A DNA stretch of 64,000 nucleotides from Cordylochernes scorpioides. Taxonomy: Eukaryota > Arthropoda > Arachnida > Pseudoscorpiones > Chernetidae. The translations under genes and the position numbers were made by a program. The notes under the pieces are model-generated. The model searched no databases and was not told where the DNA came from. It was given only the letters and a program-made list of their open reading frames with translations. The DNA lies in the NCBI GenBank assembly GCA_030710605.1, contig CP092874.1, positions 24,573,621 to 24,637,620 on the forward strand. The letters are read 5' to 3'. Shown in pieces: positions 1 to 64,000 of the stretch. The first letter of the stretch is position 1; each line of letters opens with the position of its first letter.

Positions 1-280
1 TATTTCTAACCTTAGGGATGAAGTAAGGAGAAATAACTATTATTTCTAACCTTAGGAATGAAGTAAGGAGAAATAACTATTATTTCTAACCTTAGGAATG
101 AAGTAAGGAGAAATAACGATTATTTCTAACCTTAGGGATGAAGTATGATAAGATGAATTGTGAAGAGTAATGATAAACGGAAAAATAAACAGAATAATTT
201 TTATATTTCGTTCAGAAGAAACATTTGCGGTATAATTGCAATTTTCGTTCTACAATCATAAGCCGCATTATATTGTATTA
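1..280. repeat. 40-bp tandem repeat at the end of a foldback element (family G)
   Basis: Three and a half copies of a 40-bp unit (starting tatttctaaccttagggatg) occupy the first 145 bases. They run into sequence that recurs as the arm of foldback element G at 43765-44105 and 60095-60430, including the shared tail ccgcattatattgtatta. The tandem units are an internal amplification of one arm. No coding signal is seen. Confidence 0.8.
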
Positions 281-289
281 TAAAATTTT

Positions 290-350
290 TACTGCTCCCC
301 CTCCTCTCCTATTTTATCCGGGCTTCGGGACCGGTAAAGGCGGAGATATA
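290..350 (-). repeat. Fragment of dispersed family D
   Basis: A short match to the family D element (gcttcgggaccggtaaaggc here) that occurs in longer form at 22262-22650 and 25095-25450. Confidence 0.6.
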
Positions 351-554
351 CTTTACTAGTGATGAGCCACAACACCAGTTTAGACAAATTCAGACAAAAA
401 GCCAACAACCAGTATACCATGGTTTCAGGCTGTGTCCCTCATCAGTACAGGGATGACTTCTAGGGTGATGTTCCATAGTCCTGATGCACATTTAAAGGGA
501 GAGGTGCCTTGTTTGGTACATGAATATCATCCTCCTGCATTTTTCTCACATATT

Positions 555-905
555 TATTATAGAAGTATAGGGCGCCTCTCCCGTCAAAATAAACGTCAAA
601 ACCTGACGCCATCTATTGACCGTCTCCGCAACTAGCGGCCTCGGGTCGGTGACAAAGCCACAACACCAGCTTTGGCAAACTGAGAAACCTCCACCTAGAG
701 ATCATGGTTTCAGGCTAATGGCCCTCGTTTCTCAGTTTGCCAAAGCTGGTGTTGTGTCTTTGTCACCGACCTGAGGCTGCTAGTTGCAGCAACAGTCAAT
801 AAATGACGTCAGGTTTTGACGTTTATTTTGATGGGAGAGGCGCCCTATGCTTCTATGGATCAATTTCCTCCCGGCAAATTTTCCATCTATATTTATCATT
901 ATTTT
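555..905. mobile_element. Foldback MITE, family F
   Basis: The left arm begins near gggcgcctctcccgtcaaaa and the right arm ends with its inverse near 820-850, so the element folds into a long hairpin. The arms contain gacgccatctattgaccgtc and ctcgggtcggtgacaaagcc. Other copies are at 9755-10400, 13570-13790, 45285-45505 and 60590-60780. It is non-autonomous, with no ORF of its own. Confidence 0.8.
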
Positions 906-958
906 GTGTGTTTTTCCAGCTCTATCTAACTCCAATGTGTGTTTGTTTGTTGTTTTAG

Positions 959-1009
959 GGTAAAAAGAAGAAGGGAGGAAAGAAAAGCTTCAAAAGAAAG
1001 AAACATTAA
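959..1009 (+). CDS. Possible terminal exon of an unidentified gene with a Lys-rich C-terminus
   Basis: A pyrimidine-rich tract (tgtttgtttgttgttttag) ends in a good acceptor at 957-958. It is followed by an open frame of 16 codons ending in TAA at 1007-1009. The peptide is very basic (GKKKKGGKKSFKRKKH), the kind of tail often seen on nucleolar or ribosome-biogenesis proteins. That class is an inference from composition only. No upstream exon lies in the window unless it precedes base 1. No AATAAA is evident just downstream, though AT-rich variants are present. Confidence 0.35.
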   Translation, partial: GKKKKGGKKSFKRKKH

Positions 1010-1212
1010 AACTTCACACACGTTCAGTTTGATTTACATATTTTGTTGCTACATTATGTAAATATAAATATATTTTATCTCCCATCTCTATATCGGATTT
1101 GAATTGTTATCAAATATATTTGTGGTTGAAAGTATTCTAGCAAACTCTTGTCTGTCTGTATATATAAATACACTTTTTACATATTTTAGTGATTTTTATA
1201 TTATTTTGTTTC

Positions 1213-1425
1213 TCATGGAATGGGGTGTAGCTTTCGTTAATCATGGCACCATGATCCAGGCACACTTTGGTGAAAGTCTGACTTTGCCTGTAGTTTGAGG
1301 TCGTTCTTAACATGGAAGCCTTTGCCGCCGACTCTAACATGAGTACAGACACAGCTTCTCTGTATCCCTGGATAAGAACCTTACTGAGGTCTATCAACTG
1401 GGTCAGTTGAACTTAGGATTTTTAA
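1213..1425 (-). mobile_element. SINE-like dispersed element, family E
   Basis: Matches the repeats at 27770-28035 and 33434-33718. It holds a small palindrome, tcatggcaccatgatccagg, and the segment ttcaacttaggatt/cagttgaact. Sense strand is assigned from the 3' tail that this family shares with LINE-a. Confidence 0.7.
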
Positions 1426-1637
1426 AGAGGTCTTTCTCCTCTTCTAACAATGCTTCTGTTGGTCCACGACTGCTTATTCGTCAGAGTTATTCAGATTGTT
1501 TCACAGCTAGCTTTCATATCTGAAGGTCATTTCCCTATCCGCCACATGGGGACGCGCCCTATAGCAGTCAGCTCTGCCAAGGGTGATACTATTTTAATTT
1601 GTTTAACCCAACTTTACCAGGCTATTCTGAGGGGTCA

Positions 1638-1912
1638 ATAGACCAGTGGTAAAAAACATTGGTTTTCTGCCGCTATGACCCAGGATTAAATCCTACATTG
1701 GGCACTTTTTTTATAATTAAAAAATAAATTCTCCAATGACCAGTAAGTGCAAGTAACCAAATGAAGCTCTCTGGCACAACGTGTAAGTGCAAAAAATCAA
1801 ACTGCTTGTCACATGTGTAGAAAGGTGGTGCACTTACTGTAAAGAAGTTGCCAACTTCTATCCACCATGATTATCATGGCCTGTACCATGTTTTCTAAGG
1901 ATAATAATACCA
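1638..1912 (+). mobile_element. tRNA-derived SINE, diverged copy
   Basis: The head resembles a tRNA with a degenerate B box (caggattaaatcc). The body runs to the family end catgattatcatggcctgta. It lies head to tail against the inverted copy at 1996-2304, so the two can form a large hairpin. Confidence 0.75.
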
Positions 1913-1995
1913 GACTTTCCTTTAGATCTTAAAAAAAAAAGCCTCTCTTAGCTTTATTTATTTATTATTATTTTTTTTTATTATTATTATTTTTT

Positions 1996-2304
1996 TACTT
2001 ATCCCTAGTACACGTGGTACAGGCCATGATAATCATGGTGGGTAGTTAGCGACTGCTTTTTTTTACTGTAAGCGCACCACATGTCTACACATGTGAAAGC
2101 AGTTCGACTTTGCACTTACAAATGTGCCAGAGCCCCGTTTGGTTACTTGCACTCGCTGGTGGGGTTGGACTTTTGCAAGAATCGGGGGGCCATTGGAGCA
2201 TTTTTTTTTTTTTTTTAACAGAAAAAAGTTTCCAATGCGGGGATCGAACCCGGGTCGTAGTGGTCGTAAACCAAACGGTTTAACCAGCCTTCCACCGACC
2301 CCCC
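1996..2304 (-). mobile_element. tRNA-derived SINE, near full length
   Basis: Read on the minus strand, a tRNA-like head of about 72 nt carries a perfect Pol III B box (gggttcgatcccc region). It is followed by a family-specific body and an A-rich end (the T-rich tract at 1945-1997 on the plus strand). Confidence 0.85.
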
Positions 2305-2417
2305 AGCTTTATTTATAAAGAGGTGAAGGCCCAATTTAAGAGGCAGTGCCATCCAAGATTTATTTCTTGGCAGATTTTCCAGCTTATGTTTGATGAATAC
2401 AAAAATTCTACGCTACA

Positions 2418-2582
2418 ATAAAACCTCCCTGTAAAGGACAACACCTAATTGCAGAGCCAAATTGTCTTTTAGGGAGAGATGTCCTCTTACCGGAGAATTG
2501 CTAAATAGTAAAGTTGGTAATTTTATAAATGGAAACTGTCCTTTGGTGAAAGGTGTCTGCTAAAAGGAGGTTGTACTGTATT
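2418..2582. mobile_element. MITE with pogo/Tigger-like terminal repeats
   Basis: The ends are the inverted pair caataaaacctccctgtaaa and aggaggttgtactgta. The interior contains tcctttaggg/aaaggtgtc half-palindromes. It belongs to the family with TACAGTAGAACCTC termini. Target TA is consistent with Tc1/mariner/pogo-type integration. Confidence 0.65.
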
Positions 2583-2619
2583 GGATAAATGTTCTCTTGT
2601 ATCAATAATAATTTTTAAA

Positions 2620-2710
2620 GGGGGGTCGGTTGAAGGCTGGTTAAACCATTTGGTTTTCGACCACTACGACCCGGGTTCGATTCCCGCATTGGACACTTTT
2701 TTTCTGTAAA
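2620..2710 (+). mobile_element. SINE head only (tRNA-like part)
   Basis: Only the tRNA-related 5' part is present, from gggggtcggt to the B box ggttcgattcc and the start of a T-rich run. The SINE body is missing. Confidence 0.75.
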
Positions 2711-2902
2711 AAAAATAATAGTAAATTTTAAAAAATAATTAATAATAAATAATACATGTATTCACCATACAAAGTCAAGTGTCACCATTACTATTATCAG
2801 AAAATAGCGCCATCTATTAACCAAGAGTAGAACTAGATGGTGATATAATAGCGAAACACTACCAGACAGATTCATACAACTCTGTACCAAAGATTTCTGG
2901 AT

Positions 2903-3225
2903 ACAGTAGAACCTCTATGAGAGGACACTCTCACTAGAGGACACCTCTTTACAAAGGACAGATTTAATCACCAAAATGATCATTTTTACTATTTAGCTTC
3001 TCTCAGGTTCCCCATGAGACACTCCTACTAGAGAAGCCATCTCTACAAAAAACAGTTTTCAACACCAAAATGATCATTTTTGCTATTTAGCTTCTCTTAG
3101 GTAAGAGGTACAGTAGAACCTCTATGAGAGGACACTCCCACTAGAGAATACACCTCTACAAAGGAAAGTTTTCATCATTAAAATTATTATTTTTTTACTA
3201 TTTAGCTCTTCTTAGAATAAAAGGA
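2903..3225. mobile_element. Two partial pogo-like MITE copies in tandem
   Basis: The terminal motif acagtagaacctctatgaga occurs at 2903 and again at 3111. Each is followed by the same interior (tttttactatttagctt). They look like two half-elements joined. Confidence 0.6.
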
Positions 3226-3230
3226 TGCTT

Positions 3231-3420
3231 ACACTCATAGACAAAACTTGAAGACATTGTACCTTTTAGCATGTATATTGGGACACAATAGCTCTGAAAT
3301 ATATTACAGTGACCTTTATTGAAGGCACATGAGATAACCAAGTGTGAACAACCTCTGTCTCCTTCAAGAATATAGATGACCAGCGACATCAAAGACTTTC
3401 CATTTCCTTCAAGATTTCAT
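3231..3420. mobile_element. MITE family H (Tc1-like ends)
   Basis: It starts with acactcatagacaaaacttg and carries the family interior cagtgacctttattgaaggc. The right end is diverged. Better copies are at 21033-21253 and 30058-30270. Confidence 0.65.
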
Positions 3421-3427
3421 AATGCAC

Positions 3428-3705
3428 AATTTGGATTATAGATTATAAACACAAGGTAATAAGACCAAATCCAAATAAATAGTGTTTGACGTTTCGGTAA
3501 CAGCGTTGTTACCATCTTCAGAAAAAAAATGTATGAGAAATTTTACCACAGCATGTTTTAAACTGTAACTACAGTAACTATTTAAAACCATGCTGTGGTA
3601 AAATTTCTCATTCAGTACTTTTGTTTGAAGATGGTAACAATGCTGTTACCGAAATGTCACACACTATTTATTTATTTGGATTTGGTCTTATTACTTTGTG
3701 TTTTT
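3428..3705. mobile_element. Foldback MITE, family N
   Basis: Arms of over 100 bp are inverted around 3565. The left arm runs from caatttggattatagattat through gacgtttcggtaacagcg to atgagaaattttaccacagc. The right arm is the reverse of this order. This is the most abundant family in the window. Confidence 0.85.
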
Positions 3706-4051
3706 TTCCTTAAGATTTGTCTATGAATCTGGTTCAAATCACATTAATAGGTACCGCTCAGCAAGAGCAACCTAATTCATGATAATTGAACAATGAATAA
3801 TATGTGAAGGTTATTAAACACACATATTAAACAATTTTTAACACAGGATTCAATCCCGGTTCATGACTGTCGGGAATCGAGCGTGTTACCCTCTCATCCA
3901 CCGACTTGTTATTTTTTTTGTCTATGAGTGTATTCATGTTAATTCTATAAAATTATAATTCAACAAAAAAAAAAAGATGTAAAATATCATTTTGTAGTCA
4001 TTGTCAATAGATGACCAGACATAAGTCAGGAAATCAAAGACTGTTTTTCCC

Positions 4052-4340
4052 TTGGGAGGACACAGAATTGGTGCTTGTTCCTTCCTCCCTGTACCAGTCA
4101 TGTGCAGCAGAAAAGGCCATCTCAAGCCATTGGAGATAGAAGATAACAACAAAATATACCCCACTTGCCCAAAATGTAGTTTGGCACCTGCAGCTCCAGA
4201 ACACATTTTGGCTTGCATTAGATGTACTAAACAGGACCTTTGGGAGAGGCTGCTGCTTATCATAAAACAGCTCGAGGAGCATGAACTCATGGAATTTGTG
4301 TAATCTTTACACAAGGGGATAAGAAACAACAACAACAGTA
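4052..4340 (+). pseudogene. LINE-a 3' end: C-terminal Zn-knuckle-like tail and 3' UTR
   Basis: The open frame ends at 4303 and encodes the motif [19 protein letters not shown] Cys/His tail of this kind follows the RNase H or RT domain in several non-LTR retrotransposon clades. Downstream comes the family 3' end, taatctttacacaaggggat, then aagaaacaacaacaac. The 5' part is truncated, as expected for target-primed reverse transcription. Other 3' fragments of this family lie at 26660, 30755, 32755, 40070, 50490 and 57040. Confidence 0.7.
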
Positions 4341-4464
4341 GATTTCTATTCTTGTTGGCATTGGGACTTGATGGTACGGAGGAGATCTCTTTCGTCTAGT
4401 TGGGTGGTTGATTGTCAGGCCTCAGGTTGGCAGAGAGCCCCAGATTTTGCCAGTTCATTTCCAA

Positions 4465-4600
4465 GAATTCCAACATACATTATCAAATAATATCTCTGCT
4501 TGGCAAAACCGCTGAGAGGGTTCACTACTGATGAGCTAACCCCTCTCATTTAATAAATTCTATCATTACAGTAAGGTCTGTAGAGATATTATTTGATGAT
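4465..4600. mobile_element. Diverged foldback element (ctacagaccttactg family)
   Basis: A short hairpin with taaataatatctctgc and its inverse gtagagatattatttgatga around a centre containing gagggttcactactgatgag. A much more perfect copy is at 47880-48140. Confidence 0.55.
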
Positions 4601-4623
4601 ATTTATCATAAGAGAAATGATAA

Positions 4624-4850
4624 GGCACAATTTGGATTATAGATTATAAACACAAGGTAATAAGACCAATTAAATAAATATTGTGAAAATAAAAATTGCA
4701 TGGAAACCATGTAACCCTATCTCTCAATATATCAACAACCATAAGAACACTCAATTACCAAAAAGAGCAGGTTTAATTTATGAAGTGAAATGTGAAAAAT
4801 GTGACCAACACACTATTCATTTATTTGGATTGGTCTTATTACCTTGTCAT
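4624..4850. mobile_element. Foldback MITE, family N, internally altered
   Basis: The terminal arm caatttggattatagattat and the right-hand inverse ggattggtcttattacc are present. The usual centre is replaced by unrelated AT-rich sequence. Confidence 0.65.
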
Positions 4851-5349
4851 CATAAGAGAACCTACATTACCAAAAAATTATTATATATTAACTTCATATA
4901 ATAATTCTCTCTGTAGTCATATTTGTGTAAAATGTGACAATACATAAATGTGCAGTGTATCAATGAATAATAACAGGGAATATGAAATTTGACCAACCAT
5001 CATTATTTTTATTCACATTATAATAAAAGTACCAAAAAAGACTTATCTTAAACTGCCAAAAATTCCTATATCAAAAAGCACATTAGATAAGACAGTGACA
5101 GAGGAAGCTCCTGTGTAAAGGAAAAGCACTCTCATCAACCTGCAAGTTAAGAGATAAAAAATTGTCAAAAGTGTCAAAAGACTTGAAACCCTGCAAAGAG
5201 CATGAGAGCCTTCGCCATGGAGACATGGAGACGGACATTGACTCTATGACAATTTTCAGACTATACCACTGGGAGGATTCACCACTGATGAGCCAAGCCC
5301 TCCCAATATTTTTTCATCGCAATAAGGGCAGTAATATTAACAATAATCA

Positions 5350-5558
5350 GCAATAAACACAAGGTAATAAGAACAAATCCAAATAAATTAATAGTGTGTG
5401 ATATTTCGGTAACAGCATTGTTATCATCTTCAGACAAAAGTACTGAATGATAAATTTTACCACAGCATATTTTTAAATAATTACTGTTATCAAGTGTGTT
5501 AACAAGATAGCAGATAATCTATAATCCAAATTGTGCTTTATCAATAATCAGAAATGTT
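5350..5558. mobile_element. Foldback MITE, family N
   Basis: It contains cacaaggtaataagaacaaa, gatatttcggtaacagca and, at its right end, the inverted ctataatccaaattgtgc. Confidence 0.75.
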
Positions 5559-5807
5559 ATTTACAATGTATCAAATAAAGAGAAAAAGAAAGAAAGGGCT
5601 TTGCATAAACTTATATACAAGCAATTGAGAACAAGCAGTTCCTTTATTTAAAAAAAAAAATAATTAAGTTGGTTTGATAATCTAATAGAAAGGTTGGAGA
5701 TTATAAGATAAACCAAGAAGTGAAAAAGAGAGAATTGCCCAGAACACAGAGTGAAATAGGTATTCCATGATGGCTGATATCTACATCGGAGATGCTACAC
5801 GACATGT

Positions 5808-6109
5808 TTATCCCTAGTACACATGGTAATGGCGATGATAATCATGGTGGGTAGAAGTTAGCAACTGCTTTTACTGCAAGTGCACCACATGTCTACACAT
5901 GTGAAAATCAGTTCGACTTTGCACTTACAAATGTGCCAGAGCCCAGTTTAGTTACTTACACTCGCTGGTGAGGTTGGACTTTTGCAAGAATCAGGGACCA
6001 CTGGAGATTTTTTTTATTTTTTAATCAGAAAAAATGTCCAATGAGGGAATTGAATCCTGGTCGTAGCGGCTGAAAACCAACAGTTTAGACCATCCTTCCA
6101 CCGACCCTC
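5808..6109 (-). mobile_element. tRNA-derived SINE
   Basis: A near full-length minus-strand copy. The A-rich end lies near 5808, and the tRNA-like head with a mutated B box lies near 6040-6109 (ggattcaattccc equivalent). Confidence 0.8.
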
Positions 6110-6245
6110 ATCACTACATGTTGATGTATTCAACTAGGTGTTACATTTCACTATCACCCTCAAGACTAGAGCACTTAACAAGGCTAAAATCAAAATATGA
6201 CAGGGTGGACATACATATTTGATCTTTTTAAACTTTTAGGTTATC

Positions 6246-6580
6246 TAATAAGGCACAATTTGGATTATAGATTATAAACACAAGGTAATAAGACCAAATA
6301 ATAGTGTGTGACATTTCGGTAACAGTGTTGTTACCATCTATTCTAAAAATAATATTTTAGTGTTCTTAGAAAACTATCTTCTTCTTATCTGCTATTCTGG
6401 TCACACACGTGATAACAGTAACTATTTAAAACATGCTGTGATATATTTCTCATTTTGGGCTCGAAACTCATGCTTTTTGGTTAGTAGCCAGTAAACCATA
6501 TTCTATTTCTCATTCAGTACCTTTGTCTGAAGATGGTAATAACACTGTTACTGAAACATCACACACTATTTATTTGGATG
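6246..6580. mobile_element. Foldback MITE, family N
   Basis: Both arms are present (caatttggattatagattat at 6248 and cacacactatttatttgg near 6560). The centre is expanded by about 100 bp of other sequence. The right terminus is lost. Confidence 0.7.
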
Positions 6581-6625
6581 TTTTTAGGATGTCTGTTTCT
6601 ATGCCAAACCTCTGGCCTATGCTAC

Positions 6626-6942
6626 TCTGATCAAAAAGTTTCAACACTTTGCTCAAAAAATCCTGAAAACTCAATATATTTTCTCCCGGTTTGTGGCAAA
6701 CGCAAGCGTCGCCCTTGGCTTGGAGACCTGCCAATTTTGCCACAACAGCGCGAGCAGCGGCTGTTCGAAGTGAAGCCATTTTGCCCGTGCTTCGATTTTG
6801 CTTAACCGAAATGGAGGATCACCGAATTTACATCAAGTTCTGTGTGAAAAACGGATTCATGGGTGGTGAAATTTTTTGGATGTTGCAAATACCCTACGAG
6901 GATGCCGTCATGAGCCGAAGACGAGTTTTCGAGTGGTACCAA
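6626..6942 (+). pseudogene. Mariner transposon fragment: terminal repeat, 5' leader and transposase N-terminus
   Basis: It begins with a mariner-type end (ctctgatcaaaaagtttcaa) and runs through the leader. It then encodes the transposase N-terminus from codon ATG at 6811: MEDHRIYIKFCVKN and later SRRRVFEWY, the helix-turn-helix region. The same region of the related element at 14228-15503 aligns codon for codon. It stops abruptly at about 6942, where SINE sequence begins. The catalytic domain is absent, so it cannot be active. Confidence 0.85.
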
Positions 6943-6945
6943 CAA

Positions 6946-7076
6946 GGCTCTGGCACAGTTGTAAGTGAAAAGTCAAACTGCTTTCGATATGTGTAGAAAT
7001 GTGATGTGCTTACAGTAAAGATAGTCGCCAACTACTCACCATGACTATCATAGCCTGTACCATGTGTACTTAGGAT
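6946..7076 (+). mobile_element. SINE 3' part fused to the mariner fragment
   Basis: It starts inside the SINE body (ggctctggcacagttgtaag) and ends with the family terminus catagcctgtaccatgtgta. The tRNA-like head is missing. Confidence 0.75.
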
Positions 7077-7600
7077 ATTTACCATCACTTTAGAGCCAAT
7101 ATTATGCTATATATTCTTTGGATAAAATTGCTTCCAATATATTTAAAAAAATGTGAAAACTCAACAGCCCGAAGTGCGTACATGGTTAGCTTTTCTTGAT
7201 TAATCAACTTTCAGTTGCCTGATAAGGAGATGCCTTTTTTCTTTTTTCATAATAAAAATATAAATAAATATTTATGAATAATTTAAATCAATCCTATATT
7301 GTCTTCTTCTTTCTTATCTCCACTCAATCATATTAGGGTATCAAGCTTCCTATATTGTTTTTGTAGAAAACAAACACATTCAAATCTCTCTATATATAAG
7401 AAATAAGTGTAAATACAACAACGAAATCGTTAATAGCGATTATATAAATAATATATTCCCCAATAGATGGCGCTGCATTTTTTCTATCAAAAAAAGTAAC
7501 ATTGTTTTTATTTCAACATATTCATCTGAAGCAAAACTCTACAGCCCAGCAATTCACTCAGGATGCGATTAAAAGCCTTTACATTAATCTATACTTTTAA
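7077..7600. other. AT-rich spacer without recognised gene
   Basis: Holds a short fragment of family K (gttagcttttcttgattaat near 7188). The rest is low-complexity AT-rich sequence. No coding or RNA signal is seen. Confidence 0.6.
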
Positions 7601-7605
7601 AATTA

Positions 7606-8040
7606 TTATCCCTAGTACTCCTGGTACAGGCCATGATAGGGTGAGTAGAAGTTGGCAACTGCTTTTACTCTAAGTGCATCACATTTCTACACATGGGAAA
7701 AAGCACTTCGACTTTTACTTACAAGTGTGCCAGAGCCCCGGTTTGATTACTTGCAATTACTGGTGGGGTTGGACTTTTTGCAAGAATTGGGTGGCAATTG
7801 GAGCATTTCGGGATTCAATCCAGGGTCGTAGAGGTCGAAAAACAGCGGTTTAAGAACCACTCGTCAAATGACCCCCACACCTCCCCAACTAAACTAATCC
7901 ATATTTGTGAGCTGAACTGTTTGGATAGTTTGCGTTCTATGCTCCACGAACATTTTTTTAATGAGAAAAAAAGTTTCAAATGCGGAATTCGATCCAGGTC
8001 GTAGCGGTCGAAAACTTAGACAACTCGTCCACCGACCCCT
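7606..8040 (-). mobile_element. Two SINE copies, one complete and one head-only, in tandem
   Basis: 7606-7880 is a minus-strand SINE with a body and a degenerate head. 7948-8040 is a second tRNA-like head (aattcgatccaggtcgtagc) with its T-rich junction. A scrap of SINE end in the opposite sense follows to about 8090. Confidence 0.7.
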
Positions 8041-8212
8041 ATGCTTATCATGACTGTTACCTCGTGTACTAGGGATGATAATAATAATTTATTTTTCAAA
8101 AAGGTTACGTTTTTCTCTAAAAAGTGTAGCGAATGGTCAGTCTATTTACATATTTTTATTTACAACTTCAATAAATGACAACAGTAAAAGTAAACAAAGA
8201 TATTTACATTTG

Positions 8213-8512
8213 CTATCCTGACTCCTGGTCAGTGCTGTGGCCCTTGCCGTTATGGTCCCCTGATGCCCTGCAGCTCTCCAGCAGTCTTTCTATGGCCTCT
8301 CCTAGTGGCTCCTCGATAAGATGGTCCCCTGGCCTTGATCCATTCTTGTCTGTCAGGTCTCCTGTCATCTGCTCTAGGTCGTTCTCCTGGATCTCTTCTA
8401 TGGTCATCGTATCCCTGTGCTCCATGTCAGGTATTCCACCTTCCTCGTCATCACATGCCAGCTCCCTACATCGGTCCAACAACCTATCCATGGCTTCCAT
8501 TTCTTTATTTCT
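8213..8512 (-). CDS. Terminal exon of an unrecognised gene, acidic product
   Basis: On the minus strand a clear acceptor (pyrimidine-rich run ending gttacag, AG at 8513-8514) opens a frame of 99 codons that ends in TAG at 8213-8215. A polyadenylation signal AATAAA follows at about 8156-8161, 52 bases downstream. The product is acidic and predicted helical. It contains EAMDRLLDRCRELACDDEEG and later GEAIERLLESCRASG, two similar amphipathic E-RLL-RCR/E-RLL-SCR segments. I do not recognise the family. Upstream exons would lie at higher coordinates, but none could be identified before the opposite-strand gene at 9002. The open frame could also be part of a mobile element. Confidence 0.4.
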   Translation of the reverse strand, partial: RNKEMEAMDRLLDRCRELACDDEEGGIPDMEHRDTMTIEEIQENDLEQMTGDLTDKNGSRPGDHLIEEPLGEAIERLLESCRASGDHNGKGHSTDQESG

Positions 8513-8519
8513 CTGTAAC

Positions 8520-9001
8520 GATGATAATAATAAAAAAAATTGATTTACCAGCACTGTAGTTATGTTCGTATTTCAAAACGGCAAGTTTCCTTAGTGAGGA
8601 ATTCGAATTTTTAGGACTAATTATGGAAGCGCATCAATAAATATTTTAAAATTGCAAAGTTAATATTTGCATTAAAAAAACGCCAAAAGTTATATATATA
8701 TATAATGGCATCTCAACTAATATTTATTTTACATATAAATATTTAACATATAAAAAAAAGCCTATGATATATATATACAGAATTTATATTCTAAAATATA
8801 TTTTTTATTGATTTTTTTTATATTCAAAATTTCATAGATAAACCATTTTGTTTAGAATCAATAAAAAACTTTTAAGATATAAACATATTTTGAAACAGAA
8901 GAGATTGTGGTGCGCCACAAGAGTAAGCTACGATAATTATTATTTGTAAAGATATACTTATTTTGATTTATTTATTATTTTGATATACTTATTAATTGAA
9001 A
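8520..9001. other. AT-rich intergenic sequence upstream of the UPF0669 gene
   Basis: Very AT-rich, with tatatata runs and several TATA-like sites. It should contain the promoter of the plus-strand gene at 9002, but no specific element could be identified. Confidence 0.5.
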
Positions 9002-9517
9002 ATGAAATTACTTAGTTTCCTAATATTTTTATTAATGTTTAGAAAATTGAAACTTCAACCCATGTTCCACCAGACGATTAAGGGTATGGTGGAAAATGGA
9101 AATTATACATATTATTCTCTAAACACCGCTGGATCAGCTACAATTATATTACGTTCTAAATTTGGAGATGCAGATCTTTATTTGTCAAATGATTACGAAT
9201 TTCCAACTTTTGATCCAGATACACATATTTTCCAATCAATCTCATGTGGATTAGATAGAGTTGATATACCTGAGTCGTTAGAACGTCCAATAACTATTGC
9301 CATATATGGGCATCCTGCCCATGAATATTCAATATATGAATTAGAAGTTACCATATATGGTGATGAAAATACTGTTACAGAAGATATTATTTCATTGGAA
9401 AAGATAACACATGGATATTCAGAAGATACACCTCAAAAAGAAGAAGATAAAGAATCAATTTTATGGACGATATTTTTCACGATTATTCAGGTTATTGTAG
9501 AAGTTATAACTAGTTAA
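9002..9517 (+). CDS. C6orf120: UPF0669 family protein (C6orf120 homologue), secreted or luminal
   Basis: An intact 171-codon single-exon gene. The ATG at 9002 is preferred because the only upstream in-frame codon is TTG. Residues 1-19 are a hydrophobic signal-peptide-like stretch (MKLLSFLIFLLMF). The fold-defining blocks of the UPF0669 family follow in order: N-Y-T at 34-36, a sequon matching N-Y-S in the vertebrate protein; GDADLYLS at 55-62; SCGLDRVDIP at 81-90; and IYGHPAHE at 101-108. An acidic linker comes next, then a conserved hydrophobic C-terminal helix beginning ESILWTI at 151. Length is close to the vertebrate proteins (about 190). The human member is reported as a secreted N-glycosylated protein. 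Its biochemical role is poorly known, so no reaction is assigned. Codon use is AT-rich like its surroundings, so recent transfer is not suggested. Orthology rests on motif order and is fairly secure. Confidence 0.85.
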   Translation: MKLLSFLIFLLMFRKLKLQPMFHQTIKGMVENGNYTYYSLNTAGSATIILRSKFGDADLYLSNDYEFPTFDPDTHIFQSISCGLDRVDIPESLERPITIAIYGHPAHEYSIYELEVTIYGDENTVTEDIISLEKITHGYSEDTPQKEEDKESILWTIFFTIIQVIVEVITS

Positions 9518-9548
9518 TATAACTTTTTATTTTTTGTGATAAATGAAA

Positions 9549-9554
9549 AATAAA
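9549..9554 (+). terminator. Polyadenylation signal of the UPF0669 gene
   Basis: AATAAA lies 32 bases after the TAA stop, followed by a T/GT-rich region. The 3' UTR would be very short. Confidence 0.6.
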
Positions 9555-9754
9555 GCTATATTTTTCATATGTGTGGATCGATTTTTGCTTTTAACACTTG
9601 ACGCGTTAATTTTAATAATAATATTTGTATAATTTTATTAACTAGTGAAAAGGAAAAGGTACAAAAAGAAAAATCGTTGATTTTATAAATTAATTAAAAA
9701 AAACTTAAGATAAATACATATATGTTGACCTATAATATATAGCTCAATATAAAT

Positions 9755-10400
9755 TACTATAGAAGCATAGGGCACCTCTCCCGTCAAAATAAACGTCAAA
9801 ACCTGACGCCACCTATTGACCGTCGCCGGCCTCGGGTCGGTGACAAAGCCGGATCTCATGGAATAAAGTCCGCCCTAGACTGACGAGGGCCATTAGCCCG
9901 AAACCATGGTCTCTAGGTGGACGCTTCTCAGTTTACCAAAGCTGGTGTTGTGGCTTTGTCACCGACCCGAGGCCGCTAGTTGCGGCGACGGTCAATAGAT
10001 GGCGTCAGTTTTTAACGTTTATTTTGACGGGAGAGGCGCCTTATGCTTCTATGGAATAATTTCCTCCCGGAAATTTTCCATCTACATAAATTACTTTAAA
10101 AGCATAATGCGCCTCTCCCGTCAAAATAAACGTCAAAAACCTGACGCCATCCTATGCTACTATGGATCAATTTCCTCCCGGCAAATTTTCCATCTATAAA
10201 TTACTATATATTTTATTATAGATTACTCATTTTGAATCGGGTCGGTGACAAAGCCGGATCTCATGGAATAAAGTCCGCCCTAGACTGACGAGGGCCATTA
10301 GCCCGAAACCATGGTCTCTAGGTGGACGCTTCTCAGTTTGCCAAAGATGCTGTTGTGGTTTGTCACCGACCCGAGGCCGCTAGTTGCGACGACAGTAATT
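9755..10400. mobile_element. Two or three nested foldback MITE copies, family F
   Basis: 9755-10060 is a complete foldback copy, with gaccgtcgccggcctcgggt in the left arm and the inverse in the right. 10090-10200 is a rearranged arm. 10235-10400 is a further partial copy with ggactttattccatgagatc. Repeated self-insertion or recombination between arms would explain the arrangement. Confidence 0.7.
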
Positions 10401-10589
10401 ATAGATTATTCAATAAGGATTTTCAAAATTTCAATTATTACATTATTAGAGTTGGGACAAAAGTTTTAAAATTGTTTATTCAAAAAGGGATTTTTAATAA
10501 GAATTGGCAAAAACGAAGTAAAGTTTTGGTTTCGAATGAACTAATTTTGGTTTCGTTTTTTTTGTTGGTGGGTAAAATTATATATGTAC

Positions 10590-10955
10590 TAGACGGGTGA
10601 CCCGGGCTTCGCCCCGGGATTGACCCGTGTGCATATCTACCCGAGTGATATATATTTAGATAAGATTTTTTAAAATAATTGTTTGTTATTAGCATTATCT
10701 ATTTGTTTGCATCAGCATAATTTAATCTAATCTTTGATAGAGGGCGCTGTTCGTGAGCTAAGTAGAATAATTTGAATATATAGTTTTAATAATTGATTTA
10801 TATATTTTTTAAAATAGCCTATCGTCTTCCCCGTATTTTTTTTTTACCTATGTATGGAAATTTTGGTTTGAATTAGTGAACTACTGCGAATTTGTAAACC
10901 GGACATACAAACCAAACAAACATACAAACATTGATTTTTATATATATAGATATAT
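10590..10955 (+). mobile_element. Dispersed element with GC-rich terminal hairpin
   Basis: It opens with a strong hairpin, cccgggcttcgccccggg, at about 10600-10618. It continues through agagggcgctgttcgtgagc to an end rich in caaacaaaca. A nearly identical copy lies inverted at 22700-23085, and a diverged relative is at 25768-26210. The class could not be fixed; similar ends occur in non-autonomous non-LTR and Helitron-like elements. Confidence 0.6.
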
Positions 10956-11159
10956 CCCCTACGTTAAAAACAAAGCGAAATACATCTGAGTTTTTCTATT
11001 GCATCATTGTTTATTTAGATAAGATTAGATAGATATTGATAAAATATTTTTAAAAAGTGTATGAATTTGTACAGGATGTATTTATTTCAACACACAAAAC
11101 GCGATATCTCCTCTAGAGATAATTGCGTCTATTTACATTTTAAAACATAAACAGTTATA

Positions 11160-11425
11160 AACTCCTGTTCCATGGTTCATGGCTTAAATACCTGTTTCAT
11201 GGTTTTTCAAGATGCCCCAAAGACCAGCTTTTTTGATGGTTGAGGTACAGCTTGCACCACGCTGACGAGGGCCAACAGCCCGAAACGCGTACGTGGTTAG
11301 CTTTTCTTGATTAATCAAGAAACTGTATTTGGCCAATTCTGGAATAATTAAAAATCAACGAGAATAGTTGATATTTATTCCGATAGATGGCGCAAGCCAT
11401 CAGCAACTTTTAGATGCATGATCAG
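11160..11425 (+). mobile_element. Dispersed MITE-like element, family K
   Basis: It contains gctgacgagggccaacagcc, ttcttgattaatcaag (a palindrome) and ccgatagatggcgcaagcca. Matching copies in the opposite sense sit in NDUFV1 intron sequence at 37530-37765 and 54433-54672. Confidence 0.7.
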
Positions 11426-11483
11426 AAAATGCCCTTTTTCTCAAGTTATAAAACTCATTATGCAAGAAAAAAGAAAAAGAAAC

Positions 11484-11707
11484 TGTGGTGTTTTGCATAA
11501 CAATAGTTATGTTTTAGATAAATTGTCGAGATATGCAAATAAGGTTTTGCATAGTGTTTGTTTGTTGTTATTATGTTAATTATTTTTATGTATATATATG
11601 TATCATTAAATTGTAAATAGGCAGTCAGATTAGAGTTATGAGCGAATAAAGATTTTATCTCAGACCTAGTGGATCTCGGTGACCTGGTGTAGTGTAGAGA
11701 CACAACA
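11484..11707 (+). repeat. 5' LTR
   Basis: 224 bp from TGTGGTG to ACACAACA. An AATAAA polyadenylation signal (gaataaagatttt) lies about 60 bp before its end, and the preceding AT-rich part should hold the promoter. Confidence 0.92.
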
Positions 11708-11708
11708 G

Positions 11709-11718
11709 TGGCGACGAG
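11709..11718 (+). promoter_or_regulatory. Primer-binding site of the LTR retrotransposon
   Basis: TGGCGACGAG begins one base after the 5' LTR, the expected place for a site pairing with a tRNA 3' end (which finishes CCA). A 20-bp stretch spanning the LTR end and this site (11698-11717) is repeated at 11731-11750, so a second near-identical site lies at 11742. Confidence 0.65.
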
Positions 11719-11768
11719 TATAAAGGACGTAGACACAACAGTGGCGACGAAGGAAAAGTAAGCGAACA

Positions 11769-12863
11769 ATGATGAATATTGAACAGTTCAACCCAAACAA
11801 TGGAAATGAAATCTCAAGCTATTTAGAACGCTTTGAATCCTATTGCATAGCGAATGATATAGTAAAGATCGTTAAAAAGAAGGCAACATTTTTCTCGCTG
11901 TGCGGAAGAGAAACGTATAATATAATACGGACGTTGACCTCTTCCAAGAATCCATTGGAAACAGAATGGGAGGAGATAGTAGCAGGGATTAAAAAATATT
12001 TTGATCCAACGCCAAATATAATAGTGCAGCGTTTTAAATTTGCGAAAAGGCTTCAAATGCCAAATGAAACAATATCTGAATTTATAACAGCTCTAAAGAA
12101 AATTGCCGAGAAGTGTGAATTCCCTGATGTGGAAGATAGGTTGCGTGATGCCCTAGTATGCGGCATTCTAAGCGAAGAGATACAATCAATGCTGTTAATG
12201 AACAGTATGCTAACATTTAAAGTGGCTCAAGAGATGGCATTGGCACATGAGGCTGCGGTAAGGAACGTTGCAGAAATTAAAGACGGAAAACCTCAGGAAG
12301 AAATTAATGTAATGGGAAGAGCTGTTAAGGTGAGACGGAGGAATGAGAAGATTTTTAAATGTTTCCGCTGTGGATATACAAACCACAGAGAAGAGCAATG
12401 TTTCTTTAAAGAGAAAAGATGTTTTAAATGTCAGAAGTTAGGGCATATATCTAGGGTCTGTAAGAACGGGAACTGGAGGAGCGATCGTAATAATAACTGC
12501 TCGATAGATGAGGAGGCAGAGGCAACTAATGGCCTTTTTAATATAAATCAAGTGAAGGACACCAGTAACATGCGGAATTATATGGTAAAAGTACGGACTA
12601 GCGGTCGAGATATGAATATGCTCATTGACTCAGGAACAAGAAAAAATATTATTTCTGAGAAGACGTATATAAGAACTTGGGTGAAGTCAGAAAGGCCTAG
12701 AATAGAGAAGGATTATACCAAGTTGGTGCAATGGAACAGGCAGAGGTTATCGATTCTGGGTAAAATAAAAGCCGACGTAAAAGTAAACAAAAGAAGTATC
12801 ACAATGGAATTTCTTGTGATCGAAGGTCCGGGCCCAAATCTGATTGGAAGGGAGGGCTTTTGA
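11769..12863 (+). CDS. Gag-protease polyprotein of the LTR retrotransposon
   Basis: A 364-codon frame. Residues 1-180 are a Gypsy-type capsid region (for example EEIVAGIKKYF and ETISEFITALKKIAEKCEF). Two zinc knuckles of form CX2CX4HX4C lie near residues 198-211 and 218-231. The aspartic protease follows, with its active site LIDSGT at 285-290 (catalytic Asp 287) and the closing motif NLIGREG near 357-363. It normally builds the virus-like particle and processes the polyprotein. The frame ends just after the protease. The next frame, overlapping from 12844, continues the linker toward pol, so a frameshift separates the two. Start choice: the first ATG of two adjacent ones after the leader. 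Confidence 0.85.
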   Translation: MMNIEQFNPNNGNEISSYLERFESYCIANDIVKIVKKKATFFSLCGRETYNIIRTLTSSKNPLETEWEEIVAGIKKYFDPTPNIIVQRFKFAKRLQMPNETISEFITALKKIAEKCEFPDVEDRLRDALVCGILSEEIQSMLLMNSMLTFKVAQEMALAHEAAVRNVAEIKDGKPQEEINVMGRAVKVRRRNEKIFKCFRCGYTNHREEQCFFKEKRCFKCQKLGHISRVCKNGNWRSDRNNNCSIDEEAEATNGLFNINQVKDTSNMRNYMVKVRTSGRDMNMLIDSGTRKNIISEKTYIRTWVKSERPRIEKDYTKLVQWNRQRLSILGKIKADVKVNKRSITMEFLVIEGPGPNLIGREGF

Positions 12864-12925
12864 CCAGATTGGAATTGGTCTTGAATGGATGAATTATGGC
12901 GACAGTGTATGTCAAATCAATGAGG

Positions 12926-13190
12926 TAATGAATGGAAATGGTATGGCCGCTGCGATGAACGGTAATGGAATGGCCGCGGCTATGAATGGAACCGCCAATG
13001 GAATGATGAGCGGAGCTAATGGAATGGGCGCGGGTTACATGAACGGTGGGGAGGACATGTACAGTGAGGGTGACGGGCTGAGCGTGTATGGCAACCCCGG
13101 CGTGGACTTCCCACTTTTCGCCTCGGTGCCCCGAGACCAGCTTCCAATGCGGACAACAGGAGCTTCCTGGATACTATGCCGATCAGGAGG
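12926..13190 (+). pseudogene. Captured host exon: Met/Asn/Gly-rich linker plus partial peritrophin-type chitin-binding domain
   Basis: This segment sits where reverse transcriptase should begin. Its first half encodes a Met-Asn-Gly-Ala repeat (MNGNGMAAAMNGNG and variants). Then comes NPGVDFPLFASVP, and, after a one-base slip in a run of Cs near 13119, ETSFQCGQQELPGYYADQEG. The order VDxPxxxxxPxTxFxC...PGYYADxE is the N-terminal half of the CBM14 domain in arthropod cuticular proteins analogous to peritrophins. It breaks off just before the next expected cysteine. Base composition is clearly more GC-rich than gag. These features point to a fragment of a host cuticle gene copied into the element, probably by template switching from a spliced mRNA, since no intron is seen. 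With the frameshift it is unlikely to make a chitin-binding product. Confidence 0.75.
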
Positions 13191-13287
13191 GACCCACCAA
13201 GGCTGGAGGAAACACCTGGGCCAAGTAGACCAATAAGAAGCCGGAGACTTCCCGAATACTTAAAAGATCGTGTAACAAATTGGGGGT
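13176..13287 (+). pseudogene. Remnant of the pol C-terminus
   Basis: In the frame ending TGA at about 13285-13287 the peptide is Pro/Arg-rich and ends SRRLPEYLKDRVTNWG, the usual style of the last residues after integrase in Gypsy polyproteins. It lies directly before the polypurine stretch. The exact junction with the captured segment is somewhere in 13175-13195. Confidence 0.65.
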
Positions 13288-13294
13288 GAGAAGA

Positions 13295-13518
13295 TGTGGT
13301 GTTTTGCATAACAATAGTTATGTTTTAGATAAATTGTCGAGATATGCGAATAAGGTTTTGCATAGTGTTTGTTTGTTGTTATTATGTTAATTATTTTTAT
13401 GTATATATATGTATCATTAAATTGTAAATAGGCAGTCAGATTAGAGTTATGAGCGAATAAAGATTTTATCTCAGACCTAGTGGATCTCGGTGACCTGGTG
13501 TAGTGTAGAGACACAACA
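13295..13518 (+). repeat. 3' LTR
   Basis: 224 bp. It matches the 5' LTR except at one position (gcgaataagg here, gcaaataagg in the 5' copy). Confidence 0.92.
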
Positions 13519-13569
13519 GAAACAAAGATAAGATAGATTAGGAACCTGATCCTTTTTCAGGTTAGAAAG

Positions 13570-13790
13570 ATATTCATAAATATAGATGGAAATTTTACCG
13601 GGAGGATATTGATCTAAAGAGACAAAGGTCGCCTCTCCCGTCAAAATAGACGTCCAAACCAGACGCTATCTATTGACCGTCGCCGCAAACTAGCGGCCTC
13701 GGGTCGGTGACAAAGCCATAGATGGCGTCTGGTTTTGACGTCTATTTTGACGGGAGAAGCGACCTCTGTCTCTTTAGATTCATAAATATA
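13570..13790. mobile_element. Foldback MITE, family F, compact copy
   Basis: Arms of about 75 bp are inverted around 13700. The left contains gtcgcctctcccgtcaaaat and the right its inverse near 13740-13765. Confidence 0.8.
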
Positions 13791-13894
13791 TTTACAAAAA
13801 TGGTTAAATCTGTGACAATTCTCTCTCAGATCTTTGTACAAGATATATTGATAATATTTAGGTACAAAGACTTCTCCTATACGCGCAATAGAAA

Positions 13895-14120
13895 GTCGCT
13901 GATGGCTTACGCCATCCATCGGAACAAATATGAACTAATCGTCGATTTTTTTTAGAGCACCCTTAAATACCCTTTCCTTGATTCATCAGGAAATATTTAG
14001 AAATATAATTTTTGGTTTTTAAAGTACATTTTCACTACGCTGATAAAGATCAACAGACTGAAAGGTGTGCGTGATTAGTTTATCTTGAATTATATAGAAA
14101 GTATTTTGTCAATATTTGAT
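13895..14120 (-). mobile_element. Diverged family K element
   Basis: Retains gatggcttacgccatccatc and the degenerate gctgataaagatcaacagac segment of family K. Confidence 0.5.
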
Positions 14121-14127
14121 TTAGTTG

Positions 14128-14226
14128 ATACAGTAGAACTTCATCTCTGTGAAGGACAACCTCTAATTAAAGAGACAAAGTGTCCTTTAGAGAGAGGTGT
14201 CCTCTTACCAGAGAGCTTCTATTATA
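14128..14226. mobile_element. Partial pogo-like MITE
   Basis: The left end tacagtagaacttcatctct and the interior tcctttagagagaggtgtcc are present. The right half is replaced by the mariner at 14228. Confidence 0.6.
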
Positions 14227-14227
14227 T

Positions 14228-15503
14228 ACTACTCTGATAAAAAAAAAGTTTCGACACTTTGCTCATAAGTTAAAAAAACTTTATTATTCTACCAAATTCA
14301 ATTTGTCCCCTTCAAAGTAGTCCCCGTTGGCCGCGATGCACTTCAGCCACCTTTTTTTCCAGTCGGCAAAACACCTCTGGTAATCTGTTTTCGGGATCGC
14401 CTTCATGGTCTTCTTCGATTCCACTTTGATCTCTTCTATGCTCTGAAATTTCCGACCTTTTAACTTTTTTTTAAAGCTTTCCAAAAAGGAAGAAGTCGCA
14501 GGGGGCCAAATCGGGACTGTAGGGGGGTTGGGGGAACACAGAGGTTGAGTGGTCCTGCAGGAACTTCGAGATTTTGAGGGCTGTGTGCCCCGGCGCGTTA
14601 TCGCGGTGGAGGATCCACGACTTGCTCCTCCACAGCTCCGGCCGTTTCTACCTGATCGTCTTCCTCAATCGCCTCAAAACTCCCCGGTAGGAGTCAGAAG
14701 TTATTGTAGAGCCTTGTTGTTGAAATTTATGATTAACGATGCCTTGGTAGTCGAAGAACACCGTCAATATGACCTTGACTTTGCTGGGAGCCTTCCTCGC
14801 TTTCTTTGGTCTCGGCTCATTTTTGAAGCGCCACTCCGATGCCGGTTGGGTAGTTTCCGAATCAAAGCCGTAAATCCATGTTTCGTCTCCAGTAATGACC
14901 CTCTTCAGCAATTCGGGGTCGTCGGTTGTCGCTTCGAGATTGAGACTGGCCGTTTCTTTCCGGGCGTTCTTTTGATCAAAAGTTAAATCTTTGGGAACGA
15001 GAACGGCGTTAAGTCTTCTCACTCCCAAAATGTCCTTCATTATCGATTGAGTCGACCTGAATGATATCCCTGCTTCTTCGGCGACCTCCCTGACAGTTAT
15101 TCGTCGGTCTTCACGCACCAGTTCCAACACCTTGTCCACTTTTTCAGGCGTGGTTTATGTGGACGGTTTCCCGGAACGCTCGTTGTCGGCGGCCTCTTCC
15201 CGACCCTCCTTGAAGCGCTTGCACCACTCGAAAACTCGTCTTCGGCTCATGACGGCATCCCCGTAGGCTGTTTGCAACATCCAAAAAATTTCGGCACCCT
15301 TGAATCCGTTTTTTTCACAGAACTTGATGCAAATTCGTTGATCCTCCATTTCGGTGACTAACGAAATCGAAGCACGGGCAAAATGGCTTCACTTCGAACA
15401 GCCGCTGCTCGCGCTGTTGTGGCGCGTGATTTTTGAAAATTGGCAGGTCTCCAAGCCAAGGGCGACGCTTGCGTTTACCACAAACCGGGACCAGCGACTT
15501 TAA
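14228..15503 (-). pseudogene. Mariner (Tc1/mariner, D,D34D) transposon, inactivated
   Basis: Read on the minus strand, the transposase starts MEDQRICIKFC at 15349. The N-terminal helix-turn-helix region contains SRRRVFEWC, and a second DNA-binding helix contains REVAEEAGIS. The catalytic triad is visible: GDETWIYGFD, HRDNAPGH and SPDLAPCDFF, with 34 residues between the second and third Asp as in mariner. The element is broken by an in-frame stop at 15155-15157, another at 14648-14650, and a frameshift plus stop near 14485; the last stretch resumes at 14484-14284. The 3'-side terminal repeat (agtttcgacactttgctcat) is present at 14246-14265. The 5'-side repeat is not recognisable beyond 15503. 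It is a dead DNA transposon related to the fragment at 6626. Confidence 0.9.
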
Positions 15504-15799
15504 AATAATTTCCACTTTCTTAAGTTTTCCCCATGAGTGTATATATATATTCTTGTGATTTACGATAAATGCCTCGTGAATATCAAGAATTTTAGGCCCA
15601 CCTTGGACTAATGAATTTGCCAAAATGACAATGTGGTTTTGTCACTTGTGCCCTGAGTCTTCTAAATTTATAAAGAAGGAATGTTTCATAGTTTTTTTGT
15701 GTCTATTTTGAAGGGAGAGGTAGCCATTTCTTATTTTAGATTAACGAATGTGTATTTAAAAAAATACAACTGCTTCTCTATTTAAGACATAATGGATTT

Positions 15800-15965
15800 A
15801 AGATGTAACTGTATCAAAGATTTACCAGTGTTTCGAGTTCCCAATCAATTCCTGGTATGAAAATAATGGTAGCAAAACCGGGAGGGTTCATCCCTGATGA
15901 GCCAGGCCCTTCCATTATTTTTTATTATCATTGAAGTAAAGGTAGTAGACAATTGTTTTATTTAA
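15800..15965. mobile_element. Dispersed element, family Q
   Basis: Carries gggagggttcatccctgatg, gagccaggcccttccatta and a right end gaagtaaaggtagtagac. Related copies are at 25600, 28890, 36190, 47690 and 63830. Confidence 0.55.
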
Positions 15966-15994
15966 TAAGAAACATACGCGTCATCTTCTTCTTA

Positions 15995-16340
15995 TTTATT
16001 ATCTCCACTCAATCATATCAGGGTATCAAGTTGTGATCCTTGATGGTGTCTGTTTGACAACCATAATGACTGGGTGAAGTTGAATGCGTCTGCATTTCAT
16101 CTGTTATTAAGACTGGGAGCACTACTCAGTGGCAGGCCGACTTAGTTCCAAAATAAATGGCCGCCTCTGACATGAGGAACAGACGCCATGTACAGCTGCT
16201 CCTAACATGGATGTGGAATAATGGATCTCCGGACGCCGTCCAGACAGCTTGGGTGACAGTAAACATGCCGGCGGCGCCAGCCGCCAACGAAGGACTATCA
16301 GAACACGCTTGGTCTGCTACCAACCGAGTCGGGTGTTTTC
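15995..16340 (-). mobile_element. Family D element, 3' two thirds
   Basis: On the plus strand it begins ttatctccactcaatcatat, the inverse of the 3' tail shared with LINE-b, and runs through actgggagcactactcagtg. The middle is diverged, with a local insertion near 16210. Confidence 0.65.
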
Positions 16341-16494
16341 CTTTGTCCTCTTAAGATGTATTAAATAAAGTTAGTTAGAAGGAGATTTTTACCCTCTCCT
16401 TTCTGCTATTTAGTGATCTTATTTAAATCCTTGCAACAGCCCACAAAGAATCATCACAGCGAATTCTTCTACCGAATCTCGCTTCAGTGTTTTG

Positions 16495-16680
16495 TGAACC
16501 GACTACCCTACATTTCTACACAATGGAGTACAAACACTGCTCATCCTGTATCCCTGGAGTCCTTACAGGGTACTATCAGCCGGGCCAGCTGAGCCCAGGT
16601 TTTTTAGTGAGCTTGTTACTGCTCCCCTTCCTCCTTTTTCATCCAGGCTTGGGACCGGCAAAGGTGGACAAAGAGACATA
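16495..16680 (-). mobile_element. Family D element, 5' part
   Basis: Contains ctcatcctgtatccctggag, ccaggttttttagtgagctt and gggcttgggaccggcaaagg in family order. Confidence 0.65.
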
Positions 16681-16949
16681 CGCGGCATAAATAGTTTAAA
16701 TTTCTGATAACAGATGGCGCGCTAATGCATTCTATTTAATTAAATTTTCCACTGGATACTTTTCCAATACCGTGGTTCGGACATCCAAGTTCTGAAACTA
16801 TCTTCATCTCACGTTTGATCCAGGTACATATCGAAATTTTGGCTCGGACAATAATTTCCCAAGTACGGCAGGCCGACAGCTCCAATATTGTCACGATGGT
16901 GATGAATAAATAAAGATTTAAGAAATTATTGATAAAAAATTCCAATGTA

Positions 16950-17290
16950 ATTAGACAAAATCCAAATAAATAAATAGTGTGTGATTTTTCGGTAATAACA
17001 CTGTTACTGAAACGCCGCACACTATTTTTTTATTTTAATTTGGTCTTATTGCCTTGTGTTTCTTTCCAGAATGGTTGCAAGGTTTTCCCACTATTTACTA
17101 AGTGCAATTCTCAAGCTTCAACCACAAAACACATTATTGACTGTATTGACTCATCCATTGATGAGCTCTACTCTTCCCTGGCAGATACCATCAAAAGTCT
17201 CAAGCTTTACAAGCTTGATACCCTAATATGATTGAGTGGAGATAAGAAAGAAGAATACCTTATGTTTATAATCCAAATTGTGCCTTATCT
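16950..17290. mobile_element. Family N foldback MITE split by a LINE-b 3' end
   Basis: The MITE arm (gtgtgtgatttttcggtaat) and inverted arm (tggtcttattgccttgtg) lie before 17068. The final ataatccaaattgtgcctta lies after 17260. The LINE-b segment sits between. Confidence 0.65.
17068..17257 (+). pseudogene. LINE-b 3' end (Cys/His tail and 3' terminus)
   Basis: Encodes [20 protein letters not shown] followed by [13 protein letters not shown] and ends KLDTLI at 17231. It then carries the family 3' end atgattgagtggagataaga. A longer copy lies at 38465-38905. Confidence 0.75.
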
Positions 17291-17429
17291 TATTGATAAA
17301 ATAAGTGTTAAAATTGCCGTTAAAGATTTATTTACAATCTCAATACTACCCTCTTTCTATCTCTTGATGTAACAACCAGGATTCCTGGAGCAACCACGTA
17401 CTAAAGTCTCCAGGGTTGGTCTTCACGTC

Positions 17430-20110
17430 TATTGGTAGACATCCAGTGTATCAGATGTACTGTACTTGGTTCTGTACAGGGGTAGATATACCTAGGGTGG
17501 CTGTTTGGTAGGTTCTGGTGGTCGACAGTTTAACAGATGTACTGAACTTGGTTCTGTACAGGGGTAAATATACCTAGGGTGGCTGTTTGGTAGGCTGTGG
17601 TGGTTGACAGTTTATCAGATGTACTGTACTTGGTTCTGTACAGGGGTAGATATACCTAGGGTGGCTGTTTGGTAGGCTGTGGTGGTCGACAGTTTATCAG
17701 ATGTACTGTACTTGGTTCTGTACAGGGGTAGATATACCTAGGGTGGCTGTTTGGTAGGCTGTGGTGGTCGACAGTTTATCAGATGTACTGTACTTGGTTC
17801 TGTACAGGGGTAGATATACCTAGGATGGCTGTACTATATCAGATGTACTGTACTTGGTTCTGTACAGGGGTAAATGTACCTAGGGTGGCTGTTTGGTAGG
17901 CTGTGGTGGTCGACAGTTTAACAGATGTACTGTACTTGGTTCTGTACAGGGGTAAATATACCTAGGGTGGCTGTTTGGTAGGCTGTGGTGGTTGACAGTT
18001 TAACAGATGTACTGTACTTGGTTCTGTTCAGGGGTAGATATACCTAGGATGGCTGTTTGGTAGGTTGTGGTGGTCGACAGTTTATCAGATGTACTGTACT
18101 TGGTTCTGTACAGGGGTAGATATACCTAGGATGGCTGTACTATATCAGATGTACTGTACTTGGTTCTGTACAGGGGTAAATATACCTAGGGTGGCTGTTT
18201 GGTAGGCTGTGGTGGTTGACAGTTTATCAGATGTACTGTACTTGGTTCTGTACAGGGGTAGATATACCTAGGGTGGCTGTTTGGTAGGCTGTAGTGGTTG
18301 ACAGTTTATCAGATGTACTGTACTTGGTTCTGTACAGGGGTAGATATACCTAGGGTGGCTGTTTGGTAGGCTGTGGTGGTTGACAGTTTATCAGATGTAC
18401 TGTACTTGGTTCTGTACAGGGGTAAATATACCTAGGGTGGCTGTTTGGTAGGCTGTGGTGGTCGACAGTTTATCAGATGTACTGTACTTGGTTCTGTACA
18501 GGGGTAAATATACCTAGAATGGCTGTTTGGTAGGTTGTGGTGGTCGACAGTTTATCAGATGTACTGTACTTGGTTCTGTACAGGGGTAGATATACCTAGG
18601 ATGGCTGTTTGGTAGGTTGTGGTGGTCGACAGTTTATCAGATGTACTGTACTTGGTTCTGTACAGGGGTAAATATACCTAGGGTGGCTGTTTGGTGGGCT
18701 GTGGTGGTTGACAGTTTATCAGATGTACTGTACTTGGTTCTGTACAGGGGGTAGATATACCTAGGGTGGCTGTTTGGTAGGCTGTGGTGGTTGACAGTTT
18801 ATCAGATGTACTGTACTTGGTTCTGTACAGGGGTAGATATACCTAGGATGGCTGTTTGGTAGGCTGTGGTGGTTGACAGTTTATCAGATGTACTGTACTT
18901 GGTTCTGTACAGGGGTAAATATACCTAGGGTGGCTGTTTGGTAGGCTGTGGTGGTTGACAGTTTATCAGATGTACTGTACTTGGTTCTGTACAGGGGTAA
19001 ATATACCTAGGGTGGCTGTTTGGTAGGCTGTGGTGGTTGACAGTTTATCAGATGTACTGTACTTGGTTCTGTACATGGGTAAATATACCTAGGGTGGCTG
19101 TTTGGTAGGTTGTGGTAGACATACAGTGTATCAGATGTACTGTACTTGGTTCTGTACAGGGGTAAATATACCTAGGGTGGCTGTTTGGTAGGCTGTGGTG
19201 GTTGACAGTTTATCAGATGTACTGTACTTGGTTCTGTACAGGAGTAAATATACCTAGGGTGGCTGTTTGGTAGGCTGTGGTGGTCGACAGTTTATCAGAT
19301 GTACTGTACTTGGTTCTGTACAGGGGTAGATATACCTAGGGTAGCTGTTTGGTAGGTTGTGGTGGACATACAGTGTATCAGCTGTACTGTACTTGGTTCT
19401 GTACAGGGGTAGATATACCTAGGGTGGCTGTTTGGTAGGCTGTGGTGGTTGACAGTTTATCAGATGTACTGTACTTGGTTCTGTACAGGGGTAGATATAC
19501 CTAGGGTGGCTGTTTGGTAGGTTGTGGTGGTCGACAGTTTATCAGATGTACTGTACTTGGTTCTGTACAGGGGTAGATATACCTAGGGTGGCTGTTTGGT
19601 AGGCTGTGGTGGTTGACAGTTTATCAGATGTACTGTACTTGGTTCTGTACAGGGGTAGATATACCTAGGGTGGCTGTTTGGTAGGCTGTGGTGGTTGACA
19701 GTTTATCAGATGTACTGTACTTGGTTCTGTACAGGGGTAAATATACCTAGGGTGGCTGTTTGGTAGGCTGTGGTGGTCGACAGTTTATCAGATGTACTGT
19801 ACTTGGTTCTGTACAGGGGTAGATATACCTAGGGTAGCTGTTTGGTAGGTTGTGGTGGACATACAGTGTATCAGCTGTACTGTACTTGGTTCTGTACAGG
19901 GGTAGATATACCTAGGGTGGCTGTTTGGTAGGCTGTGGTGGTTGACAGTTTATCAGATGTACTGTACTTGGTTCTGTACAGGGGTAGATATACCTAGGGT
20001 GGCTGTTTGGTAGGTTGTGGTGGTCGACAGTTTATCAGATGTACTGTACTTGGTTCTGTACAGGGGTAGATATACCTAGGGTGGCTGTTTGGTAGGCTGT
20101 GGTGGTCCAC
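17430..20110. repeat. 82-bp satellite array, about 33 units
   Basis: Consecutive copies of a unit containing cagatgtactgtacttggtt and ctagggtggctgtttggtag recur every 82 bp. Two truncated units (gaaggatggctgtactatatc type) are near 17830 and 18135. A variant unit with gtggacatacagtgtatcag near 19360 recurs about 493 bp later near 19855, which shows multi-unit duplication. Because 82 is not a multiple of three, the array cannot be a repetitive coding region. Confidence 0.95.
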
Positions 20111-20293
20111 AGTTTGGTCTTCCTGGTGACAATGGGGGAAGGTAGGGTCGTCTTTTGATATAGTTGCAGCATCGGCTTTGACAAAGCCGTGACCTGTGAG
20201 GATTGTAGAGGAGGTGCCACAACATTTTATTTTGGATAGGATCGCAATGAGATTGTTTGGGGATGTAGCTATTCTCCTGAGGTGTCTTGACAA
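20110..20293 (-). pseudogene. LINE C-terminal fragment abutting the satellite
   Basis: The minus-strand frame contains LTGHGFVKADAATISKDDPT, followed by PHCHQEDQTVDH. The LTGHG...PxCxxxxxTxxH pattern is the RNase H tail found at the C-terminus of many R1/Jockey-like LINEs. The frame runs directly into the satellite sequence, so the rest of the element is lost or replaced. Confidence 0.7.
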
Positions 20294-20340
20294 TTGATCT
20301 ATAACATAAATTTCCTTCCAGAGTTAGAGTTTTTTTTTTT

Positions 20341-20640
20341 TTGCGTATCCTTAGTACACGTGGAACTAGTCATTGTGGGTAGAAGTAGACGACTACTTTT
20401 ACTGTAAGTGTAATACATGTCTACACATGTGAAAAGCAGTTCGACTTTGCAATTACAAATATGCCAGATCCCCGTTTGGTTACTTGCACTCGCTGGTGGG
20501 GTTGGACTTTTGCAAGAATCGGGGGCCATTGAAGCTTTTTTTTTTTTTTTTAATCTGAAAAAAAGTGTCCAATGCGGGATTTGATCCCGGGTCGTAGTGG
20601 TCGAAAACCAAGAGTTTAGACCACCCTTCCACCTACCCCC
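20341..20640 (-). mobile_element. tRNA-derived SINE
   Basis: Near full-length minus-strand copy with the head at 20560-20640. The B box is lightly mutated (gggatttgatcccgg on the plus strand). Confidence 0.85.
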
Positions 20641-20849
20641 AGAATCAGAGTGAATACTGTTTGCTACGGGCTCGAACAAACCTTTTAGATAGAGTGGAAT
20701 AAGATTGCAACAGTTCAAGACTATTAAGTAAGCAGGGTGATTCACATTGTAGAAAATTGAAAATGACGAATATAAATTTGAATCTGTTTCTATTTAAATA
20801 TTATTCTATTAATTATCCTCTATGACATTATCTCCACCTTTGAAACGAG

Positions 20850-21012
20850 GAACAGACGACATCTGTAAACCGCTCCTAACCTGGAGTACAGAGACCGTTC
20901 ATCCTTTCTCAGGGTACTATCAGCCGGGCCAGCTGAGCCCAGGTTTTATTAGTGATCTTGTTACTGCTTCCATTCCTCCTTTTTCACCCGGGCTTGGGAC
21001 CAGAAAAGACAG
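20850..21012 (-). mobile_element. Family D element, 5' part
   Basis: Contains ggtactatcagccgggccag and ttttcacccgggcttgggac. Confidence 0.7.
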
Positions 21013-21032
21013 GAGAGCTCTCTTACATATAT

Positions 21033-21253
21033 ACAACTCATAAACAAAACTTAAGGAAGTTGTACCTTTTAGCATGTATATCGGGACAATAGCTCTGAAA
21101 GATATTACAGTGACCTTTATTGAAGACACACTAGATAACCAAGTGTGAACAAAATTGCCTCTGTCTCTTAAAAAAAAAAAATAATAATAAAAGACGACCG
21201 GCGAAATCAAAGACTTTCTTTGCACTTCCTTAAATTTTGTCTATGAGTGTAAG
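21033..21253. mobile_element. MITE family H, complete
   Basis: The left end (acaactcataaacaaaactt) and the inverted right end (cttaaattttgtctatgagt) are both present, with the interior gtgacctttattgaagacac and an A-rich tract near 21170-21190. Confidence 0.75.
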
Positions 21254-21255
21254 TA

Positions 21256-21954
21256 GGCGATGTCCTTTTTTTCCGTCGGTGTAGTGTGCATGTGTTAGAA
21301 AGAGTAATGTTATTCAATGTAAACAACCAAAGTCTATCAAGGGATATAGAACACGTGGTAAATTCTGGATAATTTTATCTCATAAATTGTATCACCACGG
21401 GTTTATATAATTCGACGTTTCACCACAAGAACGTTTAATTCTATTCTGAGAATGACAAAGGTTTTTTATCATCGAAAACAATAATAAAATATATTTTCTG
21501 GTAAAGTGTCTTCTCACCTTAATGAAATTTGAATAATGGTAACCTCCATCTTCAAATATAAATTATACATGACGTATTTCTCCGTAACACTGTCCAGTCT
21601 TCGCTTCCGGGCTAATTGTCCAATTTTGGGGTATGGACTTCTAGCCCCCTCATCATGGCAGCAGACGCGATGTCAGGTGGCAAGGGATCCTAGGATCTGG
21701 CGGCAGGAAAATCTGCCGTGGTCATCTGGCGTGGTCCGTAACACTGTTATTACATCCTGACAAAAGTACTGTATAGAACGATGTATGAGTGGTTGATGTA
21801 ATGTTACTTCTTAGAAACGTTTCAGTCGGTAAACATGATCATCTCACATTCTACTAATGGTCATGTGTTCTCTTCAATTTTTAAACTTTCTTTCATTTCC
21901 TCACTGATCAATATGCAAATAAGGTGGTTGCTTTATCAAAGTTTTTATTATTAT
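21256..21954. other. Unique-looking sequence without recognised gene
   Basis: About 700 bp with fewer repeats than its surroundings. A GC-richer island at 21590-21730 contains cttcgcttccgggc, an ETS-type CCGGAAG core on the minus strand. No convincing exon, splice pair or RNA could be supported. Confidence 0.4.
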
Positions 21955-22254
21955 TATTCCTAGTACACGTGGTACAGGCTATGATAATCATGGTGGTTAG
22001 AAGTTGGCGACTGTGCTTATACTGTAAGTACACCACATATCTACATATGTGAAAAAGCAGTTCGATTTTACACTTATAAATATGCCAGAGCTTTGTTAGG
22101 TTAATTGTACTCGCTGGTGGGGTTGGAGTTTTGCAAGAATCGGGGGCCATTGGAGCATTTTTTTTATTAGGAAAAAAGTGCCCAATGCGGGATACGATCC
22201 CGGGTCGTAGAGGTAGAAAACCAATGGTTTAGACCATCCTTTCACCGATCCCCT
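21955..22254 (-). mobile_element. tRNA-derived SINE
   Basis: Near full length. The A-rich tail junction is at 21955 and the tRNA-like head ends at 22254 (gatacgatcccgggtcgtag region). Confidence 0.85.
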
Positions 22255-22261
22255 GCTTTAT

Positions 22262-22650
22262 CAAAGTGGTGGTCTTCTTCTTTCTTATCTCCACTCAATC
22301 ATATTAGAGACTCTTGATGGTGTCTGCCGGGGAAGAGTAGAGCTTGACAACCATCATGACTGGGTGAAGTAGAATGCGTCTGCCTTTGTCATTAAGACTG
22401 GGAGCACTACTCAGTGGCAGGCCGACTTAGCTCCAAAAGAAATGGCCGCCTCTGACATGAGGGACAGACGCCATGTGCAGCCGCTCCTAACATGGAGTAC
22501 AAACACTGCTCATCCTGTATACCTGGACCAGGAGCCCTTACAGGGTACTATCAGCCAGGCCAGCTGAGCCCAGGTTTTTTAGTGAGCTTGTTACTGCTCC
22601 CCCTCCTCCTTTTCATCCGGGCTTGGGACTGGCAAAGGCGGAGTTTCCAA
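22262..22650 (-). mobile_element. Family D element, the most complete copy
   Basis: On the minus strand the order is ctttgccagtcccaagcccg, the gctcagctggcctggctgat segment, cactgagtagtgctcccagt, and finally the tail gattgagtggagataagaaa shared with LINE-b. No open frame of any length spans it. It looks like a SINE-type passenger that uses a LINE 3' tail. Confidence 0.7.
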
Positions 22651-22699
22651 TGGCCCCCGATTCTTGGCCAAGGATCGAATCCCGCACTGGCCTTTTTTA

Positions 22700-23085
22700 T
22701 ATATATAATATCTTCTATATATATAAAAATCAATGTTTGCATGTTCGTTTGTTTGTATGTGTGTTTTTTTTTGTCCGGTATACAAATTCGCAGTAGTTCA
22801 CTAATTCAAACCAAAATTTCCATACATAGGTAAAAAAATACGGGGAAGACGATAGGCTATTTTAAAAAATATATAAATCAATTATTAAAACTATATATTC
22901 AAATTATTCTACTTAGCTCACGAACAGCGCCCTCTATCAAAGATTAGATTAAATTATGCTGATGAAACAAATAGATATAATGCTAATAACAAACAATTAT
23001 AAAAAAATCTTATCTAAATATATATCACTCGGGTAGATATGCACACGGGTCAATCCCGGGGCGAAGCCCGGGTCACCCGTCTAGT
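22700..23085 (-). mobile_element. Inverted copy of the GC-hairpin element
   Basis: Nearly base-for-base the reverse complement of 10590-10955, including cccggggcgaagcccggg at about 23057-23074. Differences are mainly in the short A/T runs. Confidence 0.8.
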
Positions 23086-23479
23086 ATATTATAACAGTAG
23101 GGCCTCCGATGAGATAATGACTATAAACATGTCTTAAATCCGGTCTCTTCTCGAGGTGGCCTCTTATCAGAGACTCTGTTTTGGTTGAAAGACTTTTCAT
23201 AACTTATTCTGGCATGATCGAGTCTCTGATAAAAGACCACCTCCAGGAAAGGCCGGGTGTAGACATGTTTTTTAAGCAGTCTCTCATGTGAGAGTACTGT
23301 ATTATATATGCTTATCTCCTCCATATCTCAGAAGAAGGCCAAGTGATACTCACTCCTCACTTTCTTACTGCTACTCTTTTTGTGTTGATTTCTTGCTTCC
23401 CTCTTTCTTTTTTTTCTTCTTTTCTTGTTTTTTTTTTTTTCATTTTCTTCTTACTCTGTATATATCGTTATTTCCTTTG

Positions 23480-23576
23480 TCTCACTGCTTTGTTCTTATG
23501 CATACCTCTGGTGATCCTGTATAGGGTCAGTGACCCTAAATAAAGGCTTTTTTGTTGTTGTTGTTGTTGTTGTTAT
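23480..23576 (+). mobile_element. 3' end of a LINE with (TTG)n tail
   Basis: It contains gggtcagtgaccctaaataa, a palindrome followed by AATAAA, and ends in seven ttg/gtt units. A microsatellite tail is typical of several non-LTR clades. Confidence 0.55.
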
Positions 23577-23639
23577 ATGCTTATCTCCTTAGACCATGTC
23601 TAGAAGTTCACTCTTCTCTAGTTTAAGAGAGTCGGAGGA

Positions 23640-24290
23640 CGGCTACCCCCCTGACCCCCGAAGAGGACGACCCTCTGAGATTACCGCCGCAGAGATCGTT
23701 GCAGCCATCCGCCGTCACCTCTAAGAAAAGCCCCCGGGTGGGACGACTTGCCTTGCAAGGCATACCAGGCATTCGAGGACTTCTTTGTCCATGCTCTGGG
23801 GTACGTGTATGAAGCCTCCCAACTCTGCAGTGTCTTGCCTACATCGACGTGGAGCACCTCCATCTGCCTGGTCCCCAAGTCCCACGATTGCCCTGGGCTC
23901 TGCGGCTACAGGCCGATATCGCTCCCCACAGCGAACTACCGGGTCCTTAGCAACATCCTTCTCCAGCGTCAACGGCCCCGTCCTGGTACCTCAGTGTCAG
24001 ACTTACGCTGTTTCAGGGAGGCCGTACTGTACAGGCGTACAGACTACGGCCTGGGTAGCAAGCCAAGTATCCAATGGTGTTCCGGGGAGGTCTCCTAGTT
24101 GGAATGTGGCACGTGTTGACCTCGTCGCTGGCTGTAATATCGACTGATCTCGAATCTGCTTTCGACACCCTAGACCGCGGCTTTTTGGTGTCTCTAATAG
24201 TCTCCCTGTGTCTACCACCGGCCTTCATCGGATGGTTCCTTCTCCTCTATCCCGGTGCGGACACAGCGATCTGAGCCGGGGGCCTCCACA
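23640..24290 (+). pseudogene. GC-rich LINE reverse-transcriptase fragment (Tx1/L1-like), broken
   Basis: Conserved RT blocks appear in order but in more than one frame. First is PGWDDLPCKAYQAFEDFF, the PGxDxLPxxxYxxF block. Then come LVPKSHDCPGLCGYRPISL, QTYAVSGRP, and DLESAFDTLDRGFLVSL, which is RT motif A with its first catalytic Asp. PAFIGWFLLLYPGA follows. The FADD/YADD catalytic motif, the endonuclease and any later domains are missing. Frame changes near 23725 (a run of Cs) and between 23990 and 24100 make it non-functional. GC content is well above the local average. Confidence 0.8.
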
Positions 24291-24334
24291 CAAGGCCTTT
24301 CCAAACCATTCGCTCTGTGTGTCTTTGCTCCAAG

Positions 24335-24600
24335 TGTGAAAAATATTGCCTCTGTCTCCTAAAAAAAAAAAAATAAAATAAAAAATAGACGACCTGCTGC
24401 ATCAAAGACTTTTCTGCTTGCTTAAGTTTTGTACATGAGTGTAAATGTATATAAGATGTACATAAGAATAATGAGAGTACAAGAGTGTGATGCAAAAAAA
24501 AAATCATATCTTACACTCATGTACAAAACTTAAGGAAGTGGAAAAGTCTTTGATGCCGCAGGTACTCCGTCTTTTTTTTTTTTTTTTTTTGACGTGACAA
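24335..24600. mobile_element. Two family H MITE pieces in opposite orientation
   Basis: Left piece 24335-24445 ends cttaagttttgtacatgagt. Right piece 24513-24590 begins acactcatgtacaaaactta. The two ends face each other across 60 bp. Confidence 0.65.
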
Positions 24601-24954
24601 CGTCTTAAATTAGGTTGCGGCTGGGAGTCACTTATGAAAAAGTGTAACGCCCGGTAACGTTACGATGAGTCATCGAAAGAGAGTGTTTTTACTTGTGCAA
24701 TTCTTATTTCCATTCAATTCCTTGTTCCTATTGTGCAATTTAATTATATTCATATCAATAAATATTCTACCATTGTCACGTAAAATCTTCGCCCGTAAAA
24801 CCGACTTTACAGGCAACCATTGTTTTTTTATTTTAAGAGACAGAGTATGATGATAATAAATTTAAAATATTATTGACGCGTATGTTTAAAAGAAACATAG
24901 GAATTAAAGATAATTTCAACTTATTATAACAGATGCTAATGCATCATATACACT

Positions 24955-25500
24955 AATGGACAACAATTAAGGAAGTGGAAAGTCTTTGATGTCACTGGTT
25001 ATCTATTTTTTTGGAGAAAGAGGTAATATTGTTCACACTTGGTTATCTCGTGTGTTTTCAATAAAGGGTCATTGTAATATCTTTCAGAGTTATTGTCTTC
25101 TTCTTATTTCTTATCTCCACTCAACTATAATAGGGTGTCAAGCTTGTAGAGCTTGAGATCATGTCTGGCTGAAGTAGAATGTGTCTACCTTTGTCATTAA
25201 GACTGGGAGCACTACTCAGTGGCAGGCCGACTTAGCTCCAAAAGAAGTGGCCGCCTCTGACATGAGGAATAGACGCCATGTGCAGCCGCTACTAACATGG
25301 AGTACAAACGCTGCTCATCCTGTATCCCTGGATCAGGAGCCCTTACAGGGTACTATCAGCCGGGCTAGCTGAACCCAGGTTTTTTAGCGAGCTTGTTACT
25401 GCTCCCCCTCCTCCTTTTTCATCCGGGCTTGGGACCGGCAAAGGCGGAGTTGAGTCTGAATTACGACATACATGTTGAAAGGTATAACTTCCTTAAATTT
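24955..25500. mobile_element. Family H MITE interrupted by a family D element
   Basis: The H sequence runs 24955-25093 to ctttcagagttattgtc and resumes at about 25450 with tgaattacgacatacatgtt. The D element 25095-25450 (minus sense) lies between, so D is the younger insertion. Confidence 0.75.
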
Positions 25501-25599
25501 AATTATAAGGCGATATAGTGCCGGCGATAAGAAATGGAAGCATCAAATCACGAATGTTTCTTTTGCACATAAAACAAACTTCTACTATCCTTAATGTGA

Positions 25600-25705
25600 T
25601 GAAAGAATATTGGGAGGACTTGGCTCATCAGTGGGGAACCCTTCCATTGGTTTCACTAATTTAATCTACCAGACTGCTCCTTAGAGTTCTAATACTGTAG
25701 AAATG
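25600..25705. mobile_element. Family Q fragment
   Basis: Contains gggaggacttggctcatcag and the right end tttaatctaccagactgctc. Confidence 0.5.
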
Positions 25706-25767
25706 GTATTTAAGTAAACTATGGGCATAAGATTATAGGACAGTAGAGCGATTTATATATAAATACT

Positions 25768-26210
25768 AGCGGATGTGTACCCGGCTTCGCCCGGGTTTTA
25801 TCCGAGTGAAAGTTTGCCTAACGAATATTATATATTATGAAGTATAATAAACAATGTTAAAGATTAGTTTTAATTATTAATCAAGATTGTGTGTGAATAT
25901 GTGAGAAAGATGTAATATCGTTGTTGTTTTCTTGGCCGACTGTTTTACATATGGTGTTATCTTAAAATTGCTTGTTTTGAATATTTTTTTAGATTGAGTT
26001 GAATGAATTGCTGATTTTTTTTGTGTATTTATATATAAATAAAATTAACTCTGTTGATTTTTTTTTGTATTTAATCGATAACAGCGAAGTTACGCATGTT
26101 AAAGTTAGGAAAAATATTTTGATGTTAAGCAAAACCTGCTCCATCTCGTTTTACATAAATGTTGAAAATTTGGTCGAAATTGATGCATTGTAACGAAAGT
26201 TTTTAGCGAA
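25768..26210 (+). mobile_element. Diverged GC-hairpin element
   Basis: Opens actagcggatgtgtacccgg and then cttcgcccgggttttatccg. The body is AT-rich and ends near caccacttatgaaatttgc. The first 40 bp match the elements at 10590 and 22700, but the body does not. Confidence 0.5.
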
Positions 26211-26281
26211 CACCACTTATGAAATTTGCATTTTATTAATATAGATTTAGTTTATCCATGTGTGTGTGTGTGTTTTTTTTT

Positions 26282-26580
26282 CTTATCCCTAGTACACGTG
26301 GTACAGGCCATGATAATCATGGTGGGTAGAAGTAGGCGACTACTTTTACTGCAAGTGCACCACATGTCTACACATGTAAAAAACAGTTCGACTTTGCATT
26401 TACAAATGTGCCAGAGCCCCGTTTAGTTACTTGTACTCACTGGTGGTGTTGGACTTTTGCAAGAATTGAGGACCATTGAAGATTTTTTTTTAAATCAGAA
26501 AAAATGGCTCAATGCGGAATCGAACCCAGATAGTAGCAGTCAAAAATCAACGGTTTAGACTATACTTCCACCGACCCCCT
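26282..26580 (-). mobile_element. tRNA-derived SINE
   Basis: Near full-length minus-strand copy, preceded by a (tg)n/T-rich tract. The head is at 26510-26580. Confidence 0.85.
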
Positions 26581-26659
26581 CATGTGTAAGTGTGATGAAT
26601 AAAGGTACTGTAGAGTCAACTAATGACTCAATATGAATCATATAGAGATTATGAGCTAT

Positions 26660-26900
26660 CAAATGTGTTGTTTCTTATCCCCTTGTATAAAGATTACACG
26701 AATTCCATGAGTTCATGCTCCTCGAGCTGTTTTATGATAAGCAGCAGCCTCTCCCAAAGGTCCTGTTTAGTGCATCTAATGCAAGCCAAAATATGTTTTG
26801 GAGCTGCAGGTACCAAACTACATTTTGGGCAAGTGGGGTAGATTTTGTTATTATTTTCTATCTTCAATGGCTTGAGATGGCCTGTTCTACATCTTGTTAG
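26660..26900 (-). pseudogene. LINE-a 3' end
   Basis: The reverse complement of the 4052-4340 type: tcttatccccttgtataaag, then the Cys/His-coding segment. Truncated at 26900, immediately before a tandem array. Confidence 0.75.
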
Positions 26901-26944
26901 TGTTGTTTGATGCTGTCTATTTCTGATGTGCTGTCAGATGTACA

Positions 26945-27705
26945 CTGGGCCATTCATACTGTCCAAGTAATACAACTGTTTACTATGATTCAGGAATTCC
27001 ATTCATGCTGTCCAAGTAATACAACTGTTTACTATGATTCAGGAATTCCATTTATACTGTCCAAGTAATACAACTGTTTACTATGTGATTCAGGAATTCC
27101 AATCATACTGTCCAAGTAACACAACTGTTTACTATGTGATTCAGGAATTCCATTCATACTGTCCAAGTAACACAACTGTTTACTATGTGATTCAGGAATT
27201 CCATTCATGCTGTCCAAGTAACACAACTGTTTACTATGATTCAGGAATTCCATTCATGCTGTCCAAGTAACACAACTGTTTACTATGATTCAGGAATTCC
27301 ATTCATACTGTCCAAGTAACACAACTGTTTACTATGTGATTCAGGAATTCCATTCATACTGTTCAAGTAACACAACTGTTTACTATGATTCAGGAATTCC
27401 ATTCATACTGTCCAAGTAATACAGCTGTTTACTATGATTCAGGAATTTCATTCATGCTGTCCAAGTAACACAACTGTTTACTATGATTCAGGAATTCCAT
27501 TCATACTGTCCAAGTAACACAACTGTTTACTATGATTCAGGAATTCCATTCATGCTGTCCAAGTAACACAACTGTTTACTATGATTCAGGAATTCCATTC
27601 ATGCTGTCCAAGTAACACAACTGTTTACTATGATTCAGGAATTCCATTCATGCTGTCCAAGTAACACAACTGTTTACTATGATTCAGGAATTCCATTCAT
27701 GCTGA
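26945..27705. repeat. 49/51-bp tandem array, about 15 units
   Basis: Units contain gattcaggaattccattcat and ctgtccaagtaacacaactg. Most are 49 bp; some carry an extra gt and are 51 bp. Runs of 51-bp units produce short repetitive open frames, which the 49-bp units interrupt. Confidence 0.92.
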
Positions 27706-27769
27706 TACCTATGACTATAAGATGACTCACTGTCTTGACTAAAGTTTCGCTATCCTCTGTTGTTGTTGT

Positions 27770-28035
27770 TTCTTATCCTCTTGTGTAAAGATTACATGAA
27801 TTCCATGAGTTCATGATCTCATGGAATGGGGTATAGGGGTGCAGCTTTCGTTGATCATGGCACCATGATCCAGGCACACTTTGGTGAAAGTCTGACTTTG
27901 CCTGTAGTTTGAGGCCATTCCTAACATGGAAGCCTTTGCTGCAGACTCTAACATGAGTAGAGATAGCTCCTCCATATCCCAGGAGTGAGACCATTGCTAA
28001 GGTCCATCAACTGGGTCAGTTGAACTCAGGACTTT
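27770..28035 (-). mobile_element. Family E element
   Basis: From tcttatcctcttgtgtaaag (the LINE-a-type tail, inverted) through catggcaccatgatccaggc to gtcagttgaactcaggact. Confidence 0.75.
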
Positions 28036-28049
28036 TCCTCTTATATAGT

Positions 28050-29660
28050 CAAACCTCTATAATTCAATACCTCAAGTGATCAGAGCTTTCTGTTGAATTA
28101 AAGTAAGTGTTGAACACAAGGTAAAAGAGCCAAATCCAAATAAATAAATAGTGTATCTTCCAAACCATGCTCATCCTGTATCCCTGGAGCCCTTACAGGG
28201 TACTATCAGCTGGGCCAGCTGAGCTCAGGTTTTTTAGTGAGCTTGTTACTGCTCCCCCTTCTCCTCTTTCATCCGGGCTTGGGACCGGCAAAGACAGAGT
28301 TAGTTAGATGATTTTATCAAATTTATTTCTTATAGAAATTTTACTATGATAACCAAATATACAGTAGAACCTCTCAGTAAAGGACTTAATTGCAGAGTCA
28401 AAGTGTCCTTTAAGGAGAGGTGTCCTCTTACCAGAGAGTTGCTAAATAGTAAAAATGGTAATTTTGCAAATAAAAACTATCCTTTGTAGAGAGGTGTCCA
28501 CTAAAGGGAGGTATATAAGTAAAATAATAATTTCCTGTTCCAAAATAACTTTATTAGGTACCGGTCAAAAAGAACAACCTAGCTTATGTTATTTACAGTG
28601 GATAATATGAACAGGTTCTTCACAGAAAAAAGTGTATAATGCGGGATTCGATTCCGGTTCATGGCTGTCAGGAATCAAGGATTTTAACCACTCATCCATT
28701 AACTCTTCTAAATAATAATTTAATTTTATTAAATATTGTATTATATATTTATATATGTATGTATTTCTACTGTCCCCTCTCAAAGCTTATGTCCATAGTT
28801 CTTCTAAAATACTCATTCCAAGAGTCTAGCAACAGTATCACTATAAAAGGAAAGATTGAAAAATGCAATATAACAGCGGTATGGTAGATTAAACTGGAGA
28901 AACCGCTGGGAGGGTTCACCACTGATGAGCCAGGCCCTCCCATTAATTTTTCCATTGCAGTAAGGACAGTAGAAATAGTTTTTTTTAAAGAATCATACGT
29001 GTCTAAACTAGTTTCTAATTTTCATTGTTGTAATATATTTTAATTAATAATGTGAATTGAGATACATTTAGGACTTTTTATTTTCTGAATGTATCCTGAA
29101 TATCTTTAAGGATGGATAAATTGGATTAATACATTTTTGAACAAAAGTACAAATATTATTTTAATATAAGTCTTCTTCTTCTTTCTTATCTCCACTCAAT
29201 CATATTAGGGTATCAAGATTGTAAAGCCTTGACAACCATCATGACTGGGTGAAGTAGAATGTGTCTGCCTTTGTCATTAAGACTGGGAGCACTACTCAGT
29301 GGCAGGCCGATTTTAATATAAGTGAATAAATGCAATGGAAATAAAACAAATAAATTTTTAAAATAAAGGCTAGGGAATCATAGAGTAAACAAATCATGCA
29401 TGAACATCAACGCTGCCACATTATAACTTTTAAGCATGATGCGTATATGCTATGGTTGCTGTGTACTGCATGCCAAAGTATGGTATTATCAATGCAATTT
29501 TTTTATTTTAACAAAAATTATCTAATTATGTTGAAATTTGATTTAAAAATTCTTTCAAATTATCATTAGATCAAATTAATGTTTTTATTTGATAGGCTGG
29601 AGGTCAGGACATGAAAACATTGTCAAATTATCGATAGTGTTGAATTAACGAGGTTATATA
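28050..29660. mobile_element. Pogo-like element with several nested insertions
   Basis: The ends match the 40632-41765 element: tagtcaaacctctataattc at 28048 and gttgaattaacgaggttata at 29636. Inside lie a family N scrap (28110-28150), a D fragment (28150-28305), a pogo-like MITE (28360-28517), a Q element (28890-28990) and another D fragment (29170-29310). The outer ends flank them like a shell, though independent origin of the ends cannot be excluded. Confidence 0.5.
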
Positions 29661-29907
29661 CTGTATTTACAGTATAATATCTCAAAACTCACATTTATAA
29701 AATTTCAGTTAAGCCCTTTTCTAACAACATCACCACATTTTTTAATTATTAAAACCATGGTTAAAATAATTAGAACATAAATTTTGGATTTTAGAATAAG
29801 GTTTAACCAAGTTGTTCTTTAGTTTTTAATTATTTTTAATTCCTTTTCATTTCAAATTGAAGTGAGGAATCTCTTCAAGATGTTTGTTAAAATTTGACAT
29901 TAGTATA

Positions 29908-30046
29908 TACAGTTAAACCTCTCTATAGCGCCCGATTTTAAATACGTAGTACAATGCGATATTTACATTAAAAGTGACCTGTCTATAGCACCCTATTTTG
30001 GTGAGTCCCAAGAGGGGGCGCTATAGACAGGTTCAACTATACAATT
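29908..30046. mobile_element. Short MITE with gcgctataga ends
   Basis: The inverted ends are acagttaaacctctctatag and gcgctatagacaggttcaac. A second copy is at 31132-31297 (gtggcgctatagacaggttt). Confidence 0.75.
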
Positions 30047-30057
30047 ATAAACAATTT

Positions 30058-30515
30058 TACACTCATCGACAAAACTTAAGGAAGTAGAAAATCTTTGATG
30101 TGGCTGGTTGTCTATTTTTTTTTTTTTGGTGCAGAAGCAATTTAGTTCACAATTGGATATCTTGTGTGTCTCCAATAAAGGTCACTGTAATATCCTTCAG
30201 AGTTATTGTCTGAATCCTGATATACATGCTGAAAGGTACAACTTCCTTAAGTTTTGTCCATGAGTGTATATACACTTGGTTATCTCGTATGTCTTCAATA
30301 AAGGTCACTGTAATATCTTTCAGAGTTATTGTCTAAATCCCAATATACATGCTGAAAGGTACAACTTCCTTAAGTTTTGTCCATGAGTGTATATACACTT
30401 GGTTATCTCGTATGTCTTCAATAAAGGTCACTGTAATATCTTTCAGAGTTATTTTCTAAATCCCAATATACATGCTGAAAGGTACAACTTCCTTAAGTTT
30501 TGTCCATGAGTGTAT
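30058..30515. repeat. Family H MITE followed by two extra tandem copies of its right half
   Basis: A complete H element spans 30058-30268. The segment from acacttggttatctcgtatg to ttttgtccatgagtgtat (about 122 bp) is then repeated twice, at about 30270-30391 and 30392-30513. The repeats are almost identical, so the expansion is recent. Confidence 0.85.
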
Positions 30516-30754
30516 TGTATGTTTGAGTCTTGTAAACGCCCCCACATTGGGGGCAATTTCAGATTGCTGTATGTTTAAAAGTCTACCATCACCCCAGTTT
30601 TGGGGAAAAAAATGTAATTAAGATTCAAATTACAAATAATTATGCTTACATTTCAATGATAAGTAATTAATAAAGTATACAATTTGTATTATAGATTAGA
30701 AACACAATATATAATAAGACCAAACCAAATTATATACAGTAGAACCTCCCTGCA

Positions 30755-30905
30755 GCACTTGCAGCTCCAGAACACATTTTGGCTTGCATTAGATGTACTA
30801 AACAGGACCTTTGGGAGAGGCCGCTGCTTATCATAAAACAGCTCGAGAAGCATGAACTCATGGAATTCGTGTAATCTTTACACAAGGGGATAAGAAACAA
30901 CAACA
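30755..30905 (+). pseudogene. LINE-a 3' end inserted in a pogo-like MITE
   Basis: Begins gcagctccagaacacatttt and ends with the tail taatctttacacaaggggat plus aacaacaac. The pogo-like MITE is split into 30735-30745 and 30905-31085. Confidence 0.7.
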
Positions 30906-31131
30906 GAACCTCCCTTTAGCTGACCCTCCGCTAGCGGCCACCTCTCTAAAAAGGACAGTTATCATTTGCAAAATTACCATTTTTACAATTTAGCAACTCT
31001 CCGGTAAGAGGACACCTCTCCCTAAAGGACATTTTGGCTCTTCAATTAGGTGTTGTCCTTTAGAGGGAGGTTGTTCTACTGTATGTAATAAATTTACACA
31101 CACTATTTATTATTTTGGATAGGTCCTATTA

Positions 31132-31297
31132 CAGTTAAACCTATCTATAATGCCCCCTCTAAATAGCGCCTTCCTCTCTATAGCGTCCAATTTGAAACAT
31201 TAAAATGTAAACATTTTACATTAAAAGTGACCTGTCTATAGCACCCTATTTTGGTGAGTCCCAAGAGGTGGCGCTATAGACAGGTTTAACTGTATAT
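31132..31297. mobile_element. Short MITE with gcgctataga ends, second copy
   Basis: Begins acagttaaacctatctataa and ends gcgctatagacaggtttaac. Inserted in a family N remnant (31090-31130 and 31300-31340). Confidence 0.7.
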
Positions 31298-31487
31298 CCA
31301 TTGTGTTTCCAATCTATAATACAAATTGTACATTATCAATCACTTGTAATTGGAAAAAAATATCAAATGTAATTATAAATATTTGTAACTGCAATTACAC
31401 AATCAGCAGTATATTTTGCCCAAAACACTGCCATCATCAAAACAGAGAATACCAGATTGCCATGATATAGTTTTTTTTTTGTTTGCT

Positions 31488-31760
31488 TATCCCTAGTACA
31501 CGTGGTACAGGCCATGATAATCATGGTGGATAGAAGTAGATGACTGCTTTTACTGTAAGTGCACCACATGTCTACACATGTGAAAAGCAATTCGACTTTG
31601 TACTTACAAATGTGCCAGAGCCCCGTTTGGTTACTTGCATTCGCTGGTGGGGTTGGACTTTTAAAAGATTAGATAAAATATTTTTGCAAGAATCGGGGGC
31701 TATTGAAGCATTTTTTTTTTAATCAGAAAAAATGGCTCAATGCAGGAATCGAACCCGGGT
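31488..31760 (-). mobile_element. tRNA-derived SINE downstream of NDUFV1 copy A
   Basis: The body is intact, with about 25 bp of foreign AT-rich sequence at 31662-31688. The head is truncated. The same insertion is present in unit B at 49551-49757, so it predates the split of the two units. Confidence 0.8.
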
Positions 31761-31916
31761 CGTATGAAGATAGTAGAAATTCTAAATCAATAGTTTAAAT
31801 TCTATCATGCTATTTTCTCAATTCTCTATCTACAATATTGAACAACTGAATAAAAAAAAATGTGTTGCAAAACAAAACAGTAGAAATAAAGATTCCAGTT
31901 TTGGTTATTAGACATA

Positions 31917-31922
31917 TTTATT
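31917..31922 (-). terminator. NDUFV1: Polyadenylation signal of NDUFV1 copy A
   Basis: AATAAA on the minus strand, 72 bases beyond the stop codon. Conserved in copy B at 49912-49917. Confidence 0.65.
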
Positions 31923-31993
31923 GTTTACATATATATCCATATGAGAGTTGCATATATCAATATATGTAAATAGAGCTAGAACTGCGTGCCAGA

Positions 31994-32062
31994 CTAGCTA
32001 TGGCTGGCTTCCCTCTGCCGGATCCTTTCTTCAATCTGGGGCCTGAAGTGTCGGACCAGACC
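31994..32062 (-). CDS. NDUFV1: NDUFV1 copy A, terminal exon
   Basis: 69 nt encoding [14 protein letters not shown] and a short charged tail, then TAG. The RHFRPxxEER motif is conserved at the C-terminus of NDUFV1. The acceptor follows a run ending ttgttccacag. Confidence 0.9.
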   Translation of the reverse strand, partial: GLVRHFRPQIEERIRQREASHS

Positions 32063-35000
32063 CTGTGGAACAAGCACATTGTGTCAGCTTTTGTAATAAA
32101 GGTTAACAAGTGGTTGTGTTTGAAACTTCTTCCCCTTTATCAATAACACACAAACACATAACATGTAGGACTTTTTTTAAATGATGATTCATCTCCCATT
32201 GTGCCATATGTTAAGTTCAAAGACTAGGAGCCATCTGTAACCTGTACAATCTGTTAAGATTTCTCTGGGAAGGGGCTTGGTGGAAGGATGGTCTAAACCA
32301 TTGGTTTTTGACCACTACGACCAGGGTTCAATTCCTGTATTGGGCACTTTTTTCTAATAAAAAAAAAAATTGCTCCAATAGTGCCCGATTCTTGCAAAAG
32401 TCCAACCCCACCAGTGAGTGCAAGTAACCAAACGAGGCTCTGGCACATTTGTAAATGCAAAGTCGAACTGCTTTTCACATGTGTAGACATGTGGTGTACT
32501 TACAGTAAAAGCAGTCGCCTACTTCTACCCACCATGATTATCATGGCCTGTACCACGTGTACTTGGGATAAGAAAAAAAAAGTGGAAAGAAAATAAGGGG
32601 TCAAAGAATAGGAGCCATCTGTAGCATGTACAATCTGTTTCTCTGGGTGAACTATGACAACATATATCAGCCTGGAAAAAACTCTTAAAGCCTAACAGCT
32701 AAACCTTGGTCACAGTTCTATTATTCCATTTAACTTTGCAAAGGAGAGTCCATAAAGTTTACATGAATTCCATGCTTCTCGAGCTGTATTATGATAGCAG
32801 CAGCCTCTCCCAAAGGTCCTGTTAAGTACATCTAATACAAGCCAAAATATGTTCTGGAGTTGCAGATGCCAAGCTACATTTTGGGCAAGTGGGGTAGATT
32901 TTGTTATTATTTTCTATCTTCAATGGCTTGAGATGGCCTGTTCTTAATCTTGTTAGTGTTGTTTGACTTTACAAAGGAGAAACCATGTTTTTGAGCTGTA
33001 AATCTCTCATTAAAGAATCCATTGTAATCATGGTGAGTATGGAAGAAATTGTGTGACAAGGGTTATACCTCCAAGTACACACCCTCTCTCTACACAAGCT
33101 TTTTATTATCCCTAGTACATGTGAAACACGCCATGATAATCATGGTGGGTAGATGTAGGCGACTGGTTTTACTGTAAGTGTACTACATGTGAATGTATAA
33201 ATGTGAAAAGCAGTTCGACTTTTGCACTTACAAATGTGCCAGAGCCCCGTTTGTTTACTTGCACTCGCTGGTGTGGTTGGACTTTTGCAAGAATCGGGGG
33301 CCATTGGAGAATTTTTTAAATTAGAAATAAAGAGAGAGAGAGAGAGAGAGAGAGAGTGCCCAATGAGGGATTCAATCCTGGGTTGTAGAGGTCAAAAACC
33401 AATAGTTTAGATCACCCTTCCACCAATCCCCCTTCTACACAAGTTGTTGTTTCTTATCCCCTCGTGTAAAGATTACACGAATTCCATGAGTTCATGATCT
33501 CATGGAAAGGGGTATAGGGGTGCAGCTTTCATTGATCATGGCACCATGATCCAGGCAAACTTTGGTGAAAGTCTGACTTCACCTGTAGTTTGAGGCCATT
33601 CCTAACATGGAAGTCTTTGCTGCTGACTCTAACATGAGTACAGACGCAGCTGCTCTGTATCCCTGGAGTGGGACCATTGCTGAGGTCCATCAACTGGGTC
33701 AGTTGAACTCAGGATTTATAAAGAGGGAGGGTACTACTCTACACAAGTACTAAGTAAAGAATGACAATGTGTTCATCTGTGTTGAACTAAGAGAGAAGAT
33801 GTACCTGGACAGGCCAGGCAGCTCCATCAGCCAGGGCACAGATGGTGTGGCCCTCAATCTGCTTGCTGACCTCCCAGATCATGTCAATCTCCTCCACCTT
33901 GGCATTGCCCTCCACTGCAACAACACCAACCTTCTTAGTAATGAGGTACATAATTTGGATTATATATACACAAGGTAATAAGACCAAACCTAAATAAATA
34001 GTATGAGATGGTAATAGCCTCATTGTTAGCATCATATCCCCTGTGTAAAGATTGTGTAAAGATTACACCAATTCCATGAGTGTTAGCATCATAATAGTAT
34101 TATTATCATTATCGTAATGATGGTAACAATGCTATTACCAAAATGTCGCACACTGTTTATTTTTTTGGTATTATTACCATTTATTACCAACCTCTCTTTA
34201 GTAATCAATACATAGTCAGAGTTAAGGAAGGTATACAGGGAAACCTGTCATAGGAGTCAATTTTTAGTAGGAGCTATTAATTTTCCATTGGTTTATTGTT
34301 GTTTCTTCCCCTTGTGCATAGATTACAAAAATTTCATGTGTCCATTTCATTAATTTGTTGTTGTTTCTTATCCCCTTGTGTAAAGATAAACAAGGTATCT
34401 GACTCCTGTCTAATGTATTCACACAAGACCCTATAGATTAAATACACTCACGGACAAAACATTTATGGAAGTTGTATCTTTTAGCATCAATATATATTTT
34501 TAAAGGAGAGCTTTTGAATTTACATATATATGAAATCTGCCGTTATATAAGCAAATAAGAAGGGTTTTATGGTTAAAATTGGTAAATTTTTGTCCATAAT
34601 AAGTCACCATAAGTTAATTTGAAGGACATTAACAACAACAAAACAACTATACAACATGACAAAGTGCACAATTTGGATTATAGATTATAGTTACAAGAAA
34701 ATAAGACCCAATCCAAATAAATTAATAGTGTGTGACATTTCGGTAACAACGCTGTTAACGTAACGTGACACACTATCAATTTATTTGGAGTGGGTCTTAT
34801 TTTCTTGTATCTATACAACATGTTTCTGCTCAAAACATGTTCCATAGTTTTTTTTATTTTTTTTTTTATATTTCCTTTTTGGAGCTAAGTTGGCCTGCCA
34901 CTGAGTAGTGCTCCCAGTAATGACAAAGGCAGACGCATTCTACTTTACCCAGTCATGATGGTTGTCAAACAGACACCATCAAGGGTCACAACTTGATACC

Positions 35001-38000
35001 CTAATAGGATTGAGTGGAGATAAGAAAGAAGAAGATTCCTTCTTGTTACACCTTGTAAGTAGACACATTGCCAGTGAAGAAGGAGGAAATAAGGAAGAGG
35101 GGGAACTGACCGAAACGGTGCAGGATTTTGTTCATCCAACCAACACCCTCCCGACATGGGGTACATTGGCCGCAGCTCTCGTGTTTGTAGAACTCCATGA
35201 GGCGGTGGATGGCCCGGATAATGTCCGTCTGCTTGTTCATCACAATGACGGCTGCGGTGCCGAGGGCAGTCTTGGCCTGGACCAGAGAGTCAAAGTCCAT
35301 CAGGACTTCTTCACACACCCTGGAACACAACACACGGTGGGTCACATACAATCTCTTAGTCATCTGAGTGAAAAATTAAACATTATAAACACAAGGTAAT
35401 AAGACCAAATCCAAATAAATAAATAGTGTGTGACATTTCGGTAACAGCGTTGTTACCATCTGTTAGGATTTTATAAGTTGTTTTATCATAGATTTATATA
35501 TTTGTATTTTGACCAGATGACCGGACGGTTTTACATGTATATAATTGGTTTTAAATGATGTAAATTAGTTAGTCATGAAAGGAAATTAAAAGTGTTGATT
35601 TTATTAGAGGTGTTAGTGTTTACTCTGCTCGATTGTAGACTGGGGGAAAGAATTGATTCCTAACACCATCTTCAGACAAAAGTACTGAATGAGAAATTTT
35701 ACCCTTAATAAAAGTAAAATTTCTCATTCAGTACTTTTGTCTGAAGATGGTAACAACGCTGTTACCGAAACGTCACACACTATTTATTTATTTGGATTTG
35801 GTCTTATTACCTTGTGTTTTATAATCTATAATCCAAACTGTGCCTTATCAATTAAACATATTATTTAGCTTTCTCTCCTTGTTAAGTTACAATTTGGATT
35901 ATAGATTCGAAACACAAAATAATAAAAGGCCAAATTAAAATAAATAGTGTGTGATGATAAGGCACAATTTGGATTATAGATTAGAACTTTATGGTAATAA
36001 GACCATATCAAAATAAATAGTATGTGGTGTTTTGGATAACAGCGTTGTTACCGAAATGTCACACTCTATTTATTTGGATTTGGTCTTATTATCTTATAAT
36101 AGTGTGTGATGTTTTGTTAACAATGCTGTTATTGAAAAGAGTCATTCACTATTTATTTGAATTTTCACTCATTATACCTTGTGTTGCCACTATGATGAAA
36201 ATATGTAAGGAGGGTGTGGCTCATCAAGGGTTAACCCTCCCAGTGGTTTCACCAGTTTAATCTACCATACTGTTTTCAGAGCTATAATATTGTATTGGTC
36301 AGCTGTCTTACTTATATATATAGCTGGCACTCTAGAGGAAAAAGCTTGGCGAAGGTATTTAAGCAAACCATGGACAGTAGAATTGCATATAAATATAGAC
36401 ATTGAGCAATGTTACAAGAAAATAAGCCCTAATCCAAATAAATTGTGTGTGTGATGTTTTGCCTGATGATGGTGGTAACACAGCTGTTACCGAAACATCA
36501 CACACTATTAATATATTTGGATTTGGTCTTATTACCTTGTAACATTGCTCAATGTCTATATTTTAAATATGCAATTCTACTGTCCTCAAAGTTCATGTCC
36601 ATGGTATGCTTAAATACCTTCGCCGAGCTTTTTCCTCTAGAGTGCCAGATATATTTATAGGCAGTTCAGCCAACCAATACAATATAAGAGGTCTTATTTT
36701 CTTGTAGCCATAATCCAAATTGTGCTTTATCAATGAGCAATGCTCTTCTGTAAACAATTCATGTAAAAAGCCAGATGGGAGGACAACAACACTGTTACCG
36801 AAACATCACACAATATTAATTTATTTGGATTAGAGGTCTTATTTTCTTGTAGCCATATTCCAAATTATGCTTTATCGTTGAGGAATACTCTTCTGTAAAA
36901 AAATTAATATAAAAAGCCAGCAGGGAGGACAACAACACTGTTACCGAAACATCACACACTATTAATTTATTTGGATTAGAGGTCTTATTTTCTTGTAGCT
37001 ATAATCTATAATCCAAATTGTGCTTTATCATTAAGCAATGCTTTTCTGTACACAATTCATATAAAAGGTCAATTGAGGGGACATTCATTTGTAAAAATGG
37101 AAAAGAACTTACGACTTAGGGATGACAGGGGTGGAAGACCCCCCAGGGATGATGGCCAGTAGGTTGTCCCACCCCCCCAGCACACCCCCGCAGTGGCGTT
37201 CAATCAGCTCCCTCAGTGGGATTGACATCTCCTCCTCCACGGTACAGGGGTACTTCACGTGGCCAGAGATGTTGAACAGCTTTGTGCCGGAGTTACGAGT
37301 CCGTCCGAAGGAAGCAAACCATTCACCACCCCTACGGCAGATGGCGGGAGCCACGGCTACAGTCTCTACATTGGACACAGTTGTGGGGCAGCCGAACAGT
37401 CCCACGTCTGCTGGGAACGGAGGCTTTAGACGGGGTTTGCCTTGCTTGCCCTCAATTGACTCAATCAGGGCCTGCAGACACAACCACTCTATTATTTGTT
37501 ATGAAAAAAGACATCTCCTTATCGTGCAAATGAAAGTTGTTGATGGCTTGCGCCATCTATCGGAATAAATATCAACTATTCTCGTTGATTTTTAATTATT
37601 CCAGAATTGGCCAAATACCCATTCTTGATTAATCAAGAAAAGCTAACCACGGACGCGTTTCGGGCTGTTGGCCCTCATCAGCGTGGTGCAAGCTGTACCT
37701 CAACGACCAAAAAAAAAAGAACTGGTCATTCAAGGCATCCTGAAAAATCATGAAACGGGTAGTTAAAGCCAGAATTGTGTGAGACCGCGACATTATTTAT
37801 GTTGTTGTTTCTTATCCCCTTGTGTAAAAATTGAACAAATTCCATGAGTTCATGCTCCTCGAGCATCGAGCTGCGTCTGTACTCATGTTAGAGTAGGCAG
37901 CAAAGGCATCTGCTTCCATATTAGGAACGGCCTCAAACTACAGGCAAAGTTAGACTTTCACCAAAGTGTGCCTGGATCATGGCGCCATGATCAATGAAAG

Positions 38001-41000
38001 CTACACTCCTTCACCCCATTCCATGAGATTATTTGTGTACACAGTACAACTTCCATGAGAGGACACCTCTTCACAAATGACAGTTATCATTGTCAAAATT
38101 ACCATTAAGAGTTGTCTTTCCCTCTTAACTTTCTTCTAGTTATAAACTAACCATATTTTGATTTGAACACCTTCTACACAATGCTTTCTTTGCCTCATGC
38201 ATTTAGAACCTGTTTGTCTATTACAGTAGAACCTCCATGAGAGGACACCTCTCTACAAAAGGACAGTTTTCATTTGCAAAATTAACATTTTTACTATTTA
38301 GCAACTTTCTAGTAAAAGGACACCTCTCCCTAAAGGACAATTTGGCTATGCAAATAGGTGTTGTCCTTTAGAAATAGGCTCTGTATTTGGTTCAGACAAC
38401 AAATAATCATATTTTGCCTTGCTGTCAATTGACAGAGCAAGTTCCTATTAAAGGAGTAAAGCTACTAAAATCCTTCTCCTCCTTTCTTATCTCCACTCAA
38501 TCACACTAAGGTATCAAGCTTATAGAGCTTGTTGATGGTGTCTGCTGGGGTAGAGGAGAGCTCATCAATGGATGAGTCAATACAGTCAATAATATGTCTT
38601 GGGATTGCAGGCTGAGAATTGCACTTAGTACATAGTGGGAAAACCTTGCAACCATTCTGGAAAGTCATCGTCCGTAGATGACCAGACTTAAGTCTGGAAA
38701 TCAAAGACTGTTGTTCTCTTGGGAGGACAGAACCGGTGCTTGTCCCTCCTGCTTTGTACCAGTCATGTGCAGCATTAGATTTCCATTCCTGCAGGCATTG
38801 GATTTTGATGGTACAGAGGAGGTCTCTTTCGTCTAGTTGGGTGGTAGATTCTCTTGCTTCAGTTAGGCCAAGAGCTCCAGCCTTTGCTACTAAAATGGTT
38901 GTCAAGAGTTGACATCTTTGTTCTCAAATATCTACATTAACTTAGCGCCATATATATATCGCTGAAAATTATATAAACATTTTTTTTAAATGCTACTTTT
39001 CTTCTTAAATAAATATAATTCAAATTTATTTCTCTATAGCCACTATCCTGCAATGAATAAAAACAATTTAAAGATGGAGGGTATGGCTCATCATTGATGA
39101 ACCCTCACAATGGTTTTATCCTTTCAATCTCCAGGTCATTTCACTAATGTATTGGACTGAAGGCTTGGTTTTGTATACAGTAAAATTGTGTTTGGAACAA
39201 ACTATTGATGAGAGAAGTGTGGACGCAGGCGCCGCTTGGAGGCGCTGCATGAAGATAACTGACCAATGGGAACGGCCCACCTCAACCATCAGTATTCTTC
39301 CTTGTATATAACCAAAAGACTGTCTTTGTTCTACTGCTGTGTGCGGTTGTTATTCTTTTGTAAACATATGTATCCTTATATCTAATAATACTATATTTAT
39401 AAAATCACTTATTTGGCTGTTCTTTTTACAACATCGACCCAAAACAACTATGTTCTAATCTTTGTTTCTGTTTGATACCAAAAAGGAAAATAAATAATTA
39501 AAAAAAAACAGCATTATGTAAATAGGGTGCATATACAAATCACTCACCGTCTCCTCTCCGCAGATGTAGGCTCCAGCCCCACGTTGAATGAAGACATCGA
39601 AGTCATAGCCGCTGCCACAGGCATTCTTGCCGATCAAGCCTTCCTTGTAGGCTTCCTGGATAGCCAGCTGCATGTTGGAGGCCTCATTGTAGAACTCTCC
39701 GCGGATGTAGATGTACGCCGCGCGGGCTCCCATACAGAAACCTCCTATCAGACACCCCTCAATCAGTTTGTGAGGGTCGTGGCGCATGATCTCGCGATCC
39801 TTGCAGGTCCCCGGCTCCCCCTCATCAGCATTCACCACGAGGTACTTGGGCCGGCCATCACTAGGCTTGTGCATGAAACTCCACTTCATGCCTGTCGGGA
39901 AACCTGCTCCTCCGCGACCTCGCAGCCCAGACTTCTTCATCTCCTCCACAATCCACTGCGGACCTTTCAGGATGATCTCCTTGGTCTTGTACCAGTCTCC
40001 CTGAGTCACACCGTTGGTGAGACATAATAGAGGATGGATGGAAGACAAGCTAATTGAGAGGAAGAATTATTATCCCCTTGTGTAAAGATTACATAAATTC
40101 CATGAGTTCATGCTCCACTGCTGGTATGGTTGTTTCTTATCCCCTTGTGTAAAGATTATACAAATTCCATCAGTCCTTGTTTCTTTAGCTGCTTGATGAA
40201 AAGCAGAGACCTCTCCCAAAGGTCCTGTTTAGTTGCATCTAATGCAAGCCAAAATGTGTTCTGAAGCTGCAAGCACCAAGCTAACTTTTGATGATATTCA
40301 TGGTAGGTAAGGGTTTGTGAATGCTTTTAATATAAAGTACACCAATGTCTACGCAGATAGAAATAAATTTGGACTTTTATACTCAAGGTACCAGAACCCC
40401 AATTAATTACTTGTGCATTCACTGGTGTATTTGGTTTTGTGTAAGAATTGGGAAGGGGGGGGGGGGGGGGCACATTGAAGCAAATTTGAACAATGTGCTA
40501 ATGAAGGATTCAATCCTAGATTGACTTTGTCAAAATCCTATCCTACAGCCCAATTGTGGCGGGAGAGTGAAATAACAGGTAGCTCACTACATCAGGACTC
40601 CTGGTAGAACCACCCTAGGTTGAGCTATATACAGTCGAACCTCTTTAATTCAACACCCCAAGGGATCAGAGCTTTCGGTTGAATTAAAGGAAGTGTTGAA
40701 TTAAGGTTATATGATTAGGTAATCATCTAACTCGCTAAAAAAATATTTTTTAAAATAGCCTTGTAATATAAATTAATGATATTAATTGAAACCATTGTGT
40801 GTTTTTATTTTATTTTCATGATTAACTTTTAGTATCAGTGGCAAAATGGCATTAATACATATTTTAGAAACATAAATAATTGTAACAAATAAATTTATTG
40901 GCAATGTGTTTCTTTTCAGTAATATAATCAAATATTAACTCTACAGACATTAAAATATTAAATATAATATATTAAATAATATTTTATTCTAATTGAAAAA

Positions 41001-44000
41001 TATAGCAGTTGAAAGGAAATAAATATGGTAAATAAAAAGAAAATTTTAAAATAATCATGAAGAGATCTTTTAAAAAAATTATTTATAGATATCTGTTTTT
41101 GCACTGAAATTCTATTCAGGATGTATTCCAGATGGCATTTTGAAAAAACATGCATGCCTTTCTTCCTCTGAAATGTCTTTTAATAAATAAATTTTAATGT
41201 ATTAAAGGCATCCACTGCTGCTGCAGGTGTTATTGATTTTGTGTTTAAATCTTTTATAATAACACAGAAATGGAATATTGAAATAAAATGTTATCATAAT
41301 CATTGTGGCTACATTGTATAAAGATTTATTTATTTAAAAAGAAATTATTTATAAATTTAAAAATAGCTAAAATATTTCAATGTTAAAAATAAAAAAATAA
41401 AAATTATTATTAGTTAGCGCATGATGCCGAAATTCCCGCGTAAAAAAAACAACAATAACATCCGCGAAATTGCGCAACGGCACTGCAAAGTGAAACTTAA
41501 ACTAACCATAAACCAAAAGTGCGCAGGCGCGATCCGATCGGCACCCGCCGTAATACCGTTTAGCGGTAAAGTTGCATGTAAAATAACATTCAACTGTCGA
41601 AATTCGAATTTTAAGATGGTCGAACTATCGGAACTGTCGTATTATCGATACTGTCGAATTACGGTTTGTTATTTGATAGGCCGGAGGTCGGGACATCGGA
41701 ACATGGTCGAATTATCGCCGAGTGTCTAATTGGGGTGTGTCGAATTAACGAGGTTATACTGTACTTGCTAATGTAGGAAGGTACAAATTGGTAGTGTTTG
41801 TTCTCCGCAGCTACAAAGGGTATCTGTACTCCATGTTAGCACCAAACTAAAGTCACACCGAGTGGTACTTCCAGGTTCCCAATCCTACAGCATCCTCCTT
41901 TCCCTCTCCATGAAGGTTTCTTCTGTGATTGACAAAACTGAGACTCCTGTTGGAGATCATCTAAATTATATCCGAGGGAATAAGCAACAACAACATCCTG
42001 GATGGAAGTTGTAGAAAATTGACAGTTTATACTATAACATCACCAATATCATGCTCAGAGGATCAAATACAAGCTGAGTGGTGGTATTATCTTTGATCAT
42101 AAGATCCCAGAGGGGTCCTATGTGACACAAGATCCTTGTGTATTCTGTATACCACATTGAAAACACCGGTTCTCGTCCGATCACCGAAATTAAGCAACGT
42201 CGGGCCCGGTCAGTACTTGGGAGGGTGACCACCAGGGAAAACCGGGTGCTGTAGGCTATTACCTTTAGGGGGTCGGTGAAAGGATGGTCTAAACTGTTGG
42301 TTTTCGACTGCTACGACCCGAGTTCGATTCCCGCATTGGGCACGGGGCTCTGGCACATTTGTAAGTGCAAAGTCTAACTGCTTTTCACATGTGTAGATAT
42401 GTGATGTACTTACAGTAAAAGCAGTCGCTAACTACCCACCATGATTATCATGGCCTGTACCATGTGTACAGGCAATACAGGAATAAGCAAAAAAAAAAAA
42501 AATGCTCAGAGGATCAAATACAAGCTGAGTAGTGGCATCTTCTTTGATCATAAAATCCCAAAAGATCCTTTGAGGCCCCACTCTATACAACTCCAGACCT
42601 AACACTGGAAATAGACCTTAGAGAATATGTTCAAGTACTATTGATGGTTACAAAGCTGTGTGGTACATTTCCAGATAAACTAAAGTGGTAAAATAAGGCA
42701 CACACAAACTGGACACAACAAGGCTAACAAATAAAAATTAAAGATCCATCCGGGGAGGAGTTTCTTTAATAGTCTTTATTACTTGAACTCTCTCAAATTT
42801 TCAGGCTTATAAGCCTGAAAGCTTCAAGTAATAAAAAATTATCATATAGAATCTCATTCCCAAAAAAAGATCATTGATTTTTATTTAACGCACAGGGGAT
42901 TAATATTTATTAAGGCTAAAAAATTTCATTCTTTCTTATCTCCACTCAACAATCATATCAGGGTATCAAGCCAAGCCTGTAGAGCTTGTGGATAGTGTCT
43001 GCTGGAGTTGAGTAGAGCTCATCAGACATAATCAAAAGTCTCAAGCTTTACAAGCTTTTTTTTTTTTGCTTATCCCAAGTACATGTGGTACAGGCCATGA
43101 TAATCATGGTGGGTAGAGGCTAACGACTGCATTTACTGTAAGTGCACCACATGCCTATACATGTGAAAAGCAGTTCGACTTTGTACTTACAAATGTGCCA
43201 GAGCCCCGTTTGGTTACTTACACTCGCTGGTGGGGTTGGACTTTTGCAAGAATCGGGGGCCATTGAAGCATTTTTTTTTTTGTTAAACAGAAAAAAATTG
43301 TCCAATGCGGGAATCGAACCTGGGTCGTAGCCGTCGAAAACCAACGGTTTAGACCATCCTAACACCGACCTCTCTTTACAAGCTTGATAGCCTAATATTA
43401 TTGAGTGGAGATAAGAAAGAAGATTGGTTAGCCTTAATAGATATTGGCTAACAGAAATAAAACAACTGGGTGATATAAGAAAGAAGAGAGCTCGAGAAGC
43501 ATGAACTCATGGAATTTGTGTAATCTTTACACAAGGGGATAAGAAACAACAACAACAAGAAAGAAAAGACATTTACCCGAGCCTTGGCTCCTTTGACCCT
43601 CCAATCATGGCGGCCATAGAGGTTGGTGAAGATACGATCTTCATCCTTGAGGGGTCCATACTTGGTCTGAAACACCAGACACACACAAACTTTAGAAATA
43701 CATTTACTTACATACCATGGTTGATAATACACACACAGGCACAACTCAAGATATTTTATATGGTAAAAAGATATTTGATAAATTATCCCGCATGTGTTTC
43801 TTTCGAACGAAAAATCAAAATTTATTTCAAGGAGAAATAACGATTATTTCTAACCTTAGGGATGAGGTATGAAAGGATGAATTGTGAAGAGTAATGATAA
43901 ACGGAAAAATAAAAGTGTCCAAGGATGGGAATTTTATTTTTCTGTTTATCATTACCCTTCACAATTCATCCTTTCATATTTATCCCTAAGGTTAGAAATA

Positions 44001-45757
44001 ATTGTTATTTCTCCTTGAAATAAATTTTGATTTTTCGTTCGAAAGAAACACATGCGGGATAATTTTCAAATGTCGTTCTACAATCACAAGCCGCATTATA
44101 TTGTATTTTATATGGGTTTGAAGATAACTAAATCTCAGCACAGAACTACAAAAACTTATTCCAATGTTAGAAGAAAACAAGTAAGAGGTTCTTGGAGAAG
44201 TAGTAGAGGAAGGATACACTTAGAAAAAGTTTTATCTACAGTATCTTCATTTTCAACCCATACTAGGCTATGGGGGGTAGTAAAACTGGCTTGTTTATAT
44301 ATTCCTGGATCTATGACAATGACTACTTTCAGAACTTATCTGTATGAAAATGTTATACAGATAGGTAAAAAAAAGCATGGAAAGGTATCAAACTTACACA
44401 TTTCTATTACAGCTATCCCCCGATTTACACGGAACTTGTTTTACACGTTTTCGCTTTTACATGGTTTCCAAATAAGTTTTTTTTTGTTTTTATCGCACTA
44501 TACTAAATGCTACTGTGATTGAGCACATGCGCTGTGTACACATCTCACGAGGAATCCCGAGCTTATGTGCTGACTACATATTTTAACCTGTCAATGCATT
44601 TTATTTTTATTTCTGTGTACACCTATCCCCCGATTTACATGTTTTTCTCAGGAACGTATCTACCGTGTAAATCGGGGGATAGGTGTATATTTATATTATC
44701 ATTTTTTTTTAAATTGCGCTTCTCCTAGTTAGCAATCAAGAAGATATTGCTAAAATATCCAGAAAGAGAAGGGAGTAGCCTATAGGGGAAAGACTAATAA
44801 CAATGTAAGAAACAACTATGATAGGAGGTACAATTTGGATTATAGAACGACATTTGAAAAATTATCCCGCATGTGTTTTTTTTTAAATGAAAAATCAAAA
44901 TTTATTTTAAGGAGAAATAACGATTATTTCTAACCTTAGAATACTTTTCCGTTTATCATTACTCTTCACAATTCATCCTTTCATATTTCATCCCTAAGGT
45001 TGGAAATAATCGTTATTTCTACTTGAAATAAATTTCGATTTTTCGTTCAAAAGAAACAAATGTGGGATCATTTTTCAAATGTCGTTCTACAATCACAAGC
45101 CGCAATATATTGTATTATAAATTTGGATTATATAGATTAGAAACCTAAGGTAACAAGATCAAATACACAAATTAATGAAATGTTTGCCACATTTCTGCAA
45201 CACCAAAAGTCGTTCGCCAAAACCATTTTATCTTGTCCATCTGGCTTATAGAGTCTGTATGCGAGAGGAGTCTAAAAAAAAAACATTTAAATGGTGGAAA
45301 TTTTGCTGGAAGGATATTGACCTATAGAGACAAAGGTCGCCTCTCCCGTCAAAATACGACATCAAATCTAGCCGCCATCTATTGACCGTCGCCGCAGAAT
45401 AGCGGCCTTGGGTAGATGACAAAGCCAACAATGGTCAAAAGATGGTGTCTAGATTTAACATCTATTTTGATGGGAGAGGCAATCATTGTCTTTATAGATT
45501 AAATGGTGTTTGATGAAACTCTTACAATATAAAATAGGAATTAGTAAAGGTACAGAAAAGAGTACAGTTATTCAACAAGATTACTATTTGAGCTGTTTCT
45601 TTTTTACAAAATAAGTTTTAACTCCTCTGTATAATGAAGGTGTAAAGATGACAGAAGTATTGGGCTCACCTTCTGTGGCTTCTCCTGAGTGCTGGCGCAA
45701 CGGACCGTGGCTAACCCTGCAACAGTCACCGCAGAGATGAGCCGGAGGTTTTCATTC
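31994..45757 (-). CDS. NDUFV1: NDUFV1 copy A: NADH dehydrogenase (ubiquinone) flavoprotein 1, complex I 51 kDa subunit
   Basis: A spliced gene on the minus strand. Recognised exons, 5' to 3': 45670-45757, 43577-43666, 39548-40000, 37113-37471, 35111-35319, 33805-33914 and 31994-32062. All boundaries are GT-AG and every intron phase closes. The product is the NADH-oxidising subunit of the complex I N-module in the mitochondrial matrix; it carries FMN and the N3 4Fe-4S cluster and passes electrons from NADH to the iron-sulphur chain. The recognised sequence gives 29 residues of presequence plus 429 of mature protein, against 464 in human. The glycine-rich nucleotide site, the FMN loop, the SLBB region and all four cluster cysteines are present. 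The exon with the initiator Met is not firmly identified; it should lie above 45757. No stop or frameshift was found, so the copy looks functional. Confidence 0.93.
32270..32575 (+). mobile_element. tRNA-derived SINE in NDUFV1 copy A, absent from copy B
   Basis: Full length, from the tRNA-like head to cacgtgtacttgggataag plus an A-rich tail. It is flanked on both sides by a host segment of about 65 bp (containing gagccatctgta) that occurs once in copy B. Confidence 0.85.
32755..32950 (-). pseudogene. LINE-a 3' fragment
   Basis: The Cys/His-coding segment in reverse (gcagcagcctctcccaaagg), without the final tail. The matching piece in unit B is 50490-50690. Confidence 0.65.
33105..33431 (-). 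mobile_element. tRNA-derived SINE with internal (GA)n, copy A only
   Basis: Full length. A (ga)13-type microsatellite at 33331-33356 lies between body and head. Flanked by ctacacaag copies. Confidence 0.85.
33434..33718 (-). mobile_element. Family E element, copy A only
   Basis: Complete, from the inverted tail ttcttatcccctcgtgtaaa to gttgaactcaggatttata. It lies directly beside the SINE at 33105 and shares its target duplication. Confidence 0.8.
33805..33914 (-). CDS. NDUFV1: NDUFV1 copy A, exon with the fourth N3 cysteine
   Basis: 110 nt encoding the rest of a Val codon, then [20 protein letters not shown] and [16 protein letters not shown]. The Cys of GHTICAL is the fourth ligand of cluster N3. 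Donor gtacat, acceptor ttgttgttgcag. Both copies read ALADG where most animals have ALGDG. Confidence 0.92.
33945..34190. mobile_element. Rearranged family N MITE with intruding LINE-tail scraps
   Basis: Contains ggtaataagaccaaacctaa, tatcccctgtgtaaagatt and gctattaccaaaatgtcgca. The same mosaic lies in unit B near 51035-51460. Confidence 0.55.
34660..34825. mobile_element. Short family N MITE
   Basis: The inverted arms caatttggattatagattat and ttatttggagtgggtcttat surround a minimal centre. Unit B copy at 51925-52085. Confidence 0.75.
34870..35030 (+). mobile_element. Family D element, 3' part
   Basis: From ggagctaagttggcctgcca to the terminal gattgagtggagataagaaa. Unit B copy at 52140-52300. 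Confidence 0.75.
35111..35319 (-). CDS. NDUFV1: NDUFV1 copy A, exon with three N3 cluster cysteines
   Basis: 209 nt encoding [19 protein letters not shown] and onward to [20 protein letters not shown] and KILHRF. The CGQCTPC motif supplies three ligands of cluster N3. Enters in phase 2 and leaves in phase 1, with donor gtcagt. Confidence 0.93.
35385..35855. mobile_element. Family N foldback MITE interrupted by a solo LTR
   Basis: Near-perfect inverted arms: gtgtgtgacatttcggtaac on the left and gaaacgtcacacactattta on the right. The unit B counterpart at 52650-52890 lacks the interruption. Confidence 0.85.
35461..35665 (+). mobile_element. Solo LTR, copy A only
   Basis: 205 bp with ends TGTTAGGA and TTCCTAACA, flanked by the 5-bp duplication ccatc (35456-35460 and 35666-35670). 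Unit B keeps the empty site. It is not related to the LTRs at 11484 and 13295. TG...CA ends with a 5-bp duplication are diagnostic of LTR elements. No internal region remains. Confidence 0.8.
35885..36185. mobile_element. Two abutting family N MITEs
   Basis: Arms caatttggattatagattcg (35890) and cacaatttggattatagatt (35966) each begin an element. Inverted partners follow near 36060 and 36140. Confidence 0.65.
36190..36245. mobile_element. Family Q fragment
   Basis: Contains gtgtggctcatcaagggtta. Confidence 0.4.
36250..36700. mobile_element. Large foldback with a family N MITE at its centre
   Basis: Outer arms of about 150 bp are inverted: ctagaggaaaaagcttggcg and tatagacattgagcaatgtt on the left, gctcaatgtctatattttaa and gagctttttcctctagagtg on the right. 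The N-type sequence lies between. The same structure is in unit B at 53330-53720. Confidence 0.8.
36770..37040. repeat. Tandem family N right-arm copies
   Basis: Two consecutive copies of a unit containing gccagatgggaggacaacaa and gttaccgaaacatcacacaa, each about 140 bp. Unit B has one at 53815-53935. Confidence 0.7.
37113..37471 (-). CDS. NDUFV1: NDUFV1 copy A, exon with SLBB region
   Basis: 359 nt encoding [20 protein letters not shown] through [20 protein letters not shown] to [10 protein letters not shown] and two bases of the next codon. It covers the end of the NADH/FMN-binding fold and the SLBB domain that packs against the cluster domain. Acceptor gtgtctgcag, donor gtaagt. Confidence 0.94.
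37530..37765 (-). mobile_element. Family K element in NDUFV1 intron
   Basis: The reverse of 11160-11425, with an A-run near 37707. Present in both units. Confidence 0.75.
37800..38038. mobile_element. LINE-a tail (minus) joined to family E body (plus)
   Basis: tgtttcttatccccttgtgt through gagttcatgctcctcgag is the inverted LINE-a tail. It is followed by ctgcgtctgtactcatgtta in family E sense. The two parts are in opposite orientation, an unusual head-on junction present in both units. Confidence 0.6.
38222..38375. mobile_element. Pogo-like MITE
   Basis: Left end tacagtagaacctccatgag and interior ctatttagcaactttctagt. The right end is degraded. Unit B copy at 55130-55283. Confidence 0.65.
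38465..38905 (-). pseudogene. LINE-b 3' end with 134-codon frame
   Basis: The minus-strand frame 38905-38501 includes [19 protein letters not shown], then [19 protein letters not shown] and [12 protein letters not shown], ending KLDTLV. The GHL...CxxC...HIIxC pattern is the C-terminal tail of R1/Jockey-like LINE ORF2. The element is 5' truncated, and its terminal gtgattgagtggagataaga lies at about 38480-38500. Identical in unit B at 55367-55807. Confidence 0.75.
39060..39180. mobile_element. Family Q fragment
   Basis: Contains ggagggtatggctcatcatt and cctcacaatggttttatcc. Confidence 0.45.
39205..39450 (+). repeat. LTR-like sequence with CCAAT and TATA motifs
   Basis: GC-richer than its surroundings. 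It contains gaccaatggg, then about 50 bp later tgtatataacc, as in a Pol II promoter of an LTR, and ends in an AT-rich part. Clear LTR termini with a target duplication were not found, so it may be a fragment. Present in both units. Confidence 0.35.
39548..40000 (-). CDS. NDUFV1: NDUFV1 copy A, exon with NADH/FMN-binding core
   Basis: 453 nt (151 codons, phase 0 at both ends) encoding [32 protein letters not shown] (the glycine-rich nucleotide site), [18 protein letters not shown] (the FMN site), [15 protein letters not shown] and [11 protein letters not shown]. Both copies read [11 protein letters not shown] where human has GGRAMGARAAY. Confidence 0.95.
40070..40300 (-). pseudogene. LINE-a 3' fragments, two in tandem
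   Basis: The tail sequence tccccttgtgtaaagattac appears at about 40074 and again at 40141. The second continues into the Cys/His-coding segment. Confidence 0.65.
40632..41765. mobile_element. Pogo/Tigger-like non-autonomous transposon, copy A only
   Basis: Inverted ends ACAGTCGAACCTCTTTAATT and the complement of gaattaacgaggttatactgt, flanked by TA. Unit B has a continuous sequence at this place, although the flanks are a little diverged. The inside is AT-rich with one GC-richer block at 41430-41600. No transposase is recognisable. Confidence 0.75.
42139..42260 (+). pseudogene. 5S rRNA-derived pseudogene
   Basis: About 122 bp aligning along the whole 5S rRNA: ataccacattga, ggttctcgtccgatcaccga, aagcaacgtcgggcccggtc (internal control region) and cgggtgctgtaggct at the end. 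The first 10 bases and parts of the C box are degenerate and no terminator T-run follows. Being single and non-tandem, it is a retro-copy or SINE head, not a functional 5S gene. Confidence 0.75.
42266..42495 (+). mobile_element. tRNA-derived SINE with internal deletion, directly after the 5S copy
   Basis: The head (gggggtcggtgaaaggatgg) is followed by the B box and gggcacggggctctggcaca, where about 80 bp of the usual body is missing. Same in unit B (58034-58270). Confidence 0.8.
42930..43425 (-). pseudogene. LINE-b 3' end interrupted by a SINE
   Basis: LINE-b sequence runs to ctttacaagctt at 43055 and resumes at 43376 with ctttacaagcttgatagcct. The SINE 43064-43371 lies between, with ctttacaagct as its target duplication. 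Shared with unit B. Confidence 0.8.
43064..43371 (-). mobile_element. tRNA-derived SINE inserted in LINE-b
   Basis: Full length, with the A-tail as a T-run at 43057-43067 and the head at 43300-43371. Confidence 0.85.
43490..43556 (+). mobile_element. LINE-a terminal tail, single copy
   Basis: gagaagcatgaactcatgga to aagaaacaacaacaacaag. In unit B the same tail is amplified to about nine copies (59266-59890). Confidence 0.8.
43577..43666 (-). CDS. NDUFV1: NDUFV1 copy A, exon 5' of the flavin core
   Basis: 90 nt, phase 0, encoding [20 protein letters not shown] and [25 protein letters not shown] is a hallmark of the mature N-terminus. Donor gtaaat, acceptor tggtgtttcag. Confidence 0.94.
43765..44105. 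mobile_element. Foldback element, family G
   Basis: Arms of about 130 bp face each other across a 10-bp centre (aagtgtccaaggatggga). They include tcttcgaacgaaaaatcaaa-type and attatttctaaccttaggg segments. The unit B partner at 60095-60430 has lost part of one side. Confidence 0.85.
44106..44844. other. Segment found only in unit A, with a 156-codon frame and a hairpin
   Basis: Lies between two family G elements. An open frame 44052-44522 (+), partly made of G arm, contains [20 protein letters not shown] and resembles nothing I know. A hairpin with arms tatcccccgatttacac and gtgtaaatcgggggata spans about 44412-44690. Unit B lacks this block, as if recombination between the two G elements had removed it, or as if it had been inserted in A. 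Confidence 0.5.
44845..45120. mobile_element. Second family G foldback
   Basis: Left arm gaaaaattatcccgcatgtg and right arm aatgtgggatcatttttcaa. The centre is shortened compared with 43765-44105. Confidence 0.75.
45285..45505. mobile_element. Family F foldback MITE
   Basis: gtcgcctctcccgtcaaaat on the left and gtctattttgatgggagagg-type sequence on the right. The unit B partner carries a LINE insertion. Confidence 0.75.
45670..45757 (-). CDS. NDUFV1: NDUFV1 copy A, presequence exon
   Basis: 88 nt encoding [20 protein letters not shown] and ASTQEKPQK in front of the TKYGPL exon. Arg/Ser/Ala-rich with few acids, as expected for a mitochondrial targeting sequence. Donor gtgagc is clear. The 5' boundary is placed at the acceptor ttcaacag. 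The open frame also continues upstream to an ATG at 45786, which is not kept in copy B, so a start there is doubtful. Confidence 0.75.
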
Positions 45758-45874
45758 CTGTTGAAGGTCAGAAACACCCCCCCCATAACAGCTCATATAA
45801 ATAAATAAAAAACTCTACAAGAAACTTGTCATACCTTACAATTTTTATACTCTCATTTTGATAATAACCTCTTT

Positions 45875-46190
45875 TAATTCAACCAAAAACTCTGCCTTTG
45901 CTGGTCCCAAGCCCGGATGAAAAAGGAGGAGGGGGAGCAGTAACAAGCTCGCTAAAAAATGTGGGCTCAGCTGGCCCGGCCGATAGTACCCTGTAAGGGC
46001 TCCTAATCCAGGGATACAGGATGAGCAGCGTTTGTACTCCATGTTAGGAGCGGCTGCACATGGCGTCTGTTCCTCATGTCAGAGGCGGCCATTTATTTTG
46101 GAGCTAAGTCGGCCTGCCACTGAGTAGTGCTCCCAGTCTTAATGACAAAGGCAGGCACATTCTATTTCACCCAGTGTGGAGATAAGAAAG
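45875..46190 (+). mobile_element. Family D element
   Basis: From ctgcctttgctggtcccaag to gtgtggagataagaaagaag. Sense strand plus. Unit B copy at 61755-62070. Confidence 0.8.
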
Positions 46191-46199
46191 AAGAAGAAT

Positions 46200-46680
46200 T
46201 TAACCAATTTTTTTTTTTTCAGATCCCAATCAGCTAATTTTCTTTAATTTTTTCTTTTGTAAATTCTGATCTCTTGTTGGGGCAACAACATTGTATTGTC
46301 ACCATCATCAGACAAAATAATAAAATTAGGTCTTATTTTCTTTTATTATAATCTATAATCCAAATTGTGCTTATCATAAAAGAAAAAGAAGTTTAAAAAA
46401 ACTTGGGGTGTCTCCGTAGTATTATAGATTTGTTCATAGAAGAAGCACTTATTCTTTGATTAGATACAACTTGGATTATAGATTTTAAAAATAAGGTAAA
46501 TAAGACCAAATCCAATTTATTTATTTGATCTTATCCCCTTGAGTAATTATTCAAATTATAACCAAGTTGTGTTGTTATAAAGGAGGCTGTTATTATAACA
46601 ACATTCCGCTGTAAATAGAACAGGATAAAAATACTAAATGGGCATTTTATTTGTTTCTTTAACAGTGTTGTTTTTTTTTT
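46200..46680. other. AT-rich region with family N scraps
   Basis: Contains fragments such as ataatctataatccaaattg (46350) and caacttggattatagatttt (46468). No gene seen. Confidence 0.5.
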
Positions 46681-46682
46681 TT

Positions 46683-46978
46683 TGCTTATCCCTAGTACAC
46701 GTGGTACAGACCATGATAATCATGGTGGGTAGTTAGCGACTGCTTTTACTGTAAGCGCACCACATGTCTACACATGTAAAAAGCAGTTCGACTTTGCACT
46801 TATAAATGTGCTAGAGCCTCGTTTGGTTACTTGCACTCGCTGGTGGGGTTGGACTTTTGCAAGAATTGGGGGCCATTGGAGCATTTTTTTTAAACAGAAA
46901 AAAGTGTCCAATGCGGGAATCGAACCCGGGTCGTAGTGGTCGAAAACCAAACGGTTTAACCAGCCTTCCACCGACCCC
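46683..46978 (-). mobile_element. tRNA-derived SINE upstream of NDUFV1 copy A
   Basis: One of the best preserved copies. The head (46900-46978) carries a perfect B box on the minus strand (ggttcgattcc). Absent at the equivalent place in unit B (62930), so it is specific to unit A. Confidence 0.88.
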
Positions 46979-46979
46979 C

Positions 46980-47310
46980 GTTACCAACACAACAGTGTTG
47001 TTACCTTCTTTAGTCTATGGTACATAGTATCACTGGTTACACTAAGTACTCTTCATTGCTTTTACCCAAAAACGTTTACTTTAAATAACTTGGGATGGAT
47101 TTAATTTCGCTACCTGTGGAAGCTTATCTCTAACCCAAATTGTACCATTCGAAAGATAGGATCCTTTTAAATGTAAATAAAAAGAAAATTCTTCTGATGA
47201 TGTTTTTCGCTTTATATAGATGATATTATAAAGAAAATAAAGTCTCCAGGGCTAAGTTTCTTGTTCAATTTTTTTATTCTCTAGCTTTCGGACCTGTCAA
47301 TCCTTCCACA
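46980..47310. other. Conserved non-repetitive stretch upstream of NDUFV1 copy A
   Basis: Matches 62940-63450 in unit B outside one MITE. Possibly the 5' end of the gene: on the minus strand an ATG at 47148 opens 35 nt that end at a GT (47113-47112) in both units. This is only a candidate first exon. Confidence 0.3.
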
Positions 47311-47314
47311 GGAG

Positions 47315-47405
47315 TATCTTCTTCTTCTTTCTTATCACCACTCAATCATATTAGGATATCAAGTTGTGACCCTTGATGGTGTCTGTTTGACAACCATCAT
47401 GACTG
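47315..47405 (-). mobile_element. Family D terminal fragment
   Basis: cttcttctttcttatcacca to gtttgacaaccatcatgact. Confidence 0.6.
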
Positions 47406-47689
47406 AATGAGGAGTATCACGATAACAAATTGATGGTATATATACTATTTTTATACAAAATAATTTTTTGCATATTTAATTTTATAAAGTTTTAATTTAA
47501 CAAATATAGATATAATATAACAATATAGATAATATATATTAACACAAGGTAATAAGACCAAATAAATAAATAGTATGCGACGTTTCCGTAACAGCATTGT
47601 TACCATCTAGATGATATATTTTGATGCATCAGCGCGCCATCTATTATGAATATTCGAAACTATTATAGACGTGTATGATTCTTTTGAAA

Positions 47690-47850
47690 ATTAAACGATT
47701 TCTACTGTCCTTACTGCAATGGAAACCCTCCCAGTGGTTTCATCACTGATAAGCCAGGCCCTCCCTTTAATTTTTCCATTGTAGTAGTAAGGGCAGTAGA
47801 AAATTGTTTAATTTTCAAAAAAAAATAATAATAATAAATCATACGCGTCT
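47690..47850. mobile_element. Family Q foldback
   Basis: ctactgtccttactgcaatg at the left and its inverse cattgtagtagtaagggcag near 47785. Confidence 0.65.
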
Positions 47851-47879
47851 ATAATAGTAAATTAAATTTAATTGGCATC

Positions 47880-48140
47880 TATCGTTAAAACTTTACACAA
47901 ATAAATTTACTGGCAATGCGTTTCTTTTAAATATCATCAAATATTATCTCTACAGACCTTACTGCAATGATATGAGTTATTGAATTAGAGGGTTCACTAC
48001 TGATGAGCCAAGCCCTCTCATTCAATAACTCATATCATTACAGTAAGGTCTGTAGAGATAATATTTGATGATATTTAAAAGAAACGCATTGCCAGTAAAT
48101 TTATTTGTGTAAAATTTTAGCGTCTATAATAGTTTCAAAT
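47880..48140. mobile_element. Near-perfect foldback element
   Basis: Arms of about 115 bp: ttactggcaatgcgtttctt and atcatcaaatattatctcta on the left, the exact inverse on the right. The centre is gagggttcactactgatgag. Confidence 0.85.
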
Positions 48141-48239
48141 ATTCATAGATGATAGATAAGCAAGAAACTTATCCTCAGAGGCCTTTTTTTAAAAATTATT
48201 ATCAAATTGTACCATATCAGATAGGATTAATATGATGAT

Positions 48240-48400
48240 AGGTCTTCTTCTTCTTTCTTATCTCCACTCAATCACACTAAGGTATCAAGCTTGTAAAGCT
48301 TGTTGATGGTGTCTTCCGGGGAAGAGTAGAGCTCATCAATGGATGAATCAATACAGTCAATAATATGTCTTGGGGTTGCAGGCTGAGAATGGCATGATGA
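48240..48400 (-). pseudogene. LINE-b 3' end
   Basis: Begins tcttcttctttcttatctcc and covers the coding tail up to gcaggctgagaatggca. Frame disrupted. Confidence 0.7.
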
Positions 48401-48649
48401 TAGGCACAATTTGGGAAAAGAGAGAGATAAGAATCTAGGTGATGCGACCTAATCCAAGGAGACAGTGAAACACAGTTTTGATGGGAGGGCAAAGTCTTAC
48501 TGTCTATGTGGTGAATAGCTAGCCAACAACAGAAGCTCTTTTTACCCATCATGGAGACTTATGGATGGAGAGGACCTATATTCCCAATCCTACCAAGATC
48601 ATAAATTTTAATCTATGAATTCCTTCTGCATGACCTTGGAATAATGTAT

Positions 48650-48910
48650 ACACAATGTAAACACAAGGTAATAAGACCAAATCCAAATAAGTAAATAGTG
48701 TGTGGCAGGTTTCTGTAACAGCATTGTTACCATCTTCAGACAAAAGTGCTGAATGAGAAAAAATATCACAGCATGTTTTAAAATAGTTACTGTTATTAAT
48801 TACCATCTGAAGATGTGGAACAACACTGTTACCGAAACGTCACACACTATTTATTTATTTGGATTTGGTCTTATTACCTTGTGTTTATAATCCTAATTGT
48901 GCCTTATCAT
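48650..48910. mobile_element. Family N foldback MITE next to the scaffold gap
   Basis: Arms aaacacaaggtaataagacc and ggtcttattaccttgtgttt, inverted. It separates two copies of a 70-bp host segment (48535-48600 and 48940-49006). Confidence 0.8.
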
Positions 48911-49006
48911 TATACACAATGTGTGTGACCAATGACTGCAGCTCTTTTTACCCATCATGGAGACTTATGGATGGAGAGGACCTATATTCCCAATCCTAGC
49001 AAGATC

Positions 49007-49106
49007 NNNNNNNNNNNNNNNNNNNNNNNNNNNNNNNNNNNNNNNNNNNNNNNNNNNNNNNNNNNNNNNNNNNNNNNNNNNNNNNNNNNNNNNNNNNNNN
49101 NNNNNN
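49007..49106. other. Assembly gap of exactly 100 Ns
   Basis: A conventional placeholder for a scaffold join of unknown size. It lies at the boundary between duplication units A and B. Confidence 0.98.
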
Positions 49107-49227
49107 TACATGCTGAAAGGTACAACTTCCTTAAGTTTTGTCCATTGAGTGTATATATGTTTGATTCTTGTATATAAATGGTGCACTGTGCATAAGTAAT
49201 TGATAAGGTACAATTTGTATTATAGAT

Positions 49228-49332
49228 TACCATTTTTACTATTTAGCAACTCTCCGGTAAGAGGACATCTCTTCCTAAAGGACATTTTGGCTCTGCAATT
49301 AGGTGTCCTTTACAGGGAGGTAGTTCTACTGA
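49228..49332. mobile_element. Pogo-like MITE, right half
   Basis: From ctatttagcaactctccggt to gggaggtagttctactgaat. Its partner in unit A is 30955-31085. Confidence 0.6.
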
Positions 49333-49550
49333 ATATAATAAATTTACACACACTATTTATTATTTTGGGTAGGTCTTATTATATACATTGTGCTTCAGAT
49401 CTATAATACAAATTGTACCTTAAGAATCACTTGTAATTGGAAATATATATATCAAATGTAATTATACAATCAAAAGTATATTTTGCCCAACACTGCCATC
49501 ATCATAACAGAGAATACCAGATTGCCATGATAAAGATGGGGTTTTTTTTT

Positions 49551-49757
49551 TTTGCTTATCCCTAGTACACGTGGTACAGGCTATGATAATCATGGTGGGT
49601 AGAAGTAGGCGACTGCTTTTACTGTAAGTGCACCACATGTCTACAAATGTGAAAAGCAATTTGACTTTGCACTTACAAATGTGCCAGAGCCCCGTTGAAG
49701 CATTTTTTTTTTTAAATCAGAAAAAAGTGTCCAAAGCGGGAATCGAACCCGGGTGGT
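49551..49757 (-). mobile_element. tRNA-derived SINE with internal deletion
   Basis: Orthologous to 31488-31760. About 75 bp of the body is missing after gccagagccccgt. Confidence 0.8.
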
Positions 49758-49911
49758 ATTAAGATAGTAGAAATATTAAATCAATAGCTTAAGTTCTATC
49801 ATGCTAACTTCTCAATTTTCTATCTACAATCTTGAACAACTGAATAAAAAAAAAATGTGTTACAAAACAAAACAGTAGAAATAAAGATTCCAGTTTTGGT
49901 TATTAGACATA

Positions 49912-49917
49912 TTTATT
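49912..49917 (-). terminator. NDUFV1: Polyadenylation signal of NDUFV1 copy B
   Basis: AATAAA on the minus strand, 73 bases beyond the stop codon. Confidence 0.65.
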
Positions 49918-49989
49918 GTTTACATATATATCCATATGAGAGTTGCATATATCAATATATGTAAATAGAGCTAGAACTGCCGTGCCGTA

Positions 49990-50058
49990 CTAGCTATGGC
50001 TGGCTTCTCTCTGCCGGATCCTTTCTTCAATCTGGGGCCTGAAGTGTCGGACCAGACC
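49990..50058 (-). CDS. NDUFV1: NDUFV1 copy B, terminal exon
   Basis: Encodes the same 22 residues and TAG as copy A, with one silent change near the end (agagaa for agggaa). Acceptor gttctgcag. Confidence 0.9.
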   Translation of the reverse strand, partial: GLVRHFRPQIEERIRQREASHS

Positions 50059-53000
50059 CTGCAGAACAAGCACATCGTGTCAGCTTTTGTAATAGAAGGT
50101 TAACAAGTGGTTCTGTTTGAAGCTTCTTCCCCTTTAATCAATAACACACAAACACATAACATGTAGGACTTTTTTAAAATGATGATTCATCTCCCATTGT
50201 GCCACAAGTTGAAAGAAAGTTAAGGGTCAAAGACTAGGAGTCATCTGTAGCCTGTACAATCTGTTAGATTTCTCTGGGTGAACTGTGACAACATATGGCA
50301 AAAACTCTTAAAGCCTAACAACTTTTTTTTTGCTTATCCCTAGTACACGTGGTACAGGCCGTGATAATCATGGTCGGTAGAAGTAGGCGACTGCTTTTAC
50401 TGTAAGTGCACCACATGTCTACACATGTGAAAAGCAGAGCATAACAGCTAAACTCTGGTTACAGTTCTATTATTGCAAAGGAGAATCCATAAAGTTTACA
50501 TGAATTCCATACTTCTTGAGCTGTTTTATGATAAGCAGGGGCCTCTCCCAAAGGTCCTGTTTAGTGCATCTAATGCAAGCCAAAATGTGTTCTGGAGTTG
50601 CAGATGCCAAGCTACATTTTGTGTAAGTGGGGTAGATTTTTTTGTTATTTTCTATCTTCAATGGCTTGGGATGGCCATTCTGAATCTTGTTAGTGTGATT
50701 TGACTTTACAAAGGAGAGACCATGTTTTATGCATGTTTTTCTAGCTGTGATCTAACATGAGAGAATCTATTGTAATCATGGTGAGAATATGAGGAGGAAT
50801 TATGACACAGTTTATACTTTCAAGTACACACCACCTCTCTACACAAGTACTAAGTCTAAGTAAATAATGACAATGTGTTCATCAGTGGTGAACTAAGAGA
50901 AAAGATGTACCTGGACAGGCCAGGCAGCTCCATCAGCCAGGGCACAGATGGTGTGGCCCTCAATCTGCTTGCTGACCTCCCAGATCATGTCAATCTCCTC
51001 CACCTTGGCATTGCCCTCCACTGTAACAACCTCTCCTTAGTAATAAGGTCCACAATTTGGATTATAGATTATATATACACAAGGTTAGGTAGACCAAATC
51101 TAAATAAATAGAATGAGATGGTAACAGCCATATTGTTTCTTATCCCCTTGTATAAAGATTACACCAATTCCATGAGTGATAAGGCACAATTTGGATTAAA
51201 GATTATTATTTTTTTTTATCATGGATTATAGATTATAAACACAAGGTAATAAGACCAAATTCAAATAAATAGTGTGTGACATTTCGGTAACAGAGTTGTT
51301 ACCGAAACCTCACACCATATTTATTTATTTGGATTTGGTCTTATTACCTTGTGTTTTGAATTCCATGAGTGTTAGCATCATAATAGTATTATTATCGTAA
51401 TGATGGTAACAATGCTATTACCGAAATGTCGAACATTATTTATTTTTTTGGTATTATTACCTTTTATTACCAACCTTTCTTTAGTCATCAATACATAGTC
51501 AGAGTTAAGGAAGGTACCCAGGGAAACCTGTCAAAAGAGTCAATTTTTATTAGGAACCATTAATTTTCTATTAATTTATTGTTGTTTCTTCCCCTTGTGC
51601 AAAGATTACACAAATTTCATGCCATTAATTTGTTGTTGTTGTTTCTCTATCCCCTTGTGTAAAGAGGTATTTGACTCCTGTCTAATGTATTCACACAAGA
51701 CCCTATAGATTAAATACACCCATGGACACAGGAAGTTATATCTTTTAGAATCAATATATACTTTTAAAGGAGAGCTTTTGAATTTACATATATATGAAAT
51801 CTGCTGTTATATAAGCAAATAAGGAGTGTTTTATGGTTAAAATTGGTAAATTTTTGTCCATAATAAGTCACCATAAGTTAATTTGAAGGACACTAACAAC
51901 AACAAAACAACTATACAACATGATAAAGTGCAATTTGGATTATAGATTATAGTTACAAGAAAATAAGACCCAATTCAAATTAATAGTGTGTAACATTTTG
52001 GTAACAATGCTGTTACTGAAATGTTACACACTATCAATTTATTTGGAGTGGGTCTTATTTTCTTGTATCTATACAACATGTTTCTGTTCAAAACTGGTTA
52101 CATTGTTTTTTTTTTTTTTTAGATTCCTTCATAGGGGGCCATTTCTTTTGGAGCTAAGTCGGCCTGCCACTGAGTAGTGCTCCCAGTCTTAATGACAAAA
52201 GCATTCTACTTCACCCAGTAATGATGGTTGTCAAACAGACACCATCAAGGGTCACAACTTGATACCCTAATATGATTGAGTGGAGATAAGAAAGAAGAAG
52301 ATTCCTTCTTGTTACACCTTGTAAGTAGACACATTGCCAGTGAAAGGGAGGAAACAAATAAGGAAGAAGGGGGAACTGACCGAAACGGTGCAGGATCTTG
52401 TTCATCCAGCCAACACCCTCCCGACACGGGGTACATTGGCCGCAGCTCTCGTGTTTGTAGAACTCCATGAGACGGTGGATGGCCCGGATAATGTCCGTCT
52501 GCTTGTTCATCACAATGACGGCTGCCGTGCCGAGAGCAGTCTTGGCCTGGACCAGAGAGTCAAAGTCCATCAGGACTTCTTCACACACCCTGGAACACAC
52601 GGTGTGTCACACAATCTCTTAGTTATCTGAGTGAAAAATTAAAAATATTATAAACACAAGGTAATAAGACCAAATCCAAATAAATAAATAGTGTGTGACG
52701 TTTCGGTAACAGCGTTGTTACCATCTTCAGACAAAAGTACTGAATGAGAAATTTAAAATTTCTCATTCAGTACTTTTGTCTGAAGATGGTAACAACGCTG
52801 TTACCGAAACGTCACACACTATTTATTTATTTGGATTTGGTCTTATTACCTTGTGTTTTATAATCTATAATCCAAATTGTGACTTATCAATTAAACATAT
52901 TATTTAGCTTTCTCTCCTTGCTAAGTTACAATTTGGATTCTAGATTCGAAACACAAAATAATAAAGGCCAAATTAAAATAAATAGTGTGTGATGATAAGG

Positions 53001-56000
53001 CACAATTTGGATTATAGATTAGAACTTTATGGTAATAAGACCAAATCTAAATAAATAGTATGTGGTGTTTTGGATAACAGCGTTATTACTGAAATGTCAC
53101 ACTCTATTTATTTAGTTGGTCTTATTATCTTATAATAGTGTGTGATGTTTTGTTAACAATGCTGTTATTGAAAAGTCATTCACTATTTATTTGAATTTTC
53201 ACTCATTATACCTTGTGTTGCCACTATGATGAAAAGATGTAAGGAGGATGTGGCTCATCAATGGTTAAACCCTTCCAGCGATTTCACCAGTTTAATCTAC
53301 CATACCGTTTTGAGAGGTCCAATATTGTATTGGTCAGCTGTCTTACTTATATACATATATCTGGCACTCTAGAGGAAAAAGCTTGGCGAAGGTATTTAAA
53401 CACATCATGGACATAAACTTTGAGGACAGTAGAATTGCATATAAATATAGACATTGAGCAATGCTATAAGAAAATAAGACCTAATCTAAATAAATTAATA
53501 GTGTGTGACGTTTTGCCTGATGATAGTAACACAGCTGTTACTGAAACATCACACACTATTAATTTATTTGGATTAGGTCTTATTTTCTTGTAGCATTGCT
53601 CAATGTCTATATTTATATGCAAATCTACTGTCCTCAAAGTTTATATACATGGTTTGGTAAATACCTTCACTAAGCTTTTTTCTCTAGAGTTCCAGCTATA
53701 TATATATAGGCAGAACAGCCAACCAATACAATATTAGAGGTCTTATTTTCTTGTAGCTATAACCTAAATTGTGCTTTATTGTTGAGCAATGCTCATCTGT
53801 ACACAATTCATATAAAAAGCCAGCTGGAAGGACAACAATACTGTTACCGAAACATCACACATTATTAATTTATTTGGATTAGAGGTCTTATTTTCTTGTA
53901 GCTATAATCTATAATCCAAATTGTGCTTTATCATTAAGCAATGCTTTTCTGTACACAATTCATATAAAAGGTCAATTGAGGGGACATTCATTTGTAAAAA
54001 TGGAAAAGGACTTACGACTTAGGGATGACAGGGGTGGAAGACCCCCCAGGGATGATGGCCAGCAGGTTGTCCCACCCCCCCAGCACACCCCCACAGTGGC
54101 GTTCAATCAGCTCCCTCAGTGGGATTGACATCTCCTCCTCCACGGTACAGGGGTACTTCACGTGGCCAGAGATGTTGAACAGCTTTGTGCCGGAGTTACG
54201 AGTCCGTCCGAAGGAAGCAAACCATTCACCACCCCTACGGCAGATGGCGGGAGCCACGGCTACAGTCTCTACATTGGACACAGTTGTGGGGCAGCCGAAC
54301 AGTCCCACGTCTGCTGGGAACGGAGGCTTTAGACGGGGTTTGCCTTGCTTGCCCTCAATTGACTCAATCAGGGCCTGCAGACACAACCACTCTATTATTT
54401 GTTATGAAAAAAGACATCTCCTTATCGTGCAAATGAAAGTTGTTGATGGCTTGCGCCATCTATCGGAATAAATATCAACTATTCTCGTTGATTTTTAATT
54501 ATTCCAGAATTGGCCAAATACCCATTCTTGATTAATCAAGAAAAGCTAACCACGGACGCGTTTCGGGCTGTTGGCCCTCATCAGCGTGGTGCAAGCTGTA
54601 CCTCAACGACCAAAAAAAAAAAAACTGGTCATTCAAGGCATCCTGAAAAATCATGAAACGGGTAGTTAAAGCCAGAATTGTGTGAGACCGCGACATTATT
54701 TATGTTGTTGTTTCTTATCCCCTTGTGTAAAAATTGAACAAATTCCATGAGTTCATGCTCCTCGAGCATCGAGCTGCGTCTGTACTCATGTTAGAGTAGG
54801 CAGCAAAGGCGTCTGCTTCCATATTAGGAACGGCCTCAAACTACAGGCAAAGTTAGACTTTCACCAAAGTGTGCCTGGATCATGGCGCCATGATCAATGA
54901 AAGCTACACTCCTTCACCCCATTCCATGAGATTATTTGTGTACACAGTACAACTTCCATGAGAGGACACCTCTTCACAAATGACAGTTATCATTGTCAAA
55001 ATTACCATTAAGAGTTGTCTTTCCCTCTTAACTTTCTTCTAGTTATAAACTAACCATATTTTGATTTGAACACCTTCTACACAATGCTTTCTTTGCCTCA
55101 TGCATTTAGAACCTGTTTGTCTATTACAGTAGAACCTCCATGAGAGGACACCTCTCTACAAAAGACAGTTTTCATTTGCAAAATTAACATTTTTACTATT
55201 TAGCAACTTTCTAGTAAAAGGACACCTCTCCCTAAAGGACAATTTGGCTATGCAAATAGGTGTTGTCCTTTAGAAATAGGCTCTGTATTTGGTTCAGACA
55301 ACAAATAATCATATTTTGCCTTGCTGTCAATTGACAGAGCAAGTTCCTATTAAAGGAGTAAAGCTACTAAAATCCTTCTCCTCCTTTCTTATCTCCACTC
55401 AATCACACTAAGGTATCAAGCTTATAGAGCTTGTTGATGGTGTCTGCTGGGGTAGAGGAGAGCTCATCAATGGATGAGTCAATACAGTCAATAATATGTC
55501 TTGGGATTGCAGGCTGAGAATTGCACTTAGTACATAGTGGGAAAACCTTGCAACCATTCTGGAAAGTCATCGTCCGTAGATGACCAGACTTAAGTCTGGA
55601 AATCAAAGACTGTTGTTCTCTTGGGAGGACAGAACCGGTGCTTGTCCCTCCTGCTTTGTACCAGTCATGTGCAGCATTAGATTTCCATTCCTGCAGGCAT
55701 TGGATTTTGATGGTACAGAGGAGGTCTCTTTCGTCTAGTTGGGTGGTAGATTCTCTTGCTTCAGTTAGGCCAAGAGCTCCAGCCTTTGCTACTAAAATGG
55801 TTGTCAAGAGTTGACATCTTTGTTCTCAAATATCTACATTAACTTAGCGCCATATATATATCGCTGAAAATTATATAAACATTTTTTTTAAATGCTACTT
55901 TTCTTCTTAAATAAATATAATTCAAATTTATTTCTCTATAGCCACTATCCTGCAATGAATAAAAACAATTTAAAGATGGAGGGTATGGCTCATCATTGAT

Positions 56001-59000
56001 GAACCCTCACAATGGTTTTATCCTTTCAATCTCCAGGTCATTTCACTAATGTATTGGACTGAAGGCTTGGTTTTGTATACAGTAAAATTGTGTTTGGAAC
56101 AAACTATTGATGAGAGAAGTGTGGACGCAGGCGCCGCTTGGAGGCGCTGCATGAAGATAACTGACCAATGGGAACGGCCCACCTCAACCATCAGTATTCT
56201 TCCTTGTATATAACCAAAAGACTGTCTTTGTTCTACTGCTGTGTGCGGTTGTTATTCTTTTGTAAACATATGTATCCTTATATCTAATAATACTATATTT
56301 ATAAAATCACTTATTTGGCTGTTCTTTTTACAACATCGACCCAAAACAACTATGTTCTAATCTTTGTTTCTGTTTGATACCAAAAAGGAAAATAAATAAT
56401 TAAAAAAAAACAGCATTATGTAAATAGGGTGCATATACAAATCACTCACCGTCTCCTCTCCGCAGATGTAGGCTCCAGCCCCACGTTGAATGAAGACATC
56501 GAAGTCATAGCCGCTGCCACAGGCATTCTTGCCGATCAAGCCTTCCTTGTAGGCTTCCTGGATAGCCAGCTGCATGTTGGAGGCCTCATTGTAGAACTCT
56601 CCGCGGATGTAGATGTACGCCGCGCGGGCTCCCATACAGAAACCTCCTATCAGACACCCCTCAATCAGTTTGTGAGGGTCGTGGCGCATGATCTCGCGAT
56701 CCTTGCAGGTCCCCGGCTCCCCCTCATCAGCATTCACCACGAGGTACTTGGGCCGGCCATCACTAGGCTTGTGCATGAAACTCCACTTCATGCCTGTCGG
56801 GAAACCTGCTCCTCCGCGACCTCGCAGCCCAGACTTCTTCATCTCCTCCACAATCCACTGCGGACCTTTCAGGATGATCTCCTTGGTCTTGTACCAGTCT
56901 CCCTGAGTCACACCGTTGGTGAGACATAATAGAGGATGGATGGAAGATAAGCTAATTAAGAGGAAGAATTCTTATACCTTTGTGTAAAGATTACACAAAT
57001 TCCATGAGTTCATGCTCCACTACTGGTATGGTTGTTTTTGTTTCTTATCCCCTTGTGTAAAGATTACACGAATTCCATTAGTACATGCTCCTCGAGCTGT
57101 ATGATGAAAAGCAGAGGTCTCTACCAAAGTTCCTGTTTAGTTGCATCTAATGCAAGCCAAAATGTGTTCTGAGGTTGCAGGTGCCAAGCTAACTTTTGAT
57201 GATATTCATGGTAGGTAAGGGTTTGCGAATGCTTTTAATGTAAAGTACACCAATGTCTACGCAGATAGAAATAAATTTGGTCTTTTATACTCAAAGTACC
57301 ATAGCCGTCCCTTTAATTACTTGTGCACCCACTGGTGTATTTGGTTTTGTGTAAGAATTGGGAAGGGGGGCACATTGAAGCAATTTTTTTTTTTTGACAA
57401 TGTGCTAATGAAGGATTAAATCCTGGATTGAATTTGTCAAAATCTTATCCTACAGCCTAATTGTGGCGGGAGAGTGAAATAACAGGTAGCTCACTACATC
57501 AGAACTCCTGGTAGAACCACCCTAGACTGAGCTATATACCCAGCTAATTTAGAAAGGTACTTGGTAGTATTTGTTCTCCGCAGCTACGAAGGGTATCTGT
57601 ACTCCATGTTAGCACCAAACTAAAGTCACACCGAGTGGTACTTCCAGGTTCCCAGACCTACAGAACTCTCCTTTTCCCTCTCCATGAAGGTTTCTTCTGT
57701 GATTGACAAAGCTGAGACTCCTGTTGGAGATCATCTGAATTATATCAGAGGGAATAAGAAGCAACAACATCCTGGATGGAAGTTGTAGAAAATTGACAGT
57801 TTATACTATAACATCACCAATATCATGCTCAGAGGATCAAATACAAGCTGAGTGGTGGCATCTTCTTTGATCATATGATCTCAGGGGAGGAGGGTCCTAT
57901 GTGACACAAGATCCTTGTATAATGTGTGTACCACATTGAAAACACCGGTTCTCGTCTGATCACCGAAGTTAAGCAACGTCAGGCCCGGTCAGTACTTGGG
58001 AGGGTGACCACCTGGGGGTGCTGTAGGCTATTACCTTTAGGGGGTCGGTGAAAGGAGGGTCTAAACCGTTGGTTTTCGACCGCTACGACCCGAGTTCGAA
58101 TCCCGCATTGGGCACGGGGCTCTGGCACATTTGTAAGTGCAAAGTCGAACTGCTTTTCACATGTGTAGATATGTGATGTACTTACAGTAAAAGCAGTCGC
58201 TAACTACTCACCATGATTATCATGGCCTGTACCAGGTGTACAGGCAATAAATACATGGATAAGCCAAAAAAAAATGCTCAGAGGATCAAATACAAGCTGA
58301 GTAGTGGCATCTTCTTTGATCATAAAATCCCACAAGATCCTTTGAGGCCCCACTCTATACAACTCCAGACCTAACACTGGAAATAGACCTTAGAGAATAT
58401 GTTCAAGTACTACTGATGGTTACAAAGCTGTGTGGTACATTTCCAGATAAACTAAAGTGGTAAAATAAGACACACACAAACTGGACACAACAAGGCTAAC
58501 AAATAAAAATTACAGATCCATCCGGGGAGGAGTTTCTTTAATAGTCTTTATTACTTGAACTCTCTCAAATTTCCAGGCTGATAAGCCTGAAAGCTTCAAG
58601 TAATAAAAAACTATCAAATAGAAACTCATTCCCAAAAAAAAAAAAAAATCTTTGATTTTTATTTAATGCACAGGGGATTAATATTTATTAAGGCTAAAAA
58701 ACTTCATTCTTTCTTATCTCCACTCAATCATATCAGGGTATCAAGCCTGTAGAGCTTGTGGATAATGTCTGCTGGGGATGAGTAGAGCTCATCAGACATA
58801 ATCAAAAGTCTTAAGCTTTACAAGCTTTTTTTTTTTCGCTTATCCCAAGTTCACGTAGTACAGGCCATGATAATCATGGTGGGTAGAGGCTAACGACTGC
58901 ATTTACTGTAAGTGCACCACATGTCTACACATGTGAAAAGCAGTTCGACTTTGCACTTACAAATATGCCAGAGCCCCGTTTGGTTACTTGCACTCGCTGG

Positions 59001-61299
59001 TGGGGTTGGACTTTTGCAAGAATCATGGGCCATTGAAGCATTTTTTTTTTTGTTGAACAGAAAAAAATTGCCCAATGCGGGAATCGAACCTGGGTCGTAG
59101 CCGTCGAAAACCAACGGTTTAGACCATCCTAACACCGACCTCTCTTTACAAGCTTGATAGCCTAATATGATTGAGTGGGGATAAGAAAGAAGATTGGTTA
59201 GCCTTAATAGATATTGGCTAACACAAATAAAACAACTGGGTGATATAAGAAAGAAGAGAGCTCGAGAAGCATGAACTCATGGAATTGGTGTAATCTTTAC
59301 ACAAGGGAATAAGAAACAACAACAACACCAGCCGTGGAGCATGAACTCATGGAATTTGTGTAATCTTTACACAAGGGGATAAGAAACAACAACAACACCA
59401 GCCGTGGAGCATGAACTCATGGAATTGGTGTAATCTTTACACAAGGGGATAAGAAACAACAACAACACCAGCCGTGGAGCATGAACTCATGGAATTTATG
59501 TAATCTTTACACAAGGGGATAAGAAACAACAAAAACACCAGCCGTGAAGCATGAACTAATGGAATTTGTGTAATCTTTACACAAGGGAAAAAGAAACAAC
59601 AACAACAACACCAGCCGTGGAGCATGAACTCATGGAATTTGTGTAATCTTTACACAAGGGGATAAGAAACAACAACAACACCAGCCGTGAAGCATGAACT
59701 CATGGAATTGGTGTAATCTTTACAAAAGGGGATAAGAAACAACAACAACACCAGCCGTGGAGCATGAACTCATGGAATTGGTGTAATCTTTACACAAGGG
59801 GATAAGAAACAACAACAACACCAGCCGTGGAGCATGAACTCATGGAATTGGTGTAATCTTTACACAAGGGGATGAGAAACAACAACAAGAAAGAAAAGAC
59901 ATTTACCCGAGCCTTGGCTCCTTTGACCCTCCAATCATGGCGGCCATAGAGGTTGGTGAAGATACGATCTTCATCCTTGAGGGGTCCATACTTGGTCTGA
60001 AACACCAGACACACACTTTAGAAATACATTTACTTACATACCATGGTTGATAATACACACACAGGCACAACTCAAGATATTTTATATGGTAAAAAGATAT
60101 TTGATAAATTATCCCGCATGTGTTTCTTTTGAACGAAAAATCAAAATTTATTTCAAGGAGAAATAATGATTATTTCTAACCTTAGGGATGAAGTATGAAA
60201 GGATGAATTGTGAAGGGTATGATAAACGGAAAAATATAATTCCCATCCCTGGCCACTTTTATTTTTCCGTTTATCATTACCCTTCACAATTCATCCTTTC
60301 ATACCTCATCCCTAAGGTTAGAAATAATTGTTATTTCTACTTAAAATAAATTTTGATTTTTCGTTCAAAAGAAACAAATGTGGGATCATTTTTCAAATGT
60401 CATTCTACAATCATAAGCCGCAATATATTGTATTATAAATTTGGATTATATAGATTAGAAACCCAAGTTAACAAGACCAAATCCACCAAATTAATGAAAT
60501 GTTTGCAATGTTTCTATAACACCAAAACTAACTTGCCACAACTATTATATCTTGTCCATTCTGTATGCTAGAGGAGTTTAAAAAAATTTAATAGTGGAAA
60601 TTTTGCTGGAAGGATATTGACCTATAAAGACAAAAGGTTGCCTCTCCAGTCAAAATACGATGTCAAAGCTAGATGCCATCCAATGGCCGTCGCCGCAGAA
60701 TAGTGGCCTCAGGTAGGTGAAAAAGCCAACAACGGTCAAAAGCTGGTGTCTAGATTTGACGTCTATTTTGATGGGAGAGGCAATGTTGTTGTTGTTGTTG
60801 TCGTGTCCAAAGAAGAGTCTCAGATGTCTCCATGCATCTCCATCACAGCAGCAGCAATATCCACTATCTTGGGTATGTAAAGCTGCTGCTCTGGGTCTAA
60901 GTCAATTTTCTGCAAGGCTGCGGCCATTGCTGGGCATGAGAATATGTGAGTAGGTGTTAGTTCCACACCAGGACAGTTGTTGCATGTCCTATAGGTTCTT
61001 GTGCCATGGAAGAGGCAATCATTGTCTTTATAGATTAAATGGTGTTTGATGAAACTCTTACAATATAAAAAAGGAATTAGTAAAGGTATAGATAGCGTAG
61101 AAAAGCATTGTTATTCAACAAGATTACTATGGGGCTGTTTCTTTTTTACAAAATAAGTTTTAACTCCTCTGCGTAATGAAGGTGTAAAGATGACAGAAGT
61201 ATTGGGGCTCACCTTCTGTGGCTTCTCCTGAGTGCTGGCACAACGGACCGTGGCTAACCCTGAAACAGTCACCGCAGAGATGAGCCAGAGGTTTTCATT
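49990..61299 (-). CDS. NDUFV1: NDUFV1 copy B: complex I 51 kDa subunit
   Basis: Same seven-exon structure as copy A: 61213-61299, 59907-59996, 56450-56902, 54016-54374, 52381-52589, 50911-51020 and 49990-50058. Exon lengths from the second recognised exon on are identical to copy A (90, 453, 359, 209, 110 and 69 nt), and all splice sites are GT-AG. The deduced mature protein shows no difference from copy A by eye. Differences are limited to the presequence (Trp for Arg and Ser for Ala) and silent sites. All nucleotide-site and N3-cluster residues are kept. The presequence exon has a changed 5' boundary that might shift its acceptor by one base. It is therefore either a second functional gene, one with a damaged targeting sequence, or the other haplotype of copy A. 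Confidence 0.9.
50334..50437 (-). mobile_element. Truncated SINE, copy B only
   Basis: Only the 3' part (about 104 bp, with T-run) is present, flanked by related taacaac/taacagc sequence. Unit A has the uninterrupted site near 32690. Confidence 0.8.
50490..50690 (-). pseudogene. LINE-a 3' fragment
   Basis: Orthologous to 32755-32950. Confidence 0.65.
50911..51020 (-). CDS. NDUFV1: NDUFV1 copy B, exon with the fourth N3 cysteine
   Basis: Same 110 nt as copy A by eye. The acceptor is ttgttacag, where copy A has ttgttgcag. Confidence 0.92.
51180..51360. mobile_element. Family N foldback MITE, copy B only
   Basis: gtgacatttcggtaacagag and gttaccgaaacctcacacca flank a very short centre. Unit A shows only tccatgagtgttagcatcat at this place. 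Confidence 0.75.
51925..52085. mobile_element. Short family N MITE
   Basis: Orthologous to 34660-34825. Confidence 0.7.
52140..52300 (+). mobile_element. Family D element, 3' part
   Basis: Orthologous to 34870-35030. Confidence 0.75.
52381..52589 (-). CDS. NDUFV1: NDUFV1 copy B, exon with three N3 cluster cysteines
   Basis: Encodes the same residues as copy A, including CGQCTPC. A few silent differences (ggatcttg for ggattttg; gagacggtg for gaggcggtg) show that the copies have diverged here. Confidence 0.93.
52650..52890. mobile_element. Family N foldback MITE, uninterrupted
   Basis: The empty-site partner of 35385-35855: gttaccatcttcagacaaaa reads straight through. Arms are almost perfectly inverted. 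Confidence 0.88.
52925..53215. mobile_element. Two abutting family N MITEs
   Basis: Orthologous to 35885-36185. Confidence 0.65.
53330..53720. mobile_element. Large foldback with central N MITE
   Basis: Orthologous to 36250-36700, with similar arms and several point differences. Confidence 0.75.
54016..54374 (-). CDS. NDUFV1: NDUFV1 copy B, exon with SLBB region
   Basis: Same protein as copy A. Only two silent base differences were seen in 359 nt (ccagcagg for ccagtagg; cccacag for cccgcag). Confidence 0.94.
54433..54672 (-). mobile_element. Family K element
   Basis: Orthologous to 37530-37765. It differs only at one base of the A-run. Confidence 0.75.
54705..54935. mobile_element. LINE-a tail joined to family E body
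   Basis: Orthologous to 37800-38038, with one base difference (aaggcg for aaggca). Confidence 0.6.
55130..55283. mobile_element. Pogo-like MITE
   Basis: Orthologous to 38222-38375, with a one-base deletion (aaaagacag). Confidence 0.65.
55367..55807 (-). pseudogene. LINE-b 3' end
   Basis: The encoded 134-residue sequence is identical to 38465-38905. Confidence 0.75.
56450..56902 (-). CDS. NDUFV1: NDUFV1 copy B, exon with NADH/FMN-binding core
   Basis: No base difference from copy A was found in the 453 nt. Confidence 0.95.
57040..57215 (-). pseudogene. LINE-a 3' fragment
   Basis: tatccccttgtgtaaagatt through gcaagccaaaatgtgttctg. Partner of 40130-40300. Confidence 0.65.
57918..58032 (+). 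pseudogene. 5S rRNA-derived pseudogene
   Basis: Partner of 42139-42260, with an 8-bp deletion near the 3' side (cacctgggggtgctgtaggc). The internal control region aagcaacgtcaggcccggtc is kept. Confidence 0.72.
58034..58270 (+). mobile_element. tRNA-derived SINE with internal deletion after the 5S copy
   Basis: Partner of 42266-42495. Confidence 0.8.
58840..59141 (-). mobile_element. tRNA-derived SINE inserted in LINE-b
   Basis: Partner of 43064-43371, with the same ctttacaagct duplication. Confidence 0.85.
59266..59890 (+). repeat. LINE-a tail tandem array, about nine units of 70 bp, copy B only
   Basis: Each unit holds gtggagcatgaactcatgga, taatctttacacaaggggat and aagaaacaacaacaacacca. 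Unit A has a single unit at the same place. Units differ by few bases, so the expansion is recent. It lies 17 bp below the splice donor of the next exon. Confidence 0.92.
59907..59996 (-). CDS. NDUFV1: NDUFV1 copy B, exon 5' of the flavin core
   Basis: Same 90 nt as copy A by eye. Confidence 0.94.
60095..60430. mobile_element. Family G foldback
   Basis: Left arm like 43765, right end like 45120. It appears to be a fusion of the two G elements of unit A with the block between them missing. Confidence 0.75.
60590..61040. mobile_element. Family F foldback split by a LINE insertion
   Basis: F sequence at 60590-60784 and 61011-61040. Partner of 45285-45505. Confidence 0.75.
60785..61010 (-). pseudogene. 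LINE-c 5'-truncated insertion, copy B only
   Basis: 226 bp flanked by the 9-bp duplication agaggcaat (60776-60784 and 61011-61019). On the minus strand it encodes [20 protein letters not shown], a LINE Cys/His tail, then [13 protein letters not shown] and a stop. It ends in (aac)n, seen as gttgttgttg at 60785. Unit A has the empty site. Confidence 0.88.
61213..61299 (-). CDS. NDUFV1: NDUFV1 copy B, presequence exon
   Basis: Encodes [20 protein letters not shown] and ASTQEKPQK. The acceptor region reads caacaag where copy A reads caacagg, which moves the AG by one base. No ATG lies in frame just upstream; an in-frame TGA precedes it. Confidence 0.7.
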
Positions 61300-61423
61300 C
61301 TTGTTGAAGGTCAGAAACACTCAAGAAAGCTCGTATAAATAAAATAAAAAAACTATACAAGAAACTCTTCATACCTTACAATTTTTATGTTCTCCTTTTG
61401 ATAATAACCTCTTTTAGTGGGGG

Positions 61424-61735
61424 TCGGGGGAAGGATGGTCTAAACCATTGGTTTTCGATCGCTACGACCCGGGTTCGATTCCTGCATTGGGCACTTTTTT
61501 TTATGTTAAAAAAAAAAAAAAAAAAAGCCTCAATGGCCCTCGATTCTTGCAAAAGTCGAACCCCGCCAGCAAGTGCAAGTAACCAAACCGGGCTCTGGCA
61601 TATTTGTAAGTGCAAAGTCGAACTGCTTTTCACATGTGTAGACATGTGGTGCACTTCTTCAGTAAAAGCAGTCGCTTACTTCTACCCACCATGATTATCA
61701 TGGCCTGTACCATGTGTACTTGGGATATGCAAAAA
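61424..61735 (+). mobile_element. tRNA-derived SINE in a family D element, copy B only
   Basis: Full length, with a perfect B box (gggttcgattcct) and an A-rich tail. It splits sequence that is continuous in unit A near 45875 (cctcttttag repeats on both sides). Confidence 0.88.
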
Positions 61736-61754
61736 AAAAAAAACCTCTTTTAGT

Positions 61755-62070
61755 TCAAACAAAAACTCCGCCCTTGCCGTTCCCAAGCCCGGATGAAAAA
61801 GGAGGAGGGGGAGCAGTTAACAAGCTCACTAAAAAACCGAGGCTCAGCTGGCCCGACTGATAGCACCCTGTAAGGGCTCCTAATCCAGGGATACAGGATG
61901 AGCAGCGTTTGTACTCCATGTTAGGAGAGGCTGCACATGGCATCTGTTCCTCATGTCAGAGGCGGCCATTATTTTGGAGCTAAGTCGGCCTGCCACTGAG
62001 TAGTGCACCCAGTCTTAATGACAAAGGCAGATACATTCTACTTCACCCAGTGTGGAGATAAGAAATAAGA
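61755..62070 (+). mobile_element. Family D element
   Basis: Partner of 45875-46190. Confidence 0.8.
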
Positions 62071-62189
62071 AGAATTTAACCAATTTTTTTTTAGATCCCA
62101 ATCAGTCAATTTTCTTTAATTTTAAATGGAAATTCTGATCTCTTGTTGGAGCATTGAGTTGAAGAATTTGGCCTGTGTATTACAAAATT

Positions 62190-62400
62190 CAATAATCACA
62201 AGGTAATAAGACCAAATCCAAATAAATAAAGAGTGTGTAAAAAAGGTAAAAGCCAACAGCACCTCCAGGTGGTCATCCTCCCAAGTACTGACTTCCATTG
62301 CTTAACTTGGGTGATCGGATGAGAACTGGTGTTTATTTAGATTTGGTCTTATTACCTTGTGTTTAGAATCTATAATCCAAATTGTGTGCCTTATAAAAAT
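62190..62400. mobile_element. Family N MITE with a 5S rRNA fragment in its centre
   Basis: Arms cacaaggtaataagaccaaa and ttggtcttattaccttgtgt surround 62255-62338. Confidence 0.7.
62255..62338 (-). pseudogene. 5S rRNA fragment inside a MITE
   Basis: On the minus strand it reads ccagttctcatccgatcacc, then aagcaatggaagtcagtact and gggaggatgaccacctggag. This is the middle and 3' part of 5S rRNA. Confidence 0.7.
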
Positions 62401-62429
62401 CCAATAATATTAATATGATGATAATAAGA

Positions 62430-62640
62430 AAATATCGAACTGATTTTCACATGTGTAGACTTGTGGTGCACTTACAGTAAAAGCAATCGCCTTCTTCTAC
62501 CCACCATGATTATCATGGCCTGTACCACGTGTACTGGGGTTAAGCAAAAAAAAAAAGAATGACAATGTGTTCATCACTATTGAACTAAGAGAGATGTACC
62601 ATGGCCTGTACCACGTGTACTAGGGATAAACAAAATAAAT
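62430..62640 (+). mobile_element. SINE 3' parts, two pieces
   Basis: 62430-62548 runs from gaactgattttcacatgtgt to the family end. 62598-62635 repeats catggcctgtaccacgtgta alone. Confidence 0.75.
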
Positions 62641-63006
62641 AATAATAAGAAAAATAAGTTAAAAAAAAAAACTTTTTAATAAAACTTGGGATGTCTCCGT
62701 AGTATTATAGATTTGTTCATAGAAGAAGCACTTATTCTTTGATTAGGTACAACTTGGATTATAGATTTAAAAAATAAGGTAAATAAGACCAAATCCAATT
62801 TATTTATTTGATCTTATATTACCTTGAGTAATTATTCCAGTTCTAACCAAGTTGTGTTGTTATAAAGGAGGATGTTATTATAACAATGTACCGCTGTAAA
62901 TAGTACAGGATAACAATACTAAAAGGGCATTATTTGATTCATTTCTGTAACAGTGTTGTTACCATCTTCAGTCTATGGTACATAGTATCACTGGTTACAC
63001 TAAGTA

Positions 63007-63270
63007 CACCAATACCTCGCTTTGCGTTGTTTCGTTTTGCGTTTTTTTCGAAGTTGCGTCGCTGCTTAATTTTTACTGATTTTCACTGTGCGTCATTAGA
63101 TTTTCGAAGTTGCGCTGTTTTGGATTCGAGTCTTTAATTTTTTTTTTCCCTAAAATATGGCAACACCTTTGTTTTTGATTGCGCCTTCACATATTTTCAC
63201 TTTGCGTCATTTCAATTTGCCTCGTGTTTTTTTTTGGAACGTAACCCCGACGCAAAGCGAAGTATGGGTG
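63007..63270. mobile_element. MITE with TA target, copy B only
   Basis: Inverted ends caccaatacctcgctttgcg and cgcaaagcgaagtatgggtg, flanked by TA (63005-63006 and 63271-63272). Unit A reads aagtactcttcattg across the site. Confidence 0.85.
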
Positions 63271-63479
63271 TACTCCTCATTGCTTTTACCCAAAAATGTC
63301 TACTTTAAATAACTTGCGATGGATTTAATTTTGCTACCTGGGGAAGCTTATCTCTAACCCAAATTGTACCATTCGAAAGATAGGATCCTCTTAAATGTAA
63401 AATAATAATTTTAAAAAAGGCTTCCGAGGATGTTTCTCGCTTTATATAGACGATATATTTTGAAAAATAGAGCAATCTA

Positions 63480-63660
63480 TAGATAAATCTTTAATTAAAA
63501 AGGCATATATTAGATTAAAAAAAAAAATTATTTTACCAATATTTCAGTTGGCTGAACGCCAACCTTTATCAAGGTATTATAACATTTTAAAGTGGTTCAA
63601 CAACAATATTGGTAAAATAAATGATTTTTTTGATCCAATATATGCCTTTTTAATTATAGA
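63480..63660. mobile_element. Foldback element
   Basis: Arms taattaaaaaggcatatatt and tatatgcctttttaattata, with ttttaccaatatttcagttg in the inner arm. Not present in unit A near 47220. Confidence 0.75.
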
Positions 63661-63829
63661 TGATATATTAACACAAGGTAATAAGACCAAATCCAAATAA
63701 ATAAATAGTTATGTGATGTTTCGGTAACAGCGTTGTTACCACCTAGATGATATATTTTGATGCATCAGCGCGCCCTCTGTTATGAATATTTGAAACTATT
63801 ATAGACGTGTAAGATTCTTTTGAAAATTA

Positions 63830-63950
63830 AACAATTTCTACTGTCCTTACTGCGATGGAAAAATTAAAGGGAGGGCCTGGCTCATCAGTGGTGAACCCTC
63901 CCAGCGGTTTCGCCAGTTTAATCTACCATACCACTGTTATATTGCATTTT
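63830..63950. mobile_element. Family Q element
   Basis: ctactgtccttactgcgatg to ccagtttaatctaccatacc. Confidence 0.6.
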
Positions 63951-64000
63951 TGGAACTTCCTTTTATAGGTGACAGTGTTAATGGGAGGGCAAAGTCTGAC

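Follow-up and report, generated by a model that had tools for sequence, protein, structure and literature searches.

An LTR retrotransposon with a complete outline occupies positions 11484-13518, on the plus strand, of the window, by which we mean the whole stretch of 64,000 nucleotides of the pseudoscorpion Cordylochernes scorpioides analyzed here (contig CP092874.1, positions 24,573,621 to 24,637,620 of the forward strand). It is flanked by the target-site duplication (TSD) GAAAC, found identically at 11479-11483 and 13519-13523, and its two LTRs, each of 224 bp and of the TG...CA type, extend over 11484-11707 and 13295-13518 and differ at one base. As read from the sequence, a primer-binding-site-like stretch (PBS; GTGGCGACGAG, 11708-11718) abuts the 5′ LTR, and a purine-rich stretch resembling a polypurine tract (PPT; GGGGGTGAGAAGA, 13280-13294) lies ahead of the 3′ LTR. 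Between them are found a gag-protease frame (11769-12863), a captured host segment (12928-13193) and the residual 3′ end of pol (13194-13289, about 96 bp), an integrase tail that ends in LPEYLKDRVTNWG with its stop at 13287-13289. Only this last part of pol is present, and the window copy is filed as a non-autonomous Ty3/gypsy derivative missing reverse transcriptase (RT) and integrase. All the structural parts listed in the original prediction (target duplication, LTRs, primer site, gag-protease and polypurine stretch) were located within 11479-13523; the interval on which it centered, 12926-13287, does hold the captured host segment, but also takes in the roughly 96 bp of pol tail. We also note that the end of the LTR together with the PBS (20 nt, 11698-11717) recurs 33 bp downstream in the leader, at 11731-11750.

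The window locus itself is duplicated 29.7 kb away (L031 at C12:24586520 and L034 at C12:24556815), with an identical TSD and a diverged right flank. The one-base difference between the LTRs, which had been taken as a sign that the chimera moved recently, therefore dates the insertion but is no proof of an independent move, since the duplicate shares the same TSD. Other features of the window include a MITE-like inverted repeat adjoining the element (13607-13784), with similar-looking sequence upstream at 9790-10400, and transposase frames in broken pieces at 14284-15361 on the minus strand, which we take to be mariner-like. A secreted-protein-like frame at 8996-9517 resembles UPF0669/C6orf120. 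Further downstream, the blocks 36902-43271 and 53805-59041 recur at a spacing of about 15.8-16.9 kb, and an exon-like frame, presumably related to the mitochondrial complex I subunit NDUFV1, is present twice on the minus strand (39455-40066 and 56357-56971); these repeated blocks represent either a local duplication or unmerged haplotypes.

The gag-protease frame carries a CCHC zinc knuckle, a Retrotrans_gag-like region and an aspartic protease-like region with a DSG motif. In Pfam comparisons of the window, zf-CCHC reached 23 bits (cut-off 20.8), Retrotrans_gag scored 21.7, below its cut-off of 24.1, and Asp_protease, RVP and gag-asp_proteas each remained under their own cut-offs. The window frame stops at 12863 owing to a one-base length difference at 12850-12860 that is unique among the 30 copies compared. 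Among 112 scored genomic matches to the gag-protease, which, like the insert matches, were ranked by similarity to the window and so form a biased sample, identity ranged from 97 to 100%, 108 were stop-free, and the surrounding open frame measured 376-672 aa; 376 aa is the window's own value, and in the other matches the frame extends beyond the window's end point. When placed on the window's frame, in a comparison that skips length changes, 25 of 30 loci were free of stops. In pairwise counts on 29 insert-search loci (all 30 but L034), the pooled pS was 0.0586 and pN 0.0090 (pN/pS 0.153), and the element lineage has kept Gag-Pro under purifying selection.

The captured segment (12928-13193, 266 bp) encodes a Met/Asn/Gly repeat run followed by the first half of a CBM14 domain. 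When the genome (2.62 Gb in 24 contigs) was searched at the protein level with the 21-residue piece of the window joined to a typed generic tail, the output consisted of 125 element rows, other CBM14 exons and a single gene place on contig C2. There the donor first half, at C2:153922117-153922194, matches at 92% across 26 residues and is part of an open frame of 813 aa; 1.15 kb further on lies the exon that scored best for the second half of CBM14. In the donor loci (L091 and L092, at about C2:153.922 Mb), Met/Asn/Gly repeats precede YGNPGVDFPLFASVPETSFQCGQQELPGYYADQEGQCQ and a splice-donor-like GT, and VFHICQADGRMDSFLCPNATLFNQQFFVCDWWFNVDC lies in the following exon; in the exons read, one CBM14 domain is spread across two exons. 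The spliced donor peptide, its splice being predicted from the DNA, scores 42.4 bits against CBM_14 (E 7.5e-11; cut-off 22.1). The comparison of the window pieces with Pfam CBM_14, proposed in the original prediction, gave no match; because the 33 aa that the donor exon contributes to the first half are, on their own, equally unmatched, Pfam on the window pieces cannot decide their CBM14 identity.

At the DNA level, segment 12928-13193 aligns with the host exon (L091, 499-781; C2:153921898-153922180) at 242 of 284 columns (85%, E 4e-78 in a two-sequence comparison). Because of this alignment, and because the next exon completes the domain, the cuticle-type C2 gene is the source of the captured segment. 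The search for a parental cuticle gene was thus successful within the same genome, although comparing the window pieces with 30 CBM14 loci, the first of 150 matches, turned up no donor. The donor gene confirms the predicted Met/Asn/Gly run and first CBM14 half, but in the window copy the half domain is split over two frames, with NPGVDFPLFASVP in one and ETSFQCGQQELPGYYADQEG in the next. The claim that the segment is richer in GC than gag also holds (0.571 vs. 0.385 in gag-pro). That it is intronless is correct but uninformative: the segment ends 8 nt short of the donor splice site and lies wholly within one exon, so that the lack of an intron cannot separate capture from RNA and capture from DNA. 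The donor resembles CPAP1 proteins in that its CBM14 domain follows a long variable stretch (excerpt of PMC3504105), the donor being known from two exons; the element differs from this family in holding only half of a CBM14 domain.

Relatives lacking the host segment were found via tail places without the capture joint. Three of the four such tails fetched (L099, L100, and L102) are pol-deleted, the gag-protease joining the integrase end directly with no cuticle sequence, and the fourth (L101) has integrase-type sequence upstream; L103 (C1 tail 48149548), a fifth non-captured tail, is likewise of the integrase type. The residual pol tail seen at 13194-13289 is common to both kinds of relative, and neither the pol-deleted nor the integrase-type pieces that were read contain the captured segment. 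The upstream sequence of L101 and L103 is taken by us to be integrase from its motifs and position; the integrase piece returned nothing from Pfam and nothing useful from the solved-structure search. The integrase-end peptide of L101 matched at all 150 scored places (481 candidates), in open frames of 75-1298 aa. A 601-bp piece of one of these relatives, L105, encodes RT (RVT_1 at 1.5e-24), the closest solved chains to this one piece being 4ol8 (1.6e-32), which we take to be the Ty3 RT, and then the Ty3-G Gag-Pol (1.1e-31). The family thereby resembles Ty3/gypsy elements (Metaviridae) in its 5-bp TSD, TG...CA LTRs, CCHC gag and DSG motif as well as in the RT of this relative, and differs from them in that the window copy is devoid of RT, RNase H and the integrase core. 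A gag-pol copy was also looked for among the top gag-pro matches and not found: none of the 112 scored had a frame longer than 672 aa.

There are 48 places with the pol-deletion joint, which is known from its integrase side only; two of them are classed as captured copies with an older left joint (one of them, L104, was read), leaving 46 uncaptured. The 33 listed tails on C1 comprise 17 captured, 9 pol-deleted and 5 integrase-type copies, and 2 that were placed in the captured class by their one-base-difference pattern. The original prediction that pol was replaced by about 265 bp therefore stands as regards the presence of the host segment, but not as a single step, the pol-deleted form having preceded the capture: we infer that the cuticle piece replaced part of the leftover integrase end in an already pol-deleted form.

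Both joints of the captured segment can be compared with their putative parents. The left joint of the window copy (12919-12935) reads AATGAGGTAATGAATGG and that of the older-looking copy L104 AATGAGGTAATTATGGGAAACGG; over the compared stretch, the older captured copy has GAGGTAATTATGGGAAACGGTATGGCC, the pol-deleted form GAGGTAATTATGGAAAACGGAGTG, and the donor many ATGAATGGAAACGG units. From these sequences, the left switch point would fall inside the stretch common to the pol-deleted form and the donor. At the right joint, the donor reads GAGGGACAATG, the pol-deleted form AATGACCCAAACG and the window copy GAGGGACCCACC, with a few more bases missing. Neither joint has more than a short homology, and on the left it falls within repetitive sequence. 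Both may be explained by template switching at short similarities, a route that has been described for LTR elements (excerpt of PMC5408686).

The window copy had been read as a single chimera, which is not upheld: it belongs to an amplified family of about 280 copies. A pattern search allowing up to 3 mismatches located 278 captured-junction places genome-wide, answering the suggestion that further chimeric copies be sought, and one allowing up to 2 mismatches located 500 tail-plus-LTR places; these family counts stem from pattern and ranked searches of unequal stringency and are approximate. Likewise, in the DNA search with the insert, all 40 of the best 40 scored (of 499 candidates) matched across the whole query, and the idea of a lone chimera was rejected, the insert matching many places. 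LTR pairs could be compared in 27 of the 30 fetched insert-search loci, L045, L052 and L053 being excluded because one LTR match was partial; they show 0-7 differences (median 1), with none in eight loci. By our reading, a perfect 5-bp TSD is present in 19 of the 27, corresponding to fewer than 19 independent sites, as L031/L034 and L041/L042 are, from their flanks, duplicates of one locus each. The chimera has transposed after the capture, as copies have their own TSDs and LTRs with 0-7 differences.

In seven of the 27 loci a second PBS comes after the right LTR, indicating tandem copies, and one (L050) is the second unit of an array. Tandem unit arrays are seen at L050-L051, at C21:69847482-69850816 and at C5:72690457-72694147, and L051-L050 are jointly bounded by one TSD (GCTTT), as expected from unequal exchange between LTRs. 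A further captured copy, L098 (C8:26859160-26859680), contains part of the cuticle piece and pol tail twice, as an internal tandem repeat.

The fate of the captured piece varies among copies. In five fetched copies (L093-L097), the end of gag-protease, the repeats and the half domain stand in a single frame. The window class differs from these five and from the donor by one base at 13129-13132; with up to 2 mismatches, the stretch carrying this difference occurs at 164 places and the stretch without it at 118, including the donor (one mismatch). Counting all 118 as in frame with Gag-Pro was rejected, as many have only a 50-aa frame. Across the 125 scored element rows, the open frame through the half domain measures at least 400 aa in 20, 159-322 aa in 6, 48 aa in 70, 50 aa in 27, and 73 and 40 aa in one each, the half CBM14 thus not lying in a long frame in 99. 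The 48-aa rows that could be matched fall in the window's class, as do two rows of at least 400 aa (C7:49884485 and C8:57517047). Most of the 50-aa rows that could be matched lack the window's one-base difference (C1:89775136, C2:135538713, C4:118809798, and others), so that a second frame break would have to lie elsewhere in these copies; in several of them the Gag-Pro frame (539-584 aa) is suspected to run on into the pol tail.

The 30 insert-search loci all belong to the window's class, owing to the ranking by likeness to the window. Identical LTRs are found in 8 of the 27 measurable window-class loci, 6 of these 8 with a perfect TSD. Since such copies moved recently even though their half domain is off frame, the element probably does not need the half domain, which is likely a passenger. 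The five in-frame copies show 4 silent changes per 421 sites and 14 replacement changes per 1577 sites (pooled over 10 pairs), i.e., about equal rates; selection on the captured part is not demonstrable from so few changes and with a donor branch that is itself constrained. The donor differs from these copies at 10-13 of 201 sites, mainly silently, a pattern that constraint acting on the host gene can account for. Contraction of the repeat is common among the copies read, whose Met/Asn/Gly run varies in length and falls short of the donor's.

We consider it highly probable (roughly 0.92) that the window copy belongs to a non-autonomous Ty3/gypsy family that lost pol, captured a cuticle exon by template switching and was amplified in trans, with half of CBM14 carried along as a passenger. 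This reading is built on the donor exon, the uncaptured pol-deleted form, the RT/integrase-type relatives, the joints and the several hundred copies present in the genome, from which we infer the order of the steps, co-packaging, template switching and trans-mobilization. An autonomous gag-pol element would first have lost RT through most of integrase. The shortened element RNA would then have been reverse-transcribed alongside a co-packaged cuticle transcript, the polymerase presumably jumping from one template to the other where they share a short homology (left, about ATGGAAACGG; right, GAC), a switch that would have put at least 266 bp of cuticle exon in frame behind Gag-Pro. The resulting chimera would most likely supply its own Gag-Pro and be packaged through its LTR, PBS and PPT signals, and the pol products of autonomous relatives would copy and integrate it in trans; mobility in trans, already proposed in the original prediction, is indirectly supported by a copy without RT next to relatives with open frames of up to 1298 aa. 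In most scored copies the half CBM14 has come off the Gag-Pro frame, and these copies went on spreading. Capture of a host exon by a non-autonomous Ty3/gypsy-type element is thus supported by the coexistence of donor, pol-deleted form and RT/integrase-type relatives in one genome.

The cuticle segment might instead have been acquired at the DNA level, through gap repair or ectopic exchange involving the exon and an element that had inserted close to the gene. For a segment that remains within one exon, ends 8 nt before its splice donor and crosses no intron, such an exchange would leave an identical look, but the sense orientation and the short homologies at both joints speak for reverse transcription, which has been described as a route (excerpt of PMC5408686), and the 1 kb of sequence surrounding the donor exon that was read contained no element fragment; we regard a DNA-level origin as unlikely, if still worth bearing in mind. 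That the segment is ordinary retrotransposon coding sequence merely resembling a cuticle domain could be argued from the missing Pfam CBM_14 match in the window pieces, but its DNA matches an exon whose next exon completes CBM14, and it is missing from the pol-deleted and integrase-type pieces read, so that we give this explanation practically no weight.

A functional role of the captured part, as a host-derived C-terminal extension of Gag-Pro (the low-complexity Met/Asn/Gly run) aiding particle formation or packaging, would agree with the in-frame fusion in the five copies read, with gag-pro frames of 376-672 aa that pass the window's end point in the other matches, and with the surplus of 278 captured over about 46 uncaptured places, numbers obtained with patterns of unequal length. 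Against it stand the similar silent and replacement rates among the five in-frame copies, the 99 of 125 scored copies whose half CBM14 is not in a long frame, the window-class copies with identical LTRs and their own TSDs, and the common contraction of the repeats, while the gap in copy number can be drift; we find such a role improbable, marginally more so than a DNA-level capture. The surplus over the uncaptured pol-deleted places may stem from an advantage conferred by the fused run or from chance alone, and nothing favors an advantage. We hold it more doubtful again that the Met/Asn/Gly fusion improved the Gag of the pol-less element and let the chimera outgrow its uncaptured sister (about 278 vs. 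46); if true, the particle protein of a retrotransposon would have gained a working part from a host cuticle exon.

Several known systems share parts of the history proposed under the template-switching reading. The TR-GAG elements of plants are non-autonomous LTR elements that retain PBS, PPT and gag in addition to the LTRs, lack pol and are mobilized in trans. The window family similarly keeps gag without most of pol and would likewise move in trans; in contrast to TR-GAG, it is found in an animal, retains protease and a pol tail, and adds a host exon. The maize element Bs1 retains gag, lacks RT and has a low copy number. Like the window family, Bs1, the classical example, is an LTR element with partial host gene fragments in its coding region, having transduced a plasma-membrane ATPase and other gene fragments (excerpts of PMC13317346; PMC5408686). 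The present family is an animal counterpart of Bs1, differing from it in that one donor gene is involved (three in Bs1), that about 280 copies exist, that protease was kept, and that an uncaptured pol-deleted form and RT/integrase-type relatives are still present. In metazoans, LTR-mediated retroposition was described by Tan et al. (2016; as cited in excerpts of PMC5408686 and PMC8232201), with reverse transcription switching from the RNA of an LTR element to a host mRNA, or back, where the two share short similarities, as proposed here; the products in that account are retrocopies of host genes, whereas here an amplified element family carries the host piece behind Gag-Pro. Judging by titles and the beginnings of abstracts, we found no report of a cuticle or chitin-binding exon in an LTR element, which is not proof of absence, and no such case appeared in the literature on captured host genes in insects, among the titles listed of a larger set.

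LTR elements with host gene fragments are therefore a kind already known, but the record in this genome is unusually complete. When LTR elements capture host genes, the event is usually deduced from its end products. In this animal, the donor, the RT- and integrase-type relatives, the intermediate that had lost pol, chimeras in frame and daughter classes whose frame is broken coexist in one genome, which makes it possible to read and count the successive steps, the joints and what became of the exon.
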